Positions 1 through 64,000 of a stretch of 64,000 bases of DNA are shown here, one piece after another (positions within the stretch are counted from its first letter, which is position 1; each line of letters begins with the position of its first letter). Source of the DNA: Pseudorhodoferax aquiterrae (GTDB taxonomy: Bacteria > Pseudomonadota > Gammaproteobacteria > Burkholderiales > Burkholderiaceae_C); contig NZ_BMYK01000001.1 in NCBI RefSeq assembly GCF_014652235.1, positions 248,001 to 312,000 of the forward strand, written 5' to 3'. The position numbers were made by a program, and so were the translations under genes. The notes below the pieces were generated by a model. The model did no database searches. It was not told the DNA's origin and worked only from the letters and a program-made list of their open reading frames with translations.

Positions 1-273
1 CGGACCCAGCGAGGTGACCAGGAAGGTGCTGCCGTCGGCCGGCGCGCGCTTGACAAAGGTCGCGCCGATGGTGCCCGTGGCGCCGGCCTTGTTGTCCACG
101 AGGAAGGACTGCTTGAGCTTGTCCGTCAGGAGCGGCCCGACCGCGCGCGCGACCTGGTCGGTCGAGCCGCCTGGCGGGAAGGGCACGACCAGGGTGACGG
201 CCTTGCTGGGCCAGGTTTCGGCTGCGGCAGCGAATGCCAGCGTGGTCAGGGCGGCGGCGAGAAGTTTCTTCAT
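1..273 (-). CDS. Bug/TctC-family solute receptor, N-terminal part (cut by window edge)
   Basis: The first 91 codons of a periplasmic receptor of the tripartite tricarboxylate transporter family, whose members bind carboxylates and hand them to a TctA/TctB permease. The visible part begins [19 protein letters not shown], a signal peptide, followed by the family's conserved start ([16 protein letters not shown] and [12 protein letters not shown]). The rest lies before base 1. The gene diverges from a LacI-type regulator, and an operator-like palindrome lies 26 bases upstream of its ATG, so it is probably controlled by that regulator. Ligand unknown. The family assignment is secure; the transporter partner is not visible on this side. 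Confidence 0.88.
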
Positions 274-298
274 GGAGTCTCCAAATCGGGCAGGGGTG

Positions 299-316
299 AA
301 TGACATCGTTGTCATT
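299..316. promoter_or_regulatory. operator palindrome, site 1 (LacI-type)
   Basis: AATGACA-TCGT-TGTCATT is a perfect inverted repeat with 7-base arms around a central TCGT, centred in the leader of the Bug receptor gene (ATG at 273, minus strand). A near-identical second copy lies at 390-407 before the divergent LacI-type gene. Palindromes of this size around a CG-containing centre are typical LacI/GalR-family operators. Binding by the adjacent regulator is inferred. Confidence 0.72.
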
Positions 317-389
317 TCGGGCGATGTCGGACGTCTACGCTCGTTCTTGCGTGTTTGTTCGATGGTTGTACGACGACCTCGACGGGAGC

Positions 390-407
390 GATGATATCGT
401 TGTCATT
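390..407. promoter_or_regulatory. operator palindrome, site 2 (LacI-type)
   Basis: GATGATA-TCGT-TGTCATT repeats site 1 with the same TCGT centre and an identical right arm; the left arm differs at two positions. It sits 42 bases before the ATG of the LacI-type gene at 449, fitting autoregulation. The two centres are 91 bases apart, about 8.7 helical turns, so DNA looping between them is possible but not shown. Confidence 0.68.
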
Positions 408-448
408 TCTGCCGTCAAGCGGGATGTTTCCCGCAGTCGCCAGCCGCC

Positions 449-1459
449 ATGAACACCACGCCACCCGCCGCCAGGTCTGCCAAGCCCGCCACCTTGCACG
501 ACGTCGCCCGTGCCGCGGGCGTGTCGCTGATCACGGCCTCGCGTGCGCTGGGCAATCCTGCCGTGGTCTCGCCCAAGACCATCGCGCGCGTGCAGCAAGC
601 CGTGCAGGCCACGGGCTACATCCCCAACCTGCTGGCGGGCGGCCTCAAGTCCAAGCGCAGCCGCATGGTGGCCGGCATCGTGCCGGCGCTGGCCGTGGCG
701 CAGTTCCTGCCCTCGGTGCAGACGCTGACCGAGACGCTGGCCGCCGAGGGCTACCAGCTGCTGCTGGGCCAGACCGGCTACGACCGCGCGCGCGAGGAGC
801 TGGTGCTCAACACCATGATCAGCCGCCAGCCCGACGGCATCGTCTTCACCGGCCTGGTGCAGGACGGGGCCGTGCGCGAACGCCTGCGCCGCACCGGCAT
901 CCCCGTCGTGGAGACCTGGGACCTGTCGGACGCGCCCGTGGACATGCTGGTCGGCTTCTCGCAGGACAGCGTGGGCCGCGCGGTGGGCGGCTACTTCCGC
1001 GCCAAGGGCTGGCAGCACGTGGGCATCGCCACGGCGGGCGATCCACGCGCGCAGCTGCGACGGGCAGGCTTCGAGGCCGCGTTCGGTCGGGCCGTGCCCA
1101 CCGCCACCGTGGACGCCCCCAGCACCCTGGAACGCGGCCGCCAGGCGCTGGCCGAGCTGCTGGCGCGCGAACCCGGCCTGCAGGCCGTGGCCTGCAGCTC
1201 CGACCAGCTGGCCCAGGGCGTGCTGGTCGAGGCGCAGGCGCGCGGCCGGCGCGTGCCGCAGGACCTGGCGGTCTGCGGCTTCGGCAATGCCGACTTCGCG
1301 GCCCACCTGTGGCCGTCGTTGAGCACGGTGCTGATCGACGGCCCGGCCATCGGCCGTCTGGCTGCGCAACTCGTGCTGGCGCGCTGCCGCGGCGAGACGG
1401 TCACCGCGCCCATCGTGGATGTGGGCTTTCGCATCGTCGAGCGCGGCTCCACCGCCTGA
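449..1459 (+). CDS. LacI-family transcriptional regulator
   Basis: A 336-residue DNA-binding repressor. Residues about 15-60 form the LacI helix-turn-helix and hinge (TLHDVARAAGVS, SRALGNP, ATGYIPN), and the rest is the periplasmic-binding-protein-like effector domain seen in GntR/PurR-type members (for example DGIVFTGL and VCGFGNADFA). The length is normal for the family. The gene is divergent from a Bug receptor and the intergenic region holds two copies of one palindrome (299-316 and 390-407), so the simplest role is repression of receptor and regulator with relief by the transported compound. Effector unknown. Phosphoglucomutase follows 100 bases downstream on the same strand but looks unrelated. 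Confidence 0.9.
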   Translation: MNTTPPAARSAKPATLHDVARAAGVSLITASRALGNPAVVSPKTIARVQQAVQATGYIPNLLAGGLKSKRSRMVAGIVPALAVAQFLPSVQTLTETLAAEGYQLLLGQTGYDRAREELVLNTMISRQPDGIVFTGLVQDGAVRERLRRTGIPVVETWDLSDAPVDMLVGFSQDSVGRAVGGYFRAKGWQHVGIATAGDPRAQLRRAGFEAAFGRAVPTATVDAPSTLERGRQALAELLAREPGLQAVACSSDQLAQGVLVEAQARGRRVPQDLAVCGFGNADFAAHLWPSLSTVLIDGPAIGRLAAQLVLARCRGETVTAPIVDVGFRIVERGSTA

Positions 1460-1559
1460 AGCCCGAGGAAGCCAGCCCCCGTCCTACCGGCGGCGTCGCC
1501 ATGCGCCGCTATGCTGTGGCACGGCCCTTGCACCGGGCCGAACAGCCTTCGAGGATCCC

Positions 1560-3212
1560 ATGAGCGCCCATTTGCACCCTCTCGCCGGCAAGCCGGCTCC
1601 CGCCGATGCCCTGATCGACCTGGCCGCCCTGCGCGCCGCCTACGCCGACGACAAGCCGGACCCGGGTGTGCCGGCCCAGCGCGTGGCCTTCGGCACCTCG
1701 GGCCACCGCGGTTCATCGCTGGACCGTTCCTTCAACGACTGGCACGTGCTGGCCATCACCCAGGCCATCTGCGACCAGCGCAAGGCCCAGGGCATCACGG
1801 GCCCGCTGTTCCTGGGTGCGGACACGCATGCGCTGTCGGAGCCCGCGGTGGCCAGCGCCATGCAGGTGCTGGCGGCCAACGGCGTGCCGGTGCTGCTGTC
1901 CGCTGGCGACGAGCCCACGCCCACGCCGGCCGTCTCGCACGCCATCCTGGTCTACAACCGCGGCCGCACGCAGGGGCTGGCCGACGGCATCCTCGTCACG
2001 CCCTCGCACAACCCGCCGCGCGATGGCGGCTTCAAGTACAACCCGCCCAACGGCGGCCCCGCCGGTGGCGAGATCACCGGGCCCATCGAGGCCGCGGCCA
2101 ACAAGTACCTCGAAGCCGGCCTGGCCGGCGTGCGCACCATGCCGCTGCGCGCGGCGCTGGACGCATCGACCACGCAGCGCCACGACTTCCTGAACACCTA
2201 CGTGGCCGATCTGGGGAGCGTGCTCGACCTGGAGCTCATCCGCGGTTCCGGCCTGCGCCTTGGCGTGGACCCGCTGGGCGGCGCCGGCGTGCACTACTGG
2301 CGCGCCATCGCCGAGCGCTACGGCCTGCCGCTCACGGTGGTCAGCGAGACGGTGGACCCGCGCTTTGCCTTCATGACGCTGGACTGGGACGGCCAGATCC
2401 GCATGGACCCGTCCTCGCCGCACGCCATGCAGTCGCTGCTGGCGATGAAGGACCGCTTCGACGTGGCCTTCGCCTGCGACACCGACCACGACCGCCACGG
2501 CATCGTGACGCCCGGCACCGGCCTCTTGCCGCCCAACCACTACCTGGCCGTCTGCATCGACTACCTGTTCCGCCACCGCCCGCAGTGGAACGCGCAGGCG
2601 GCCGTGGGCAAGACCATCGTCTCCACGAGCGTGATCGACGGCGTGGCCGCGCGCCTGGGCCGGCGGCTGCACGAGGTGCCGGTGGGCTTCAAGTGGTTCG
2701 CCGACGGCCTGTTCGACGGTTCGCTGGGCTTCGGCGGCGAGGAGAGCGCGGGCGCGAGCTTCCTGCGCCGCGACGGCACGGTCTGGAGCACGGACAAGGA
2801 CGGCATCACCGCAGCGCTGCTGGCGGCCGAGATCACGGCGCGCACCGGCCGCGACCCCGGGCAGCTCTACGCCGCGCTCGCGGCCGATTTCGGCAACCCC
2901 GTGTTCAGCCGCAAGGACGCACCGGCCACGCCGGCGCAGAAGAAGCTGCTGGGCAAGCTCACGCCCGCGCAGATCACGTCCTCCGAACTCGCTGGCGAGC
3001 CGATCACGGCCGTGCAGAGCCACGCCCCCGGCAACGGCGCGGCCATCGGCGGCATCAAGGTCAGCACCGAAGGGGGCTGGTTCGCGGCGCGGCCCTCGGG
3101 CACGGAGAACGTCTACAAGATCTACGCGGAGAGCCGGCGCGGCGAGGCACACCTGCAACGCATCTTCGCCGAGGCCCAGGCCGTGGTGGACGGCGCCATC
3201 GCCGACGCGTAG
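1560..3212 (+). CDS. pgm: phosphoglucomutase (alpha-D-glucose phosphate-specific)
   Basis: Interconverts glucose 1-phosphate and glucose 6-phosphate in the cytoplasm, feeding sugar-nucleotide and glycogen synthesis. The 550-residue protein carries every signature of the alpha-phosphohexomutase family: the phosphoserine loop TPSHNPPRDGG (Ser149), the metal loop DTDHDRHG, the sugar-binding loop GGEESAGASF, and the C-terminal phosphate loop RPSGTENVYK. The length matches E. coli Pgm (546). The ATG at 1560 was chosen because the open frame upstream lacks family similarity. It could supply precursors for the polysaccharide cluster at 15-27 kb, but nothing in the local layout links the two. Confidence 0.95.
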   Translation: MSAHLHPLAGKPAPADALIDLAALRAAYADDKPDPGVPAQRVAFGTSGHRGSSLDRSFNDWHVLAITQAICDQRKAQGITGPLFLGADTHALSEPAVASAMQVLAANGVPVLLSAGDEPTPTPAVSHAILVYNRGRTQGLADGILVTPSHNPPRDGGFKYNPPNGGPAGGEITGPIEAAANKYLEAGLAGVRTMPLRAALDASTTQRHDFLNTYVADLGSVLDLELIRGSGLRLGVDPLGGAGVHYWRAIAERYGLPLTVVSETVDPRFAFMTLDWDGQIRMDPSSPHAMQSLLAMKDRFDVAFACDTDHDRHGIVTPGTGLLPPNHYLAVCIDYLFRHRPQWNAQAAVGKTIVSTSVIDGVAARLGRRLHEVPVGFKWFADGLFDGSLGFGGEESAGASFLRRDGTVWSTDKDGITAALLAAEITARTGRDPGQLYAALAADFGNPVFSRKDAPATPAQKKLLGKLTPAQITSSELAGEPITAVQSHAPGNGAAIGGIKVSTEGGWFAARPSGTENVYKIYAESRRGEAHLQRIFAEAQAVVDGAIADA

Positions 3213-3266
3213 GCACGCGCTGCGCCGATGGGGCGTGGCGCGTCGCACGCCTCCAATGGGGAGCAT

Positions 3267-3285
3267 GCCCTGCCGCCGGCAGGGC
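3267..3285 (+). terminator. intergenic stem-loop after pgm
   Basis: GCCCTGCC-gcc-GGCAGGGC forms a perfect 8-bp GC stem between pgm and the next gene. No U-run follows, so it is not a standard intrinsic terminator. It may protect or separate transcripts. Confidence 0.35.
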
Positions 3286-3309
3286 AGTCCACCCAACGAA
3301 GGAGAGCGC

Positions 3310-3819
3310 ATGAGCACCCCCGAAGACCGCCAGCAGCTGTGGGAACTGATCAAGGACATCAAGTTCGCGATGTTCACCACGCGCCACCCGGAGAATGGCC
3401 ACCTGCACTCGCGGCCCATGACCACGCAGAACAAGCAGCTCGACGAAGACGACCGCCTGTGGTTCTTCATGTCGCGCAAGAGCGATTCGGTCGAAGACCT
3501 CGCGCGCGAGGCCAACGTCAACGTGGCCTACGCCGACCCGGGCGATGACAGCTACGTCTCCGTCAGCGGCACGGCCTCCGTCAGCGAGGACAAGGCCAAG
3601 GCGCGCGCGTTGTGGAACAAGATGACCGAGGCCTGGTTCCCGGGCGGCGTGGACGATCCGGACGTCGCGCTGGTCGAAGTGCGCATCAGCCATGCCCATT
3701 TCTGGGACGTGAAGGCCAACAAGCTCACGCAGATCTTCAAGATGGCCAAGGCCGCGGCCACCGGCAAGCCGCCCACCAACATGGGCGAGAGCCGCGAAGT
3801 CCGCATGCACGCGGAGTGA
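3310..3819 (+). CDS. pyridoxamine 5'-phosphate oxidase-fold general stress protein
   Basis: A 169-residue protein of the split-barrel flavin-binding fold, like the bacterial general stress protein 26 group. Visible family features are the N-terminal IKFAMFTTRHPENGHLHSRP strand pair, LWFFMSRKSD, and the central NVNVAYADPGDDSYVSVSG segment. These proteins bind FMN or a related cofactor; the reaction is usually unknown and induction by stress is common. A GGAGAG ribosome site precedes the ATG. Its stop codon abuts the stop codon of the convergent dehydrogenase gene with no base between, so the two transcripts must overlap. Confidence 0.82.
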   Translation: MSTPEDRQQLWELIKDIKFAMFTTRHPENGHLHSRPMTTQNKQLDEDDRLWFFMSRKSDSVEDLAREANVNVAYADPGDDSYVSVSGTASVSEDKAKARALWNKMTEAWFPGGVDDPDVALVEVRISHAHFWDVKANKLTQIFKMAKAAATGKPPTNMGESREVRMHAE

Positions 3820-4887
3820 TCAGGAAAGGCGTGCGTCGGCCAGCCGCAGGCCGTAGCGCGCTTGGGCGTCTGCGAGCGCCGGGGCGATGCCGGGGTGCAG
3901 GCGCACGCCGTGCTCCAGCGCCTCGGCGCGCCGGCGCAGCCCGCCCTCTCCGGGCAGGCGCACAGGCTGGCGTGCATCCACGGGAAGGTTGGCGCGGCAG
4001 CGCGCCGCCACGTGGTCCATCTGGCGCAGGAAGTCGTCCTTGCCGCCGAAGGCTGCGAGGTCGTGCAGCGTGATGTAGACGGTCGCGCCCCAGCCCTCGG
4101 GTGCGTCGGCGCGGCCATGGCCGGCCAGGCCGGCCGTCAGCGATTCCACCAGCAGCGCGAGGCCGTAGCCCTTGTGGCCGTGCGTGGTGCCGCCCACGGG
4201 CAGCAAGGTCCCGGGCGGCTGGGCGAACAGCACGGCCGGGTCGTCGCTCGGCCGGCCTTGCGCGTCGATGGCCACCGGGTAGGCGAAGCGCTCGCCGGCC
4301 GCGTGCTTGCGGTTGCTCATGCCGTTGGTCGTGATCGAGGCCGAGATGTCCACCATGACGCCGCCGGCACTGAGCGGAAAGCCCAGCGCAAGCGGATTGG
4401 GCGTGAACACGGCCTGCGTGCCGCCGAAAGGCGCGACGCTGGCGGTGTTCGGGTCCGAGCAGGCCAGCAGCATCAGCATGCCTTCGTCGAGCGCGCGCAG
4501 CATGTAGACGGCCAGGCAGGCGATGTGGTGGCTGCGCCGGATCGCCAGCGTGGCCGTGCCCAGTGCGCGTGCGCGCGGCAACAGCAGGTCCAGGCCCTGG
4601 TGCACGAGCCAGGGGCCGGGCAGGCGACGGCCGTCCCAGAGCACGGCGGCGGGGCGGTCCGACAGCATCTCAGGGCTGCCTTGCACCGCCATCTTGCCGC
4701 TCTCGATTTCCTTGAGGTAACCGGCCAGCAGGGCCAGGCCGTGCGTGTCGTGGCCCAGCAGGTCGCCGTCGACCAGGGTCTGCGCCACGCTCAGCGCCAT
4801 GGCGGGGGCCAGGCCGGCGCGTTGCAGCAGGCCGTCGGCGAAGGCGACCAGCGCGGCCGCGTCGTAGAGGGGGAGGGTGTCGGTCAT
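3820..4887 (-). CDS. Ldh/YlbC-family NAD(P)-dependent 2-hydroxyacid dehydrogenase
   Basis: A 355-residue member of the malate/L-lactate/sulfolactate dehydrogenase family, which has its own non-Rossmann NAD fold and oxidises 2-hydroxycarboxylates to 2-oxoacids. Signature stretches are DLLGHDTHGLALL near residue 45 (with the catalytic-region His), RRSHHIACLAVYMLR, DPNTASVAPFGG, and SITTNGMSNRK. The start overlaps the TctA stop by four bases (ATGA), so it is translationally coupled to the transporter. The operon therefore probably imports a hydroxycarboxylate and oxidises it. Substrate specificity within the family (malate, lactate, sulfolactate, ureidoglycolate) cannot be read from sequence. 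Confidence 0.87.
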   Translation of the reverse strand: MTDTLPLYDAAALVAFADGLLQRAGLAPAMALSVAQTLVDGDLLGHDTHGLALLAGYLKEIESGKMAVQGSPEMLSDRPAAVLWDGRRLPGPWLVHQGLDLLLPRARALGTATLAIRRSHHIACLAVYMLRALDEGMLMLLACSDPNTASVAPFGGTQAVFTPNPLALGFPLSAGGVMVDISASITTNGMSNRKHAAGERFAYPVAIDAQGRPSDDPAVLFAQPPGTLLPVGGTTHGHKGYGLALLVESLTAGLAGHGRADAPEGWGATVYITLHDLAAFGGKDDFLRQMDHVAARCRANLPVDARQPVRLPGEGGLRRRAEALEHGVRLHPGIAPALADAQARYGLRLADARLS

Positions 4888-6374
4888 GCGGTGATGCTGT
4901 TGCTGCGGCGGCGCCAGGCCAGCCAGCCCGAGCCTGCCCAGAGCAGGAGCGTGAACAGAGCCAGCGCGCCGGCAATGGGGCGTTCGACGAAAGCCAGCCA
5001 GCTGCCGTCGGACTTGATCATGGACGTGATGAAGTTCTCCTCCAGCATCTTGCCGAGCAGCATGCCCAGGATGGCGGGGGCGATCGGAAAGCCGTTCTCT
5101 TCGAGAACCCAGGCGGCCAGGCCGAAGGCCACCAGGATCCAGAGGTCGAACACCGCGTTGTTGATGGCGAAGGCACCCACCAGGCAGAACAGCAGGATGA
5201 TGGGCATCAGGATGTTGCGCGGCATGCGCAGCATGCGCGCCGAAGCCTTGATGCAGGCCCAGCCCAGCGGCAGCATCAGCAGATTGGCCGCGATGAAGAC
5301 CAGGAACACCGCGTACACGCTGGGCGCGTTGTTCATGAAGATCATGGGGCCGGGGTTCATGTTCTTCATGTAGAGCACGCCGATCACGATGGCCGTGATC
5401 GAATCGCCCGGGATGCCGAACACCAGCGCCGGCACCCAGGCGCCGGCCAGCGCGCTGTTGTTGGCGGCGCCGGCCTCCACCAGGCCTTCGGGGTGCCCCG
5501 TGCCGAACTTCTCGGGCTCCCTGGAGAGCTTTTTGCTCATCGCGAACGACATCCAGGCCGCGATGTCGGCGCCCGCGCCGGGCAGGATGCCCACGGCCGT
5601 GCCCAGCATGCTGCCGCGCAGCGTCTGCCTGGGGTACTTGCGCAGCAGCGCGCCCATGCCCGTGAACACCGAGCCGATCTGCTGGTGGAAGCGGCCGATC
5701 TGCTCGGTCGTCAGCGTGAAGCGCAGGATCTCGGAGATCGCGAACATGCCGATCATGGCCGGGATCAGGCTCACGCCGCCCAGCAGGTCGGCGCTGCCGA
5801 AGGTGAAGCGCGGATGCGCGGCCGGGTTCTCCAGGCCCACGCAGCCGATCAGCAGGCCCAGGAACAAGGTGATCACGCCCTTGAGTGGCGCGTCGCTCGT
5901 GATGAACACGGCGCAGCTGAGCCCCAGCGCCACGAGCCAGAAGTACTCGAAGGAGCTGAACTTGATCGCGAACTCCGCCAGCGAGGGCGCGGCCAGGATC
6001 AGCACGGCCGTGCCGAACAGCCCGCCGATGCACGAGAACACCAGGCCGATGCCCAGCGCCGTTTCGCCCTGGCCCTTGCGCGTCATGGCGTAGGACTCGT
6101 CGGTGTAGGCGGCCGAAGCCGGCGTGCCCGGGATGCGCAGCAGCGCGCCCGGGATGTCGCCCGCGACGATCGCCATGGCCGTGGCCGTCACGATGGCGGC
6201 GATGGCCGGCACCGGCGGCAGGAAGAAGGTGATGGGCACCAGCAGCGCCGTGGCCATGGTGGCCGTGAGCCCCGGCACTGCGCCCACGAACATGCCGAAC
6301 AGGCCGGACAGCAGCATCACCACCAGCACCTGCGGCGTGGCCACGATTTGGAAGGCTTGCAGCACGGTGTCCAT
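4884..6374 (-). CDS. tctA: tripartite tricarboxylate transporter large permease TctA
   Basis: The 496-residue, roughly twelve-helix permease of the TTT family, the ion-driven transport subunit. It shows the conserved N-terminal GAVPGLTATMATALLVP and the internal repeat GILPGAGADIAAWMSF, both hallmarks of TctA, plus GIPGDSITAIVIG. It is encoded 10 bases after TctB and overlaps the dehydrogenase gene by ATGA. It works with TctB and the upstream TctC receptor to import a carboxylate across the inner membrane. The four genes read as one operon, tctC-tctB-tctA-ldh. Confidence 0.95.
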   Translation of the reverse strand: MDTVLQAFQIVATPQVLVVMLLSGLFGMFVGAVPGLTATMATALLVPITFFLPPVPAIAAIVTATAMAIVAGDIPGALLRIPGTPASAAYTDESYAMTRKGQGETALGIGLVFSCIGGLFGTAVLILAAPSLAEFAIKFSSFEYFWLVALGLSCAVFITSDAPLKGVITLFLGLLIGCVGLENPAAHPRFTFGSADLLGGVSLIPAMIGMFAISEILRFTLTTEQIGRFHQQIGSVFTGMGALLRKYPRQTLRGSMLGTAVGILPGAGADIAAWMSFAMSKKLSREPEKFGTGHPEGLVEAGAANNSALAGAWVPALVFGIPGDSITAIVIGVLYMKNMNPGPMIFMNNAPSVYAVFLVFIAANLLMLPLGWACIKASARMLRMPRNILMPIILLFCLVGAFAINNAVFDLWILVAFGLAAWVLEENGFPIAPAILGMLLGKMLEENFITSMIKSDGSWLAFVERPIAGALALFTLLLWAGSGWLAWRRRSNSITA

Positions 6375-6384
6375 CAGGCGTCCT

Positions 6385-6852
6385 TCACCAGGCGATGGGC
6401 TGCAGCCAGCCCCAGGGCAGCGGCACGCGCAGCAACTTGTAGAAGCAGGTGTGGATCACCAGTGTGGCGACGACGGCCACGCCCAGCGCGGTCGCCAGCC
6501 GCACGCCCAGCGCCCATTGCAGTGCCAGCAGCACGAGCACGCTGCAGGCGATGAAGCCCAGCGCATCGGCGCACAGGATGTAGAACACCATGCCGGCCAG
6601 CGCCACGAGCAGGCTCGCCAGATGGCGCGGCGAGCGCAGGCCCGCGCCGAGCGTGACGAGCGGCTGGCCCGAGCGCAGGCCCTGCCAGCACAGCACGGCC
6701 GAGGCGATGGCCAGGCCGCCGGCGATCAGGCCGGGGAACAACGCAGGGCCGTACTGCTGCCCGGCGGCCGGCGGAAAGCCCTGGATGTGCCAGAGCACGG
6801 CCAGGGACAGGAGCAGCAGCACCGCCCCCGTCAGGCTGTCGTGGATGCGCAT
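6385..6852 (-). CDS. tctB: tripartite tricarboxylate transporter small permease TctB
   Basis: A 155-residue protein with four predicted membrane helices (residues about 7-24, 38-55, 78-100 and 115-140), the size and topology of the poorly conserved small TTT subunit. Identity rests on topology and on its place between receptor and TctA. The N-terminal DSLTGAVLLLLSLAVLW resembles other TctB starts. It is separated from the receptor gene by 81 bases that contain GC-rich hairpins, which may lower permease expression relative to receptor. Confidence 0.88.
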   Translation of the reverse strand: MRIHDSLTGAVLLLLSLAVLWHIQGFPPAAGQQYGPALFPGLIAGGLAIASAVLCWQGLRSGQPLVTLGAGLRSPRHLASLLVALAGMVFYILCADALGFIACSVLVLLALQWALGVRLATALGVAVVATLVIHTCFYKLLRVPLPWGWLQPIAW

Positions 6853-6870
6853 GGCGTCAGCCGCCGCCGG

Positions 6871-6901
6871 GCCGCCCCAAGGCGGCGTGCTCCCCTCGGG
6901 G
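6871..6901. repeat. GC-rich hairpin pair between tctC and tctB
   Basis: GCCGCC-CCAA-GGCGGC (6871-6886) is followed by CCCC-TC-GGGG (6892-6901). Short GC hairpins of this kind between receptor and permease genes often act as mRNA processing or partial stop points, giving excess receptor. That role is inferred. Confidence 0.5.
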
Positions 6902-6933
6902 GACGGGCCGGGCGTGCCACGGACCTGGGGGCC

Positions 6934-7905
6934 TCATTTGGCGATGCCCACGGCCTTCATCGCCGTGGCCGACTCGGCATCCTTGTCCGCGATGAACTTG
7001 CCGAACTCGGCCGGGCCGGCGTACAGCGCGCCGAAGCCGCGCGACTTCAGGAAGTCCTGGTAGCCCGGGCCCTCGAAGATCTTCTTGAGCGTGGCCGAGA
7101 GCCGGTCGCTGACGTCCTTGGGCAGGCCCTTGGGGCCGGCGATGCCGCGCCAGGCACCGGCGTTCCACTGCTTGCCGTTCGCGTCCGTGTACAGCGGCAC
7201 CTGGGGGAAGATGCCGTCCGGCTTGGAGCCGAGCAGGATCAGCGGGCGCACCTTGCCGCCTTCGATCAGCGCACGTCCTTCGGGCAGCGAGCACGAGACC
7301 ACGTCCACGCCGCCGGCCAGCAGGTCCTGCAGGCCGGGCGCCGCGCCCTGGCTCGGCACCCAGGCGATGGCATTGCCCGGCAGCTTGTTGTCGACCAGCC
7401 ATTGCGCCAGACCCAGGTGCCAGATGCCGCCCTGGCCCGTGCCGCTGGCCTTGAGCTTGCCGGGATTCGCCTTGGCTGCCGCGAGCAGGTCGGCCGCGGT
7501 CTTGATCGGCGAGTCGGCACGCACGAGCACGGTGTTGGCGTCGAAGTTCATGAGCGCCAGCGGTGTGTAGTCCGCGCCGGAGAGTTGCGTGAGCCCGGCG
7601 TGCCGCATCATGCCGATCTCCACCGTCAGGATGCCGATGGTGTAGCCGTCCGGCGCCGCGGAGGCGATGGCCTGGTGGCCCACCACCCCGCTGCCGCCCG
7701 TGCGGTTGACCACGTTGACGGGCTGCTTGAGTTCCTTCTCGAGTTCGGTGCCGATGATGCGGGCCACGGCATCGGTGCCGCCGCCGGCACCCCAGGGCAC
7801 GATCAGCGTGATCGGTCGGTCGGGCCAGGCCGCTAGGGCCGGCACGCCGAAGGCGAGGGTGGCGATGGCGCCGGCCGTGCGGGCCAGGACATGGCGTCGT
7901 TGCAT
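6934..7905 (-). CDS. tctC: Bug/TctC-family periplasmic solute receptor
   Basis: A 323-residue receptor with a Tat-like or Sec signal ([18 protein letters not shown], then ALA-AW) and the Bug fold: [34 protein letters not shown] and the VQP-like region [18 protein letters not shown] that in other members interacts with the permease. It is first gene of tctC-tctB-tctA-ldh. A GAGGAGAC ribosome site precedes the ATG. The leader faces a divergent CoA-transferase gene; the shared region holds a GTGGTC-T-GACCAC palindrome (7955-7967) and a regulon palindrome (7993-8008). Confidence 0.94.
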
Positions 7906-7954
7906 GCGGTGTCTCCTCGTGGTCTGAAGTGGGCGCGATTGCAACATTGGTCGG

Positions 7955-7967
7955 GTGGTCTGACCAC
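7955..7967. promoter_or_regulatory. GntR/FadR-type operator palindrome
   Basis: GTGGTC-T-GACCAC is a perfect inverted repeat around a single base. TGGTC/GACCA half-sites with odd-numbered spacing are characteristic of FadR-subfamily GntR regulators that respond to carboxylates or acyl-CoAs. It lies 50 bases from the tctC start and 118 from the CoA-transferase start. No GntR gene is in the window, so the regulator must be encoded elsewhere. Confidence 0.55.
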
Positions 7968-7992
7968 TCTGGATGACCCTAATCCGAGAACT

Positions 7993-8008
7993 TCGTCCGT
8001 TCCGACGA
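7993..8008 (+). promoter_or_regulatory. regulon palindrome, site a (CoA-transferase operon)
   Basis: TCGTCCGTTCCGACGA, an inverted repeat with one mismatch in the 7-base arms, 78 bases before the ATG of the six-gene acyl-CoA operon. An imperfect -10-like CAAGAT lies 22 bases beyond it (8031-8036). The same 16-bp sequence recurs without change at 61650-61665 and with small changes at five other intergenic sites. Confidence 0.7.
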
Positions 8009-8085
8009 TGCCGCCCCTGGGCCGCGACGCCAAGATGCCTCCATCGAAAATGGCTGGCCCGCGCCGGCCCGAGGAGGCGTACGAG

Positions 8086-9168
8086 ATGGCAGGACCTTTG
8101 CAGGGACTTCGGGTGGTCGAGATGGCAGGCATCGGGCCGGGCCCGTTCTGCGCGATGCTGTTCGCGGACATGGGCGCCGAAGTGCTGCGCGTGGAGCGGC
8201 CCGGCAGCCGGCGCAATCCGCACGACATCCTGGCGCGCGGCCGCACCGTGCTGCCGCTGGACCTGCGGGCCGAGGGCGCGGCCGAGCAGTTGCTGCAGAC
8301 CATCGCGCGCGCCGATGTGTTGATCGAGGGCTTTCGCCCTGGCGTGATGGAGCGCCTGGGCCTGGGCCCGGACCTGTGCCTCGCGCGCAACCCGCGCCTG
8401 GTGTACGGCCGCATGACGGGCTGGGGCCAGCACGGGCCACTGGCCCAGGCGGCCGGGCACGACATCAACTACATCGCCATCAGCGGCGCGCTGCACGCCA
8501 TCGGCCGCTCGGGCGAGACGCCGGTGCCCCCCCTGAACTACGTGGGCGATTTCGGTGGCGGCGCCATGCTGCTGGCCTTCGGCATCCTCGCGGCGCTGCA
8601 CGAGAGCAAGGCCTCGGGCCAGGGCCAGGTGATCGACGCGGCCATGACCGATGGCGCGGCCCTGCTGTCGGCCATGATGTACGGCATGAAGGCCGCCGGC
8701 CAGTGGAACAACCAGCGCGGCGAGAACCTGCTCGACGGTGCCGCCCACTTCTACGACACCTATGCCTGCGCCGACGGCAGGTACGTGGCCATCGGCGCGA
8801 TCGAGCCGCAGTTCTACGCGCTGCTGCGCGAGCGCTGCGGCATTGCCGACGATCCGGCCTTCGACGCACAGCTGGACCATGCGCGGTGGCCGCTGCTCAA
8901 GCTGCGCATGGCCGACCTGTTCCGCACACGCACGCGCGACGAATGGTGCACGCTGCTGGAAGGCACGGACGCCTGCTTCGCGCCCGTGCTGGACTGGGAC
9001 GAGGCGCCGGCCCACGCGCACAACCGCGCGCGCGGCACCTTCGCCGAGACGGGCGGCATGGTGCAGCCCGCGCCCGCGCCGCGCTTCAGCCGCACGCCGC
9101 CCGAGCTGCCGCCAGCCCAGTCGCCGTACGATGCCGCCACGCTGCTGGCGCGCTGGTCTGCGCGCTGA
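8086..9168 (+). CDS. CaiB/BaiF (class III) CoA transferase or racemase
   Basis: A 360-residue protein of the formyl-CoA transferase/alpha-methylacyl-CoA racemase family. It moves CoA between carboxylic acids or epimerises 2-methylacyl-CoAs. The start [20 protein letters not shown] is nearly diagnostic of the racemase-like branch, and the catalytic candidates of that branch are present: His in GHDINYIA and Asp in NYVGDFGGG. Starting at 8086 uses the GAGGAGG ribosome site; an in-frame ATG at 8050 lacks one. It heads a six-gene operon of acyl-CoA genes preceded by the regulon palindrome. Racemase versus transferase cannot be settled here, although the retained His/Asp pair favours racemase. Confidence 0.88.
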
Positions 9169-9191
9169 CCAGCAACAACGAGGAGACAAGC

Positions 9192-10748
9192 ATGCAACTG
9201 ACCCAGTCCCTGCACAAGGCGCTGCGTGAGAAGCCGCAGGCCACGGCCGTGGTCTTCGGCGAACGCCGCAGCAGCTTCGCGCGGCTGCACAACCGCGTGG
9301 CGCGCGTGGCCGCCGTGCTGCGCCAGCTCGGCATGGCGCCGGGCGACCGCGTGGCCATGCTGGCCATGAACTCCGACCACTACGTCGAGTACCTGTTCGG
9401 TACCTGGTGGGGCGGCGGCGCGATCAACCCTGTCAACGTGCGCTGGAGCCCGCAGGAGATCGCCTACTCGCTGGACGACTGCGACACGCGCATCCTGCTG
9501 GTCGACCAATTCTTCGCCAAGCAGGTGGCCTCGCTGCGCGACCTGTCCAAGTCGCTCAGGACGCTGATCTACGTCGGCGAGGGGCCTGCGCCCGAGGGCA
9601 TGCTTTCGTTCGAAGCCCTGCTGGCCGCGGCCGAGCCCGTGGAGGACCTGCGCCGCCAGCGCGACGACCTGGCCGCCGTGATGTACACGGGTGGCACCAC
9701 GGGCCGGCCCAAGGGCGTGATGCTCACGCACAGCAACCTGTATCTCAACGGCCTGGCCTCGGCCGCCGCCGTGCCGCGCGCCTGGCAGGTGCAGGCCCTG
9801 GTCACGGCGCCGTTCTTCCACGTCGCCGGCTGCGGCCTGTCGCTGCAGATGGTGCTGCGCATGGCGACCCAGGTCGTCATTCCGTTCTACGAGGAGGTGG
9901 CGGTGCTGCAGGCCATTGCACGCGAGCAGGTCACCGAGACCTTCCTCGTGCCCACCATGGTCAAGCGGCTCATCGAGCACCCGCGCTTTGCCGAGTTCGA
10001 CGTGAAGAGCCTGCGCATGGTGCTGTACGGTGCCGCGCCCATCGATGCCACCTTGCTGGGCCAGGCCATGGCCGCGCTGCCCGGCGTGCACTTCTGCCAG
10101 GCCTATGGCATGACCGAGCTGGCGCCCACCATCGCCGTGCTGCTGCCCGAGGACCACCTGCCCGGCCCCCACCAGGCCAAGCGTCTGCGCTCGGCCGGCA
10201 AGTCGGTGCCGATCGCCGAGATCAGCATCCGCGACCCCGAGAACAACGAGCTGCCGCCCGGCCAGGTCGGCGAGATCTGCGCGCGCGGCCCCATGGTCAT
10301 GCAGGGCTACTGGAACAAGCCGGCCGAGACCGAGGCCGCGCTGCGCGGCGGCTGGATGCACACGGGCGACGGCGGCATGATGGACGAGGAGGGCTACCTC
10401 TACGTGGTCGACCGCATCAAGGACATGATCGTGAGCGGCGGCGAGAACGTGTATTCGGCCGAGGTCGAGAACGCGCTGGCGCAACTCGATGGTGTGTCCA
10501 TGTCCGCCGTGATCGGCGTGCCCGACGAGAAGTGGGGCGAGCGCGTGCACGCCGTCATCGTGCAGCGCCCCGGAGCGGACCTGGACGAGGCCGCCGTGAT
10601 CGCCCACTGCAAGACCCTGATCGCCGGCTACAAGTGCCCGCGCAGCGTGGAGTTCCGTACCGAACTGCCCGTGTCGCCAGCCGGCAAGCTGCAGAAGTTC
10701 GTGCTGCGCGAGCCCTACTGGAAGGGCCGCGAGCGGAAAGTGAATTGA
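9192..10748 (+). CDS. AMP-forming acyl-CoA ligase
   Basis: A 518-residue ANL-superfamily ligase that adenylates a carboxylic acid and transfers it to CoA. Core motifs are present in order: P-loop MYTGGTTGRPKGVM (A3), YGAAP (A4), QAYGMTELAPT (A5), HTGDGGMMDEEGYLYVVDR (A7), KDMIVSGGENVYSAEVE (A8) and the C-terminal catalytic lysine in SPAGKLQKF. It is preceded by GAGGAGACAAG, a leader seen before several genes here. It probably activates the substrate of this operon. It resembles the ligase at 51764 throughout, including the shared tail HCKTLIAGYKCPRSVEF, so the two are paralogs. Chain-length or ring preference is not readable. Confidence 0.92.
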   Translation: MQLTQSLHKALREKPQATAVVFGERRSSFARLHNRVARVAAVLRQLGMAPGDRVAMLAMNSDHYVEYLFGTWWGGGAINPVNVRWSPQEIAYSLDDCDTRILLVDQFFAKQVASLRDLSKSLRTLIYVGEGPAPEGMLSFEALLAAAEPVEDLRRQRDDLAAVMYTGGTTGRPKGVMLTHSNLYLNGLASAAAVPRAWQVQALVTAPFFHVAGCGLSLQMVLRMATQVVIPFYEEVAVLQAIAREQVTETFLVPTMVKRLIEHPRFAEFDVKSLRMVLYGAAPIDATLLGQAMAALPGVHFCQAYGMTELAPTIAVLLPEDHLPGPHQAKRLRSAGKSVPIAEISIRDPENNELPPGQVGEICARGPMVMQGYWNKPAETEAALRGGWMHTGDGGMMDEEGYLYVVDRIKDMIVSGGENVYSAEVENALAQLDGVSMSAVIGVPDEKWGERVHAVIVQRPGADLDEAAVIAHCKTLIAGYKCPRSVEFRTELPVSPAGKLQKFVLREPYWKGRERKVN

Positions 10749-10869
10749 CCACCCCGTTTGGACTTCTCACTGCGTGTAGAAGTCCCATCCCCCTCAAGGG
10801 GCGCACCCAGCGGTCCGGCAGAGCCGGTCCCGCGGGTGCACTGGCATGGCCTGCTCCGTGGCCTTGCGA
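10748..10869 (+). repeat. 122-bp intergenic repeat, copy 1
   Basis: The gap between ligase and acyl-CoA dehydrogenase begins with a block that recurs at 51565-51689, again directly after a gene of the regulon. Shared elements are a perfect hairpin GGACTTCT...AGAAGTCC, a CCCCCTCAAGGGG stem-loop, a GC-rich hairpin region, and the tail CTGGCATGGCCTGCTCCG. Most positions are identical over the block, far above chance. It overlaps the ligase stop codon by one base. Confidence 0.85.
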
Positions 10870-10941
10870 GGCGCTGCTTGCAGGCCGGCACTTGGACTGC
10901 GGGCGGCTTGCGTGATGGACTACTGAGAGAAAGAGACAAGC

Positions 10942-12090
10942 ATGAGCATCGATTTCCGCCGCTCCTGGATGGACGAAGACCTGTCGCTGTTCCGCGACAA
11001 CGTGGTGCGCTTCATCGAGACCGAGATGCAGCCGCACGACGAGGCGGCCCGCAAGAACGGGCATGTGGGCCATGCGCTCTGGCGCAAGGCCGGCGAACTG
11101 GGCCTGTTGTGCACGGACATCCCCGAGGAATACGGCGGTGGTGGCGGCGACTTCCGCCACGAGGCCGTGATCCACGAAGAGATGGCGGCACGCGCGCTGT
11201 CGGGCATGAGCGTGGGCGTGCACTCCATCGTCGCGCACTACTTCCTGAACCACGGCACCGAAGACCAGAAGCGCCACTACCTGCCCCGCCTGGCGCGCGG
11301 CGAGATCGTCGGCGCCATTGCCATGACCGAGCCCGGCGCCGGCTCGGACCTGCAGGGCGTGCGCACGCGTGCCGACAAGGTGGAAGGCGGCTACGCCTTG
11401 CATGGCTCCAAGACCTTCATCTCCAACGGCTTCCTGGCCGGCGTGGTGCTGGTGGTCGCCAAGACCGACCCGACCCAGGGCGCCAAGGGCACCTCCATCC
11501 TGGTCGTGGACACGCAGGACACGCCGGGCTTTCGCGTGGGACGCGTGCTCGACAAGATCGGCCTGAAGGCGCAGGACACCTCCGAGCTGTTCTTCGACGA
11601 CGTGCGCGTGCCGGCCAGCGCCGTGCTGGGCGGCAAGGAGGGCCAGGGCTTCTTCCAGCTCATGGGCGACCTGCCCTACGAGCGGCTCATCATCGGGGTC
11701 TCTTCGCTGGCCGCGATGGAAGGCGCCTACCGCGCCACGCTGGACTATGTGCGCGAGCGCAAGGCCTTCGGCAAGCCCGTGGCCGAGTTCCAGAACACCA
11801 AGTTCAAGCTGGCCGAGATCGCCACGCAGATCAAGGTCGGCCGTGCCTTCATCGACCGCTGCGTGGAAGACCTGGTCGCCGGCAGCCTCGACACCGCCAC
11901 GGCCTCCATGGCCAAGCTCTGGGGTTCCGAAGCCCAGGGCCGGGTCGTCGACGAATGCCTGCAGCTGTTCGGTGGCTACGGCTACATGAACGAGTACCTG
12001 GTCGCGCGCATGTACACCGACGCACGCATCCAGCGCATCTACGGTGGCACCAACGAGATCATGAAAGAAGTGATCTCGCGCGCGCTGTGA
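10942..12090 (+). CDS. acyl-CoA dehydrogenase
   Basis: A 382-residue FAD enzyme that introduces the alpha-beta double bond into acyl-CoA and passes electrons to ETF. Family signatures are AIAMTEPGAGSDLQGVRTRA (flavin-binding), the ACAD C-terminal block LFGGYGYMNEYLVARMYTDA, and the catalytic base region RIYGGTNEIMKEV, where the Glu is the usual base. The ATG follows AGAGACAAG. The next gene starts within its stop codon (GTGA overlap). It is 50-60% alike by eye to the dehydrogenase at 58160, especially in DIPEEYGGGGGDF and related stretches, so the two probably act on related substrates. Confidence 0.94.
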   Translation: MSIDFRRSWMDEDLSLFRDNVVRFIETEMQPHDEAARKNGHVGHALWRKAGELGLLCTDIPEEYGGGGGDFRHEAVIHEEMAARALSGMSVGVHSIVAHYFLNHGTEDQKRHYLPRLARGEIVGAIAMTEPGAGSDLQGVRTRADKVEGGYALHGSKTFISNGFLAGVVLVVAKTDPTQGAKGTSILVVDTQDTPGFRVGRVLDKIGLKAQDTSELFFDDVRVPASAVLGGKEGQGFFQLMGDLPYERLIIGVSSLAAMEGAYRATLDYVRERKAFGKPVAEFQNTKFKLAEIATQIKVGRAFIDRCVEDLVAGSLDTATASMAKLWGSEAQGRVVDECLQLFGGYGYMNEYLVARMYTDARIQRIYGGTNEIMKEVISRAL

Positions 12091-12887
12091 GTCCCGAAGT
12101 GTTGCAGGTGGAGGAGCGCGGCGGCGTCGCCTGGCTCACGATGAACCGGCCCGAGCGCCTGAACGCGCTCGACCCGGCCCTGACCGACGCGCTGCGCCAC
12201 TACTTCGAAGGCCTGAACGCGCGCAGCAGCGCGCGCGTGGTCGTGCTGCAGGGCGCGGGCCGGGCCTTTTGTGCGGGCCTGGACATCAAGGACACCACGG
12301 CGCAAGGCGGCGGCCAGCGCGGCGTGGAGGAGATGCTGGAGAAGCAGAAGAGCATCCGCGACATCATGCTGGCCATGCGGCGCTGCCCGCAGCCCATCGT
12401 CAGCGTGGTGCAGGGCGCGGCCAGCGGCGGCGGTTTCGCGCTCGCGCTGGCCTCGGACATCCGGCTGGCCACGCCGGATGCGCGCATGAACGCGGCCTTC
12501 ATCCGCATCGGCCTGTCGGCCTGCGACGTGGGCGTGAGCTACTTCCTGCCGCGCATGGTGGGCAGCTCGGTCGCGGCCGAGTATTTGCTGACGGGCCGCT
12601 TCATGGAGGCGCAGCGCGCCTACGCGCTGGGCCTGGTCAGCCGTGTCGCGCCGCTGGCCGAGCTGCAGGCCGATGCGCAATCGCTGGCCGAGGACATGCT
12701 GCGCGCCACGCCCGTGGCGCTGCGCCTGACCAAGGACGCGCTGGGCCTGGCCATCGACGCGCCCAGCATGGAGGCCGTGATCGCGCTGGAGGACCGCAAC
12801 CAGGTGCTGTGCACGCAGACCGGCGACTTCCGCGAAGGCATGAACGCCTTCCTCGAGAAACGCGCGCCCCGCTACACGGGCCGTTGA
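12087..12887 (+). CDS. crotonase-fold enoyl-CoA hydratase/isomerase with altered active site
   Basis: A 266-residue crotonase-superfamily protein that starts with GTG inside the stop of the preceding gene. CoA-binding and oxyanion motifs are intact (AFCAGLDIKD, GAASGGGFALALASDI). The two glutamates used by classical hydratases are replaced: the GGGCE position reads GGGFA, and the second Glu position is Phe. Instead GLSACDVGVSYFLPR carries an Asp like that of delta-3,5-delta-2,4-dienoyl-CoA isomerase. An isomerase or other non-hydratase reaction is therefore as likely as hydration. Co-transcribed with dehydrogenase and a dienoyl-reductase-like SDR, which supports a role with unsaturated or cyclic acyl-CoAs. 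Confidence 0.86.
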   Translation: MSPEVLQVEERGGVAWLTMNRPERLNALDPALTDALRHYFEGLNARSSARVVVLQGAGRAFCAGLDIKDTTAQGGGQRGVEEMLEKQKSIRDIMLAMRRCPQPIVSVVQGAASGGGFALALASDIRLATPDARMNAAFIRIGLSACDVGVSYFLPRMVGSSVAAEYLLTGRFMEAQRAYALGLVSRVAPLAELQADAQSLAEDMLRATPVALRLTKDALGLAIDAPSMEAVIALEDRNQVLCTQTGDFREGMNAFLEKRAPRYTGR

Positions 12888-12900
12888 AGGAGACATTCCC

Positions 12901-13800
12901 GTGACATTGGACGACCTCATGTACAAGCCCGGCCTGCTGGCCGGCAAGCGCTACCTCGTGACCGGCGGCGGCAGCGGCCTGGGCCGCGTGATGAGCGAGG
13001 CCCTGGTGCTGCTGGGCGCCACGGTCTACATCTGCGGCCGACGCGAGGGCGTGCTGGAAGAGAGCGCACGCGAACTGAGTGCCGCGGCCGGCCCGCAGGA
13101 CGGCCGCGCCATCGCCATGGGCTGCGACATCCGCAAGGAGGAGCAGATCGCCGCCATGCTGGACCGCATCTGGGCCGACGGCGGCGCGCTGGACGGCCTG
13201 GTCAACAACGCGGCCGGCAACTTCGTGAGCCGCACCGAGGACCTGTCGCCGCGCGGCTTCGACGCGATCGCCAACATCGTGTTCCGCGGCAGCTTCATGA
13301 TGACGCTGGACTGCGGCAAGCGCTGGCTGGCCGAGGGCAAGCGTGCGGCCGTGGTTTCCATCCTCACGACCTGGGTCTGGAACGGCTCGGCCTTCACCGT
13401 GCCCTCGGCCATGTCCAAGGCCGGCCTGCACGCGATGACGCAGTCGCTGGCCGTCGAATGGGCCGGCCGCGGCATCCGCTTCAACGCCATCGCACCGGGC
13501 CTGTTCCCGACCGAGGGCATGAGCGCGCGGCTGAACCCGGGCGGCGGCGAGCACAAGACCGAAGGCAACCCCATGGACCGCAATGGCCGCATGCCCGAGC
13601 TGGCCAACTTGGCGGTGCTGCTGCTGGGCCCGGGGGCCGACTACATCAACGGCCAGACCATCGCCATCGACGGCGGCCAGTACCAGGCCACGGGCGGCAA
13701 CTTCGCGCGCATGCGGTCCTGGACCGACGAGGACTGGCAGCGCGCGCGCGAGAACATCGCCGGCCAGGACGCCAAGGACAGGAGGGCCCGCCTTGCTTGA
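12901..13800 (+). CDS. SDR oxidoreductase, 2,4-dienoyl-CoA reductase-like
   Basis: A 299-residue short-chain dehydrogenase starting at GTG after an AAGGAGAC site. The nucleotide-binding VTGGGSGLG and NNAAGNF motifs are present, but the usual Tyr-x-x-x-Lys is SAMSK: the Tyr position is Ser while Lys is kept. This substitution is typical of 2,4-dienoyl-CoA reductases and trans-2-enoyl-CoA reductases, which place the Tyr elsewhere. The C-terminal extension with RSWTDEDWQRARENI also fits that group. NADPH-dependent reduction of an unsaturated acyl-CoA is the best guess. The next gene starts eight bases before this stop. Confidence 0.83.
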   Translation: MTLDDLMYKPGLLAGKRYLVTGGGSGLGRVMSEALVLLGATVYICGRREGVLEESARELSAAAGPQDGRAIAMGCDIRKEEQIAAMLDRIWADGGALDGLVNNAAGNFVSRTEDLSPRGFDAIANIVFRGSFMMTLDCGKRWLAEGKRAAVVSILTTWVWNGSAFTVPSAMSKAGLHAMTQSLAVEWAGRGIRFNAIAPGLFPTEGMSARLNPGGGEHKTEGNPMDRNGRMPELANLAVLLLGPGADYINGQTIAIDGGQYQATGGNFARMRSWTDEDWQRARENIAGQDAKDRRARLA

Positions 13801-14620
13801 AGAACGCCTGCTGCACGGCCGCGTGGCCGTGGGCGTGGACGCCGATGGCGTCGCGCAGGTCCGGCTCGCGCGGCCGGACAAGATGAACGCGCTGGACATG
13901 GACATGTTCGATGGCCTGGTCGCCGCCACCGAGCTGCTGCAGGCCACGCGCGGCGTGCGCGCCGTGGTGCTGCATGGCGAGGGCCGGTCCTTCTGCGCCG
14001 GCCTGGACATGTCGCGCTTCGGCCAAATGCGCGAGGGCGCGCAACTGGACGGCCTGTCGGCCCTGCAGGCGCGCACGCACGGCCCTGCCAACCGGCCGCA
14101 GCAGGTGGCCTGGGGCTGGCGCGCGCTGGGCGTGCCCGTGATCGCGGCCGTGCAGGGCGTGGCCTTCGGTGGCGGCCTGCAGGTCGCGCTGGGGGCCGAC
14201 GTGCGCCTGCTCGCGGCCGATGCGCGCATGTCGGTCATGGAGATGCGCTGGGGCCTGGTGCCGGACATGGCCGGCATCGCGCTGATGCGCGAACTCGTGC
14301 GCGCCGACATCGCGCGCGAACTGGTCTACAGCGCGCGCATCGTCGAGGCCGAGGAGGCCTGCCGCATCGGCCTCGGAACCCGGTTGGCGGCCGACCCGCT
14401 GGCCGAGGCCCTGGCCATGGCGCGCGAGATCGCCGGCCGCAACCCCGACGCCGTGCGCGCGGCCAAGCGCCTCATGAACCAGACCGCCGACGGCGACGAG
14501 GCCCAGCTGCTGCTGGCCGAGTCGGTCGAGCAGCAGCGGCTGATTGGCAGCGCCAACCAGCGCGAGGCGGTGGCGGCGGCGATGGAGAAGCGCGCGGCGC
14601 GCTTTCAGGACCCCGCCTGA
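13793..14620 (+). CDS. crotonase-fold enoyl-CoA hydratase/isomerase, second in operon
   Basis: A 275-residue crotonase relative. The start is taken as TTG at 13793, seven bases after AGGAGG, since no ATG or GTG fits; it overlaps the SDR stop by eight bases. It shows RSFCAGLDMSRF and GVAFGGGLQVALGADVRL. The first hydratase Glu is Gln here (GGGLQ), while the second is kept in SVMEMRWGLVPDMAG, a pattern common in a crotonase subgroup often annotated only as family protein. It closes the six-gene operon, with the relic of a Bug gene beyond. Exact reaction unknown. Confidence 0.84.
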   Translation: MLEERLLHGRVAVGVDADGVAQVRLARPDKMNALDMDMFDGLVAATELLQATRGVRAVVLHGEGRSFCAGLDMSRFGQMREGAQLDGLSALQARTHGPANRPQQVAWGWRALGVPVIAAVQGVAFGGGLQVALGADVRLLAADARMSVMEMRWGLVPDMAGIALMRELVRADIARELVYSARIVEAEEACRIGLGTRLAADPLAEALAMAREIAGRNPDAVRAAKRLMNQTADGDEAQLLLAESVEQQRLIGSANQREAVAAAMEKRAARFQDPA

Positions 14621-14629
14621 ACAGGTTCG

Positions 14630-15045
14630 GGCCCAGTTCCCGAAGGACTGGTCGTTCTTGACGACGTCCTTCCAGCGCGCGATGTCGTCGTCGATGAAGC
14701 GCTGGAACCGCTCGGCCGGACCGGGCCCGCGCACGAGGCCGCTGCGCGTCGCCAGGCGGCCGAGGACCACCGGATCGGCCCAGACCTCGTCGACGGCCGC
14801 ACGGCGCTGGCCCACCACCGCATCGGGCAGGCCAGCCGGCCCCCTGCTCCCGTCGCAGACCCCGATGTCGTAGGCCGGGTGGGCGGCGTCGCCGAAGGTC
14901 GGCACGCCCGCGCCAGCCCATGGACGGCGAGGTGATGCGGCCCACGGCCGTGTCGCCCGGCAGCGGGTCGGTCCGCGCGCCGATCTGCCCGCCCGTCAGC
15001 GCACCCAGTGCATCGGCGCCGCCCTCGACAGATGCGGGCGATCTT
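14630..15045 (-). pseudogene. Bug/TctC receptor relic, frameshifted and truncated
   Basis: Two reading frames of the minus strand together resemble the C-terminal half of a Bug receptor. One (about 15035-14900) contains GGADALGALTGGQIGARTD, the typical receptor stretch after YKG; another (14905-14632) contains VPTFGDAAHPAYDIGV, then ADPVVLGRLA and the ending FIDDDIARWKDVVKND. The frame changes near 14900, the stop codon is missing, and the N-terminal half is absent: homology ends where AT-rich DNA begins near 15050. The gene is dead. It marks an old breakpoint beside the polysaccharide cluster. Confidence 0.75.
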
Positions 15046-15134
15046 GCCGTGCCGCATGGTGAGAGAGACATCAACCGTATTGTTTAATCGAATGCAATAT
15101 CTTCATTTTGTCTACTTTTAGTGCTGTTTGGATA

Positions 15135-15164
15135 TTGACTTGCACAGATCCATAGCACGATATT
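15135..15164 (+). promoter_or_regulatory. possible sigma-70 promoter of the polysaccharide cluster
   Basis: TTGACT (15135-15140) and GATATT (15159-15164) with an 18-base spacer lie in a conspicuously AT-rich stretch, 15060-15290, otherwise unlike this high-GC window. No gene was found in that stretch. The elements precede the glycosyltransferase gene by about 150 bases, leaving a long leader. Assignment rests on consensus match only. Confidence 0.4.
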
Positions 15165-15315
15165 GAGGTGAGTGCGTACCGAGTTGCATAGAGTTCACAA
15201 CTGTCACATGCAGTTGTTCTATTCTCAACAAACAGTCTCTGTCAAAAACTACAATTGTGTACGTTGAGGTACTGTTTTTTGTGGGGCTTCGCATTGCGTG
15301 CGGAGAGGGGGAGCC

Positions 15316-16758
15316 TTGAAAAAAATACCAAGGTGCGGTTGCTGGGGCCGCATGCCAGCGCAGCGCTGGCTGCGCGCCGCGTGGGGGGCCGTTGCCATCG
15401 CCGGTGTGCCGGGTGCGCGGGCTGGTGCCATGTCGCTGACGATTTCCAGCCCTTTGGGCGACGCCTGGGCATGGTCGCTGGGCGGGCTCATGGGACTGGT
15501 GATGGTGTTGCTGACGGTCTACACGGCGCGCCACTACGTCTTCTCGCTGAACCGCCTGTTCAGCCGCCAGCGCAACCCCTACGCCAGCCTGGTCCACGCC
15601 GAATGGCCCCGCGTGACCATCTTCGTCGCCGCGCACAACGAAGAAGACGTGATCCGCGACTGCCTGGAGAACCTGATGCGCGTCGACTACCCGGCCGATC
15701 GCATGCTGGTGGTGCCGGTCAACGACCGCTCGACCGACCGCACGCGCGAGATCGTCGACGAGGTCGTCTCACGGTTTCCAGGCCGCATCCGGCCCTTCCA
15801 CCGCACTGGCGGCAAGCCCGGCAAGGCTGCGGCGCTCAAGGACGCCACCGAGACCGTCGACACCGACTTCATCATCGTCTTCGATGCGGACTACATGCCC
15901 TCGCGCGGGCTGATCCGCCGCCTGATGGCGCCGTTCTTCGACCCCGAGGTCGGCGCCGTGATGGGCCGCGTGGTCCCGCTCAACGTGGGCGCCAATCTGC
16001 TGACCCGCTTGCTCGACCTGGAGCGCTCCGGCGGCTACCAGGTCGACCAGCAGGCGCGCATGAACCTGGGGCTGGTGCCGCAATACGGCGGCACCGTCGG
16101 TGGCATCCGCATCAGCGCACTCCAAGCCGTGGGCGGCTGGCACGACGACGTGCTGGCCGAGGACACCGACCTGACCTACCGGCTGCTGCCGGGTGGCTGG
16201 CGCACGGTCTACCACAACCGGGCCGAGTGCTATGAGGAAGTGCCGCAGAACTGGTCCGTGCGCATGCGCCAGATCAAGCGCTGGTCCAAGGGCCACAACC
16301 AGGCCATGGTGCGCCACAGTGCCGCGCTGCTGCGCCAGCCCGATCTGCGCTGGACCGAGCGCATCGACGGCGCCTTGCTGCTGGGCGTCTACATGATGTC
16401 GCCCGTGCTGCTGTTCGGCTGGGTGCTCAGCGTGCTGATGTACTTCACGGTCAGCATGCAGTGGCTGGCGCCTGCGCTGATGGTCATGGCCTTCATGGCC
16501 CACAGCGCGCTCGGCAACTTCGCCGCCTTTTTCGAGATCGCCACCGCGACCCACCTGGACCGCTCGCGCCAGCGCATCCGGCTGCTGGCGTTCTCGTTCC
16601 TGGGCTTCATCGTGAGTGCCGTGGCCATCATGCGTTCGGTCTACGAGCAGGTGCTGACCGACCGGCTGCCGGGCGGCAAGTTCCAGTGGGACAAGACCGT
16701 GCGCTACCGCCGCGCCAGTCCGGTCGTCGCCATGCCTCCTGCCAAGGCCGGCCCGTGA
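15316..16758 (+). CDS. processive family 2 glycosyltransferase (polysaccharide synthase)
   Basis: A 480-residue membrane synthase of the cellulose/PNAG/hyaluronan type, polymerising a sugar from its nucleotide donor and probably extruding the chain. The GT-A catalytic set is complete: NDRSTDRT (136-143), FDADY (189-193), AEDTDLTYRLL (281-291, the catalytic Asp) and QIKRWSKGHNQ (319-329, the QxxRW motif). One helix at about 53-75 precedes the domain and at least three follow. The start is uncertain; TTG 15316 was taken because GGAGAGGGGGAG lies just upstream, and GTG 15298 or ATG 15352 are alternatives. It heads a chain of overlapping genes with deacetylase-like proteins and WecB. Confidence 0.88.
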   Translation: MKKIPRCGCWGRMPAQRWLRAAWGAVAIAGVPGARAGAMSLTISSPLGDAWAWSLGGLMGLVMVLLTVYTARHYVFSLNRLFSRQRNPYASLVHAEWPRVTIFVAAHNEEDVIRDCLENLMRVDYPADRMLVVPVNDRSTDRTREIVDEVVSRFPGRIRPFHRTGGKPGKAAALKDATETVDTDFIIVFDADYMPSRGLIRRLMAPFFDPEVGAVMGRVVPLNVGANLLTRLLDLERSGGYQVDQQARMNLGLVPQYGGTVGGIRISALQAVGGWHDDVLAEDTDLTYRLLPGGWRTVYHNRAECYEEVPQNWSVRMRQIKRWSKGHNQAMVRHSAALLRQPDLRWTERIDGALLLGVYMMSPVLLFGWVLSVLMYFTVSMQWLAPALMVMAFMAHSALGNFAAFFEIATATHLDRSRQRIRLLAFSFLGFIVSAVAIMRSVYEQVLTDRLPGGKFQWDKTVRYRRASPVVAMPPAKAGP

Positions 16759-17846
16759 AGCTCGCGTTGCTGTTGCTGGCGACCTTCGCGGTGATGCTGC
16801 TGCCCATGCTGCCGGCACTGGTGGAGTGGCTGCGTCCGAGCGACGTGCAGCCGCTGCGCATCGACGCGGCCGACGCGCTGGACCCGCCCTATCTGGCGCG
16901 CAGCTTCGCCACGCGCCTGGCCGAGGCGGTGACCACTGGCACGGGCGCGCTCGGCAGCACCGCCATCGTGGCCTGTTCCGCTGCGGATGAGGCGCTGCCG
17001 TTGGACGCGGCCGAGCAGGCCGCGCGCGCAAGCCACCGCCTGTGGTACGCCGAGGGCGACCTTTGCCTGCCGGACGGCATGGCGTTCTATGCCGAGGTGG
17101 CGACCACGGGCGACCTGCGCACCGCCAGGCGTGGCATCTACAAGGCCTTGTGGGCTCGCGGCGCCGTGCGGCTCGCGGCCCATTCCTCGGTGCTGCGTTG
17201 GGCGCATGGGGACCGACTGTTCGTGGACGAGGGCTGCCACCTCGCCGGCCGCGTGACGGCCGAGCGCCTGCTGGTGCTCGCGCCGGGCGCCGACTTCCTG
17301 CTGCTGCATGCGCCCTGCGTGCAATTCCTGCCGCGTGGACCCAGGCCGGTGCTGGCTGCCGTGCCGGGCGACGGCGCGGCGTTGACCGGCGTGCGCTGGG
17401 ACGCCTCGGGCCGCCGCGCCATCCGCAGCGGCGCGCTCGCCGTGCCGGCCGGCACCGCCTGGCAGGGCGATCTGGTGTGCCATGGCGACCTGGTGCTGGG
17501 ACCGCGCTGCGTGGTCGGCGGCAGCCTCAAGGTGCGGGGCCGGCTCACGGCGGGCCCGGGCTGCACCTTCGCGGGCAACGTGTTCGTCGAACGCGAGGCC
17601 GCACTCGGAGCGGGTTGCACCGTGCGCGGGGTGCTGATGTCCGAGGTGGCCCTCGCGCTCGGTAGCGGCTGCACGCTGGGCACGCTGGCCGCGCAGACCA
17701 CCGTGGCCGCGCCGCGCATCGAGATCGGGGCCGGCGTGCAGGTCCACGGCACGGTCTGGGCCGAGGTGCAAGGCCGTTGCGTGGCGGCCCTGGCATCGGC
17801 GCCCGAACCGGCGCCGCCCGTCGCTGCCCAGGCGGTCGCGCCATGA
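16755..17846 (+). CDS. bactofilin-like polymer-forming protein with N-terminal membrane anchor
   Basis: A 363-residue protein starting with GTG in the stop of the synthase gene. Residues 1-20 form one hydrophobic segment (LALLLLATFAVMLLPML). The middle is unrecognised. Residues about 235-345 are a beta-solenoid-like run with short glycine and valine periods (GDLVCHGDLVLGPRCVVGG, LKVRGRLTAGPGCTFAGNV, ALGSGCTLG), as in bactofilins and related polymer-forming domains. Bactofilins scaffold envelope enzymes, so this could organise the synthase or deacetylases. The fold call is by pattern only and the large N-terminal region is unusual for a bactofilin. Confidence 0.65.
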   Translation: MKLALLLLATFAVMLLPMLPALVEWLRPSDVQPLRIDAADALDPPYLARSFATRLAEAVTTGTGALGSTAIVACSAADEALPLDAAEQAARASHRLWYAEGDLCLPDGMAFYAEVATTGDLRTARRGIYKALWARGAVRLAAHSSVLRWAHGDRLFVDEGCHLAGRVTAERLLVLAPGADFLLLHAPCVQFLPRGPRPVLAAVPGDGAALTGVRWDASGRRAIRSGALAVPAGTAWQGDLVCHGDLVLGPRCVVGGSLKVRGRLTAGPGCTFAGNVFVEREAALGAGCTVRGVLMSEVALALGSGCTLGTLAAQTTVAAPRIEIGAGVQVHGTVWAEVQGRCVAALASAPEPAPPVAAQAVAP

Positions 17847-19768
17847 GCGGCCAGGCGTCTCCAACCCGCGTCTGGCTGGTGCGCGCAGCCCTGGTGCTGG
17901 CGGCCGTGGCGGCGTTCGTGGTGTTCGGCCGGTTGAGCGGCACCGCAAGACCTTCCGGCGAGGTCGCCACGCGGCTGGCGCTGCTGATCCCCGATGAGCT
18001 GTCCACCAGCGACCCGCATGTGCAGGCCTGGGAGGATGCCGCGGCCGAGCTGGGCTTCGGCCTGTCGGTGGTGCGTGCGTCCGACCTGCTGCGCGCCGGC
18101 GGGATGCCCCAGGGGGCCGCGCTGATCCTGCCCGACCAGGTGCACCGCCGCATGAACGACGCGCTGGTGAAGGCGCTGGAGCAGCGCGTGCTGGCCGGCA
18201 CGCAACTGCTGTTGGTGCACGACGCCGGCGTCCAGGACCTGGCCGGCAGCTATCCGCCGGGTGCCTCGCGCCTGTCCGACCTGGCCGGCGTGTCGTACGC
18301 GCTGTACGAAGAGCTGCGTGGCCGCATGTCGGGCGACCACGTGGCCTGGGTGGAAGGCGCTGCCGTGCCCTTGTTGCGGCTGCCGCCGGGCAAGCTGATC
18401 CGCGACGGCGAAGGAGAGCCGCTCAGCAGCGACCAGCCGCCACCGGGCGACGACGAGCCGCTCGCGGTGGTGGGCTACCACTACGGGCGGCTCACCTACT
18501 CGGTGTTCGCCACGCGCGGCGCTTTCGCGGGCAAGCGCCTGATGCACGCCGACGACGGCAGCCTGCTGGCCGGCGTGCACCGCGTGGGCAAGGGCCAGGT
18601 GTTGTTCGTCAACTTGCCGCTGACCTACCTCAAGCTGCGCACGGATGGCCTGTTCCTGCACGCCTTCCTGCGCTACTTCGCACAGGACCTGGTCGGGCTG
18701 CCGCAGCTCTCGCCGGTACCCGATGCCAAGGGCGCATTGATCATGAACTGGCACGTCGACGCGGCCGCGGCCGTGCCGGCCATCGAAGCGCTGGAGGCGT
18801 TGGGCGTGTTCGAGCAGGGTCCGTACTCGATCCACCTGACGGCCGGGCCCGATGTCGACCACCCCGGCGATGGCCAGGGCATGGACCTGGCCCACAACCC
18901 CAGCATGCAGTAGTGGGTGCGCCGCTTCGTCGCGCGCGGCGACGAGGTCGGCAGCCATGGCGGCTGGATCCACAACGCCTTCGGCCGGGATGTCGGGACG
19001 CGAAAGCCCGCGGCGTCGATCCCGTTCCTCGAGCGCAACCTGCAGGCCGTGCGTGCGGCCAGCGGCAAGCCCGTGCGCGAATACTCGGCGCCGCTGGGCA
19101 ACCATCCGGCCTGGAAGACGCCGTGGCTGCGCGACCAGGGCATCCAGGCCTACTACTTCACGGGCGACATCGGCATGGCACCCACGCGCAGCTACCAGGA
19201 TGGCAAGCGCAGCCCGTCCGGCATGTGGGCCTTCCCGGTGCTGAGCTACGGCGCGCATGCCAGCTTCGAGGAGACCTCGTTCGCCGGCATCGCGCAGCGC
19301 GACATCGGCGCCTGGCTCAAGGACGTGGCCGACTTCTGCGCCCAGTACCGCACGGTGCGGCTGGTGTACTTCCACCCGCCCGGCGTCGCGCTGTTTCCGG
19401 ACGCCTTCCGCGATTGGCTGCAGCACACCAGGCAACTGGTGGACGACGGCACGCTGCGCTGGATCACCATGGCCGGCTACACCGCGTTCGCCAACGAGCG
19501 GCTGGCCGTCGACTGGAGCACGCGGGCCGCCGACGGCGCCGAATGGCTGGAGGCGGACCATCCGCGTTCGCTCGCGCACTTCGCCTGGCTGCTGCCGGCT
19601 CGCCGCTACGACGCGCCGCAGGTGCTGCAGGGCCAGGCCGAAATCGCGCGCCAGGGCGATGCCTGGCGCGTCATCGCCGGCCCCGGGACCCGGTTGCGGC
19701 TGCGGCTGCCCCTGCACGCCGCCACGCCGCCCACCGCTTCGATCTCCAACGCATCCGCATCTCCATGA
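17843..19768 (+). pseudogene. polysaccharide deacetylase-like protein interrupted by an in-frame amber codon
   Basis: The frame encodes 641 residues but is split by TAG at 18911-18913 (codon 357). The part before it (356 codons) has a membrane anchor at 12-29 and the NWHVD motif near residue 302. The part after holds GSHGGWIHN (from about 370) and SAPLGNHPAW, REYS and FHPPG stretches. Both halves align with the intact paralog at 23937. NWHVD and SHGGWIHN look like the Asp and His-x-x-x-His metal motifs of CE4-type deacetylases, so the stop separates the two. No frameshift is present and both sides keep normal coding character. Overlaps its neighbours by ATGA at both ends. Recent nonsense mutation, read-through, or a sequencing error are all possible. 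Confidence 0.8.
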
Positions 19769-20937
19769 CCGCATCTTCCACACCGACCGGCCGACCCATC
19801 CTCATTTCGGTCGGCACCCGCCCCGAGATCATCAAGATGGCGCCGGTCTACGCCGAACTGCGCCGGCGCGGCCAGGCCGTGGCCTGGGTGCACAGCGGCC
19901 AGCACCGTGAAATGGCGCAGTCGCTGTACGACTTCTTCGACATCCGGCCCGAGTACGAACTGCAGCTGCAGCGCCGCAATGGCAGCCTGGCGCACCTGAA
20001 CGCGCTGCTGCTGGAAAGCCTGAGCGCCGTCTACGAACAGGCGCAACCGGCCGCGGTGCTGGTGCACGGCGACACCACCAGCACGCTGGCCTCGGCCCAG
20101 GCGGCCTTCTACCTGGACATCCCGATCGGCCATGTGGAAGCGGGGCTGCGCACCTTCCAGCCGCGCGAGCCCTTTCCCGAGGAGAAGAACCGCGAACTGA
20201 CGGCGCGCCTGGCGCACTGGCACTTCGCGCCCACCGCGGGCGCCGCGGCCAACCTGGCACGCGAGGGCATCGCTGCCGACGCCGTGCACGTGGTCGGCAA
20301 CACCGCGGTGGACGCCGCGCTGGGCGGCGCGGCGCGGCTGGACCACCTGCTGGCCAGTGGTGCGCTGGCGCTGCCCGAGCCCTTGCAGCGGCTGCGCCCC
20401 TGGCTGGCGCATGGCCGTCTCATCACCGTCACCGCGCACCGGCGCGAGAACTGGGGTGCCGGCATCCGCGACATCGCGCGCGCCGTGGCGCGGCTGCTGC
20501 AGGCCGATCCGCGCTTGGCGGTCGCCTGGCCCGTGCATGGCAATCCGGCCGTCGCCGACACCGTGCATGCCGAGCTTGGCGAACTGGCCACGCGGCTGGA
20601 AGGCCGGCTGTGCCTGTGCCCGCCGCTGGACTATCCGGCGTTGCTGTGGTGCCTGCAGAACAGCGCGCTGGCGCTGACCGACTCGGGCGGCATCCAGGAG
20701 GAGGGCGCGGCGCTGTCGCGCCCGGTGCTGGTGCTGCGCGACACCACGGAGCGGCCCGAACTCATCGAGGCCGGCGCCGGCATGGTCGTGGGCACCGACA
20801 TGCAGCGCATCGTCGGCTGCGTGACGCGCCTGCTGTGCGAGGGCGACGAACTGGCGCGCATGCGCGCAGCGGTCAACCCCTTCGGCGACGGCCGCACAGC
20901 GCAGCGCATCGCCGATGTGCTGTCGGGCGCGCGATGA
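19765..20937 (+). CDS. wecB: UDP-N-acetylglucosamine 2-epimerase (non-hydrolysing)
   Basis: A 390-residue GT-B-fold enzyme that interconverts UDP-GlcNAc and UDP-ManNAc. All family blocks are present: VGTRPEIIKMAPV, HSGQHREM, VHGDTTSTLASA, GHVEAGLRTF, FPEEKNRELT, TAHRRENWG, and the UDP site TDSGGIQEEG with RDTTERPE. It starts in an ATGA overlap with the deacetylase gene and ends in one with the barrel gene, so it is part of the polysaccharide operon. Its presence next to the synthase suggests that the polymer contains ManNAc or a derivative; an alternative is supply to another envelope glycan. Confidence 0.94.
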   Translation: MTASSTPTGRPILISVGTRPEIIKMAPVYAELRRRGQAVAWVHSGQHREMAQSLYDFFDIRPEYELQLQRRNGSLAHLNALLLESLSAVYEQAQPAAVLVHGDTTSTLASAQAAFYLDIPIGHVEAGLRTFQPREPFPEEKNRELTARLAHWHFAPTAGAAANLAREGIAADAVHVVGNTAVDAALGGAARLDHLLASGALALPEPLQRLRPWLAHGRLITVTAHRRENWGAGIRDIARAVARLLQADPRLAVAWPVHGNPAVADTVHAELGELATRLEGRLCLCPPLDYPALLWCLQNSALALTDSGGIQEEGAALSRPVLVLRDTTERPELIEAGAGMVVGTDMQRIVGCVTRLLCEGDELARMRAAVNPFGDGRTAQRIADVLSGAR

Positions 20938-21794
20938 GGCCGCGCGGGTGCACCGGCCGCCTGGCCTGGGCGGCAGCGCTGGCATGCGTGCTGTGCGGCG
21001 CCGCGCAGGCGCAGACGGCCGGGCCGTTGACGGCGGAGCCATCGGCACCGGCGCCGGCTCCCGCGCCGGCTCCGGGCCCGGTGTCCTCGCGCATGACCTG
21101 GGACCTGCAGACCACGCACAGCAAGCTCAGTGCCGGGCTGCCGGACGGCGAGACGGTCAACCTGCGTGGGGCCATCACGCTGGACAACGGCGACGTGCTG
21201 AACCTCGAACTGCTGCGCGAGCGCAAGTTCGGAGACACCGGCGGCGTGGCGGCCGGCAGCTACACCTTGCAGCTGTCGGACCGCTGGTACGTGGTGCAGT
21301 CGCTGGCGTTCGGCGCGGGGGGAGAGAACTGGTCCATCCTGCGCTCGGACACGCAGCTCTCGCGCAAGTGGCTGTCGCAAGGCCAGCTGGTCACCTCGGC
21401 CGCGGTCTACGGCGCGGCGCTGCACCGCAACCGCAGCGAGGCCGGCATGCGTCTGGCCATGGCCTGGTACCTGCCGGCACCGGTGGTGCTGGAGAGCGGC
21501 GTGGTGCTCAACATCAGCCAGCCGCGCAACCGGTTCTCGTACATGCCCTTCGCCAGCATGACGGTGGGACGCGAAGGCGCGGCCTACTTCAGCCTGCGCG
21601 TGGCCAGCGGCACCGAGGCCTACCAATCCATCGGCGCACGCTCCGAGCTGGTGGACTTCCGCAGCACCAGTGTGATGGCGACCGGGCGCGTGTGGCTCGG
21701 CCAGCGCTGGGGCCTGAGCGCGCAGGCCGAGCGCTATTCCAACCCGAGCTACAAGCGCCACACGCTGGGTGTGGGCGTGTTCCTCACGTTCTGA
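20934..21794 (+). CDS. YaiO-like outer-membrane beta-barrel protein
   Basis: A 286-residue exported protein with a signal peptide ending about ALA...AQA and a Pro/Ala linker (PAPAPAPAPGP). The rest alternates polar and aromatic residues as in a small barrel, with YTLQLSDRWYVVQSL, SAQAERYSNPSYKRHTLG and the final strand LGVGVFLTF ending in Phe, the usual outer-membrane signal. YaiO-type barrels occur in biofilm and exopolysaccharide loci. Here it is the likely outer-membrane component of the cluster. No TPR porin of the PgaA or BcsC kind is encoded nearby, so export may run through this protein or an unlinked one. Confidence 0.68.
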   Translation: MRPRGCTGRLAWAAALACVLCGAAQAQTAGPLTAEPSAPAPAPAPAPGPVSSRMTWDLQTTHSKLSAGLPDGETVNLRGAITLDNGDVLNLELLRERKFGDTGGVAAGSYTLQLSDRWYVVQSLAFGAGGENWSILRSDTQLSRKWLSQGQLVTSAAVYGAALHRNRSEAGMRLAMAWYLPAPVVLESGVVLNISQPRNRFSYMPFASMTVGREGAAYFSLRVASGTEAYQSIGARSELVDFRSTSVMATGRVWLGQRWGLSAQAERYSNPSYKRHTLGVGVFLTF

Positions 21795-21807
21795 GCCGCA
21801 ACGCACC

Positions 21808-22629
21808 ATGGCCAAGTCCCCGCATGCCAAGTCCCGCGCCGCGGTCCGGCGCCTGAGCGTGCGCGGCCACCTGGGCGGCACCATCGCCCAGCACCGCGCC
21901 ATCTGGCGCCAGACGCTGCCCACGCAGCGTGTGCTGCAAAGCGTGGTGCTGGCAGGGGCCTTCAGCGCACTGCTGCTGTGGTCGCGGCCGTGGCTGGAAG
22001 CCGCCTGGACCGACACCTTGCTCTGGTGGATGCACGCGCTGGCGCTGCCGGGCCGCTTCCTGCCGGGCGACCCGAGCCAGGGCGGCGGCCTGGACCTGGT
22101 CGTGCCCCTCATCGTGCCCGAACTGCCGTTGTCCGATCCCTGGTCGCCGATGCGGCATGGCGCCGTCGTGCTGTTGCTGTGGTGGTGTTCGGGCTGGTTC
22201 TCCGACGCCGCCAAGCCGCTGGCCTTCTTCATCCGGCTCGGAGCGCTGGTGCACGGCGCCTCGGTGCTGTTCTTCATGTTCTGGCCGGCCAGCTTCACCC
22301 ACACCGTGAGCAGCCACGTGGCCAGCGGGCTGCGCCAGGCCTGGTACCTGATGCTGGCCACGCCCTGGATCCATCTGCTGACCTACTACCTGTTCCCGTT
22401 CGCGGCCTGGCAGCGCGTGGCGCTGACGCTGACCACGCTGGCCTTCCTGGCGCTGCTGACGCCGCTGCAGTACGCCGTGCATGCCGCGCTGGCGCAGATG
22501 AGCGGACTGATCCTGCTGCCGCTGCTGAACCTGGTGTTCGGCGTGATGCTGCCCGTGGTCGGCGTGGTCGCGCTGTACGGCTGGGGCATGGGTTGGCGCA
22601 ACCGGGGCATGGAGGCACGGCATGTCTAG
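21808..22629 (+). CDS. polytopic inner-membrane protein of the polysaccharide cluster, unknown function
   Basis: A 273-residue protein with a basic N-terminus (KSRAAVRRLSVRG) and about six hydrophobic segments (near 42-58, 70-80, 112-125, 142-165, 185-205 and 230-262). No family was recognised. It starts 13 bases after the barrel gene and its end overlaps the lipoprotein gene by eight bases, so it belongs to the same transcript. Possible roles are synthase partner, chain modification or assembly; nothing in the sequence decides. Confidence 0.7.
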   Translation: MAKSPHAKSRAAVRRLSVRGHLGGTIAQHRAIWRQTLPTQRVLQSVVLAGAFSALLLWSRPWLEAAWTDTLLWWMHALALPGRFLPGDPSQGGGLDLVVPLIVPELPLSDPWSPMRHGAVVLLLWWCSGWFSDAAKPLAFFIRLGALVHGASVLFFMFWPASFTHTVSSHVASGLRQAWYLMLATPWIHLLTYYLFPFAAWQRVALTLTTLAFLALLTPLQYAVHAALAQMSGLILLPLLNLVFGVMLPVVGVVALYGWGMGWRNRGMEARHV

Positions 22630-23875
22630 TGTGGCGGGCTGGCGCGCCATCGGTCTGATCGTGGCCGTGTTGCTGTCGGGCTGCGCGTCGGGCAAGGCCA
22701 CGGCACGCACCGGCACACCGGTCGTGCTGGCCACCCCGCTGGCGCCCGTGACCGAGCCTGCGGAAACTGCCTGCGACAAGGGCGGTCTGGTCGACGCCGG
22801 GTTCCGCGATGCCGCACTGGCAGCGCTGTCGCGGCTGGTGGTGCATGCGCCGGGCCTGGCGGCCGATGGTGCGGTCCGCGCCAACAGTGCACCCGGCCAC
22901 GTCGATCCCAGCGGGCAGGCCTGGCATTTCATCTCCGCCTACCAGGTCAATCTGGCGCTGATGGAGGCCTTGCGCGTGGCCCCCGGCAACGCGCCGGTCG
23001 CCGCCGGCTGGCTGCGCTGGCAGGCGCGCCACACCACGCCCACCGGGGCCGGGCAGGGGGTGGTATTCGACCACTGGATCCGTGTGTCGGACCTGCACGT
23101 GGCGCCATGCCCGCCCGGGCGCGTGCTCGGCGATTGCCCGCAGGTCGATGCTTACGACAGCACGGCGGCCTCCGCGCTGCTCATGGCCGATGCCTACCTG
23201 GCCGCGACCGGCGACGCCGCGCTGCTGCGCGAGCCCGCCGTGCGCGCCGCGCTGGAGCGTTCGGCGGGGACCGTGGTCGCACTCACCCAGCCCGACGGCC
23301 TGAGTTCGGCCAAGCCAGGCCATCGGGTGGAGTACCTGATGGACGCCGCCGAGGTGGTGGCCGGCTGGCGTGCCTGGGCCCGCGTGCAGCAGTCGGCCTA
23401 TGGCGACCGGGCCGGTGCCCAGGCCAGCCTGGATGCGGCCTGGCGCATGGAAGACGCCATGCGCCGGCAACTGTGGCATGCGCCCAGCCAGGCCTGGCGC
23501 GTGAGCCGGCAGGCCGGCGCGCCCGATGTTTCGGTGTGGTACCCGGACACCGTGGCGCAGGCCTGGCCGCTGCTGTGGGGGGTGCGCGGCCCGGCCGCCA
23601 CCGATGCCGCCACCGCCTGGCGCGACATGTCCGCGCGCTGGCGGGGCGCGGACGGCTGGACGCACCGCAATGTCGACCCCGATGGCTTCTGGTGGCCCGC
23701 CGCGGCAGTGGCGGCGCGTTGCGTGGGCCACGGGGCCGACGCGCGCCGTTGGGTCGCGCGCGCCCGCGCCGCATGGCTGGCGCCCGGCGATCCCTTCGCC
23801 TGGCCGTTCCAGGTCGGCGACCTGCGCTGGCTGTTCTGGCTGTCCGATCCCGCCGCGGTCGTGCCCCGGCCCTAG
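22622..23875 (+). CDS. lipoprotein, probable all-helical glycan-active enzyme (paralog A)
   Basis: A 417-residue lipoprotein: hydrophobic leader and lipobox LLSGC (Cys near 21). The body repeats helices rich in Trp and Ala, with SGQAWHFISAYQVNLALMEA, VDAYDSTAASALLMADAYL and SVWYPDTVAQAWPLLWGV. Such Trp-rich paired helices and the YDSTAAS loop recall six-hairpin (alpha/alpha)6 glycosidases and lyases, but no catalytic residues can be named. It is clearly paralogous to the lipoprotein at 26274, sharing long stretches (VVFDHW, YDSTAAS, YLMDA.EV.AGWRAWARVQQ). It overlaps the upstream gene and follows the same order deacetylase-like then lipoprotein as the second pair. Confidence 0.72.
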   Translation: MSSVAGWRAIGLIVAVLLSGCASGKATARTGTPVVLATPLAPVTEPAETACDKGGLVDAGFRDAALAALSRLVVHAPGLAADGAVRANSAPGHVDPSGQAWHFISAYQVNLALMEALRVAPGNAPVAAGWLRWQARHTTPTGAGQGVVFDHWIRVSDLHVAPCPPGRVLGDCPQVDAYDSTAASALLMADAYLAATGDAALLREPAVRAALERSAGTVVALTQPDGLSSAKPGHRVEYLMDAAEVVAGWRAWARVQQSAYGDRAGAQASLDAAWRMEDAMRRQLWHAPSQAWRVSRQAGAPDVSVWYPDTVAQAWPLLWGVRGPAATDAATAWRDMSARWRGADGWTHRNVDPDGFWWPAAAVAARCVGHGADARRWVARARAAWLAPGDPFAWPFQVGDLRWLFWLSDPAAVVPRP

Positions 23876-23936
23876 GCCATGCCTGCTCTGTCTCTCCGCG
23901 TTTCCCACTGATTGTTCTTTCAACAAGGATGCATCC

Positions 23937-26150
23937 ATGTCATTGACAGTTCTTGCCCGCCGCCTCGCCCTCTGGCGGCACCGAGGGGCGGCCGCGCTGT
24001 ATGCGCTGCTGCTGGTCCTGCTGGCCGGCCCGGGCCTGGCCCAGGCGAACAGCCGCGACAGCCTCACGCTGCTCGTGCCCGACGACGCCGACATCGCGAG
24101 CTGGCAGGTGAAGGTCTGGACCGACACCGCGGTCGAGGAGGGCCTGCAGATGAAGGTCATGAAGGCCTCCGCCTTCCTGGCGCTCGGCAGTTCGGCGAAC
24201 GCCAGCATCAGCGGTTTGGTCCTGCCCGACAGCGCCCACATCCGCGCCAGCGATCGCCTGGTGGAGGGCGTCAAGCAATACGTGTCCCGTGGCGGCAGGT
24301 TGTTGCTGGTCTACGATGCCGCCAGCCTGAACGACGGGGGCTTCTACGACGTCAGCGGCCGTTCACGCTTTTCCGACATGGTGGGCGTGGACTACGTGCT
24401 CTACGAAGCCCTGCGCGACCGGGTGGTGGGCTTTGGTCCCGTGGTCGGCACGCGTGGACGGCTCGACAACCTGTCGCTGCCGCCGGGCAAGTACATGCCC
24501 TATCCCGCCGCGACCAGCCCCACGGTCTCCCTGGCGGCCGCGACGCAAGTGCCCTACGTGCCGACCAGCCGGTTCGACCCCGGCGGTTCGGAGTTCATGC
24601 GCGCGTGGTACCGGGCCGGCTCCGCCACCGGCGCGCAACCGCGCGTGGCTTCGCTGCTAACGGGTCTGCGCTACGACGCGGCCGTCGCCGAAGCCACGCC
24701 GGCGCTGCGCTGGCTGCAGACGACGGGCCACACCTCCTTGCGCAGGCCCGACGACGTGAGCGCCGTGGTGGCACCCGGCGGGGCCGGCTGGACCGAGACC
24801 GCGCCGTGGCGCACGGCGGGCGACCTGGCGGCAGGCGACGCGGAACTGCAGGTCGTCAGTGGCTATGCCTTCGGCCCGCTCAGCTACTACAGCTTCGTCA
24901 CGACGGGCGCGTTTCCGGGCAATGTGTTCCTGAGCTCGCCCGAGTTCGGTCTCGTCGCCGGAGAGCGCAGCTATGGCTACGGCAAGCTGTTGTTCGTCAA
25001 TCTGCCGCTGGGATTCTTCAAGGCCATCGGCACCGACGGCGTGCTGTTGCACGGCGTGCTGGCCCACTTCGCGCGCGACCAGGTCGGCATGCCGCGGCTG
25101 GCAGTGCAGCCGCGCGGCATCGGCGGACTGGTCTACAACTGGCACGTGGACGATGGCGACGACATCGTGCCCGACTTCCGCGACATCATGGCCAGCAGCT
25201 TCATGGCCGGTGCCGGCCCGTTCTCCGTGCATTTCACGGCCGGCCCCGACGTCGACGTCGTGGGCGACCGGCTGGGCATGAACCTGTTGGGCAATCCCGC
25301 TGCCCAGGATGTGGTGCGGCGCACCGCCCGCACGGGTCCGTATACCTCGGCGTACGGTCTCGTGAAGCATGAAGTCGGCTCGCACGGGGGCTGGATCCAC
25401 AACATCTACGGCATCAACGCCAACGAGACCAACGCGGCCACCTATCTGCCCTGGTTGCAGTGGAACATGATGGCGGTGGACGAGGTGAGCGGCGAGCGCT
25501 CGCGCTCGTACTCCGCGCCGCAGGGCAACAACCCCAGCTGGGCCGTGGCCTGGAACGAGTTCTGGGGCATCGTCGGCATGTACACGGTCAGCAACACGGG
25601 CAGCCCTGCCACGCGCGAGTGGCGCGACGGCGCGCGGCTGGCGACCAAGCTGTGGTCCATGCCCGTCACCCCGTTCGGCATCTCCGCCACGTTCGAGGAC
25701 TTCGAGGCCAACGGTGTCAGCGACACCGCCTCGGCGCAATGGCTGCTGGACCTGCAGAGCTTCGTGGCCAACCGGCGCAGCAACCGCATGTTCTACAACC
25801 ATCCGCCTGGCGCGGCCGCGCACCTGGACGTGGTCAAGACCTTCGTGCAGCGCGGCAAGGCCCTGCGCGACAGCGGCCGCTTCAAGTGGTACACGATGGC
25901 CGAACTGGCGGACTTCTCGCAGCGCCGTGTCCAGACCGGCTGGGCCAGCTCCAGCACGTGGCTGGGCAAGGAAGTGTTCGTTCTCAACAATGGGCAGTCG
26001 CTGACCGACATCACCATGCTGCTGCCGCGCAGCCGCTACGGCATGCCGTTCGTGTTCTGGGGCGCGGGCTCCGTGTCCTCGGACGCCACCGACTGGATCG
26101 TGACCGCCCGCTCGGGGACGGAACTCAAGTTCTACACCGTGCCGCGCTGA
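23937..26150 (+). CDS. secreted polysaccharide deacetylase-like protein (intact paralog)
   Basis: A 737-residue exported protein. Signal peptide at about 1-36 (LYALLLVLLAGPGLAQA). Residues about 45-160 resemble the N-terminal part of the interrupted homolog (LLVPDDADIASWQVKVW, VLPDSAHI). The probable catalytic part has YNWHVDDGDDIVPDF near 400 and HEVGSHGGWIHN near 480, matching the Asp and His-x-x-x-His metal sites of CE4 deacetylases, and YNHPPGAAAH later. It carries an insertion of roughly 90 residues relative to the paralog (about 170-300). The ATG at 23937 is supported by AAGGA ten bases upstream. Deacetylation of the cluster's polymer is inferred. Confidence 0.76.
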   Translation: MSLTVLARRLALWRHRGAAALYALLLVLLAGPGLAQANSRDSLTLLVPDDADIASWQVKVWTDTAVEEGLQMKVMKASAFLALGSSANASISGLVLPDSAHIRASDRLVEGVKQYVSRGGRLLLVYDAASLNDGGFYDVSGRSRFSDMVGVDYVLYEALRDRVVGFGPVVGTRGRLDNLSLPPGKYMPYPAATSPTVSLAAATQVPYVPTSRFDPGGSEFMRAWYRAGSATGAQPRVASLLTGLRYDAAVAEATPALRWLQTTGHTSLRRPDDVSAVVAPGGAGWTETAPWRTAGDLAAGDAELQVVSGYAFGPLSYYSFVTTGAFPGNVFLSSPEFGLVAGERSYGYGKLLFVNLPLGFFKAIGTDGVLLHGVLAHFARDQVGMPRLAVQPRGIGGLVYNWHVDDGDDIVPDFRDIMASSFMAGAGPFSVHFTAGPDVDVVGDRLGMNLLGNPAAQDVVRRTARTGPYTSAYGLVKHEVGSHGGWIHNIYGINANETNAATYLPWLQWNMMAVDEVSGERSRSYSAPQGNNPSWAVAWNEFWGIVGMYTVSNTGSPATREWRDGARLATKLWSMPVTPFGISATFEDFEANGVSDTASAQWLLDLQSFVANRRSNRMFYNHPPGAAAHLDVVKTFVQRGKALRDSGRFKWYTMAELADFSQRRVQTGWASSSTWLGKEVFVLNNGQSLTDITMLLPRSRYGMPFVFWGAGSVSSDATDWIVTARSGTELKFYTVPR

Positions 26151-26273
26151 CGCCGGCCGGTGCGCTCCAAGCGACGGCCGGCCACGGCACGGCGCGTCTG
26201 ACCCGCGACCGCGGCGCACAGTGGTGCCCGCGGCGGACGCGCGGTGCGTCCCGCCTCTCACGAGGAGGCTGCC

Positions 26274-27530
26274 ATGGCACGCGTGTCGCTGGTTTGGCAA
26301 GCAGGACTGTTGGCGGTCGCCATGTCGGCGGTCGGGTGTTCGGGGGGCGATGGCGCTGTTGCGCCGCCGGGGTCTGGCCCCGAAGCGGCGCCGCTGCAGG
26401 CGGCCGCCCTCGACACGGTGCGCGCCTGCCCCGGTGGTGGCCTGGTCGATGCTGCGTTCCGCGATGCGGCGCTGGCCATGTTCAGGCAGCTGGCGGTCCA
26501 GGCGCCAGGGCGCGACGCCCACGGGGCGGTGAGGATGCACTGGACCCCTGGCCACCGCGACCTGCAGGGCCAGGCCTGGTACCAGGTGCAGGCCTACCAG
26601 GCCAACCTGTCGGTCGTGCAGGTGCTGCGCACCGACCCCACCTTGGCGCCGCTGGCTGCCGACTGGCTGCGCTGGCAGGCGCGCCACATGCGCGCCGTGG
26701 GGCAGGGGCAAGGCGTGGTGTTCGACCATTGGCTGCGCGCAGCCGACCTGCAGGTGGCGGCCTGCCCGCCCGCACTGGCCGGGCCCTGCCCTTTCGTGGA
26801 TTCATACGACAGTACGGCCGCTTCGATGCTGATGGTGGCGGACAGCTACCACGCTGTGACCGGCGACGTGGCCGTGCTGCGCGAGGCCGCGGTGCAGGCA
26901 GCCTTGCGCGCCTCGGCCGCCACGGTGGCTGCGCTGCACCAGGCGGATGGACTGACCTGGGCCAAGCCCGACTACTCCGTGGCCTACCTGATGGACGCGG
27001 TCGAGGTGGCTGCCGGGTGGCGTGCCTGGGCCCGCGTCCAGCAGGCGGCCTACGGTGACACCGCCGGTGCCGCACGCAGCGTGGCCATGGCCCAGCGAAC
27101 CGAGGATGCGACGCGGGCGCTGCTGTGGCATGCCCCCAGCCAGACCTGGCGCCATGCGGTGCAGGCAGGGGCGCCAGATTTCTCCCGCTGGTACGCCGAC
27201 ACCGTGGCGCAGGCGTGGCCGCTGTTGTGGGGCGTGGAAGGTCCGCGCAGCGGCGACGCCGCCAACGCCTGGCGCCGTGCCTCGGCGCGCTGGCTGGGCG
27301 CGGACGACTGGTCGCGGCGCAATGTGGACGCGGCGGGATTCTGGTGGCCCGCCGCCGCCGTCGCCGCACAGTGCGTGGGCGACACGGCATCGGCCCGCGC
27401 CTGGATCGCCCGCGCCCGCGACGCCTGGCTCCGTCCCGAGCAGCCGTTCCCCTGGACCTTCCATGTCGGCGACCTGCGCTGGTTGCTCTGGATGGCCGAT
27501 CCGCGTGGCGCGGTCTCCGGCAGGCGCTGA
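26274..27530 (+). CDS. lipoprotein, probable all-helical glycan-active enzyme (paralog B)
   Basis: A 418-residue lipoprotein with lipobox SAVGC (Cys near 22), starting after CGAGGAGG. It matches paralog A over the whole length: GGLVDAAFRDAALA, VVFDHWLRAADLQVA, VDSYDSTAASMLMVADSY, YLMDAVEVAAGWRAWARVQQ, RWYADTVAQAWPLLWGV and GFWWPAAAVAAQCVG. About two thirds of residues look identical in these parts. With the preceding deacetylase-like gene it forms a second copy of a two-gene module. It ends 14 bases from the convergent regulator gene. Possible glycoside hydrolase or lyase; the reaction is unknown. Confidence 0.74.
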   Translation: MARVSLVWQAGLLAVAMSAVGCSGGDGAVAPPGSGPEAAPLQAAALDTVRACPGGGLVDAAFRDAALAMFRQLAVQAPGRDAHGAVRMHWTPGHRDLQGQAWYQVQAYQANLSVVQVLRTDPTLAPLAADWLRWQARHMRAVGQGQGVVFDHWLRAADLQVAACPPALAGPCPFVDSYDSTAASMLMVADSYHAVTGDVAVLREAAVQAALRASAATVAALHQADGLTWAKPDYSVAYLMDAVEVAAGWRAWARVQQAAYGDTAGAARSVAMAQRTEDATRALLWHAPSQTWRHAVQAGAPDFSRWYADTVAQAWPLLWGVEGPRSGDAANAWRRASARWLGADDWSRRNVDAAGFWWPAAAVAAQCVGDTASARAWIARARDAWLRPEQPFPWTFHVGDLRWLLWMADPRGAVSGRR

Positions 27531-27544
27531 CGCGCCGCCGCGTC

Positions 27545-30223
27545 TCAGCGAATCACACCCAGCTTGCGCGCGATCGCCACCGCTTGGGTGCGGCTCTTGG
27601 CGTCCAGCTTCATGTTGATGTTGCGCAGGTGCGTGCGCACCGTGCTGTCCGAGACGAACAGCTTCTCGGCCATGGCGCTGTTGGAATAGCCCTCGGCCAG
27701 CAGCTGCAGCACGCGGATCTCCTTGCGCGTGAGCGGCTCCTCGCTGCCGCCGGCGGCCGGGGCCGGCGCCTCGGGCTCGGCCGCGGCGAGCGGGCCGATG
27801 GCGTGCAGCAGGCGCTGCAGGTGCTCGGCCTGGATCGGGTCGGCCGCATCGGGCATGGCCGCGGCATAGCGCTGCAGCAGCCGGCCCACCGCCGGGCCCT
27901 CGTCCAGGATCAGGCGCATGAAGCCCTCCTGGCTCGCCGTTTGCAGCACGGCGCCGATTTCCGCCGCGGCGCCGGCCGCATCGCCGGCACGCTGCAGGGC
28001 CAGCGCGCGCAGCACCTGCAGCTTGAGCACGCGGCGCATGCGCGCGGCCGTGGTGGCGGCGTGGATCTCGGCGTCCAGCAGCTGCAGCGCGGCGCGGGCA
28101 TCGCCGAAGGCGACCTCCCAGCGCGCCTTGGCCAGCGCCAGGTAGTCCAGGTCGTGCGCGGGCAGGCGCATGCGGCGCTCGCGCTCCCAGATCGCCGGGT
28201 CGTCCGCGCGCTGCAACTCGTCGCGCGCGGCCGGGCCGTTGCCCTGCAGCAGCAGCATGCGCGAGCGCTCCAGCTTGGCGCCGGCCACCACGCGCGGCAG
28301 CTGGCGCGCATGGCCCAGGTACTCCAGCTCGGTCAGCGCCTGCAGGGCGGCTTCCACGTCGCCGCTGTGGAAGGCGATGCGCGAGCGCATCACGTGCGAC
28401 AGGATCATGTGGTCGGGCAGGCCCACGTCGCGCGCCAGCGGCAGGTAGACGTTGAGCAGGTGCTCGGCCTGCGGCAGCTGGTTGGCCTCGTAGACCACGC
28501 CGGCGTACAGCACGCCGGCCCAGGCGTTGCCGTGGCTGTGGTTGTAGGTCACGGCATGGGTGGAATCGACCGCGATGCGAAAGCGCGCCGTGGCCTGGCG
28601 CAGGCGCCCGGCCTGCAGGTCCAGCATGCCCTCGGAGGCCTCGGTGTACATGCGGTGGAAGGTGCCGTCGCGCTTGGCATGGCCCTGCTTGCTGCGCGCG
28701 GCATCCAGCAGGCGCTGCGAGGCATGCTGATCGCCCATGACCGACAGGATGTGGGCCATGGCATTGAGCAGCGCGCTGTCGGCGAAGGCCAGGCCCGTGG
28801 GCAGGCGGTTCAGGCAGGCGCGGCCGGCCTCGTAGGCCTCGTCGTAGCGGTCCTGCATGGCCCATAGCAGCGGGTACAGCGTGTGCGCGCAGGCGCGCAC
28901 CTCGGGCAGCGGGCTGTGCACGCAGTCCGAGGCCTCCAGCCTGGCCATCGCATCCCAGGGGCCGTGCGTGAAGCACTCGGCCCACAGCGCGATGAGCTGC
29001 AGGAAGGGGTACTGGCGCAGCTGGTGCTCGGGGATGGCGGCGAACCAGCGCGCCAGCAGCCGCATGCGGCCCTGTTCGAGGAACTGCTCGGCCCAGGTGT
29101 CGAGCAGCGTCAGTGCATGGGGATGGTCGCCGCCTTCGATGGCGTGGTCGATGGCCGGTACCGGCCGGCCCTGCGATTCGTACCAGCCCGAAGCCGCCAG
29201 GTGCAGCCGCGCGAGTTCGTCGGGCTGCTCGCGCGCGAGCTGGGCACGCAGGAAGTCGGCGAACAGGCTGTGGTAGCGCCAGGCCTGGGGCGCATCGCCG
29301 GCCTCGCTGCTGATGGGGGTGAGGAACAGGTCGGCCGCGGCCAGCTGCTCCAGGATGGCCGCGCTGTTGCCGCGCGGGATCAGCGCCTGGCAGACGGACG
29401 GGTCGAGCTGGCGCAGGATGCTGGTGCGCAGCAGGAAGTCGCGGATGGCGCCGGGCTGGTGCGCCAGCACGTCCTCGGCCAGGTACTCGGCCACGGCGCG
29501 GTTGGAGCCCGAGAAGCGTTCGACGAAGTCGGGTGCCACGCCCGGACGCTCCAGCGCCATCGAGGCCAGCCAGATCGCCGCCACCCAGCCCTCGGTCTTG
29601 CGGTGCAGCTGGCCCAGCCGCTCGGCCGACAGCGCCGGCAGGGCGCGCTGGCTCAGGAAGGCGCCGGTCTCCTCCAGGCTGAAGCGCAGCCGGTCGGTGT
29701 CGATCTCCAGCAGCTGGCCACGCGCGCGCAGCCGGCCCAGGCCCAGGTCGGGCAGGCTGCGCGAGCCGATCACGATGCGGCCGCCGCGTGGCATGTGCTC
29801 GACGATCTCGCGCACCAGGCCCAGCACGGCGGGCTCGTGCACCACCTCGAACTCGTCCAGGAACAGCGCGAACGGCGCGTCGTGCGCGGCCAGCACGGCC
29901 ACGGCATCGAAGGGCGCGTTGCCGCGGGGGCCGTCCATGCCCAGGCGCAACACCACCTCGCCCAGGCAGGTGACGAAGCGCGACATGTCGTTGTCGGCCC
30001 GGTCCAGCGTGAGCCAGGCCGTGGCGATGCCCTGCTCGTCCAGGTGCTGGCGTGCCTGCGCCATCGTGGTGGTCTTGCCGAAGCCGGCTGGCGCGCGCAC
30101 CAGCACCAGCCGGGCGGCGGTGCCGGCGATCTCACCGGCGATGGCGGCGCGCAGCACCTGGGTCGGCGCGACCGAGGGCGGGTTGAGCTTGGCTTCGAGG
30201 ATGCGGGTGGCGGAAGGCGGCAT
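27545..30223 (-). CDS. LAL-type (MalT/AlkS-like) LuxR-family transcriptional activator
   Basis: An 892-residue regulator. The Walker A motif RAPAGFGKTT lies near 43-52 and a Walker B-like FALFLDEFE follows, giving the STAND ATPase of MalT/AlkS-type proteins. Next come helical TPR-like repeats, a low-complexity Ala/Pro hinge, and a C-terminal LuxR helix-turn-helix at about 828-892 (LTRKEIRVLQLLAEGYSN, VSDSTVRTHLRNI). The length matches MalT (901) and AlkS. It diverges from nitronate monooxygenase, with a regulon palindrome (30315-30330) between. A TAGGAG -10-like element 21 bases from the palindrome points at this gene. It is the best candidate activator of the palindrome regulon. ATG 30223 was chosen; an upstream TTG at 30271 would lie almost at the predicted transcript start. 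Confidence 0.92.
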   Translation of the reverse strand: MPPSATRILEAKLNPPSVAPTQVLRAAIAGEIAGTAARLVLVRAPAGFGKTTTMAQARQHLDEQGIATAWLTLDRADNDMSRFVTCLGEVVLRLGMDGPRGNAPFDAVAVLAAHDAPFALFLDEFEVVHEPAVLGLVREIVEHMPRGGRIVIGSRSLPDLGLGRLRARGQLLEIDTDRLRFSLEETGAFLSQRALPALSAERLGQLHRKTEGWVAAIWLASMALERPGVAPDFVERFSGSNRAVAEYLAEDVLAHQPGAIRDFLLRTSILRQLDPSVCQALIPRGNSAAILEQLAAADLFLTPISSEAGDAPQAWRYHSLFADFLRAQLAREQPDELARLHLAASGWYESQGRPVPAIDHAIEGGDHPHALTLLDTWAEQFLEQGRMRLLARWFAAIPEHQLRQYPFLQLIALWAECFTHGPWDAMARLEASDCVHSPLPEVRACAHTLYPLLWAMQDRYDEAYEAGRACLNRLPTGLAFADSALLNAMAHILSVMGDQHASQRLLDAARSKQGHAKRDGTFHRMYTEASEGMLDLQAGRLRQATARFRIAVDSTHAVTYNHSHGNAWAGVLYAGVVYEANQLPQAEHLLNVYLPLARDVGLPDHMILSHVMRSRIAFHSGDVEAALQALTELEYLGHARQLPRVVAGAKLERSRMLLLQGNGPAARDELQRADDPAIWERERRMRLPAHDLDYLALAKARWEVAFGDARAALQLLDAEIHAATTAARMRRVLKLQVLRALALQRAGDAAGAAAEIGAVLQTASQEGFMRLILDEGPAVGRLLQRYAAAMPDAADPIQAEHLQRLLHAIGPLAAAEPEAPAPAAGGSEEPLTRKEIRVLQLLAEGYSNSAMAEKLFVSDSTVRTHLRNINMKLDAKSRTQAVAIARKLGVIR

Positions 30224-30314
30224 CGCGGTCGGAGAAGGGGGCGGCGGTCGAGCGTGGAGTGTCCGCGGCAAGCGGCCGCGGGCTTGTCTCCTAGGGCGCA
30301 GGGCTGGCGGCGTT

Positions 30315-30330
30315 CCGTCGCTTCCGACGA
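30315..30330. promoter_or_regulatory. regulon palindrome, site b (LAL regulator / nitronate monooxygenase)
   Basis: CCGTCGCTTCCGACGA matches site a at 13 of 16 positions. On the right, TAAACT (30354-30359) lies 23 bases away and points to the monooxygenase gene. On the left, TAGGAG (minus strand, 30293-30288) lies 21 bases away and points to the regulator gene. One palindrome could thus drive both divergent transcripts. Confidence 0.6.
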
Positions 30331-30399
30331 TGCCAGGGCCGGATTCTGCTGCCTAAACTGCGCCGCCAACCGCTCCGCCGCCGGGTGCCGCCGAGGTGA

Positions 30400-32284
<1,885 letters not shown>

Positions 32285-32364
32285 GGGAATAGGGGTATTC
32301 AGGGACTCCTCAGCTTACAGTGCCGGCCGCCGTGGGAGCGGCGTATGCAGTACAACGAGGAACC

Positions 32365-33090
32365 ATGGAATTTCTGACATCCCCCGCCTTCTGGGTCGCC
32401 CTAGGGCAGATCATCATCATCGACATCCTGTTGGGTGGCGACAACGCCGTCGTGATCGCGCTGGCCTGCCGCAAGTTGCCGCCGGCGCAGCGCACCAAGG
32501 GCATCATCTGGGGCACGGCCGGTGCCATCGTGCTGCGCGTGATCCTGATCGCGTTCGCGATGACGCTGCTGAACGTGCCCTTCCTCAAGTTCGTGGGGGC
32601 CATCCTGCTGGTCTGGATCGGCGTCAAGCTGCTCGCGCCCGACGAAGAGGGCCATGGTGACATCCAGGGCAGCGACAAGCTGTTCGCCGCGATCAAGACC
32701 ATCATCGTGGCCGACCTGGTCATGAGCGTGGACAACGTGATCGCCATCGCCGGCGCCGCGCAGAACGCAGGCGACCACTCGCTGCTGCTGGTGGTGCTGG
32801 GCCTGCTGATCTCCATTCCCATCATCGTCTGGGGCAGCCAGCTGGTCATCAAGCTCATGGAGCGCTACCCGCTCATCATCACGGCCGGCGGCATGCTGCT
32901 GGGCTGGATCGCCGGCGGCATGCTGGTGACCGACCCGGCTGTGGCCAACCCCGACAAGTGGCAGTGGATGCTCAAGCTGCCCCAGACCGACGTGGTCAAG
33001 TACGGCGCCTCCGTGGCCGGTGCGTTGCTGGTGCTCGTGATCGGCAAGGCCCTGGCCAGCCGCAAGACCAGCGAAGGCGGCCACGCCTGA
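32365..33090 (+). CDS. TerC-family integral membrane protein
   Basis: A 241-residue membrane protein with about seven helices and two copies of the family's acidic motif (LLGGDNAVVIALACRKLP near 22-39 and MSVDNVIAIAGAA near 117-129). Members of the TerC/YjbE/Alx group export manganese or contribute to tellurite resistance. The Asp/Asn pairs in both motifs are the likely metal ligands. An ACGAGGA ribosome site precedes the ATG. The gene is followed by a hairpin and a strong intrinsic terminator, so it stands as its own unit. Confidence 0.9.
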   Translation: MEFLTSPAFWVALGQIIIIDILLGGDNAVVIALACRKLPPAQRTKGIIWGTAGAIVLRVILIAFAMTLLNVPFLKFVGAILLVWIGVKLLAPDEEGHGDIQGSDKLFAAIKTIIVADLVMSVDNVIAIAGAAQNAGDHSLLLVVLGLLISIPIIVWGSQLVIKLMERYPLIITAGGMLLGWIAGGMLVTDPAVANPDKWQWMLKLPQTDVVKYGASVAGALLVLVIGKALASRKTSEGGHA

Positions 33091-33120
33091 GGATGGGTGC
33101 CGCCGCAGGCGGCGCCATCC
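33091..33120 (+). repeat. stem-loop directly after terC-like gene
   Basis: GGATGG-GT-GCCGCC-gca-GGCGGC-GC-CATCC folds into a long GC stem immediately after the stop codon. No U-run follows; a full terminator lies 12 bases further on. Confidence 0.55.
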
Positions 33121-33131
33121 CGGATCCATGC

Positions 33132-33164
33132 AAGCCCTGCGGCCACCGGCCGGCAGGGCTTTTT
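33132..33164 (+). terminator. rho-independent terminator
   Basis: AGCCCTGC (33133-33140) pairs perfectly with GCAGGGCT (33153-33160), followed by a run of five T. It ends the TerC-family transcription unit and is the clearest intrinsic terminator in the window. Confidence 0.88.
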
Positions 33165-33265
33165 GCTGCGCCGACGATCGCGCGCGTGGGCGGGAAAAAG
33201 GGGAGGGGCCGGCGTCGAGCAGGTGCCGGCGGTAGGCGTTGAAGCAGCCTGCGAACGCTGAACAC

Positions 33266-33311
33266 GCGCGCCCGGGTGGGCGCGCAGTGCGGCGGGGCCA
33301 GGCGCCCCGCC
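33266..33311. terminator. two GC stem-loops downstream of the small repeat-protein gene
   Basis: GCGCGCCC-GGGT-GGGCGCGC (33266-33285) and GGCGGGGC-caggc-GCCCCGCC (33291-33311) are perfect 8-bp stems following the stop codon of the minus-strand gene at 33325. Neither is followed by a U-run, so termination is only suggested. Confidence 0.4.
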
Positions 33312-33324
33312 GGATCCCGTGGGC

Positions 33325-33675
33325 TTACTTGCTGGCCGGCGGTGCCTTGCTCTGGCCGACTTCGCCATCCGGCTGCTGCTTGATGGCCTCTGCGCCTTCG
33401 GCCTTGCGCTTGGCGCGGGCGGCCGCGCGTTCTTCGGCCGACGCGCGTTGGGCACTCGGTGCGGCCTTGGACTGGCCGGTTTCGCCGACCGGTTGCTGCC
33501 TGACGGCCTCGGCGCCCTCGGCCCTGCGGTGCGCACGCGCGGCGGCGGCCTCTTCGGCAGAGACCTTGGCGGCCGGAGGCGGCGCCTTGGACGTACCGGC
33601 TTCACCCTGGGCGAAGGCGCTCACGGCAAACACCTGGGTCAGGGCGATGCCAATGGAAAGGATCGGATGCTTCAT
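33325..33675 (-). CDS. small exported protein with two 40-residue repeats, unknown function
   Basis: A 116-residue protein. Residues 1-22 are a signal peptide (MKHPILSIGIALTQ, cleavage after AFA). The mature part is two tandem 40-residue units (31-70 and 71-110), each with a charged helix (SAEEAAAARAHRRAEGAEAV and SAEERAAARAKRKAEGAEAI) and ending QQP.GE.GQSK; GEAGTSK at 24-30 is the end of a third unit. The repeats are highly alanine-rich and amphipathic. No domain was recognised. It stands alone between terminator-like hairpins and a 286-base upstream gap shared with a Bug gene. A periplasmic or wall-associated structural protein is possible. Confidence 0.8.
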   Translation of the reverse strand: MKHPILSIGIALTQVFAVSAFAQGEAGTSKAPPPAAKVSAEEAAAARAHRRAEGAEAVRQQPVGETGQSKAAPSAQRASAEERAAARAKRKAEGAEAIKQQPDGEVGQSKAPPASK

Positions 33676-33887
33676 GGATGACTTTCAGTTTGTTGGTCTG
33701 CGCAAACGCGCAAGCGGTCCTGCCTGCGCATCGGAACCGGTGCTCCGACAAAAAAATTGTATGAACTTGGGTTGACATCCACAAGAACAGCACTGTGTAT
33801 GTGTTTCGCGTGCCACATGCTGAATCGTCAAATTGTGTTCAACTTCTGTGTCGATCGGGCTGGCCGCCGCGGTTTCGCCAGGTGAAC

Positions 33888-33903
33888 TCGTCCGATCGGA
33901 CGA
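33888..33903 (+). promoter_or_regulatory. regulon palindrome, site c (perfect), with -10 element
   Basis: TCGTCCGATCGGACGA is a perfect 16-base palindrome and the best copy of the regulon motif. TAGCAT (33928-33933) lies 24 bases beyond it, and the Bug receptor ATG 28 bases after that. No -35 hexamer is present where expected, as usual for activator-dependent promoters. The rest of the gap 33676-33887 is comparatively AT-rich and shows no gene. Confidence 0.78.
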
Positions 33904-33961
33904 TGGTTGGGCGCCGGCTGGCGCTCCTAGCATGCGGCGCCCGGAACGCCAGGAGACTTCC

Positions 33962-34927
33962 ATGCCGATCACACGCCGCCATTTCGCCGCCTTGCCGCTC
34001 GCTGCCTGCCTGCCGCTGCCCACGCACGCCAGCGCCTATCCCGACAAGCCCGTGCGTCTGGTCATGCCGTTTCCGGCAGGCGGCATGGGCGACATCCTGG
34101 CGCGCCACCTGGCCACCGACCTGGCGAAGCTCTGGGGCCAGCCCGTGGTGGTGGACAACCGCGCTGGCGCCTCCGGCATGATCGGCAACGAGTACGTCGC
34201 GCGCTCGGCGCCCGACGGCACGACGCTGCTGCTGGGCATCAGCCAACTCGCGCTGGCGCCCTGGCTCTATCCCAGGATGGCCTACGACGTGGAGAAGGAC
34301 TTCGTGCCGCTCGCGCGCGTGGCCGACGCGGTCTCGGTGTTCGTGACCAACGATGCGCGCATCGGCTCGGTCAAGGACTACGTGGCGCTGGCCAGGGCGA
34401 ATCCGGACAAGCTCAGCTACGGCACCTACGGTGCGGGCACCTCGGCCCACATCTTTGCGGAGATCTTCAACCGCGCCAACGGCATCCGCACCGTGCACGT
34501 GCCCTACAAGGGGGCGGCGCCGCTCATCAACGACCTGCTGGCCGGCCATGTGACGCTGTCCTTCACCGACCTAGCCTCGCCGCTGCCGCACATCCTGTCG
34601 GGCAGGCTCAAGGCCTATGCGGTCACGGGCACGCGGCGCGCGCCGCTGCTGCCCGAGGTGCCCACCTTCGCCGAGCTGGGCCATGCGGGGCTGGACGTGC
34701 CGGGCTGGTACGCGCTGTTCGCGCCCGCCAAGACGCCGCCGGAGACCGTGCGCCGCATCCGCGAGAGCGTGGCCCAGGTGCTGCAGGCGCCCGAGATGCA
34801 GGCCCGGCTCACGCAATTGGGCCTGTTGCCCGTGGTGGAGCCGCCCGCCGCCTTCGAGCAACGCCTGCGCGAGGACATGGCCTACTGGAAGAAAGCCATC
34901 ACCGAGAACGGCATCCGGATCGATTGA
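33962..34927 (+). CDS. Bug/TctC-family periplasmic solute receptor
   Basis: A 321-residue receptor with an exported N-terminus (ITRRHFAALPLAACLPLPTHA) and Bug-family blocks PVRLVMPFPAGGMGDILAR, DNRAGASGMIGNEYVA, HVPYKGAAPLINDLLAGHV and VPTFAELGHAGLDV. CAGGAGAC precedes the ATG. No permease genes adjoin it, so it must use TctA/TctB encoded elsewhere, possibly the set at 4.9-6.9 kb. Its promoter carries the perfect regulon palindrome, which ties uptake to the acyl-CoA pathway genes downstream. Confidence 0.93.
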   Translation: MPITRRHFAALPLAACLPLPTHASAYPDKPVRLVMPFPAGGMGDILARHLATDLAKLWGQPVVVDNRAGASGMIGNEYVARSAPDGTTLLLGISQLALAPWLYPRMAYDVEKDFVPLARVADAVSVFVTNDARIGSVKDYVALARANPDKLSYGTYGAGTSAHIFAEIFNRANGIRTVHVPYKGAAPLINDLLAGHVTLSFTDLASPLPHILSGRLKAYAVTGTRRAPLLPEVPTFAELGHAGLDVPGWYALFAPAKTPPETVRRIRESVAQVLQAPEMQARLTQLGLLPVVEPPAAFEQRLREDMAYWKKAITENGIRID

Positions 34928-34933
34928 ACTGAT

Positions 34934-34949
34934 TCGTCCGTTCGGACGA
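34934..34949 (+). promoter_or_regulatory. regulon palindrome, site d, with -10 element
   Basis: TCGTCCG-TT-CGGACGA has perfect 7-base arms. TAGACT (34973-34978) follows 23 bases later, and the FadB start lies 40 bases beyond that. It begins six bases after the stop codon of the Bug gene, so fadB has its own regulated promoter despite the short gap. Confidence 0.76.
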
Positions 34950-35017
34950 TGGTCCGGCATCCGCGCTCTCCCTAGACTTTCCCGGCACGCGGGCAAGGGC
35001 CCGCAGGGAGAGTGTTC

Positions 35018-37177
<2,160 letters not shown>

Positions 37178-37211
37178 TCCCATTCCCACACAAACCCAAC
37201 AGGAGAGAACC

Positions 37212-38006
37212 ATGCAACTCGATTCCAGCATCGCCGCCGTCATCACCGGAGGCGCTTCGGGCCTGGGCGCCGCCACCGCGCGCCGCCTGGCCAAGTCCGG
37301 CGTCAAGGTCGCGCTGTTCGACATGAATGCCGACAAGGGCGAGGCCCTGGCCAAGGAACTCGGCGGGGTGTTCTGCAAGGTCGACATCACCAGCGAGGAG
37401 CAGGTCGACGCAGCCTTCGCCAAGGCGCGCGCCGCGCACGGCCAGGAGCGCATCCTGATCAACTGCGCCGGCATCGGCGGCGCGGTCAAGACCGCCAGCC
37501 GCGACAAGACCACGGGCGAGATCAAGCACTTCCCGCTCGCCAACTTCGACCGCGTGATCCAGGTCAACCTGGTCGGCACCTTCCGCTGCATCGCCAAGAG
37601 CGCGGCCGGCATGCTCACGCTGGAGCCTCTGCAGGATGCCGACAACTCGGGCGAGCGCGGCGCCATTGTCAACACCGCCTCGGTCGCTGCTGTGGACGGC
37701 CAGATGGGCCAGGCCAGCTACTCGGCCAGCAAGGGCGGCATCGTGGGCATGACGCTGCCGATCGCGCGCGACCTCATGGCCGAGGGCATCCGCGTGAACA
37801 CCATCCTGCCGGGCATCTTCAACACGCCGCTGCTGCAGGGCGCGCCCGAGAACGTGAAGGCCGCGCTGGCCGCCTCCGTGCCCTTCCCCAAGCGCCTGGG
37901 CAATCCCGACGAATACGCCCAGCTGGCCGAGACCATGGTCACCAACGGCTACTTCAACGGCGAGTGCGTGCGCCTGGACGGCGCCATCCGCATGGCACCG
38001 CGCTGA
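37212..38006 (+). CDS. SDR, 3-hydroxyacyl-CoA dehydrogenase type II-like
   Basis: A 264-residue classical short-chain dehydrogenase with the cofactor motif ITGGASGLGAATARRLA, Asp37-like DMNADK favouring NAD, NCAGIGG, and the active site SVAAVDGQMGQASYSASKGG. The sequence ITLPIARDLMAEGIRVNTILPG-type block and an insertion after NCAGIGG match the HSD17B10-like 3-hydroxyacyl-CoA dehydrogenases. It follows FadB by 34 bases with an AGGAGAG site, presumably in the same transcript. It would oxidise 2-methyl- or ring-substituted 3-hydroxyacyl-CoAs that FadB handles poorly; that preference is inferred from the family. Confidence 0.86.
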   Translation: MQLDSSIAAVITGGASGLGAATARRLAKSGVKVALFDMNADKGEALAKELGGVFCKVDITSEEQVDAAFAKARAAHGQERILINCAGIGGAVKTASRDKTTGEIKHFPLANFDRVIQVNLVGTFRCIAKSAAGMLTLEPLQDADNSGERGAIVNTASVAAVDGQMGQASYSASKGGIVGMTLPIARDLMAEGIRVNTILPGIFNTPLLQGAPENVKAALAASVPFPKRLGNPDEYAQLAETMVTNGYFNGECVRLDGAIRMAPR

Positions 38007-38042
38007 GCGCGTAGCGAAGCGGCCCGGCCGCGTGCCCCGGCT

Positions 38043-38813
38043 TCAGGGCGCCGCGCTCGACGCGGCCGTGGTCCGCGGCACCTCGTGCAGCAGGAAGGGG
38101 GGCTCGCCGGGCCGGCTGCGCTCCAACAGCGGCTTAGCGCAGTTGAAGACCGGCACGCCGTTGATGGTGCGGCCCTGCGGCGTGCCGCGGTGCGCATGGC
38201 CGTGGAACACGGCGTCCACGGGGTAGCGCAGCAGCGGCTCCTCCAGCCGGCTCGAGCCCAGGAAGGCAAAGATCTCGGCGGGCTCGCCCTGCACCGTGGC
38301 GGCGATGGGCGCGTAGTGCAGCAGGGCCAGCCGGTGGGGCGTGCGCAGCTTGGCCAGCGCCGACTCCAGCTTCATGGCCTCGGTCTGCGCCTCTTGCACG
38401 AACAACTTGATCGCGGCCTCGCCCCAGGCGCCCAGCGAAGCGCGACCGAAGCCGCCCGCGAAGCCCTTGACCCCGGCGATGCCCACGCCCTCGATCTCGC
38501 AGGCTTCGCCGTCGAGCACGCGCACGCCGGCGTCCTTGAGTGCCTGCGCGACGACCTCGGGCGTGCCTGACTCGTGGTCGTGGTTGCCCAGCACGGCAAC
38601 CACGGGCAGCGTGAGCGCACTGAGCTCGCCGACCAGCACGCGCGCTTCCTCGGCCGTGCCGTAGTCCGTGAGGTCGCCGCACAGCAGCAAGGCATCGGCG
38701 GCGTCCGCGGCCTGGGCGAAGAACGCGCGCAGGCGGCCGGCGGAATCCTTGTCGACATGGATGTCGCCGACGACCGCGAAGCGGACGTGCGTGGAAGACT
38801 TGGGCGCGGTCAT
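38043..38813 (-). CDS. calcineurin-like metallophosphoesterase
   Basis: A 256-residue cytoplasmic protein with all metallophosphoesterase motifs: VVGDIHVDKD (D-x-H), LLCGDLTDYG (G-D), LGNHDHESG (G-N-H-D/E), a later LLHYAP, and FHGHAHRG (G-H-x-H). The arrangement resembles the class III cyclic-nucleotide phosphodiesterase/Icc-like group, but substrate cannot be assigned. It converges on the SDR gene across 36 bases and diverges from the nucleotidyltransferase-like gene. No link with the catabolic genes is evident. Confidence 0.86.
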   Translation of the reverse strand: MTAPKSSTHVRFAVVGDIHVDKDSAGRLRAFFAQAADAADALLLCGDLTDYGTAEEARVLVGELSALTLPVVAVLGNHDHESGTPEVVAQALKDAGVRVLDGEACEIEGVGIAGVKGFAGGFGRASLGAWGEAAIKLFVQEAQTEAMKLESALAKLRTPHRLALLHYAPIAATVQGEPAEIFAFLGSSRLEEPLLRYPVDAVFHGHAHRGTPQGRTINGVPVFNCAKPLLERSRPGEPPFLLHEVPRTTAASSAAP

Positions 38814-38965
38814 GGGGCAGGGGGTGCTGGGGATGGCTCCAGCTTGCGCCGGCGCCCGCCGTGCCGGCCATCGGAGCGCTCCGGCAGCGCCCGTAGGCGC
38901 CCGCCGACGGCCGATGGCGCGCTTGGCCCGGCCTGCACGCGGCGCCGCCCGCGTAGCGTGCAGGC

Positions 38966-39823
38966 ATGCCGCGCCGTGCCACTGCTCCACCGCCCCCGTC
39001 ATCGCTCGAAGAGGAGGTCGGCCCCGCCGTCGCCGCGTTCTACCGGGCGGTGCTGCGGGTGCTCGTGGATGCGCGCATCCCGTTCCTGGTGGGCGGTGCG
39101 CTGGCCCATGCCCACCACACCGGCGTGCGCCGCCCGACCAAGGACCTGGACCTGTTCATCCGCAAGGCGGACGGCCCGCGCATCGCGCAGCTGCTGCAGT
39201 CGCACGGCTGGCGCACCGACCTGCCCTACCCGCACTGGCTCGCCAAGGTCCACAGCGGTCCGGCCTTCATCGACCTGATCTTCGGCACCGGCAACGGCCT
39301 CACGCCCGTGGACGCAGCCTGGTTCCGGCGCAACCGCCGCACCACGGTGCTGGGCGTGCCCGTGCGCCTCGTGAACGTGGAGGACAGCCTGCTGACCAAG
39401 GCCTTCATCATGGAGCGCGAGCGCTACGACGGCGGCGACATCGCCCACCTGCTGCTGGCCCATGCCGAGCGCTTCGACTGGCCGGGCCTGCTGGAGCGCT
39501 TCGGCCCGCACTGGCGCGTGCTGCTCGCGCACCTGAGCCTGTTCGGCTTCATCTACCCGGGCGAACGCCACCGGGTCCCGGTCTGGGTGCTGGCCGAGCT
39601 CGCGCAGCGGCTGGCGCGCGAGGGGCAGGCGCCCAGTGCCGAGCGCGCGACGGTCTGCGACGGCACACTGCTGTCGCGCGCACAGTACCTGCACGACGTG
39701 CAGCAGCTGGGCTTTCGCGACGGCCGCCTCGACGGCACGGGCAGCATGACGGCCGAGGACGTGGCGATCTGGACCGCAGCCATCGGCAAGGAGGCTGCGC
39801 CCGCGGCGGCTCCGGGTACGTAA
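38966..39823 (+). CDS. nucleotidyltransferase-fold protein, unknown function
   Basis: A 285-residue protein. Residues about 40-65 read FLVGGALAHAHHTGVRRPTKDLDLFIR, the GG...D-x-D pattern of the polymerase-beta nucleotidyltransferase superfamily; a possible third carboxylate is in FIDLIFGTGNG. Related proteins are annotated as nucleotidyltransferases of unknown substrate, and some are antitoxin-like or house-cleaning enzymes. The C-terminal 130 residues are helical with a conserved-looking DIAHLLLAHAERFDW. It starts 152 bases from the divergent phosphoesterase and converges on the ABC fusion gene. Confidence 0.72.
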   Translation: MPRRATAPPPPSSLEEEVGPAVAAFYRAVLRVLVDARIPFLVGGALAHAHHTGVRRPTKDLDLFIRKADGPRIAQLLQSHGWRTDLPYPHWLAKVHSGPAFIDLIFGTGNGLTPVDAAWFRRNRRTTVLGVPVRLVNVEDSLLTKAFIMERERYDGGDIAHLLLAHAERFDWPGLLERFGPHWRVLLAHLSLFGFIYPGERHRVPVWVLAELAQRLAREGQAPSAERATVCDGTLLSRAQYLHDVQQLGFRDGRLDGTGSMTAEDVAIWTAAIGKEAAPAAAPGT

Positions 39824-39863
39824 GCCTTGCCGCAGTATTTTCCTGGCGGCACCGGCAGACGGC

Positions 39864-42590
39864 TCACGCGGTTGGCGGCCGAGCGGCCAACGCGGCCAGC
39901 GTGGCCACAAGTTCCTGCGGCGCCACGGGCTTGACCAGGTGAGCCTGGAAACCCGCCATCAACGCGCGCACGCGGTCCCCCGGCTGGGCCAGGCCGGTCA
40001 GCGCCACGGCCGACATGCGCTCGGCCAGCGCGACGTTGCGCGCGTCCTCGCGCGCACGCACGGCGCGCATCACGGCGTAGCCGTCCTCCTCGCCGAGCAG
40101 GATGTCGCAGACCAGCAGCTGGGGCCATGACGCGCTGGACTGGGCGTCCAGCCAGGCCAGCGCCTGCGCGCCGCTGGCGCAGGCCTGCACTTGCGCCCCC
40201 TCCCGGCGCAGCAGCGCCGCGAGCATGTCGCGCGCATCGGCCAGGTCGTCGACGAGCAGGATGCGCAGCCCCGCCAATGGCAGCGGTCCCGGTGCCGGCT
40301 GCGGGACGGCGGGCCCGGGGCCTGCGAGGGCCACGGCACGCAGCGGCAGGCTCAGCGCATAGCGCATGCCATGCGCGGCGCCGGGCGGCTCCACCGTGAA
40401 CTGCCCGCCCTGGCGTTCGACCGCGGAACGCAATGCCATCGGGTCCAGCGGCATGTCCGTGCCGTGGGGCAGGGCCGTGTCCGGCGCAGGCGGGAGCGGA
40501 AGCTGGGCGGCGTGGCGGCCGTCCGTGATGCTGAGCCTTGCCAGGGCGCCGCTGCGTTCCAGCCGCAGCTCGATGCGGCCGCGCGCCGGCGTGGCGTGCA
40601 GGGCCCAGACGCAGAGCTGGCGCAACAGTTGGGACAGCGTGCCGGGGTCGCCCGTGACGCTGGCATCGTCGATCGCGATGTCGGTGTACAGCCGCACCTG
40701 GCGCGCCTCGAAGACCTCGCGCAGCCCGTCGATGGTGTCGGCCACGAGCGCCACGAGGTCGACGGGCTGGCGCGCCAGCGCCCGCTCCAGGCGCTCGAAC
40801 TGTTGCTGCTGGCGCTGCAGGTTCCACAGCTGCGCGTACAGGCCCTCGCGCGCGAGCAGTTCCGCGTGGCGGCCGCGCTCGACGATGCGGCCCTTGTCCA
40901 TGACCAGGATCGCGTCGGCGTTCACGATGGTCGAGAGCCGGTGCGCGATGACCAGCGTGCTGCGGCCTTCGGCGATGCGGTCGAGTTCGCCCTGGATGGC
41001 GCGCTCGGCGCGCGTGTCCAGCGCCGAGGTGGCCTCGTCGAACACCATGATGGGCGGGTTCTTGAGGAAGGCCCGCGCGATCGCGATGCGCTGCTTCTCG
41101 CCGCCGGACAGCTTGAGCCCGCGCTCGCCGACCACCGTGTCGTACTGCTGCGGCAAGGACAGGATGAACTCGTGCACCTGGGCTGCCTTGGCTGCCTCCA
41201 CCACGTCGGCAATGCCCGCGCCGCGGCGGCCGTAGCCGATGTTGTAGGCGATGCTGTCGTTGAACAGCACGGTGTCCTGCGGCACCAGGCCGATGGCCTC
41301 GCGCACGGAGGCCAGGCGCACGGCGCGCAGGTCCTGCCCGTCGACCGTGACCCGGCCGCCCTGCACTTCGTACAGCCGCAGCAGCAGCCTGGCCAGCGTG
41401 GACTTGCCCGAGCCGCTGCCACCGACCACGGCCACGGTCTCGCCGGCACCGATCGTGAAGCTCACGTCCCACAGCACCTGGCGCCCGGCCTCGTAGCCGA
41501 AGTCCACATGCTCGAACGCGACCACGCCGCTGCGCACGGCCAGGGCGGGCTGGCCGGGCCGGTCCGCGATGTCGGGCTGCTGCGCCAGCAGCGCGAACAG
41601 CTTCTCGGTGTTGACCAGCGCGTCGCTCGCCTCGCGGAACACGAAGCCCAGCGCATTGAGCGGCAGGCAGATCTGGATCAGGTAGGCGTTGACGAGCACG
41701 AGGTCGCCCACGGTCATGGCGCCGCGCACGGTCTCCTGGCCGGCCAGCAGCATCACGGCGGCGACGCCGGCCGCGATCACCGCGCCCTGGCCGATGTGCA
41801 GCGCCGACAGCGCGTGCTGGTTGACGATGCTGTCCTGCGCCCATTGCGCGCAGATCTCGGCATAGCGCTGGCGCTCGTCGGATTCGCGCGCGTAGGCCTT
41901 GACGGTCTCGTAGTTCAGCAGGCTGTCGACCAGGCGGCCGTTGGCGCGCGAATCCATGTCGTTGACGCGGCGCTGGCGCAGCTCGCGCCGCCGGGTGAGC
42001 CGCACCGTGAGCGCCGCGTAGACGCCGAAGGTGGCCAGGATGGCGGCCGTGAACCACAGGCTGTAGCCGCGCGCCATCACGAACAGCACGGCGGCGAACT
42101 CCACCAGCGTGGGCAGCACGGTGAACAGCCCGGCGCCGAGCAGGAAGCCGATGCCGGCCGTGCCGCGCTCCACGTCGCGGATCAGCGCGCCAGTGTTGCG
42201 CTGCACATGGAAGCGTGGCCCCAGCGACAGCAGGTGGGCGAAGCTGCGCTCGGCGTAGCCCGTCACGGTCCACTGGCGCACGGGGACGAACACCAGGTCG
42301 CGCAGCTCGGTGAACAAGGTGGCGGCAAAGCGCAGCAGCGCATAGGCCAGGAGCAGAAACACCGGCAGCACGAGCGCGTGCAGGCTGGCGCCGCCTGCGG
42401 GCGCCTGCTCGAGCAGCTGCTGCGGCTGGCTGAAGCGGTCGACCACGGCCTTGAGCAGCCAGGGCACGGCGACGGCCGCGGCCTTGGCCGACAGCAGCAG
42501 CCCGAGCGCGAGCAGGGTGCGCCGCGGACGCGCCCAGGCGGCGGCCCAGAGGCCAGCGAACACGGGGTGCTTGCCGGTGGCGGAATCCAT
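39864..42590 (-). CDS. ABC exporter fused to kinase-like and response-regulator receiver domains
   Basis: A 908-residue single polypeptide. Residues 1-330: six-helix exporter domain of the ATM1/HMT1 kind. Residues 355-590: a complete nucleotide-binding domain (Walker A GGSGSGKST 390-398, signature LSGGEKQ 494-500, Walker B with DE 518-519, His550). Residues 600-750: a degenerate histidine-kinase ATPase-like region (GDPGTLSQLLRQLCVWALH, then QGGQFTVEPPGAAHGMRYAL), lacking the N-box Asn and the kinase glycines. Residues 775-900: a canonical receiver domain with Asp781/782, phospho-acceptor Asp829, Thr865 and Lys887. No stop or frameshift breaks the joints. Transport gated by phosphorylation is the inference. 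A perfect palindrome (42590-42605) abuts the start codon, and no clear ribosome site is visible. Confidence 0.86.
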   Translation of the reverse strand: MDSATGKHPVFAGLWAAAWARPRRTLLALGLLLSAKAAAVAVPWLLKAVVDRFSQPQQLLEQAPAGGASLHALVLPVFLLLAYALLRFAATLFTELRDLVFVPVRQWTVTGYAERSFAHLLSLGPRFHVQRNTGALIRDVERGTAGIGFLLGAGLFTVLPTLVEFAAVLFVMARGYSLWFTAAILATFGVYAALTVRLTRRRELRQRRVNDMDSRANGRLVDSLLNYETVKAYARESDERQRYAEICAQWAQDSIVNQHALSALHIGQGAVIAAGVAAVMLLAGQETVRGAMTVGDLVLVNAYLIQICLPLNALGFVFREASDALVNTEKLFALLAQQPDIADRPGQPALAVRSGVVAFEHVDFGYEAGRQVLWDVSFTIGAGETVAVVGGSGSGKSTLARLLLRLYEVQGGRVTVDGQDLRAVRLASVREAIGLVPQDTVLFNDSIAYNIGYGRRGAGIADVVEAAKAAQVHEFILSLPQQYDTVVGERGLKLSGGEKQRIAIARAFLKNPPIMVFDEATSALDTRAERAIQGELDRIAEGRSTLVIAHRLSTIVNADAILVMDKGRIVERGRHAELLAREGLYAQLWNLQRQQQQFERLERALARQPVDLVALVADTIDGLREVFEARQVRLYTDIAIDDASVTGDPGTLSQLLRQLCVWALHATPARGRIELRLERSGALARLSITDGRHAAQLPLPPAPDTALPHGTDMPLDPMALRSAVERQGGQFTVEPPGAAHGMRYALSLPLRAVALAGPGPAVPQPAPGPLPLAGLRILLVDDLADARDMLAALLRREGAQVQACASGAQALAWLDAQSSASWPQLLVCDILLGEEDGYAVMRAVRAREDARNVALAERMSAVALTGLAQPGDRVRALMAGFQAHLVKPVAPQELVATLAALAARPPTA

Positions 42591-42605
42591 GCCACGGCCG
42601 TGGCA
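42590..42605. promoter_or_regulatory. perfect 16-bp palindrome at the start codon of the ABC fusion gene
   Basis: TGCCACGGCCGTGGCA is self-complementary over 16 bases and sits exactly where the ribosome-binding site of the ABC fusion gene should be, its last base being the first base of the ATG on the minus strand. It could be a repressor site or an mRNA hairpin that limits translation. Confidence 0.45.
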
Positions 42606-42641
42606 AGCCGGGTGCCCGGCGGCGGCCGGCGGCGTGCGGGG

Positions 42642-43583
42642 CTAGTCGCCGCGCAGCCGCTCGCCGAAGCGCCGGATGCCCTGCTGCACCAGGGCCTGTG
42701 CTGCCGGCGACCAGCGCCCCATGTCGTAGAAGCCGTGCACCATGCCGGGGCCGGCGATGTGTTCGGCATGGTTGCCGGCGGCCCGCAGGGCCTCGGCATA
42801 GGCCATGCCGCTGTCGCGCAGCGGATCGAACTCGGCCGTCACGACCACGGCCGGCGGCAGCCGCGTGAGGTCGCGGTGGCGCAGCGGTGCCAGGCGCGGG
42901 TCCAGCGGGTCGGCCACCGTGCCGGCGTAGTGCGCGTAGAACCAGGCCATGGTCGCGGTCTCCAGGAAATAACCCTTGGCGTTCTGCGCCAGGCTGGCGT
43001 AGTCGGCCTGCGCATGGTCCACCGCGGGATAGATCAGGAACTGCGCGGCCAGCGCGGTGCCGGCATCGCGCAGCTGCTGCGCGACCACGGCCGCGAGGTT
43101 GCCACCCGCGCTGTCGCCGGCCACGCCCACGGTGGCGGTGCCGCCGAGTTCGGCCGCATGCGCGACGACCCAGCGCGCCGCGGCCACGGCGTCCAGGGCC
43201 GCGGCCGGGAACGGGTGCTCGGGCGCGAGCCGGTAGTCCACGGCCACGACCACGGCCCGGGCGCCGCGGCACAGGTCGCGGCACATGTTGTCGTGCGTGT
43301 CCAGGTCGCCGATGACCCAGCCGCCGCCGTGGAAGTAGGCGACGGTGGGGAAGGGGCCCGCGCCCTCGGGGCGGTAGATGCGGGCCTTCAGCGGGCCGGT
43401 GGCGCCATCGACCGTGGTGTCCTGCACCTGGGCCACGGGCACGACCTCGGTCGGCTTGCGCGTGCCGAAGGTCAGCGCGAGGTAGCCCGCACGGCCCTCG
43501 GCCGGCGTGCCTTCGGAAGTGGGCTTCCTGCCGGACGCGGCCATCATCTGCAGCACGCCGGCGAGGTGGGGGTCCAGGGGCAT
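42642..43583 (-). CDS. alpha/beta-hydrolase esterase, hormone-sensitive lipase family
   Basis: A 313-residue esterase of the bacterial HSL family (arylesterase/acetyl-hydrolase type). The oxyanion motif YFHGGGWVIGDL, nucleophile elbow GVAGDSAGGNLA, acid in TAEFDPLRDSG and the catalytic His in MVHGFYDMG are all present. It follows the Baeyer-Villiger-type monooxygenase by 19 bases on the same strand, so the two form a pair. Such esterases open the lactone or ester left by Baeyer-Villiger oxidation. Cytoplasmic, no signal peptide. The actual substrate is unknown. Confidence 0.92.
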   Translation of the reverse strand: MPLDPHLAGVLQMMAASGRKPTSEGTPAEGRAGYLALTFGTRKPTEVVPVAQVQDTTVDGATGPLKARIYRPEGAGPFPTVAYFHGGGWVIGDLDTHDNMCRDLCRGARAVVVAVDYRLAPEHPFPAAALDAVAAARWVVAHAAELGGTATVGVAGDSAGGNLAAVVAQQLRDAGTALAAQFLIYPAVDHAQADYASLAQNAKGYFLETATMAWFYAHYAGTVADPLDPRLAPLRHRDLTRLPPAVVVTAEFDPLRDSGMAYAEALRAAGNHAEHIAGPGMVHGFYDMGRWSPAAQALVQQGIRRFGERLRGD

Positions 43584-43602
43584 GGGTCGTTCTCCTTCGG
43601 AA

Positions 43603-45093
43603 TCAGCGGTAGGCGAGCGTGCTGTCGTCGGGCCGCACGGCCGGCAGTGCGCTGCGCTCGTCCTGGTACTCGAGGTTGTGGCGCCAGGGGTCGCGGTCGC
43701 CCTGGCGGAACATGCGGTGCTGGGCGCGCAGGATGTAGCCCGCGTTGAAGTTCTGCGGGTCCATCCAGGGCAGGCGCGGCATGCCCGCGTCTTCGGCGCG
43801 CAGCCGGGGCGCGACGACGGCGTGGCCCGCGTCCTGCATGTGCTGGAGCACGCGGCACACCAGCTCGCAGACCAGGTCCAGCCGCAGCGTCCAGCTCGAG
43901 CGGAAGTAGCCCATGACATAGGCCAGGTTGGGCAGGCCCTCGAGCATGATGCCGCGCCAGGTCAGGCGCTGCGTGAAGTCCACGGGCACGCCGTCGATGC
44001 CGAAGGGCACGCCGCCCAGCACCTGCAGCTCGAAGCCCGTGGCGGTGACGACCACGTCGGCCGGCAACTGCGCACCGCTCGCCAGCCGGATGCCGCCGGC
44101 GTCGAAGCACTCGATGCCGTCGGTGACCACCGAGGCCTTGCCGCTGCGGATGGCGGCGAACAGGTCGCCGTCGGGCACCACGGCCACGCGCTGCTGCCAG
44201 GAGCGGTAGCGCGGGTTGAAGTGCCGGTCCACGTCGAAGCCCTCGGGCAGCTGGGCACGCGCCTGCTGCAGCAGGTTGGCGCGCAGCTCCTCGGGCCGCT
44301 CGAAGGACATGCGCACCACCTCGCTGTTGCGCGCGATGTGGGCGCGGCGCAGGATCTCGTGCGTCCACGCGGGCGGCAGGTCGAGCGCGCGCAGCGGTGC
44401 TTCGAGCGGGTGGGCGCGCGGCAGGGCCGAGAAGAAGGTCGGCGAGCGCTGCAGCATGGTCACGTGCGCCACGCGCTCGGCCAGTGCCGGGATCAGCGTG
44501 GCGGCCGTGGCGCCCGAGCCGATCACCACCACACGCCGGCCCGTGCAGTCCAGGTCCTCGGGCCAGTGCTGCGGATGCACCACGTGGCCCTGGAAGCGCT
44601 CCAGCCCCGGCCAGGCGGGCGTGTAGGGCTGGCCGTGGTCGTAGTAGCCGGCGCACATCCAGAGGAAGCCCGTGGTCAGGGTCAACACATCGCCCTGCGC
44701 CTTGCGCGCGATGCGCAGCGTCCAGCGCCGCTGCGTCGACGACCAGTCGGCCGACAGCACGCGGTGGCCGTAGCGGATCAGCGGCGCCAGGCCGTTCTCG
44801 GCGATGGTGTCGGCGAGGTAGCGGCGGATCTCGTCGGCCGTGGCGATGGCGCTGCCCGTCCAGGGTTTGAAGGCGTAGCCGTAGGTGTACAGGTCGCTGT
44901 CGGAGCGGGCGCCGGGGTAGCGGTGCGTCCACCAGGTACCGCCGAAGCCGTCCATGGCCTCGAGCACGGCGACGCTGCGTTCGGGCCAGCGCTGGCGCAG
45001 GTGGCGTGCGGCGCCGATGCCGGAGATGCCGGCGCCGATGACCAGCAAGTCGAAGTGCGCGCCGTTGTCGTTCTGGCTCTGGGCGATGGCCAT
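43603..45093 (-). CDS. flavin-containing Baeyer-Villiger-type monooxygenase
   Basis: A 496-residue class B flavoprotein. Features are the FAD site VIGAGISGIGAARHLR, EAMDGFGGTWWTHRYPGARSD, the fingerprint FQGHVVHPQHWPED (a variant of FxGxxxHxxxWP), the NADPH site VVVIGSGATAATLIPAL, and TATGFEL. This set matches EthA-like Baeyer-Villiger monooxygenases that insert oxygen next to a ketone. It is preceded by a weak regulon palindrome (45165-45180) and a TAAGAT element, so it may be transcribed apart from the ligase upstream. With the adjacent esterase and the alcohol dehydrogenase at 59310 it suggests alcohol-ketone-ester breakdown. Confidence 0.9.
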   Translation of the reverse strand: MAIAQSQNDNGAHFDLLVIGAGISGIGAARHLRQRWPERSVAVLEAMDGFGGTWWTHRYPGARSDSDLYTYGYAFKPWTGSAIATADEIRRYLADTIAENGLAPLIRYGHRVLSADWSSTQRRWTLRIARKAQGDVLTLTTGFLWMCAGYYDHGQPYTPAWPGLERFQGHVVHPQHWPEDLDCTGRRVVVIGSGATAATLIPALAERVAHVTMLQRSPTFFSALPRAHPLEAPLRALDLPPAWTHEILRRAHIARNSEVVRMSFERPEELRANLLQQARAQLPEGFDVDRHFNPRYRSWQQRVAVVPDGDLFAAIRSGKASVVTDGIECFDAGGIRLASGAQLPADVVVTATGFELQVLGGVPFGIDGVPVDFTQRLTWRGIMLEGLPNLAYVMGYFRSSWTLRLDLVCELVCRVLQHMQDAGHAVVAPRLRAEDAGMPRLPWMDPQNFNAGYILRAQHRMFRQGDRDPWRHNLEYQDERSALPAVRPDDSTLAYR

Positions 45094-45164
45094 GGGCTTG
45101 TCTCCTTGTCGCGGTGCACGGGGTGCCTCGCGGAGATCTTAGGCCGGCTGCCGCAGCCGCCGCG

Positions 45165-45180
45165 TCGTCCAAGGGACAGC
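45165..45180 (-). promoter_or_regulatory. weak regulon palindrome before the monooxygenase gene
   Basis: Read on the minus strand, GCTGTCCCTTGGACGA keeps the promoter-proximal half GGACGA of the regulon motif but only 9 of 16 positions overall. TAAGAT (45141-45136) follows after 23 bases, the same spacing as at the strong sites. It might be a low-affinity site or chance. Confidence 0.35.
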
Positions 45181-45185
45181 GGCGT

Positions 45186-46736
45186 TCAGCCCACCTTGCG
45201 CTGCTGCCCGTCCCAGAACGGCGCGCGCAGCGCCTTCTTGTCGATCTTGCCGAGCGCCGTGAGCGGCAGCGCTTCCACGAAATCGATGCGCTTGGGCGCT
45301 TGTTGCGCGCCCTTGTGCTGCTTGACGAGCGCCATGAGCGCCTGCGCATCCACCTGCATGCCGGGCCGGCACACGACCATGGCGGCCACGGCCTCGCCCC
45401 AGGTCGGGTCCGGCACGCCGATCACGGCCGCCATGGCCACGGCCGGGTGCGTGGTCAGCACGTCTTCGACCTCGCGCGGGTAGACGTTGAAGCCGCCCGA
45501 GACCACCATGTCCTTCTTGCGGTCGACGATGTACAGGTAGCCGGCCTCGTCCTGGCGCGCGATGTCGCTGGTGTGCAGCCAGCCACCGGCCAGCGCCTCT
45601 GCCGTGAGTTCGGGCCGGTTCCAGTACAGCGCCATGGCGCTGTCGGCGCGCACGCAGATCTCGCCGGGCGCGCCGGGTGCCACCTCTTCGCCGTCGTCGC
45701 CGAGCAGGCGCAGGTCGCAGCCGGCCAGCGGCATGCCGCAGGAGGCGAAGCGCTCGGGCCGGCGCGGGTCGTGGTCGGCCTTGCGGAGCAGGCTGATCGG
45801 GTAGCACTCGGTCTGGCCGTACAGCTGCGAGAACACCGGGCCGATGCGCTCCATGCCTTCGAGCAGCCGCGTGGGCGACATGGGCGAGGCGCCGTACAGC
45901 AGCAGCTCCAGCGCGCTGGTGTCGGTGCGGTCCAGGCCCGGATGGTCCAGCAGCTTGTAGACCATGGTGGGCACGAGCAGCGTCATGTTGATGTGCTGGG
46001 CCTGCAGCGTGGCCAGCAGCCGCTCCGGGTCGAAGCCGCGCTGCAGGTGCACGGTGCCGCCGCGCAGCAGCGTGGGCAGCAGCTTGGTGCCGGCCACATG
46101 GCTGATCGGCGCAGCCGCCAGGTAGCGCGGCGTGGCCGGCAGCTCGAAGTCCGCCAGGATGGCGCGCGTGATCGCGGCCTGCTGGTGCTGGTGGCGCAGC
46201 GCGGCCTTGGAGCGGCCCGTGGTGCCGCCCGTGTAGCCCAGGCTGGCGACGGTGTGCGCCTGCGAAAGATCGCGCGGGCTGTGTTCGCCGGCGGCGGCCA
46301 TGGCAGCGAGCAGGTCGCGGCCGTAGCTGGCCGGGCCCAGCGTCCAGACCTGGTGCAGCTGCGGGCAGGCGGCGGCCAGCGCGCCGCCGCGCTCGGCATA
46401 GGTCGCGGCGTCGACCATCAGCAACTGGGCTTGCGCGTCCTCGATCTGGAACTGCTGCTCGGGCAGGGCCGCGAGCGGATGCAGCCAGGTCGTGCTACCG
46501 CCCAGGGCCTGCACCGCGATCTCGGCGGCCCAGGCCTCGGCGCGGTTGGCGGCGAGCAGCGCCACGCGCGGCGCTGCGGTGCCGCCTGCGGCCAGCACGG
46601 CCTGGATGCGGCCGATCAGCGCCAGTGTCCCGGCATAGCTGAGCTGGCGCCCCTCTTCGACGAAGGCGATGCGCTCCGGGTGGCGACGCAAGGCCCGCAG
46701 TGCCAGCGCGGGTGCAGTGGGGCCGTGCACGGGCAC
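45186..46736 (-). CDS. AMP-forming acyl-CoA ligase, second in window
   Basis: A 516-residue ANL ligase with the motifs SLGYTGGTTGRSKAAL (A3, a slightly altered P-loop), LLYGASPMS (A4), QLYGQTECYPIS (A5), HTSDIARQDEAGYLYIVDR (A7), KKDMVVSGGFNVYPREVED (A8) and catalytic Lys in LTALGKIDKKALR. It follows the thiolase gene closely; the start is taken as GTG 46736, six bases after the thiolase stop, with GTG 46730 an alternative. GFNVYP in A8 and QTE in A5 set it apart from the two paralogous ligases elsewhere in the window, so it probably activates a different intermediate. Confidence 0.9.
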   Translation of the reverse strand: MPVHGPTAPALALRALRRHPERIAFVEEGRQLSYAGTLALIGRIQAVLAAGGTAAPRVALLAANRAEAWAAEIAVQALGGSTTWLHPLAALPEQQFQIEDAQAQLLMVDAATYAERGGALAAACPQLHQVWTLGPASYGRDLLAAMAAAGEHSPRDLSQAHTVASLGYTGGTTGRSKAALRHQHQQAAITRAILADFELPATPRYLAAAPISHVAGTKLLPTLLRGGTVHLQRGFDPERLLATLQAQHINMTLLVPTMVYKLLDHPGLDRTDTSALELLLYGASPMSPTRLLEGMERIGPVFSQLYGQTECYPISLLRKADHDPRRPERFASCGMPLAGCDLRLLGDDGEEVAPGAPGEICVRADSAMALYWNRPELTAEALAGGWLHTSDIARQDEAGYLYIVDRKKDMVVSGGFNVYPREVEDVLTTHPAVAMAAVIGVPDPTWGEAVAAMVVCRPGMQVDAQALMALVKQHKGAQQAPKRIDFVEALPLTALGKIDKKALRAPFWDGQQRKVG

Positions 46737-46741
46737 CTGCG

Positions 46742-47980
46742 CTACACGCGCTCGATGATGATGGCCGGGGCCATGCCGCCGGCGGCGCACATGGTGACCA
46801 GGCCGCGCTTGAGGTCGCGCCGTTCCAGCTCGTCCAGCAGCGTGCCGATCAGCAGCGAGCCGGTGGCGCCGATGGGATGGCCCAGCGCCATGGCGCCGCC
46901 GTTCACGTTGACCTTGGCACGGTCGAGCCGGAGGTCGCGGATGAACTTCTCGGCCACGACGGCGAAGGCCTCGTTGATTTCCCACAGGTCGATGTCGTCC
47001 ACCGTGAGGCCGGCCTTGGCCAGCACCTTGCGCGCGGCCGGGACCGGGGCGTTGAGCATCAGCGTGGCGCTGTCGCCCACGTTGGCCATGGCGACGACGC
47101 GGGCGCGGGGCTTGAGGCCGCGCTTCTTGACGTAGGCGCCCGAGGCCAGCAGCAGCGCGCCGGCGCCGTCCACCACGCCCGAGCTGTTGCCGGCGTGGTG
47201 CACGTAGTTGATCTTGAGGTCCGGGAAGACCTGCCGGATCAGGCCGGCATAGGTGTTGCCCTGGTCGTCGATGGGGCGCTCGGCCATGACCTCGAAGGCG
47301 GGCTTGAGCGAGGCCAGCCCCTCCAGCGTGGTCTGCGGGCGTGGGAACTCCTCGCGGTCCAGCGCCAGGCTGCCGTCTTCGCGGTAGACCGGCACCAGGC
47401 TGCGCTTGAAGTGGCCGCCCTCGATGGCGGCGGCGGCGCGTTGCTGGCTCACGAGGGCCAGCTCGTCCAGCGCGCTGCGCGGGATGCCTTCCAGCGTGGC
47501 GATGGCGTCGGCGCAGACGCCCTGGTGCGACTGCGGCACGTTGCGGCGCAGGCGCAGGTTGCCGGCGTCCATCATGTTGGGGTTGGCGGGATCGGCGAGC
47601 GTGGCCGTGTAGCTCATCATCTCGCAGCCGCCCGCGATGACCAGATCCTCGAAGCCCGCGGCCACGGTGGCGGCCGCCAGGTTGACCGAGGTGATGCCCG
47701 AGCCGCAGAAGCGGTCCAGCGTCACGCCGCTGGCCAGGTGGCTGTAGCCGGCGTCCAGCAGCGCCATGCGCGCCATGTCCATGCCCTGCTTGCCGCGCTG
47801 GGTGGAGGTGCCCCAGATCACGTCGTCCACCTCGGCGGTGTCGAGCTGGTTGCGCTCGGCGATGGCCTTGAGCACGGTGGCGGCCAGGTGCTGGGGATGC
47901 TGGTCGGCAAGGGCGCCCTTGCCGACCTTGCCGATGCCGCGCGGCGTGCGGCAGGTGTCGATGATGTATGCGTCGGACAT
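46742..47980 (-). CDS. acetyl-CoA C-acyltransferase (thiolase)
   Basis: A 412-residue thiolase that cleaves 3-ketoacyl-CoA with CoA. The nucleophilic Cys lies in TLDRFCGSGITSVNLA; the second conserved block reads NVNGGAMALGHPIGATG with its His, and the C-terminal Cys in TMCAAGGMAPAIIIERV. The length is normal for FadA/acetyl-CoA acyltransferases. The promoter carries regulon site g with TAGTCT at the expected distance. It is the last step of the beta-oxidation set spread over this window, partner to FadB at 35018. Confidence 0.95.
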   Translation of the reverse strand: MSDAYIIDTCRTPRGIGKVGKGALADQHPQHLAATVLKAIAERNQLDTAEVDDVIWGTSTQRGKQGMDMARMALLDAGYSHLASGVTLDRFCGSGITSVNLAAATVAAGFEDLVIAGGCEMMSYTATLADPANPNMMDAGNLRLRRNVPQSHQGVCADAIATLEGIPRSALDELALVSQQRAAAAIEGGHFKRSLVPVYREDGSLALDREEFPRPQTTLEGLASLKPAFEVMAERPIDDQGNTYAGLIRQVFPDLKINYVHHAGNSSGVVDGAGALLLASGAYVKKRGLKPRARVVAMANVGDSATLMLNAPVPAARKVLAKAGLTVDDIDLWEINEAFAVVAEKFIRDLRLDRAKVNVNGGAMALGHPIGATGSLLIGTLLDELERRDLKRGLVTMCAAGGMAPAIIIERV

Positions 47981-48038
47981 GGTGGTGGTCTGTGCGTTGC
48001 GAAGATCGGCAGACTAGCGGCGCGGCGCGCCGCCGTCA

Positions 48039-48054
48039 TCGTCCGAAGCGACGA
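48039..48054 (-). promoter_or_regulatory. regulon palindrome, site g, with -10 element
   Basis: TCGTCCGAAGCGACGA keeps both outer arms TCGTC and GACGA. On the minus strand TAGTCT (48016-48011) follows after 22 bases, and the thiolase ATG (47980) 30 bases beyond. The site falls between the hydratase gene stop (48063) and the thiolase, giving the thiolase its own promoter. Confidence 0.72.
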
Positions 48055-48062
48055 GTCGGGGT

Positions 48063-48836
48063 TTACCCGGCCTGGATGCGGCCGCGGGCCTGCACCTCCT
48101 CGCGCCGGGCGCGCAGCTGGGCGGTGTCCAGCGACTGGGCCCAGCGGCGCGATGCCGCCCTCTCCTCGACCAGGCCGTCGGCCAGGCTGCCGGCGTAGCC
48201 GCCGTCGATGAGCTGCTTGTAGATCTGCACCACCTCGGGCAGCGCACTGGCCATGTCGGCGGCCAGCGCGAAGGCCTGGGGCAGCAGGTCTTCGGGCGCG
48301 ACCACGCGGTTGACCAGGCCCCAGCGCTCGGCCTGCTCGGCACCGACGAAGTTGCCGCTGAACGACATCTCCTTGGCGCGGGCGATGCCGATCAGCCGCG
48401 GCAGCTTCTGCGACAGGCCCCAGCCCGGCACCACGCCCACGCGCGCATGGGTGTCGGCGAAGCGCGCCTGGGTCGAGGCGATCAGCACGTCGCAGGCCAG
48501 GGCGAGTTCCAGCCCGCCCGTGACGGCCGCGCCGTTGATGGCACCAATGATGGGCCGGCCGAAGCGCTGCAGCGCAAGCACAGGGTCTGCCTTGGCGTTG
48601 CCCAGCGCGTTGCCGTCGATCTCGCGCAGGTCCAGGCCGGCGCAGAAGGCGCGGCCGGCGCCGGTCAGCACCAGCACGCGCACGGTGGGGTCGGCCGCCA
48701 GGCGGTCCACGGCGTCGGCGATGGCCTGGCGCAGCGCGAGCGACAGCGCGTTCATGGCCTGCGGCCGGTTCAGCGTGAGACAGGCGACGCCGGGCGAGGG
48801 CGTGGACAGCTGCAGCAGTTCGTCGCTCGTGCTCAT
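48063..48836 (-). CDS. enoyl-CoA hydratase (crotonase family)
   Basis: A 257-residue crotonase. CoA pocket RAFCAGLDLREIDG and oxyanion/catalytic block GAAVTGGLELALACDVLIAS retain the first hydratase Glu (GGLEL). The second position is Thr within ARFADTHARVGVVPGWGLSQKL, a pattern found in a large EchA-type subgroup. Probable hydratase, although the missing second Glu leaves room for other chemistry. It shares a four-base ATGA overlap with the upstream DsbA-fold gene and lies in the unit GST, DsbA-fold isomerase, hydratase. Confidence 0.88.
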   Translation of the reverse strand: MSTSDELLQLSTPSPGVACLTLNRPQAMNALSLALRQAIADAVDRLAADPTVRVLVLTGAGRAFCAGLDLREIDGNALGNAKADPVLALQRFGRPIIGAINGAAVTGGLELALACDVLIASTQARFADTHARVGVVPGWGLSQKLPRLIGIARAKEMSFSGNFVGAEQAERWGLVNRVVAPEDLLPQAFALAADMASALPEVVQIYKQLIDGGYAGSLADGLVEERAASRRWAQSLDTAQLRARREEVQARGRIQAG

Positions 48837-49438
48837 CGTGCGCGCTCCAGTGCGGCCCGCACGAGCGGCAGGTGGTCGTTGCCAAAGTACATGTCGTCTC
48901 CCAGAAAGATGGTGGGCGTGCCGAAGCCGCCGCGCGCGATGAGTTCCTCGGTGTTGGCGCGCAGCTGGTCCTTGATGTGCTGCGCACCGATGGCGGCCAG
49001 CAGCGCGTCGGCATCGGCGCCGGCACGCTGGCAGACCTCGCGCACGACGGCGTCCTGCGCGATGTCCAGGTCGTCGCGCCAGTACGCCTCGAAGCCGGCC
49101 TTGGCGAAGGCCGGCAACTGGCCGCTTTCGTCCAGCACCAGGCAGCCGCGCATGAGCTTGACGCTGTTGACCGGGAACACCGTGGGCGGGAACTTCACCT
49201 GCACGCCGGTCCAGCGCGCCCAGTCCGCCAGGCTCTTGCCCAGGTAGGCCTGCTTGGCCGGCACGGGCGTGCGGCGCGACTCGTAGACCGTGGGGTTCAC
49301 GGTGTTGAACACGCCGCCGACCATGAAGGGCCGCCAGCGGATCACCGCGCCGAGTTCGGCCGCCATGGGCTGCACGTTGGTGAAGGCCAGGTAGGTCCAG
49401 GGGCTGGAGATGTCGAAGAAGAATTCGATGTCGGGCAT
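48833..49438 (-). CDS. DsbA-fold isomerase, 2-hydroxychromene-2-carboxylate isomerase-like
   Basis: A 201-residue protein of the kappa-GST/DsbA fold. The N-terminal FFFDISSPWTYLAF has the Ser of the SPY/SPW active-site motif in place of the DsbA cysteines, and the C-terminal GGFGTPTIFLGDDMYFGNDHL matches the family's cis-Pro loop and tail. Relatives isomerise a ring intermediate of naphthalene degradation using glutathione as cofactor, but many homologs act in unknown pathways. A full GST gene lies directly upstream, which supports glutathione use. Overlaps the hydratase gene by ATGA. Confidence 0.86.
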   Translation of the reverse strand: MPDIEFFFDISSPWTYLAFTNVQPMAAELGAVIRWRPFMVGGVFNTVNPTVYESRRTPVPAKQAYLGKSLADWARWTGVQVKFPPTVFPVNSVKLMRGCLVLDESGQLPAFAKAGFEAYWRDDLDIAQDAVVREVCQRAGADADALLAAIGAQHIKDQLRANTEELIARGGFGTPTIFLGDDMYFGNDHLPLVRAALERAR

Positions 49439-49439
49439 G

Positions 49440-50156
49440 TCACTCCTTGGTGGCTGCGGTGGTGGCGGCGTTCGTGCCGCGGAACAGATGGCGGCGCGCG
49501 GCGTCGTCCATGGCCTTGCCGGGCCGGCCCAGCTCCTTGCCGACCGCGAGACCGGCCTGGACCTGGGGCCGCGCGCGCAGCTCGGCATACCAGCGCTTCA
49601 CGTGTGGGAAGTCGTCCAGCGTGATCTGCTGCGCCTTGTGCGTCATGGCCCAGGGGAAAGTGGCGATGTCGGCGATCGAGTACTCGCCCGCGATGCAGGC
49701 GTCCGTGGCCGCGAGCTGGCGGTCCAGCACGCCGTAGAGCCGGCGCACCTCGGCGCCGTAGCGGTCGATGGCGTAAGGGATCTTCTCGGCCGCGTAGAGC
49801 AGGAAGTGGCCGTGCTGCCCGGCCATGGGTCCCAGGCCACCGACCTGCCAGTAGACCCATTGCAGCACGCGGTAGCGCTCGGCCGGCGCGCTGGGCATCA
49901 ACCGGCCGGCCTTCTCCGCCAGGTACTGCAGGATGGCCCCGCTCTCGAACAGCGCCAACGGGGGGCCGCCGCCCAGGGGGTCGTGGTCGACGATGGCCGG
50001 AATCCGGTTGTTGGGGCTGATGGCCAGGAACTCCGGCGCGAACTGCCCGCCAGCGCCGATGTGGACCGGCACGACGCGGTAGGGCAGGCCGCATTCCTCC
50101 AGCAGGATGCTGATCTTCCAGCCGTTGGGTGTCGGCCAATAGTGCAGGTCGATCAT
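49440..50156 (-). CDS. glutathione S-transferase, YfcG-like
   Basis: A 238-residue nu-class GST. The thioredoxin-like domain starts IDLHYWPTPNGWKISILLEECG, with the Thr/Asn glutathione contacts of the YfcG group, then NPNNRIPAIVDHD-type and LFESGAILQYLAEKAGRL (SNAIL-like) blocks. A helical domain follows with GEYSIADIATFPW. YfcG relatives work as disulfide reductases or conjugating enzymes. MetIDLHYW at 50156 was chosen; it follows AAGGAGACAAG. The gene heads a minus-strand unit with the DsbA-fold isomerase and hydratase, diverging from the solute-binding protein over regulon site e. Confidence 0.9.
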   Translation of the reverse strand: MIDLHYWPTPNGWKISILLEECGLPYRVVPVHIGAGGQFAPEFLAISPNNRIPAIVDHDPLGGGPPLALFESGAILQYLAEKAGRLMPSAPAERYRVLQWVYWQVGGLGPMAGQHGHFLLYAAEKIPYAIDRYGAEVRRLYGVLDRQLAATDACIAGEYSIADIATFPWAMTHKAQQITLDDFPHVKRWYAELRARPQVQAGLAVGKELGRPGKAMDDAARRHLFRGTNAATTAATKE

Positions 50157-50236
50157 GGCGCGCTTGTCTCCTTGCGCCGCTTTGTAAAGCGGATGCCGGG
50201 ACACGGCTGTCCCGCAGGTGGCTGTGCTTGCAGAAA

Positions 50237-50252
50237 TCGTCGTTCCGGACGA
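50237..50252 (+). promoter_or_regulatory. regulon palindrome, site e, with -10 element
   Basis: TCGTCGTTCCGGACGA keeps both outer arms. TAGCAT (50275-50280) lies 22 bases beyond on the plus strand and directs toward the solute-binding protein and ligase genes. No comparable hexamer is clear on the minus side toward the GST gene. Confidence 0.7.
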
Positions 50253-50340
50253 TGGGCCGGGCGGACCCCCGGCCTAGCATGTCGCGCCGGCCGGGGCTCC
50301 GGGCCCTGGCAGGTCACGACAAGCACCAGGAGACAAGAGC

Positions 50341-51558
50341 ATGAACAAAGACGGAGAACGCGCCGGTCTGTCACGCCGTGCGACGCTGGCCTTGGGCCTG
50401 GCCACCGCGCTGCCGGCACGCGCGCAGAAGGCCTACGGCCCCGGCGTCAGCGACACCGAGATCAAGATCGGCAACATCCTGCCGTACTCGGGGCCGGCAT
50501 CCTCCTACGGCACCATGGGCAAGGCGCTGCAGGGCTACTTCAACAAGGTCAATGCGCAGGGCGGCGTCAACGGCCGCAAGCTCAGGCTGCTGTCGCTGGA
50601 CGACGGCTACAACCCCGCCAAGACCGTGGAGCAGGCGCGCAAGCTGGTCGAGCAGGAAGAGGTGCTGTTCATCGGCGCCGTGCTGGGTACGGCGACCAAC
50701 CTCGCGATCCAGAAGTACATGAACGCCAAGAAGGTGCCGCAGCTGTTCGTGCAGAGCGGCGCGAGCCGCTGGAACGACCCCAAGGCCTTTCCGTGGACCA
50801 TGGGCTTCCAGACCTCCTACCAGGTCGAGGCCGCCATCCACGCCCGGCACATCCTGCAGCACGCGCCGGCTGCCAAGATCGGGGTGCTCTACCAGAACGA
50901 TGACCTCGGCAAGGACTACCTCAAGGGCTTCCTCGAGGCGCTGGGCGACAAGGCCAAGGCCATGGTCGTGGCCCAGCTCAGCTACGAGTTCAGCGACCCC
51001 ACCATCGACAGCCAGCTGGTGCAGCTGCGGGCCGCGGGCGCCGACACCTTCTTCAACGTGAGCACGCCCAAGTTCGCGGCCATGGCGATCCGCCGCAGCG
51101 CCGAGATGGGCTGGAAGCCCACGCACTACCTGGCCAGCGTGTCGGCCTCGCTGCAATCGGTCATCAAGCCGGCCGGCATCGAGAACGCGCAGGGCGTGAT
51201 CACCGCCACCTTCATGCGCGACCCGTCGGAGACGGCCGAGCGCGACACGCCAGAGGTGCGCGAGTTCTCGGCCTTCATGGCCCAGTATTACCCCGAGGGC
51301 AACCCCTACGAGACGCTCAACGCGCTGGCCTACAGCATGGGCCAGCTCATGGAGAAGGTCTTACAGCAGGCCGGCGAGCAGCTCACGCGCGAGAACGTGA
51401 TGCGCCAGGCCGCGGCGCTGGACCTCACGCTGCCCATGGTGCGCGCCGGCATGCGCGTGAAGACCGGCCCTGGCGACTACGCCCCGCTCGAGCAGCTGCA
51501 GATGCTGCGCCTGAAGGGCGACACCTACGAACGCTTCGGCCCCATCCTGCCGTCCTGA
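50341..51558 (+). CDS. branched-chain-type ABC transporter solute-binding protein (orphan)
   Basis: A 405-residue periplasmic type I solute-binding protein. The N-terminus has a signal with twin arginine (LSRRATLALGLATALPARA). The fold is shown by IKIGNILPYSGPASSYGTMG, VNGRKLRLLSLDDGYNPAKTVEQARKLV, and KIGVLYQNDDLGKDYLKGF. Relatives bind amino acids, urea, aromatic or dicarboxylic acids. No ABC permease or ATPase adjoins it, so it must share a transporter encoded elsewhere. Preceded by AGGAGACAAG and by regulon site e. It is not closely similar to the second binding protein at 60370. Confidence 0.92.
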   Translation: MNKDGERAGLSRRATLALGLATALPARAQKAYGPGVSDTEIKIGNILPYSGPASSYGTMGKALQGYFNKVNAQGGVNGRKLRLLSLDDGYNPAKTVEQARKLVEQEEVLFIGAVLGTATNLAIQKYMNAKKVPQLFVQSGASRWNDPKAFPWTMGFQTSYQVEAAIHARHILQHAPAAKIGVLYQNDDLGKDYLKGFLEALGDKAKAMVVAQLSYEFSDPTIDSQLVQLRAAGADTFFNVSTPKFAAMAIRRSAEMGWKPTHYLASVSASLQSVIKPAGIENAQGVITATFMRDPSETAERDTPEVREFSAFMAQYYPEGNPYETLNALAYSMGQLMEKVLQQAGEQLTRENVMRQAAALDLTLPMVRAGMRVKTGPGDYAPLEQLQMLRLKGDTYERFGPILPS

Positions 51559-51564
51559 AATGAA

Positions 51565-51689
51565 ACCACCCCCGTTTGGACTTCTCACTGCGTGTAGAAG
51601 TCCCATCCCCCCTCAAGGGGGCGCACCCGGCGGCCGGGCGGAGCCCGTTCCGCGGCTGCGCTGGCATGGCCTGCTCCGCGGCCTTCCGA
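51565..51689 (+). repeat. 125-bp intergenic repeat, copy 2
   Basis: This block matches 10748-10869. It has the same GGACTTCT...AGAAGTCC hairpin, CCCCCTCAAGGGGG stem-loop, a variable GC-rich part and CTGGCATGGCCTGCTCCG. It begins six bases after a stop codon, as copy 1 overlaps one. Both copies precede genes of the acyl-CoA regulon. Confidence 0.85.
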
Positions 51690-51763
51690 ACCTCTGCTCG
51701 CGCGCCTGTTTCGTGCCCTGCGGGTGGTGCGCCAGCGCGATGGACAACTGAAAGGAGATCCCC

Positions 51764-53326
51764 ATGCGCTTGCGCCAGACCCAGTCGCTGCACCGTGCCG
51801 TGCAGCAGTACCCCGACCGCGTGGCCACCGTCTACCACGGCCGCCGCCAGACCTTCCGCCAGCTGCACGAGCGCGTCGCCAGGCTGGCCGGCGCGTTGCA
51901 GGCCCAGGGCATGGTCGCGGGCGACCGCGTGGGCATGCTCGCGCTCAACTCCGACCGCACGCTGGAGTTCTACCTGGCGGTCTGGTGGGCCGGTGGCGTG
52001 GTCAATCCCGTCAACACGCGCTGGAGCGCGGCCGAGATCGCCTTCTCGCTTCAGGACTGCGCCACCGCCATGCTGTTTGTGGACGACAGCTTCGTGCCCA
52101 TGGTGGCGGAGCTGCAGGCCCAGGCGCCGTGCCTGAAGACGCTGCTCTACGTGGGCGACAAGCCCGCGCCGACAGGCTTTCTCGACACCGAGCAGCTCAT
52201 CTCCGCGGCCAGTCCCGTGGAGGACGCGCTGCGCAGCGGCGACGACCTGGCCGGCGTGTTCTACACGGGCGGCACCACGGGCCGGCCCAAGGGCGTGATG
52301 CTGAGCCAGGAGGCGCTGGCCGCCAACTCCATGCTCTCGCTGGTGGCCTCGCCGCTGGACCGCGACGCCGTGCTGCTGCACAGCGCGCCGCTGTTCCACC
52401 TCGGCGGGCTGTCGGCGCTGATGCGTGGCCTGGTGGTGGGCACGACCAACGTGTTCCTGCCGGCCTTCACGCCGGGCGGCGTGCTCAAGGCCATCGCCGA
52501 GCACCGCATCACCAGCCTCATGCTGATCCCGGTGATGCTGCAGTTCCTGCTCGACGACCCGGCTGCGCGCGAGGCCGACCTGTCCAGCGTGCGCGTGATC
52601 GGCTATGGCGCCTCGCCGATCTCCGAGGCCCTGCTGGAGCGGGCCTTCGCGCGGCTCCCGCATGCCGATTTCGTGCAAGGCTACGGCATGACCGAACTGG
52701 CCGCCGGCGTGACCTACCTGACCGCGGAGTACCACTCGGCCGAAGGCCGCAAACTCGGCAAGCTGCCTTCGGCCGGCCGGGCGCTGAACGGCGTGGATGT
52801 GCGCATCGTCGACGTGGAAGGTCGCGAGCTGCCGCGCGGCCAGGTCGGCGAGATCGCGGTGCGCAGCCCCTGCGCGATGTCGGGCTACTGGAACCTGCCC
52901 GAGGCCACGGCCCAGACGCTGAAGGGCGGCTGGCTGTTCACGGGCGACGCCGCGCGCATGGACGAGGACGGCTTCGTCTTCATCGTCGACCGCTTCAAGG
53001 ACATGGTGGTCACGGGCGGCGAAAACGTCTATTGCGGCGAGGTCGAGGCCGCGCTCACGCGCCATCCGGCCGTCGCCGCGGCGGCCGTGATCGGCGTGCC
53101 CCATGCGCAATGGGGCGAGGCCGTGCACGCCGTGCTGGTGCTGCGGCCGGGGTCCGAGGCCACGGCCGAGGACATCCAGGCCCACTGCAAGACATTGATC
53201 GCCGGCTACAAGTGCCCGCGCAGCGTGGAGTTCGTGGCGGCGCTGCCGATCAGCGGGGCGGGCAAGGTCATGAAGTACAAGCTGCGCGAACCGCACTGGA
53301 AGGACCACCGGCGCGCCGTGGCTTGA
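51764..53326 (+). CDS. AMP-forming acyl-CoA ligase, third in window
   Basis: A 520-residue ANL ligase with FYTGGTTGRPKGVM (A3), IGYGASPIS (A4), QGYGMTELAAG (A5), FTGDAARMDEDGFVFIVDR (A7), KDMVVTGGENVYCGEVEAAL (A8) and the catalytic Lys in SGAGKVMKYKLRE. It is similar in length and sequence to the ligase at 9192, including the segment HCKTLIAGYKCPRSVEF, so they descend from one ancestor. AAAGGAG lies close before the ATG. It is co-directional with the solute-binding gene, separated by the 125-bp repeat. Two such paralogs imply two related substrates or two stages of one pathway. Confidence 0.92.
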   Translation: MRLRQTQSLHRAVQQYPDRVATVYHGRRQTFRQLHERVARLAGALQAQGMVAGDRVGMLALNSDRTLEFYLAVWWAGGVVNPVNTRWSAAEIAFSLQDCATAMLFVDDSFVPMVAELQAQAPCLKTLLYVGDKPAPTGFLDTEQLISAASPVEDALRSGDDLAGVFYTGGTTGRPKGVMLSQEALAANSMLSLVASPLDRDAVLLHSAPLFHLGGLSALMRGLVVGTTNVFLPAFTPGGVLKAIAEHRITSLMLIPVMLQFLLDDPAAREADLSSVRVIGYGASPISEALLERAFARLPHADFVQGYGMTELAAGVTYLTAEYHSAEGRKLGKLPSAGRALNGVDVRIVDVEGRELPRGQVGEIAVRSPCAMSGYWNLPEATAQTLKGGWLFTGDAARMDEDGFVFIVDRFKDMVVTGGENVYCGEVEAALTRHPAVAAAAVIGVPHAQWGEAVHAVLVLRPGSEATAEDIQAHCKTLIAGYKCPRSVEFVAALPISGAGKVMKYKLREPHWKDHRRAVA

Positions 53327-53343
53327 GCGGCCTGCGGCGCTGG

Positions 53344-54378
53344 TCAGGCGGGCGCGCGCAGGGCCTCGATCCGGTTCCTGCCGTTCTTCTTGGCGGCGTA
53401 GAGCTGCCGGTCCACAGCCTCGACGAAATCGGCGGACCTGGACTGCCCGAGCGGCGTGGTGGTGCCGACGCCGATGCTGACCGTGACGCACTGGCCGTGC
53501 GGCGACTGCGCATGGACGATGGCCTGCTTGCGGATCAGCCGCTGGCAGCGTTCGGCCACCTTCAGCGCCACCGTGCAGTCGGCCTGCGGCAGCAGGATGA
53601 CGAACTCCTCGCCGCCGAAGCGCGCGACCAGGTCACGCGGGCTATCCACCGCCAGGCTCAGCGTGCGGGCGATGTCCACGATGCAGCGGTCGCCCTGGAT
53701 GTGGCCGTACACGTCGTTGTACTGCTTGAAGAAGTCGATGTCGATCAGCAGCACGGACAGCGGCTGGCCCTGGCTGCGCGCGCTGTCCCACTCGCGCTCC
53801 AGGCTCGCATCGAATTGGCGCCGATTGGCGATGTGGGTCAGACCGTCCTTGAACGACAGCGCTTCGAGCTCGCGCTGCAGCGCGAGCAGCTTCTCCTCGG
53901 TCTTCTTGCGCTCGGTGATGTCGAACATGAAGCCCACCAGGGCCTCGACCTCGCCCCGGTCGTTGCGCACCACGTGCACGACGTCGCGGATCCACACATA
54001 GCCGTTGTCCTTGGTGAGGGCGCGGTAGTCCGCCTCGTGGTCGACGCCGGACTGCGATTGCGACACGCAGAAGTTCACCACGTCGTCGCGGTCCTCCGGG
54101 TGCATGCGCATGGCCCAGTCCTCGACGCCGCGCCAGCTGTCCGCGCGCCAGCCCAGCAAGGCCTCGATCTGCGGCCCGATGTAGGTGAAGCGCTTGGTGG
54201 CCCAGTCGATCTTCCAGGGGATGGCCCGGGTGGATTCCAGCAGGGTGCGGTAGACGGCGCTGTCGCTGCTCAGGCTGTCGCTGCTCAGGCTGTCGATGTC
54301 GGAATGGGGCGGACTTGCGGTGCTCAATGTTCTGTGCGGGGCGGGTGGGGTGACCGGCCCGTCCGGCCGGTCGGCCAT
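53344..54378 (-). CDS. PAS-GGDEF diguanylate cyclase
   Basis: A 344-residue cytoplasmic protein making cyclic di-GMP. Residues about 45-155 form a PAS/PAC sensor (WATKRFTYIGPQIEALLGW, EADYRALTKDNGYVWIRDVV, GFMFDITERKKTEE); residues 170-335 form the cyclase with the intact active site VARFGGEEFVILL. The usual inhibitory RxxD site before it reads SPRD, so product feedback may be absent. The N-terminus contains a duplicated Ser-Leu-Ser-Ser-Asp coded by a tandem 15-bp repeat (54259-54288). No membrane segment. It could control the polysaccharide cluster but is not linked to it. Preceded by an AT-rich 123-base gap. Confidence 0.93.
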   Translation of the reverse strand: MADRPDGPVTPPAPHRTLSTASPPHSDIDSLSSDSLSSDSAVYRTLLESTRAIPWKIDWATKRFTYIGPQIEALLGWRADSWRGVEDWAMRMHPEDRDDVVNFCVSQSQSGVDHEADYRALTKDNGYVWIRDVVHVVRNDRGEVEALVGFMFDITERKKTEEKLLALQRELEALSFKDGLTHIANRRQFDASLEREWDSARSQGQPLSVLLIDIDFFKQYNDVYGHIQGDRCIVDIARTLSLAVDSPRDLVARFGGEEFVILLPQADCTVALKVAERCQRLIRKQAIVHAQSPHGQCVTVSIGVGTTTPLGQSRSADFVEAVDRQLYAAKKNGRNRIEALRAPA

Positions 54379-54501
54379 GGCAGGACGGTGGCCTGGGCGC
54401 AGCCCTGCCGGTCGGCATGGGGAGTCGGCTGGTTACAAAAAGTATATCCAGCGGCGCGGGGTGCATGGGTGCAATGCGCGCCGTTGGGCAAGGCGACCCT
54501 G

Positions 54502-54996
54502 TCAGCAGGTCTTGGCCCGCGTGTCCTTCCCGCCCTGGCCCCTGACCACCGTCAGCGTGGGCAGGTTGTCGCCGCCCTGGGGTGTCAGCTGGATGGTGTC
54601 GGGGCCGGTGAAGCGGCCCTCGTAGCTGGCGGCCAGGGGTGCGGGCACGGTGGTCGCCGGGGGGATGGGCGCGAGGTTGAGCTTGAGCGTGCAGCCGGAA
54701 TAGCTGCCGGTCACCACATGTTCGTTGTTGTCGAAGCGCAAGTTGCTGAACTCCTCGAAGTTGCCGGATTCCGTGGTCGGCGCATTCGGGTTCAGGTTGA
54801 TGGCGATGTCGTGCTGGGCGCCGCCGACATCGCCGTTGAACACGAAGCCGAAGGTGAAGAAGGGCACGACCAGGGCCGCCTCGCCGCCGCAGCCGGCGGT
54901 GAGCAGCGCGGCGAGCAAGGCGGCCAGGGGCCAGGAGGCGCGGCGCGGCGCGGTGCCCGATGGGCGGGCGGACGGGTCATGGCGGCGGCTTGGCAT
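54502..54996 (-). CDS. small lipoprotein of the envelope protease cluster
   Basis: A 164-residue lipoprotein with lipobox LLTAGC (Cys near 36). The mature part is beta-rich (FFTFGFVFNGDVGG, NEHVVTGSYSGCTLKLN, SYEGRFTGPDTIQLTPQGGD), not assigned to any family. A GAAGGAG ribosome site supports the ATG at 54996. Its start lies within the end of the serine-protease gene (20-base overlap), so it is the last gene of a four-gene transcript. It may be substrate, anchor or partner of the protease; nothing decides. Confidence 0.78.
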   Translation of the reverse strand: MPSRRHDPSARPSGTAPRRASWPLAALLAALLTAGCGGEAALVVPFFTFGFVFNGDVGGAQHDIAINLNPNAPTTESGNFEEFSNLRFDNNEHVVTGSYSGCTLKLNLAPIPPATTVPAPLAASYEGRFTGPDTIQLTPQGGDNLPTLTVVRGQGGKDTRAKTC

Positions 54997-56113
54997 GGAC
55001 GATCTCCTTCTGGCTGAGGGCGTTGAGAAACTGGGAGATGGCGGTCTGGATGCCGCTGAGCTCGGGGTCCAGTGCGGCCATGCGTTCCTGCACGACGGCG
55101 GGGATGCGCTCGGTCTGCACGATGCTGCTGGCATGTTCGTTGACGAACAGGAAGCGCTCGTGCGCGGCCCACAGCCGGTCGCGCAGCGCCGCCCATTGCT
55201 GGGCGACGGCGGGCTCCCAATGCTGGCGAAGCGTGCCGTCGTACTTGTCCTTGGCGTCGCGGAAGCGTTCGGCCGCCACGTTGTACTCGTTCACGGCCTG
55301 GGTGAAGGTGGCACGCGCCGCCGTGGGCTGGCGCAGCACGGTTTGCGCGTCGCGCAGCTCGAACAGGTAGCGGTTCAGCATCTCGGCCAGGTCCTGCGCA
55401 GCGGCTTGGGGATCGAGCGGCGGGATGTTGTCCGCCTTGACGAGGTCGAAGGGCGCGCCATGGGCCTGCACGCGCCGCGCGATCAGCGCGGCGTCCAGCA
55501 CCGTGATGTTGGCGTTGTCCGAATCGGTGGTGAGCCCGATCACGCCGCGCCCCGTGGTGACGGGCGCGCCGGAACTGCCGCCCAGCACACCGGGCATGTC
55601 GACCCGCCACAGCGCGCGCGCGTTGGGCCGCGCCGCCACGGCGCCGGCGCGCGGCAGCACGGTGCAACTGTCGTCCCGGCCCAGCAGCCAGGCAGGGTCG
55701 GTGGGTGCGACCTCTTCCGGCGGCGCCAGTGCTTTGGTCGGGGCCTGGAAGTCCGCCGGACGCGGCGTGCGCAACAAGGCCAGGTCGTCGGAGGGCAGAT
55801 CGAAGGCTGCGATGTGCTGCGCCGCCCGCTCGCCAGGCAGGGCAGCGTCGCAGGCCTGCAGGGTGATGCGTTCCGCGCCGCTGACCACATGGCGGGCCGT
55901 CGCGATGTACAGGAAGTCGCGGTCGGCGCCGACCAGCATGCCGAAGCCATGCTCCTGCGCATCGACACGCACCACCGTCGCGAGCAGGCGACGCGCCAGC
56001 GTGGGGCCGTCGTCGTACGTCGTGGCGGCCTGGACGGTGGCGGCGGCCAGCAGTGCGGCCGCGCACCCCAGCCGTTTCAGGCCGGCGTGCCGTCGAACTG
56101 CTTGCGCACCCAT
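54977..56113 (-). CDS. periplasmic trypsin-like serine protease
   Basis: A 378-residue exported protein with signal peptide (GCAAALLAAATVQA, about 16-29). The S1 fold is complete in its catalytic triad: His75 in TARHVVSG, Asp110 in SDDLALLRT, Ser181 in GGSSGAPV. Unlike DegP it has no PDZ domain; instead a C-terminal helical region (about 235-370) with EYNVAAERFRDAKDKYDGTLR may form a coiled coil. Its start overlaps the upstream gene by 37 bases and its end overlaps the lipoprotein gene. The target is unknown; processing of one of the three companion envelope proteins is possible. Confidence 0.83.
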   Translation of the reverse strand: MGAQAVRRHAGLKRLGCAAALLAAATVQAATTYDDGPTLARRLLATVVRVDAQEHGFGMLVGADRDFLYIATARHVVSGAERITLQACDAALPGERAAQHIAAFDLPSDDLALLRTPRPADFQAPTKALAPPEEVAPTDPAWLLGRDDSCTVLPRAGAVAARPNARALWRVDMPGVLGGSSGAPVTTGRGVIGLTTDSDNANITVLDAALIARRVQAHGAPFDLVKADNIPPLDPQAAAQDLAEMLNRYLFELRDAQTVLRQPTAARATFTQAVNEYNVAAERFRDAKDKYDGTLRQHWEPAVAQQWAALRDRLWAAHERFLFVNEHASSIVQTERIPAVVQERMAALDPELSGIQTAISQFLNALSQKEIVHAKPPP

Positions 56114-57201
56114 GCGATCGCTCCCCACAGGAACAGGGCCGTGCTCCAGAACATGCCGAGCGCATGGTGGCGCGCGATGAACTCGAGCAGGCTGGGTTTC
56201 AGCGAACGCTCGAAATCGCCGGTGCGCGTGCGCAGCACGCGGGCCGTGCCGGACAGCTGCACGGTGATGCTCTCGCCTGCGCTCAACGCGAAGCTTTCGA
56301 GCTCCAGCCCGGCCAACTCGATCCGGTCGCCGGGACCGAGCTTCAGCTCGGACGCCGTGACAGGCAGCACGAGCTGGGCCTGCTCCAGACTGGAAGCGAC
56401 CACGCCTTCGCCCGATGCGCTGGCGCGGCGTTCGACGAACTGCAGCGCGCTGGGGCGCAGGGTGGTCCAGCTGAGGCTCTTGTCTGGCGCCAGGCCCAGC
56501 CACAGGTCCAGCGGCGCCGGCCGTTGCGTCGGATGGGCGGCGTCGCCTGCGCTGGCCTGCAGCCATTCGGCCTGCGCGAAGCTGGCCGATGTGGCCGCGC
56601 CGGCCTCGCCGACGCGCCACCGCGCGGCCCCGGAGAACTCGATGTCCGCGCGCAGCACGGGGCGTGGCGCGTCCAGCGTGAGCTGCACGGGGGCGCCGGC
56701 GCGCACGGTCAGCGTGCTGGCCGCCGGGTGCCGCACGCCGCGCAGCAGCAGGTGTGGCGCGTGCAGCCACAGCGGGCTGCTGCCCAAGCGCTCCACGTCC
56801 TGCCGCAACGCGGGCGCGGGCGATGCCAGCAGCGTCTGCCCCTCGATGCGCAGCTCGCCCTCGACCGGCTGCGGGCCCAGGTCGCCGGCGGCATCGAGTT
56901 GCAGCGCCACCGCATGGGCCTTGGCCTGCAGCGTGAACGGCACGGACCGCACGGGCACCGCGGCGCCCACGGAGAGCAGCACGGCCACCGCCAGGGCCGG
57001 CCACAGCGCGGGCGGCCAGCGCCGGGGCGCCGGCGCCGTGGGTTCCGCGGCCAGTGCTGCGTCGACCAGCTGCAGCCGCTCCTGCAGTGCGCGCAGCTCG
57101 TCCAGGGGTGCGCCGGGCTCGGCGGCACGCTCTGCCAGGCCGCGCGCGACCTCGGCCCGCGTGCGCTGCAGTGCGGCGTGTCGTGGATCAGGGGATGGCA
57201 T
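56077..57201 (-). CDS. membrane-anchored protein of the envelope protease cluster, unknown
   Basis: A 374-residue protein with a helical N-terminal 55 residues (RAEVARGLAERAAEPG, LRALQERLQLVDAALAAE), a membrane helix at about 66-85 (LWPALAVAVLLSVGAAV), a large extracytoplasmic beta-rich region, and a second helix near 348-365 (ALGMFWSTALFLWGAIAWV). No domain was recognised. It overlaps neighbours on both sides (14 bases upstream, 37 downstream), which points to strict co-translation. It could tether the protease or sense a ligand. Confidence 0.75.
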   Translation of the reverse strand: MPSPDPRHAALQRTRAEVARGLAERAAEPGAPLDELRALQERLQLVDAALAAEPTAPAPRRWPPALWPALAVAVLLSVGAAVPVRSVPFTLQAKAHAVALQLDAAGDLGPQPVEGELRIEGQTLLASPAPALRQDVERLGSSPLWLHAPHLLLRGVRHPAASTLTVRAGAPVQLTLDAPRPVLRADIEFSGAARWRVGEAGAATSASFAQAEWLQASAGDAAHPTQRPAPLDLWLGLAPDKSLSWTTLRPSALQFVERRASASGEGVVASSLEQAQLVLPVTASELKLGPGDRIELAGLELESFALSAGESITVQLSGTARVLRTRTGDFERSLKPSLLEFIARHHALGMFWSTALFLWGAIAWVRKQFDGTPA

Positions 57202-57970
57202 CGGAAGGGGCGGCCATCCGAAAGCGCAGCAGCGGCAGCTGCTTGCCGGCCGGATCGACGGCCTGCACGTTGATCTGCGCGCCGCCCCCTTCGGCCGGCA
57301 AGGTCAGAGTGAGCGCGATCCGCTCCCAGGCGAAGCGCTCCGGCCCTTCGATCGGGCGCCAGCCGCCGGATCCATCGTCGCTGCCATCACGGCGCAGGCT
57401 GCGCCAAGCCAGCTTGGCGACGGGTACCGATGCGCGGACGACGGCGTGGACCGTGCGGGGCGGCGTCGCCGGATCGGCGCCGGCGAAGGCAACGGGGACC
57501 AGCGTGGCGATGCCGTCCGGTCCGGCGGACTGGGCCAGAAAGCCCAGTTCGCGCAGTTGCAGTCCGGTCGCGCCCAGCATGGGTGCGGCGTCCCAACGCA
57601 CGGCGCGTGCCGCCTCGATCCAGGCGTCGACGCGGTAGAACGGCCCTGGCCGCAGCGGCTGCACCACGAGCTGCATGGCCGCGTGCTGCGACGCCTGCAT
57701 CTCCAGCACGCTGGGGTTGCGCGGCGGCGCCGACAGCGTCAGCGACAGCAGTTCGACGAAGGGCTGGGACACGTTGCGGGCGTAGAAGCCCTCGCAGCGG
57801 GCCTGGCCCGGAATGCGCTGGTAGGCCGGCGTTTGCGACTCGCTGGGCTGGAGGTCGGCGCACTGGAACCCGGCGGCCCCGGCGCCGGCGCCTGCCATCC
57901 AGCCCGCCAGCCCGATGGCGCAGCGCAGGATCCAGAGGCTCGGCCCTGCAGAACGACGCTTCTTGTCCAT
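57188..57970 (-). CDS. exported protein of the envelope protease cluster, unknown
   Basis: A 260-residue protein with a signal-type N-terminus (LWILRCAIGLAGWMAGAGAGAAG). The mature chain contains two Cys in its first part (FQCADLQPSE and ARCEGFYARN), which may pair, and beta-rich stretches such as FVELLSLTLSAPPRN and RFAWERIALTLTLPAEG. No family was recognised. It is first of the four overlapping genes. A 189-base gap upstream holds no gene and no regulon palindrome, so this cluster seems regulated apart from the acyl-CoA genes. Confidence 0.76.
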   Translation of the reverse strand: MDKKRRSAGPSLWILRCAIGLAGWMAGAGAGAAGFQCADLQPSESQTPAYQRIPGQARCEGFYARNVSQPFVELLSLTLSAPPRNPSVLEMQASQHAAMQLVVQPLRPGPFYRVDAWIEAARAVRWDAAPMLGATGLQLRELGFLAQSAGPDGIATLVPVAFAGADPATPPRTVHAVVRASVPVAKLAWRSLRRDGSDDGSGGWRPIEGPERFAWERIALTLTLPAEGGGAQINVQAVDPAGKQLPLLRFRMAAPSDAIP

Positions 57971-58159
57971 GGCGCAATGGCTCCGTGGTGGCTGGGAGGG
58001 GTGCGCAATGCCCTCTGAACGCGCGCTCTTCAACCGGCGCGATTCTGCGCCGCGTGGCGGGCGGGTCAACCCCCAAAGTGTGGATCTGCCGCGGGGTGCA
58101 GGAGCAACGCCCCACCACCGCGATGCGGTGCCGTGGCCGCGGCGCCCGTGCCGGGCGCG

Positions 58160-59302
58160 CTAGAGCTTGCGCGCGATCAAGTCCCGCTGCACCTCGCTGG
58201 TGCCGCCATAGATCCGGTTCACGCGCATGTCCACGAAGGCGCGCGCCACCGGGTACTCCAGCATGTAGCCGTAGCCGCCGTGCAGCTGCACCATGGTGTC
58301 CAGCGCGCTGCCCAGCGTCTCGGTGGCGAACAGCTTGGCGACGGCGGCCTCCTCGAGCGTGATGCGCCGGCGCATGTGCTCGCCCAGGTAGTGGTCGACC
58401 AGCGTGCGCACGGCCAGCGACTGGGCCTTGATGTCGGCCAGCTTGAAGCGCGTGTTCTGGAAATCCCAGACGCTGTGGCCGAAGGCCTGGCGCTCCTTGA
58501 CGTAGGCCAGGGTGTGGGCCAGGCAGGCCTCCAGAGCGCGTGCGGCGCCCAGCGCGATGAGGAAGCGCTCCTGCGGCAGCTCGTGCATGAGCGCGTACAT
58601 GCCCTTGCCCTCCTCGCCGAGCAGGTTGCTGGCGGGCACGCGCACGTCGTCGAAGAACAGCTCGGCCGTGTCCGCTGCATGCTGGCCCACCTTGTCGAGC
58701 TTGCGACCGCGGCGGAACCCGGGCCGGTCGGTCTCCACGAGGATCAGGCTCATGGCCTTGGAGCCGGTGGCCTGCGGATCGGTCTTGGCCACGACCACCA
58801 CGAGGTCGGACAGCAGGCCGTTGCTGATGAAGGTCTTGGCGCCGTTGATCACGTACTCGTCGCCCTCGCGCCGCGCCGTCGTGCGGATGCCCTTCAAGTC
58901 GCTGCCCGTGCCGGGCTCGGTCATCGCGATGGCGGTGATGACCTCGCCGGCCGCGCAGCGCGGCAGCCAGTGGTCCTTCTGCGCGGGCGTGCCCAGGCGG
59001 TGCAGGTAGGGAACGATGATGTCGGAGTGCAGGCCGAAGTTGATGCCCGTCAAGCCGCGCGCGGCCATCTCCTCGGCCAGGATGGCGGAGTGGCCGAAGT
59101 CGCCACCGCCGCCGCCGTACTCGGTCGGCAGCATGGTGCAGAGCAGGCCCTCGCGGCCGGCCTTGGCCCAGACCGCGCGGTCGATGGCGCCGGCCGCGTT
59201 CCAGGCCGCCATGTGGGGAACGCATTCGCGGTCCAGGAAGCGCTGGACCGTGGTGCGGAACTGTTCGTGGTCTTCGCGGTAGACCGTGCGTTGGATGTCC
59301 AT
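58160..59302 (-). CDS. acyl-CoA dehydrogenase, second in window
   Basis: A 380-residue flavoprotein of the acyl-CoA dehydrogenase family: TEYGGGGGDFGHSAILAEEM, ITAIAMTEPGTGSDLKGIRT, NGAKTFISNGLLSDLVVVVAK, LHGGYGYMLEYPVARAFVDM and the base region RIYGGTSEVQRDLIARKL with its Glu. The overall match to the dehydrogenase at 10942 is strong. It follows the alcohol dehydrogenase by seven bases in a minus-strand unit with the solute-binding protein, downstream of regulon site f. Substrate likely related to that of the first dehydrogenase. Confidence 0.94.
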   Translation of the reverse strand: MDIQRTVYREDHEQFRTTVQRFLDRECVPHMAAWNAAGAIDRAVWAKAGREGLLCTMLPTEYGGGGGDFGHSAILAEEMAARGLTGINFGLHSDIIVPYLHRLGTPAQKDHWLPRCAAGEVITAIAMTEPGTGSDLKGIRTTARREGDEYVINGAKTFISNGLLSDLVVVVAKTDPQATGSKAMSLILVETDRPGFRRGRKLDKVGQHAADTAELFFDDVRVPASNLLGEEGKGMYALMHELPQERFLIALGAARALEACLAHTLAYVKERQAFGHSVWDFQNTRFKLADIKAQSLAVRTLVDHYLGEHMRRRITLEEAAVAKLFATETLGSALDTMVQLHGGYGYMLEYPVARAFVDMRVNRIYGGTSEVQRDLIARKL

Positions 59303-59309
59303 GGATGTC

Positions 59310-60368
59310 TCAGTTCGGTTTCAACATCACGCGGCCGACCACCTTGCCGGCCTCCAGATCCTGCAAGGCGGCCTCGGCCTGGTCGAGCGGCCGCGCGTCG
59401 ATGGGGAGCGGCACGAGCTTGCCGGCCTTGGCCAGGTCGATCAGCGCGCGCAGCTGGCCCAGGTTGCCCACGTAGGAGCCCTCGTAGCTCACGGCGCGCA
59501 TGGGCATGGAGGGCGTGGAGATCTCCACCTTGCCGCCGAACAGGCCCACCTGCACGAACTGGCCGCCCTTGGTCAGCATGGCGATGCCGGTGCCCACGGT
59601 CTGCTCGGTGCCCACGCAGTCCAGCGCGGCCCAGACGGCGCCGCCGGCGGCCGCCTTCGCCTGTTCGGCCGCATCGGGCGCGGCACTGTCGATGGCGTGC
59701 GCGGCGCCGGCCTTCAGCGCTGCGGCGCGCTTGGCGGCATCGGGCTCGATCACGATGGCGCCCGGGTTGCCCAGGGCCTTGAGCAGGCCCACGGCCATCA
59801 GGCCCAGGCCGCCCGCGCCGAACACCACCACATGCTCGTCCTTGAGCACGGCCGGGTCGATCTTGCCGATGGCGCTGTACATGGTCAGGCCCGAGCAGGC
59901 GCAGGGCGCGGCCTGTTCGGGCGCCATGTCGCCGATGTCGACCAGGTAGCGCGCGTGCGGCACGAGGATGTGGTCGGCGTAGCCGCCCGGCGCGAACACG
60001 CCCAGCGAGCGGCCCTTCAGGCACAGGTTCTCCTGCCCGCGCGCGCAGACCTTGCACTGCCCGCAACCCAGCCAGGGATAGACCACCACGCGCTGGCCGA
60101 TCTTGGCCTCTCGGGCATCGGGGCCGACGGCGACGATTTCGCCGGCCGTCTCATGCCCCATGGTCAGCGGCAGCACGGCGCCACGGTCGCCCATGTTCAG
60201 GCGCTTGCCGTTGCCCATGTCGTAGTAGCCGTGGCGGATGTGGATGTCGCTGTGGCACACGCCCGCGGCCAGCACGCGCACCAGCACCTGGCTGCCCGTG
60301 GGCGTGGGCGTGGGCTGCTCGTTGCGCGCGAGCGGGGCGCCGAACGCGGTCAGGTCGTAGCTGATCAT
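59310..60368 (-). CDS. zinc-containing alcohol dehydrogenase (MDR family)
   Basis: A 352-residue medium-chain dehydrogenase. Catalytic zinc ligands are in GVCHSDIHIRHG and MGHETAGEI; structural zinc is bound by the four-cysteine lobe GCGQCKVCARGQENLC; the NAD motif is VVFGAGGLGLMAVGLL. It is close to the NAD-dependent alcohol dehydrogenases used for aliphatic or alicyclic alcohols. AAAGGAACC precedes the ATG, which lies one base from the stop of the solute-binding gene. In the regulon scheme it would oxidise a secondary alcohol to the ketone used by the Baeyer-Villiger-type enzyme; that step is inferred. Confidence 0.93.
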   Translation of the reverse strand: MISYDLTAFGAPLARNEQPTPTPTGSQVLVRVLAAGVCHSDIHIRHGYYDMGNGKRLNMGDRGAVLPLTMGHETAGEIVAVGPDAREAKIGQRVVVYPWLGCGQCKVCARGQENLCLKGRSLGVFAPGGYADHILVPHARYLVDIGDMAPEQAAPCACSGLTMYSAIGKIDPAVLKDEHVVVFGAGGLGLMAVGLLKALGNPGAIVIEPDAAKRAAALKAGAAHAIDSAAPDAAEQAKAAAGGAVWAALDCVGTEQTVGTGIAMLTKGGQFVQVGLFGGKVEISTPSMPMRAVSYEGSYVGNLGQLRALIDLAKAGKLVPLPIDARPLDQAEAALQDLEAGKVVGRVMLKPN

Positions 60369-60369
60369 C

Positions 60370-61590
60370 TCAGGTTCCTTTCGCCAGACGGCATTCGCTT
60401 TGGGACAGAGGCCGGAACGCGGTGGCACCGGGCGTGGTGCCGACCACCTTGTACAGGTCCCAGTCCCCCTTGGACTCGGCCGGCGTCTTGACCTGGTAGA
60501 GGTGCATGTCGCGCACCACGCGGCCGTCCACGCGCAGTTGCCCGTTCACGGTCATGAAGTCGTTGATGGGCGTGGCGCGCATCTGCGCCATGACCTTGTC
60601 CGCGTCGCGCGTGCCGGCCGCCTTGACGGCGTTCAGGTAGTGCGTCACGGCGCCGTAGGTGCCGGCCTGGGTCATGGTGGGCATCACGCCGTTGCGCTTG
60701 AAAAAGCGCTGCGACCAGGCGCGCGTCTTGTCGTCCTGGTCCCAATAGAAGGCCTCGGTCAGCAGCAGGCCCTGGGCCTGGCGCAGGCCGATGGCCTTCA
60801 CGTCGGTCAGGAAGGCCAGCAGCGCGGCGATCTTCTGGCCGCCCTGCACGATGCCGAACTGGCTCGCGGCCTTGATGCTGTTGATCGTGTCGCCGCCGCC
60901 GTTGGCCAGGCCGATGATCTTGGCCTTGGAGCTCTGCGCCTGCAGCAGGAAGGAGGCGAAGTCGGAGGCCCCCAGCGGATGCTTGGCGCTGCCCAGCACC
61001 TTGCCGCCCATCTCGTGGATCACGTCGGTGGTGTCCTTCTCCATGGCCTGGCCGAAGGCGTAGTCGGCCGACAGGAAGAACCAGCTGTCGCCGCCGGCCT
61101 TCACGGCCGCCGCGCCCGTGCTGCGCGCCAGCGCATAGGTGTCGTAGGTCCAGTGCACGGTGTAGGGCGTGCAGCTCTTGCCGGTCAGCTCCGAGGTCGC
61201 GGCGCTGGTCACGATCACGATCTTCTTCTTTTCCTCGCCGAGCTTGCTCACGGCCAGCGCCAGGCCCGAGGAGGGCAGGTCGGTGACCATGTCCACGCCC
61301 TGGGTGTCGAACCACTCGCGCGCCTTGGACGCGGCCACGTCGGCCTTGTTCTGGGTGTCGGCGAAGACCATCTCGATCGGCGCACCCAGCACGCTGCCGC
61401 CGAAGTCCTCGATGGCCATGCGCGCGGCGTCGACCAGCCCCTTGCCGCCGATGGACGCGTAGATGGAGGTCAGATCGGTCAGCACGCCGATCTTCACGGG
61501 CTGCGGTTTGGCCTGGGCGGCGGCGGCGCCGGCCCACAAGGCCAGCGCGCTGCACAGCGCCAGGGCGGGCAGCGATGTTCTGTTCTGCAT
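60370..61590 (-). CDS. ABC transporter solute-binding protein, branched-chain type (orphan)
   Basis: A 406-residue periplasmic binding protein. Signal peptide to about residue 26 (ALCSALALWAGAAAAQA), then PVKIGVLTDLTSIYASIGGKG, FADTQNKADVAASKAREWFDTQGVD, GKSCTPYTVHWTYDTYALA and DSWFFLSADYAFGQAM, which match the group that binds aromatic or carboxylic ligands. No transporter genes adjoin it. GGGGAGACA precedes the ATG. Transcription probably starts from site f, where CAGCAT lies 22 bases beyond the palindrome. First gene of the unit with alcohol and acyl-CoA dehydrogenases. Confidence 0.92.
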   Translation of the reverse strand: MQNRTSLPALALCSALALWAGAAAAQAKPQPVKIGVLTDLTSIYASIGGKGLVDAARMAIEDFGGSVLGAPIEMVFADTQNKADVAASKAREWFDTQGVDMVTDLPSSGLALAVSKLGEEKKKIVIVTSAATSELTGKSCTPYTVHWTYDTYALARSTGAAAVKAGGDSWFFLSADYAFGQAMEKDTTDVIHEMGGKVLGSAKHPLGASDFASFLLQAQSSKAKIIGLANGGGDTINSIKAASQFGIVQGGQKIAALLAFLTDVKAIGLRQAQGLLLTEAFYWDQDDKTRAWSQRFFKRNGVMPTMTQAGTYGAVTHYLNAVKAAGTRDADKVMAQMRATPINDFMTVNGQLRVDGRVVRDMHLYQVKTPAESKGDWDLYKVVGTTPGATAFRPLSQSECRLAKGT

Positions 61591-61649
61591 TTTGTGTCTC
61601 CCCATGGTTGGTGGAGGCTGCATGCTGCCCGGGCGGCGCGAGGGTGGCA

Positions 61650-61665
61650 TCGTCCGTTCCGACGA
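61650..61665. promoter_or_regulatory. regulon palindrome, site f
   Basis: TCGTCCGTTCCGACGA is identical to site a. On the minus strand CAGCAT (61627-61622) lies 22 bases away and points to the solute-binding gene (ATG 61590). The plus side leads to a Bug gene 162 bases on, without an obvious -10 at the standard spacing. Confidence 0.7.
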
Positions 61666-61827
61666 GCCGCGCCGCCTGGGCGACACCGGGTTTCCCCTGA
61701 TCGGTCCTGGCCGTTCCTGCAATGGCTTTGGACGATTCCGCCATGGTCGCTGCCGGCCACGGGCGCGATAGTGCGCAGCGCACAGACTGCGCCCACGCAG
61801 CCGCACCCCTACCCTTGGAGACACACC

Positions 61828-62823
61828 ATGAAGCCTGCCGACCGGGCGCGCCGCGCCTTCTGCTGGACCTGCGCCACCCTGCTCGCCGCCCCGGCCCTGC
61901 CCAGCATGGCCGACACCTACCCCAGCAAGCCCGTGCGCGTCATCGTCGGCATGCCGCCCGGCGGCGCCACCGATGTGCTGGCGCGCATCCTTGCGGAGAA
62001 GATGGCGCCGGCCCTGGGCCAGCCCTTGGTCGTGGACAACAAGCCCGGTGCTGGCGGCATCCTGGGCACGGACGCGCTGGCCAAGGCGGCACCTGACGGC
62101 TACACCCTCTCGCTGATCCTCTCGGGCGCCGTGCTCGGCAACCAGTTCGTCTACAGCAAGCTGCCCTACAACCCCAGCACCGAGATCAGCTACGTCTACC
62201 AGGCGGTGGATGCGGCCGTGGTGCTCGTGGCCGATGCCAGGCTGCCGTTCCGCACGGCCAAGGAGTTCGCGGATCACATTCAGGCCAACCCGGGCAAACT
62301 CAAGTACGGCTCGTACAGCACCGGTTCCTACGGCCATGTGGCCATGGCCTACCTGGACGAGCGGCTCAAGAGCCGCATGACGCACGTGCCCTACAAGGGC
62401 GAACCGCCGCTGCTGCAGGACATGCTGGGCGGCCATGTGGACGTGGCCTTCGGCAGCGTGGCCAACACCCAGCCCCATGTGCAGAGTGGCAAGCTGCGCT
62501 ACCTGGGCGTGACCGGGCCGCGCCGCATGTCGGCCCTGCCCGATGTGCCCACGCTGGTCGAGCAGGGGCTGGACGACGCGCCGTTCCGGCTGTTCGGCTG
62601 GGCCGGCTTCATCGCACCGGCCGGCACGCCCAAGCCCGTCGTCGACCGGCTGGCGGCCGAGGCGTCCAAGGCGCTGCAGGACCCCGAGGTGCAAAAGCGC
62701 GTGCGCGGCCTGGGCTTCGAGCCCGTGATCGACAGCACGCCCGAGAAAACGCAGCAGCGCTACCTGGCGGACCTGCCGGTCTGGAAGCAGCTGATCGAGG
62801 TGTCGGGGGCCAAGGTTCAATGA
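61828..62823 (+). CDS. Bug/TctC-family periplasmic solute receptor
   Basis: A 331-residue receptor with signal peptide (CWTCATLLAAPALPSMA) and family blocks PVRVIVGMPPGGATDVLARI, DNKPGAGGILGTDALAKAAPDG, HVPYKGEPPLLQDMLGGHVD, GVTGPRRMSALPDVPTLVEQG. TTGGAGACA precedes the ATG. It lacks adjacent permeases. Divergent from the solute-binding protein over regulon site f. Its stop overlaps the next gene by ATGA, coupling it to the DsbA-fold isomerase, so receptor and enzyme probably serve one compound. Confidence 0.93.
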   Translation: MKPADRARRAFCWTCATLLAAPALPSMADTYPSKPVRVIVGMPPGGATDVLARILAEKMAPALGQPLVVDNKPGAGGILGTDALAKAAPDGYTLSLILSGAVLGNQFVYSKLPYNPSTEISYVYQAVDAAVVLVADARLPFRTAKEFADHIQANPGKLKYGSYSTGSYGHVAMAYLDERLKSRMTHVPYKGEPPLLQDMLGGHVDVAFGSVANTQPHVQSGKLRYLGVTGPRRMSALPDVPTLVEQGLDDAPFRLFGWAGFIAPAGTPKPVVDRLAAEASKALQDPEVQKRVRGLGFEPVIDSTPEKTQQRYLADLPVWKQLIEVSGAKVQ

Positions 62824-63446
62824 AGGCCGACAGCGCAGCGCCCATCGACTTCTGGTTCGACTTCCTCTCGCCCTACGGCTACTTCGCGTCCACGCGCATC
62901 GACGCGCTGGCAGCCCAGCACGGCCGCAGCGTGCGCTGGCGCGCGTTCTACATGCGCGGCATCATGCAGGACAAGCTGGGCCAGACCCGGCCCTTCCTGG
63001 AGGTGCCGCTCAAGGGCGACTACTACAAGCGCGACGTGCCGCGCATGGCGCGCTGGTTCGGCCTGCCGTTCCAGTCGGGCGGGCTTTCCAACTTCATCAG
63101 CGCCAACGCCTGCCGCGCGTTCTGGCTCATCGACGACCTCGATCCGCTGCTGGCCAAGCGTTTCGCGCGCGAGATCTTCGAATGGCACCACGTGCGCGCG
63201 ACGCCGCCCAACACGCCCGCGCAGATCGCGCAGGCCGCCGCCAGCGTGGGCCTGGACGCTGCACGGCTGGACATCGCCGCCGCCGTGCAGCAGGCGCCCG
63301 CCAAGGAGCGGCTGCGCGCCGAAACCGACGCGGCCGTGGCGGCCGGCGTGTGGGGCACGCCGACCTTCGTCGTCGATGGCGAGATGTTCTGGGGCGCCGA
63401 CCGGCTGCACCTCGTCGACGACTGGCTGCGGCGCGGCGGTTGGTGA
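62820..63446 (+). CDS. DsbA-fold isomerase, 2-hydroxychromene-2-carboxylate isomerase-like, second copy
   Basis: A 208-residue kappa-GST-fold protein with FWFDFLSPYGYFAS (Ser of the SPY motif as glutathione contact) and the typical end GVWGTPTFVVDGEMFWGADRLHLVDDWL. It fits the isomerase family better than the copy at 48833. It starts inside the stop of the Bug gene. In this regulon a ring isomerisation with glutathione is plausible, but related proteins also appear outside aromatic pathways. Confidence 0.88.
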   Translation: MKADSAAPIDFWFDFLSPYGYFASTRIDALAAQHGRSVRWRAFYMRGIMQDKLGQTRPFLEVPLKGDYYKRDVPRMARWFGLPFQSGGLSNFISANACRAFWLIDDLDPLLAKRFAREIFEWHHVRATPPNTPAQIAQAAASVGLDAARLDIAAAVQQAPAKERLRAETDAAVAAGVWGTPTFVVDGEMFWGADRLHLVDDWLRRGGW

Positions 63447-63462
63447 GGCCGCCGCGTGCCGT

Positions 63463-63861
63463 TCACTGCAGCTGCACCTCGATGCGGCGCGGCTGCGCGT
63501 GCGCGGCCTTGGGGATGCGCAGCTTCAGCACGCCATGGGCCAGTTCGGCCGTCACCTTCTCGGCGTCCAGCTCCTTGCTGAGCGTGAACGCGCGGCGAAA
63601 GCGCGCCAGGCCCACCTCGGTGTGGCTGGAAACCAGGTCCTGCGGCACATCCAGGCTGGCCTCGGCCTCGATGGTCAGCGTGTCGGCCTCCACCTGCAGC
63701 TGCAGCTTGTCGCGTGTGACGCCGGGCAGGTCGGCGTACATCGTGATGCCGCCCGCGTCCTCGATCACATCCACCGGCGGCGTCAGCGCTTCGGCCGCGT
63801 AGCGGGCACCGGCCTGGGGCGTCCGGCCGGCAGTGGTCTGCACCTCGTGTTGATTGTCCAT
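63463..63861 (-). CDS. Hsp20-family small heat shock protein
   Basis: A 132-residue alpha-crystallin-domain chaperone that holds unfolding proteins. The domain spans about 38-125: PPVDVIEDAGGITMYADLPG, LQLQVEADTLTIEAEA, RFRRAFTLSKELDAEKVTAEL, HGVLKLRIPKA. The usual C-terminal I-x-I anchor appears as IEVQL. ATG 63861 is preceded by AAGGAGC. It follows a second Hsp20 gene closely on the same strand and converges on the isomerase gene. Confidence 0.93.
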   Translation of the reverse strand: MDNQHEVQTTAGRTPQAGARYAAEALTPPVDVIEDAGGITMYADLPGVTRDKLQLQVEADTLTIEAEASLDVPQDLVSSHTEVGLARFRRAFTLSKELDAEKVTAELAHGVLKLRIPKAAHAQPRRIEVQLQ

Positions 63862-63887
63862 GGTCTTGCTCCTTGCAGGCTGCGGGT

Positions 63888-64000
63888 TCATTGCACGGTG
63901 ATGCGGCGCGGCTGGGCCGAGGCCTTGCGGCGCACGGTGATGTGCAGCACGCCGTCGCGCAGGCGCGCCTCCACGCCGTCCGGATCGGCATCCTCGGGCA
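63888..64000 (-). CDS. second Hsp20-family protein, C-terminal part (cut by window edge)
   Basis: The last 36 codons of another alpha-crystallin-domain protein lie at the window end: ...EARLRDGVLHITVRRKASAQ and then PRRITVQ before TGA. They align with the end of the neighbouring Hsp20 (ELAHGVLKLRIPKA, then PRRIEVQLQ), so the two genes form a tandem pair with 26 bases between. The shared ending AQPRRI-V-Q indicates duplication. Confidence 0.82.
   Translation of the reverse strand, partial: PEDADPDGVEARLRDGVLHITVRRKASAQPRRITVQ

Follow-up and report, generated by a model that had tools for sequence, protein, structure and literature searches.

Gene content of the locus

In the window, a stretch of 64,000 nucleotides from Pseudorhodoferax aquiterrae, nine genes on the + strand span positions 15430-27530. 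All nine were confirmed to be present and are called A to I here.

15430..16758, + strand: A, processive GT2 synthase, 442 aa (motifs DAD, AED and QIKRW; Pfam Glyco_tranf_2_3, 8.8e-32)
16755..17846, + strand: B, one N-terminal hydrophobic segment and a C-terminal bactofilin-like beta-helix (family, hhalign, charge bias)
17843..19768, + strand: C, N-terminal hydrophobic segment, predicted GATase-like, NodB-like deacetylase-fold and beta domains (AF2, fold searches)
19765..20937, + strand: D, WecB, non-hydrolysing UDP-GlcNAc 2-epimerase, 390 aa (TIGR00236)
20934..21794, + strand: E, YaiO-family outer-membrane beta-barrel, 286 aa (TIGR04390, PF19413)
21808..22629, + strand: F, membrane protein conserved with the cluster, 273 aa (in 67/70 clusters)
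22622..23875, + strand: G, lipoprotein with predicted (alpha/alpha)6-barrel glycosidase fold, 417 aa (AF2; lipobox read by eye)
23937..26150, + strand: H, intact paralogue of C, 737 aa, signal-peptide-like N-terminus by eye (alignment)
26274..27530, + strand: I, lipoprotein, paralogue of G with 66% identity, 418 aa (alignment)

The ATG at 15430 was taken as the start of A; starts farther upstream are possible. Overlaps of 4 bases were found at A/B, B/C, C/D and D/E and one of 8 bases at F/G, while gaps of 13, 61 and 123 bases separate E from F, G from H and H from I, respectively. The ATG of E at 20934 overlaps the stop of D, and the family scans of E were run from 20937. When the window was compared with its sister, omega was 0.11-0.28 across all cluster genes, indicating purifying selection. 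Among the families proposed in the earlier note, GT2, WecB and YaiO were confirmed by family scans and the matches to Bactofilin and Polysacc_deac_1 stayed below threshold. F, G, H and I of the window matched neither a Pfam nor an NCBIfam family at E<=1.

Conservation and distribution of the cluster

As the earlier note had suggested, the same gene set was sought in other genomes, and it was found in distant proteobacteria and in Acidobacteriota. With C/H as search bait 83 loci were examined, 70 of which hold A. Among these 70, B was present in 70, as was the bait C/H, followed by D, E and F (67 each) and G/I (53). Most of the clusters came from Beta- and Gammaproteobacteria and Acidobacteriota, with genera such as Ralstonia, Cupriavidus, Collimonas, Sphaerotilus, Leptothrix and Burkholderia. 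Occurrence was sparse (5/300 genomes of the order), and one record of the plasmid collection, from Cupriavidus and unannotated there, gave a match.

A second search, baited with F, gave four new clusters with a full-length F hit. A, B and E lie beside F in all four and D in three, and in the stretches read C/H and G were each seen in only one. In genome G016 (locus L158) C/H is unlinked to the cluster. The flanks were not conserved: across 24 representative loci, each flanking ORF had relatives in at most 3 of the remaining 23. A gene set that is shared by distant genomes with differing flanks reflects more than chance. We concluded that the nine-gene cluster is a conserved unit.

The synthase and the supply of its precursor

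A is the single processive GT2 of the cluster and holds the motifs DxD, ED and QxxRW. Pfam matches at E<=1 gave no MshEN or other regulatory domain in A. D passed the equivalog cut-off of TIGR00236 (368.8 against 210.15 bits), and a second WecB is encoded elsewhere in the same genome. The position and orientation of WecB vary between clusters, and D is missing from 3 of the 70 A-holding clusters and from one of the four found with F. The ManNAc-containing polymer postulated earlier gains support from this near-constant genomic linkage (67/70 and 3/4 clusters), which points to ManNAc as the probable sugar.

The cluster WecBs did not form one clade; 7 label changes were counted in the WecB tree, at least 5 of them forced by well-supported branches. 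This tree, which carries long-branch warnings, left out L130 and L139 (copies of L012 and L017, respectively) as well as a distant second WecB from L083, and counted L136 (within L158) as a cluster WecB. The pattern fits a repeated recruitment of a UDP-ManNAc source to the cluster, as would be expected if the polymer needs UDP-ManNAc. Alternatively, the label changes may reflect losses or ordinary gene turnover.

A could also be read as a diverged poly-GlcNAc synthase making a Pga-like polymer, with WecB balancing UDP-GlcNAc or serving another envelope glycan. PgaC_IcaA was the best NCBIfam model and nearest curated family of A, and Pga systems too have deacetylase and glycosidase partners, like the deacetylase-fold and glycosidase-fold proteins found here. 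Yet A reached only 125.8 bits, far under the cut-off of 422.3, and a true PgaC with 580.5 bits is encoded separately, elsewhere in the genome; membership of Pga was rejected on these grounds. Pga/Ica systems differ further: the matches listed for the cluster proteins include no PgaA, PgaB or PgaD family, and WecB is present in the cluster. With WecB in 67/70 clusters and apparently recruited repeatedly, we regard a GlcNAc polymer as unlikely and a ManNAc polymer as the better reading.

The bactofilin-like protein

The Bactofilin Pfam model scored about 21 bits on B of the window (21.0 and 21.3), under the gathering cut-off of 27.9; the orthologue in genome G303, with its neighbours, reached 28.4 bits. 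At E<=0.5 a Bactofilin match was detected in 41/41 B members. When B was aligned with 16 genuine bactofilins by hhalign, a probability of 84.9 over 101 columns was obtained, against 0-0.1 for three controls. This similarity over the whole domain, together with the hydrophobic segment, upholds the previous description of B as an anchored bactofilin-like protein. A charge bias favouring N-out/C-in was found in 69/71 B entries, and the bactofilin-like domain is probably located in the cytoplasm.

The cellulose (Bcs) GT2 synthase is likewise accompanied by a cytoskeleton-like structural partner that may order the synthase, which resembles the pair A and B. Bcs differs in that no PilZ, BcsB or BcsC family was found among the cluster proteins and in that the partner in the cluster is bactofilin-like.

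The deacetylase-like proteins C and H

The reading frame of C contains one TAG stop, at 18911-18913, which had been missed in the earlier note; copies of C without the stop are found in two genomes of the genus. Omega (window against sister) was 0.17 before the TAG and 0.21 after it, values by which purifying selection is judged to persist in the downstream part. H aligned with C in two pieces at 38-39% identity. Polysacc_deac_1 matched the second half of C weakly (E 0.007, under the cut-off) and 49/63 C/H members at E<=0.1. When PDB sequences were searched with the C/H profile, the only match was to a deacetylase, at E 0.17.

The structure prediction proposed for the deacetylase-like protein was carried out on the intact sister C from locus L028 (AF2, 602 aa, pLDDT 94.3). 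Residues 276-537 of the model matched 3qbu (Z 23.0, rmsd 2.5, 233 aligned), a NodB-like/CE4-like fold, and the model matched PelA 9cgy with Z 15.7 over 440 aligned residues at a loose rmsd of 7.4. GATase-like, NodB-like and beta domains are thereby predicted in the same order as in PelA. A similar order of GATase-like, CE and beta domains is described for Agd3 of fungal galactosaminogalactan in the available part of PMC7229062; Agd3 was not among the structure matches listed for the C model.

C differs from Pel and Agd3 in the motifs H286 and H-x4-H. The CE4 canon is H-x3-H in motif 2 and Asp-Asp in motif 1, whereas all 63 of 63 C/H show H-x4-H in the former and (N or D)-x-H-x-(D or C) in the latter. 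If aligned by distance to D288, the motif 1 His (H286) replaces the base Asp of published enzymes in all 63. Candidate metal-site residues were kept, with H354, H359 and H493 in 63/63 and position 288 being D (59) or C (4). Judging from these residues, C/H may be weak, altered or inactive deacetylases. Of the two deacetylase-like proteins claimed before, the fold stood in the C model, and deacetylation became less secure, as the motifs differ and C/H is absent from 3/4 of the stretches found with F.

The same observations, altered motifs and clusters without C/H nearby, would suit a heteropolymer that contains ManNAc together with another sugar, or a role of C/H in sugar binding or as esterases of another kind in place of N-deacetylation. 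In Agd3 the GATase1/ThuA-like domain serves as a carbohydrate-binding module according to the available text of PMC7229062, which also speaks for this. Against it, only one glycosyltransferase is found among the cluster proteins and the candidate metal-site residues are kept in C/H, and we hold it to be quite improbable.

Lipoproteins, barrel and membrane protein

The AF2 model of G (pLDDT 90.0) matched MmpH 7qsj (Z 26.6, rmsd 2.8, 283 aligned) and 9ju0 (Z 29.8, rmsd 2.8, 311 aligned), and an (alpha/alpha)6 glycosidase fold is predicted for G. D118 and E186 were invariant in the G/I alignment, which suggests a hydrolytic activity of G/I. What had been called Trp-rich lipoproteins are still seen as lipoproteins, now of a family to which the G model assigns a glycosidase fold.

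E scored 106.3 bits with TIGR04390 (cut-off 32) and 43.4 with PF19413 (cut-off 23.9), so an outer-membrane barrel is encoded in the same operon as the synthase. E. coli YaiO reached 1.2 bits with the E profile, which is no match. To our knowledge, the passage of polysaccharide through YaiO barrels is unproven.

Three strong hydrophobic segments were detected in F by a crude scan. The F family (46 members) gave no credible Pfam, NCBIfam or PDB match. A membrane protein without family assignment would be compatible with an accessory cluster for a lipid-linked glycan or O-antigen, and O-antigen and ECA loci often contain WecB. The Pfam scan of the cluster proteins detected none of Wzx, Wzy, WaaL and the priming transferases, and the 46 F homologues likewise matched no family of priming transferases, flippases, polymerases or ligases; instead an outer-membrane barrel and glycosidase-fold lipoproteins are present, and the flanks are not conserved. 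We consider a lipid-linked pathway highly improbable.

Comparison with known systems

The earlier note had set this synthase-dependent cluster apart from Pga, Bcs, Alg and Pel, and its gene content, its conservation and the separate PgaC bear this out. Pel, Bcs and O-antigen systems were rejected by gene content; for Pel, the cluster glycosidase fold lies in separate lipoproteins and no other Pel family was present.

In E. coli, a ManNAc polymer has been proposed for a system of GT2, WecB and outer-membrane pore, as far as the available part of PMC8669469 goes. This Nfr/NGR system (NfrB, NfrA, YbcH and NfrC(WecB); N4 receptor glycan) shares with the cluster a processive GT2, a WecB link, a proposed ManNAc polymer and an outer-membrane exporter. 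The whole NfrB protein scored only 22.5 bits with the A profile, and A is without MshEN. NfrA is large and TPR-rich, whereas E is a short YaiO barrel, and the profiles of B, C, F and G found no match in the annotated nfrB-nfrA-ybcH operon. Nfr membership was rejected on the lack of MshEN in A.

E. coli yaiS-yaiP-yaiX-yaiO also resembles the cluster, with the GT2 YaiP (81.6 bits with the A profile), YaiX and YaiO side by side. YaiX is an acyltransferase-like fragment, interrupted by IS2, with a marginal match to B (E 2e-4, 9.7 bits); WecB, C, F and G are missing there. The Rubrivivax locus psc1 is of a different type and has Wza, Wzx and Wzy in the part of PMC3684757 available. Among the Leptothrix/Sphaerotilus sheath genes, as given in the accessible part of PMC13386937, no matching gene set was found.

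Proposed pathway and significance

We give a probability of roughly 0.6 to a synthase-dependent exopolysaccharide system making a ManNAc-containing polymer that is trimmed and probably deacetylated. From the gene content, the conservation and the predicted folds of C and G we infer the following direction of flow. D would convert UDP-GlcNAc to UDP-ManNAc, and A would polymerise the sugar at the inner membrane and thread the chain into the periplasm, with F probably part of the inner-membrane complex. B would be anchored next to A, its bactofilin-like domain probably facing the cytoplasm, and would organise the synthase. In the periplasm C and H may remove N-acetyl groups and the glycosidase-fold lipoproteins G and I may cut or trim the chains, before the chain would cross the outer membrane through the barrel E.

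More tentatively, and on balance doubtfully, the product could be poly-N-acetylmannosamine deacetylated to cationic polymannosamine, and the synthase's dedicated, membrane-anchored bactofilin-like partner could polymerise at the cytoplasmic side of the membrane and set an exit site or array, which would amount to a new exopolysaccharide class. If so, a bactofilin-type cytoskeleton would be a built-in part of a polysaccharide machine.

We know of only few synthase-dependent exopolysaccharide machines that have been described. A literature search covering open-access papers and a minority of subscription journals gave no description of the present gene set. A matrix polymer of biofilm type, so far unrecognised, may thus occur rather widely, if sparsely, in genera from soil and water, in opportunistic ones and in Acidobacteriota. 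Through the cluster a connection of polymer secretion with a bactofilin-type scaffold becomes testable; it would also provide a further, independent instance of the ManNAc polymer proposed for phage N4 adsorption, as well as candidate new families of glycosidase and deacetylase.

Regulatory features

No c-di-GMP domain (PilZ or MshEN) was found among the cluster proteins by Pfam, the scan for sigma-54 sites gave nothing consistent, and Rfam at gathering threshold gave no match in 14000-29000. VpsR-domain activators adjoin 2/75 clusters. A GG[D/E]EF pentapeptide in an ORF of at least 150 codons was detected within 10 kb of 11/70 clusters. Some of these matches may be due to chance, as that of L053 lies inside the cluster and that of L029 inside the cluster span. 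The 11 include all 5 A-holding Sphaerotilus/Leptothrix loci, where the pentapeptide lies roughly 1.7-2.0 kb away from the cluster; for this group a link to c-di-GMP is possible.

Gene layout of the cluster

The nine genes lie at 15430-27530 of the window, all on the forward strand, and 4-base overlaps connect A through E.

Genes of the cluster, with the outcome of the family scans
A, 15430-16758, +, GT2 synthase (firm)
B, 16755-17846, +, bactofilin-like (weak)
C, 17843-19768, +, deacetylase-fold (weak), with one in-frame TAG
D, 19765-20937, +, WecB (firm)
E, 20934-21794, +, YaiO barrel (firm)
F, 21808-22629, +, membrane protein (named by no family)
G, 22622-23875, +, lipoprotein (named by no family)
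H, 23937-26150, +, second deacetylase-fold protein (named by no family)
I, 26274-27530, +, second lipoprotein (named by no family)

An inverted repeat, reported as terminator-like, was located about 210 bases upstream of A (15197-15217); neither of the related loci L026 and L027 showed its core pattern. Convergent with the cluster, at 27545-30271 on the reverse strand, is an ORF of 908 aa whose C-terminus is LuxR-type; we take it to be MalT-like. In the sister locus L026 an equally long ORF (908 aa) also comes after the cluster.

The single in-frame TAG in gene C (18911-18913) was absent from the earlier note. As C is uninterrupted in two genomes of the genus, and omega remained low past the TAG (0.21 after it, 0.17 before; 0.11-0.28 in the remaining cluster genes), the codon would be either a nonsense mutation of very recent origin, an error in the sequence or a site of readthrough. 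H, the paralogue of C, is intact in the window cluster.

Conservation and distribution

A C/H profile search of named bacterial genomes gave 160 relatives. Among the best 80 of these 160, which were retained, we found Betaproteobacteria (including Sphaerotilus, Leptothrix, Ralstonia, Cupriavidus, Collimonas, Comamonas, Limnohabitans, Burkholderia), Gammaproteobacteria (Methylobacter, Lysobacter), 20 Acidobacteriota assemblies (counted by titles), one Bradyrhizobium and one Oligoflexia fragment. Among named genomes, the closest to the window were contigs of Pseudorhodoferax sp. Leaf267 and of Variovorax boronicumulans DE0202.

The best 80 were scanned with per-gene profiles together with the window and the loci L014 and L017. 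A was present in 70 of these 83, both numbers being counts of loci and not of independent events, since some are near-copies (L028 and L103 each duplicate another genome of the set). The 70 loci contained B in 70, D, E and F in 67 each, G/I in 53 and C/H in 70, the last by construction, as the loci had been found with C/H. Looked for elsewhere, as the earlier note had proposed, the gene set recurs mainly in Beta- and Gammaproteobacteria and in Acidobacteriota. We concluded that the cluster is real and conserved and that its genes travel together.

D was absent from L064, L068 and L073, a piece of it being detected in L073 by another scan. E and F were absent from L068 and L078, both cut by a contig end, and from L101 (Bradyrhizobium), where the B match is weak (48 bits). 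The most frequent gene orders were D-A-B-G-C-E-F and D-A-B-C-E-F (12 loci each); that of the window is A-B-C-D-E-F-G-H-I. Eight of the 13 loci without A were short or cut by a contig end, and five were full-length with an unlinked C/H gene (L085, L087, L088, L094, L095). In two assemblies C/H lies away from any such cluster, yet a cluster is present elsewhere: that of L094 (cluster at L037) and genome G016, where D-A-B-G-E-F stand together (L158) and C/H is on a different contig (L016). Pseudorhodoferax sp. Leaf267 has an extra C/H paralogue downstream of its cluster (L029 of G303, 20.0-21.7 kb), in two pieces in the profile scan.

With F as bait, 6 of 369 genomes in the class sample matched (the own genome, four new full-length matches and one of 36 residues), as did 4 of 398 in the phylum sample, every one previously known. 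A, B and E adjoin F in all four new stretches, D in three, C/H in one and G in one; the stretch with the 36-residue match (L172) contained no cluster gene. These clusters and the arrangement in G016 argue that A, B, E and F, usually with D, form the steady core, and that C/H and G/I are accessory or able to act from elsewhere. No flanking ORF from 24 representative loci had relatives in more than three of the other 23, so the conserved unit is the cluster and not its surroundings. The prevalence of C/H is low: it occurs in 5 of the 300 genomes searched in the order and in 3 of the 6 in the genus, the own genome included in both.

The cluster is probably a synthase-dependent exopolysaccharide system, and a new form of it, in which the direction of flow and the activity of every protein are putative. 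A search of open-access papers gave no description of this gene set, and as far as searched the cluster is undescribed. PMC7229062 mentions homologues of Agd3 in exopolysaccharide operons of bacteria, themselves uncharacterised, with hosts including Burkholderia, and describes the Gram-negative ones as near Pel-like genes; some of these operons may be this cluster.

The synthase, WecB and the sugar

A contains the DxD, ED and QxxRW motifs, and its best curated family was PgaC/IcaA with 125.8 bits, far under the cut-off of 422.3. A genuine PgaC (580.5 bits) is encoded in the same genome (G000:C3:121530-122744), which may thus produce poly-GlcNAc as well. Against whole E. coli proteins the A profile scored 81.6 bits with YaiP and 22.5 bits with NfrB. 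The yaiS-yaiP-yaiX-yaiO set of E. coli K-12 (L174), in which a GT2, an acyltransferase-like gene and YaiO stand in a row, is possibly analogous to the cluster; the acyltransferase-like gene is broken by IS2 and matches B marginally.

A second WecB is encoded elsewhere in the window's genome. In a WecB tree with several long branches, built from 65 cluster sequences and 28 others (the best matches in one sample of the order), the cluster label switched seven times, at least five of these being forced by well-supported branches; bootstraps gave six to seven switches. Part of the seven may be losses. The position and strand of wecB vary among the clusters. The simplest reading of the tree would be that the epimerase was repeatedly recruited or replaced, as expected for a synthase needing UDP-ManNAc. 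PMC8669469 applies the same logic to NfrB, whose gene is linked to wecB in genomes with a single wecB. The epimerase beside the synthase had been taken to suggest a ManNAc-containing polymer; WecB in 67 of 70 clusters and its apparent repeated recruitment favour this, but the sugar itself is something we infer. A Pfam scan of the cluster proteins detected no dehydrogenase leading to ManNAcA.

The bactofilin-like protein B and the membrane protein F

What surprised us most is that every synthase-holding cluster has a bactofilin-like protein of its own (70 of 70, one weak, and all four found with F). Relatives of B matched Bactofilin at E<=0.5 in 41 of 41 cases, the window copy falling below the Pfam cut-off. 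Compared with 16 genuine bactofilins, the B profile reached a probability of 84.9 over 101 columns; the three families used as controls gave 0-0.1. Positive charges were more numerous after than before the hydrophobic segment in 69 of 71 entries, counted on short N-tails with guessed start sites, and we lean towards a cytoplasmic beta-helix, with a putative scaffold role. F had no credible match in Pfam, NCBIfam or PDB.

Deacetylase-fold proteins and lipoproteins

The model of C, made from the intact L028 copy (pLDDT 94.3), is NodB-like at 276-537 (3qbu: Z 23.0, rmsd 2.5, 233 aligned) and GATase-like plus beta outside it; GH42-type matches cover 24-602. The top Foldseek match was human NDST1, and PelA (9cgy) aligned loosely over 440 residues (Z 15.7, rmsd 7.4). 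According to PMC7229062, Agd3 combines a GATase1/ThuA-like CBM87 with a CE18 domain and a third, beta-rich one. H286, H354, H359, R488 and H493 are invariant among 63 C/H sequences, of which 59 have D and 4 have C at position 288; this makes a metal site plausible. Motif 1 and the H-x4-H spacing, however, differ from CE4, CE18 and PelA as published (PMC12022489).

The AlphaFold2 model of G (pLDDT 90.0) has a predicted (alpha/alpha)6 glycosidase fold, with Z 29.8 to 9ju0 and, for the methylmannose-polysaccharide hydrolase MmpH, Z 26.6 (rmsd 2.8, 283 aligned). At E<=0.5 in Pfam, 4 of 38 relatives of G matched MGH1-like_GH and 2 of 38 trehalase. Of the two kinds of protein for which the earlier note proposed structure prediction, the deacetylase-like C is thus modelled with a NodB-like fold, its motifs departing from the published families, and the lipoprotein G with a glycosidase fold.

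Regulation

No general regulator was found in the clusters checked. In 11 of the 70 clusters an ORF with a GG[D/E]EF pentapeptide was seen at a distance of up to 10 kb, and every one of the five Sphaerotilus/Leptothrix loci that contain A is among them. In these five (L033, L034, L035, L036 and L100) the GGDEF/GGEEF ORF stands at about 5 kb, on the strand opposite to the cluster and about 1.7-2.0 kb ahead of it. VpsR-domain activators adjoin 2 of 75 clusters and none of the remaining ones checked; both of these clusters are distant, and the activators are a possible link to c-di-GMP.

Sigma-54 activators with a VpsR domain
L168:13642-15066, +, adjoins a distant cluster
L170:4434-5870, -, adjoins a distant cluster
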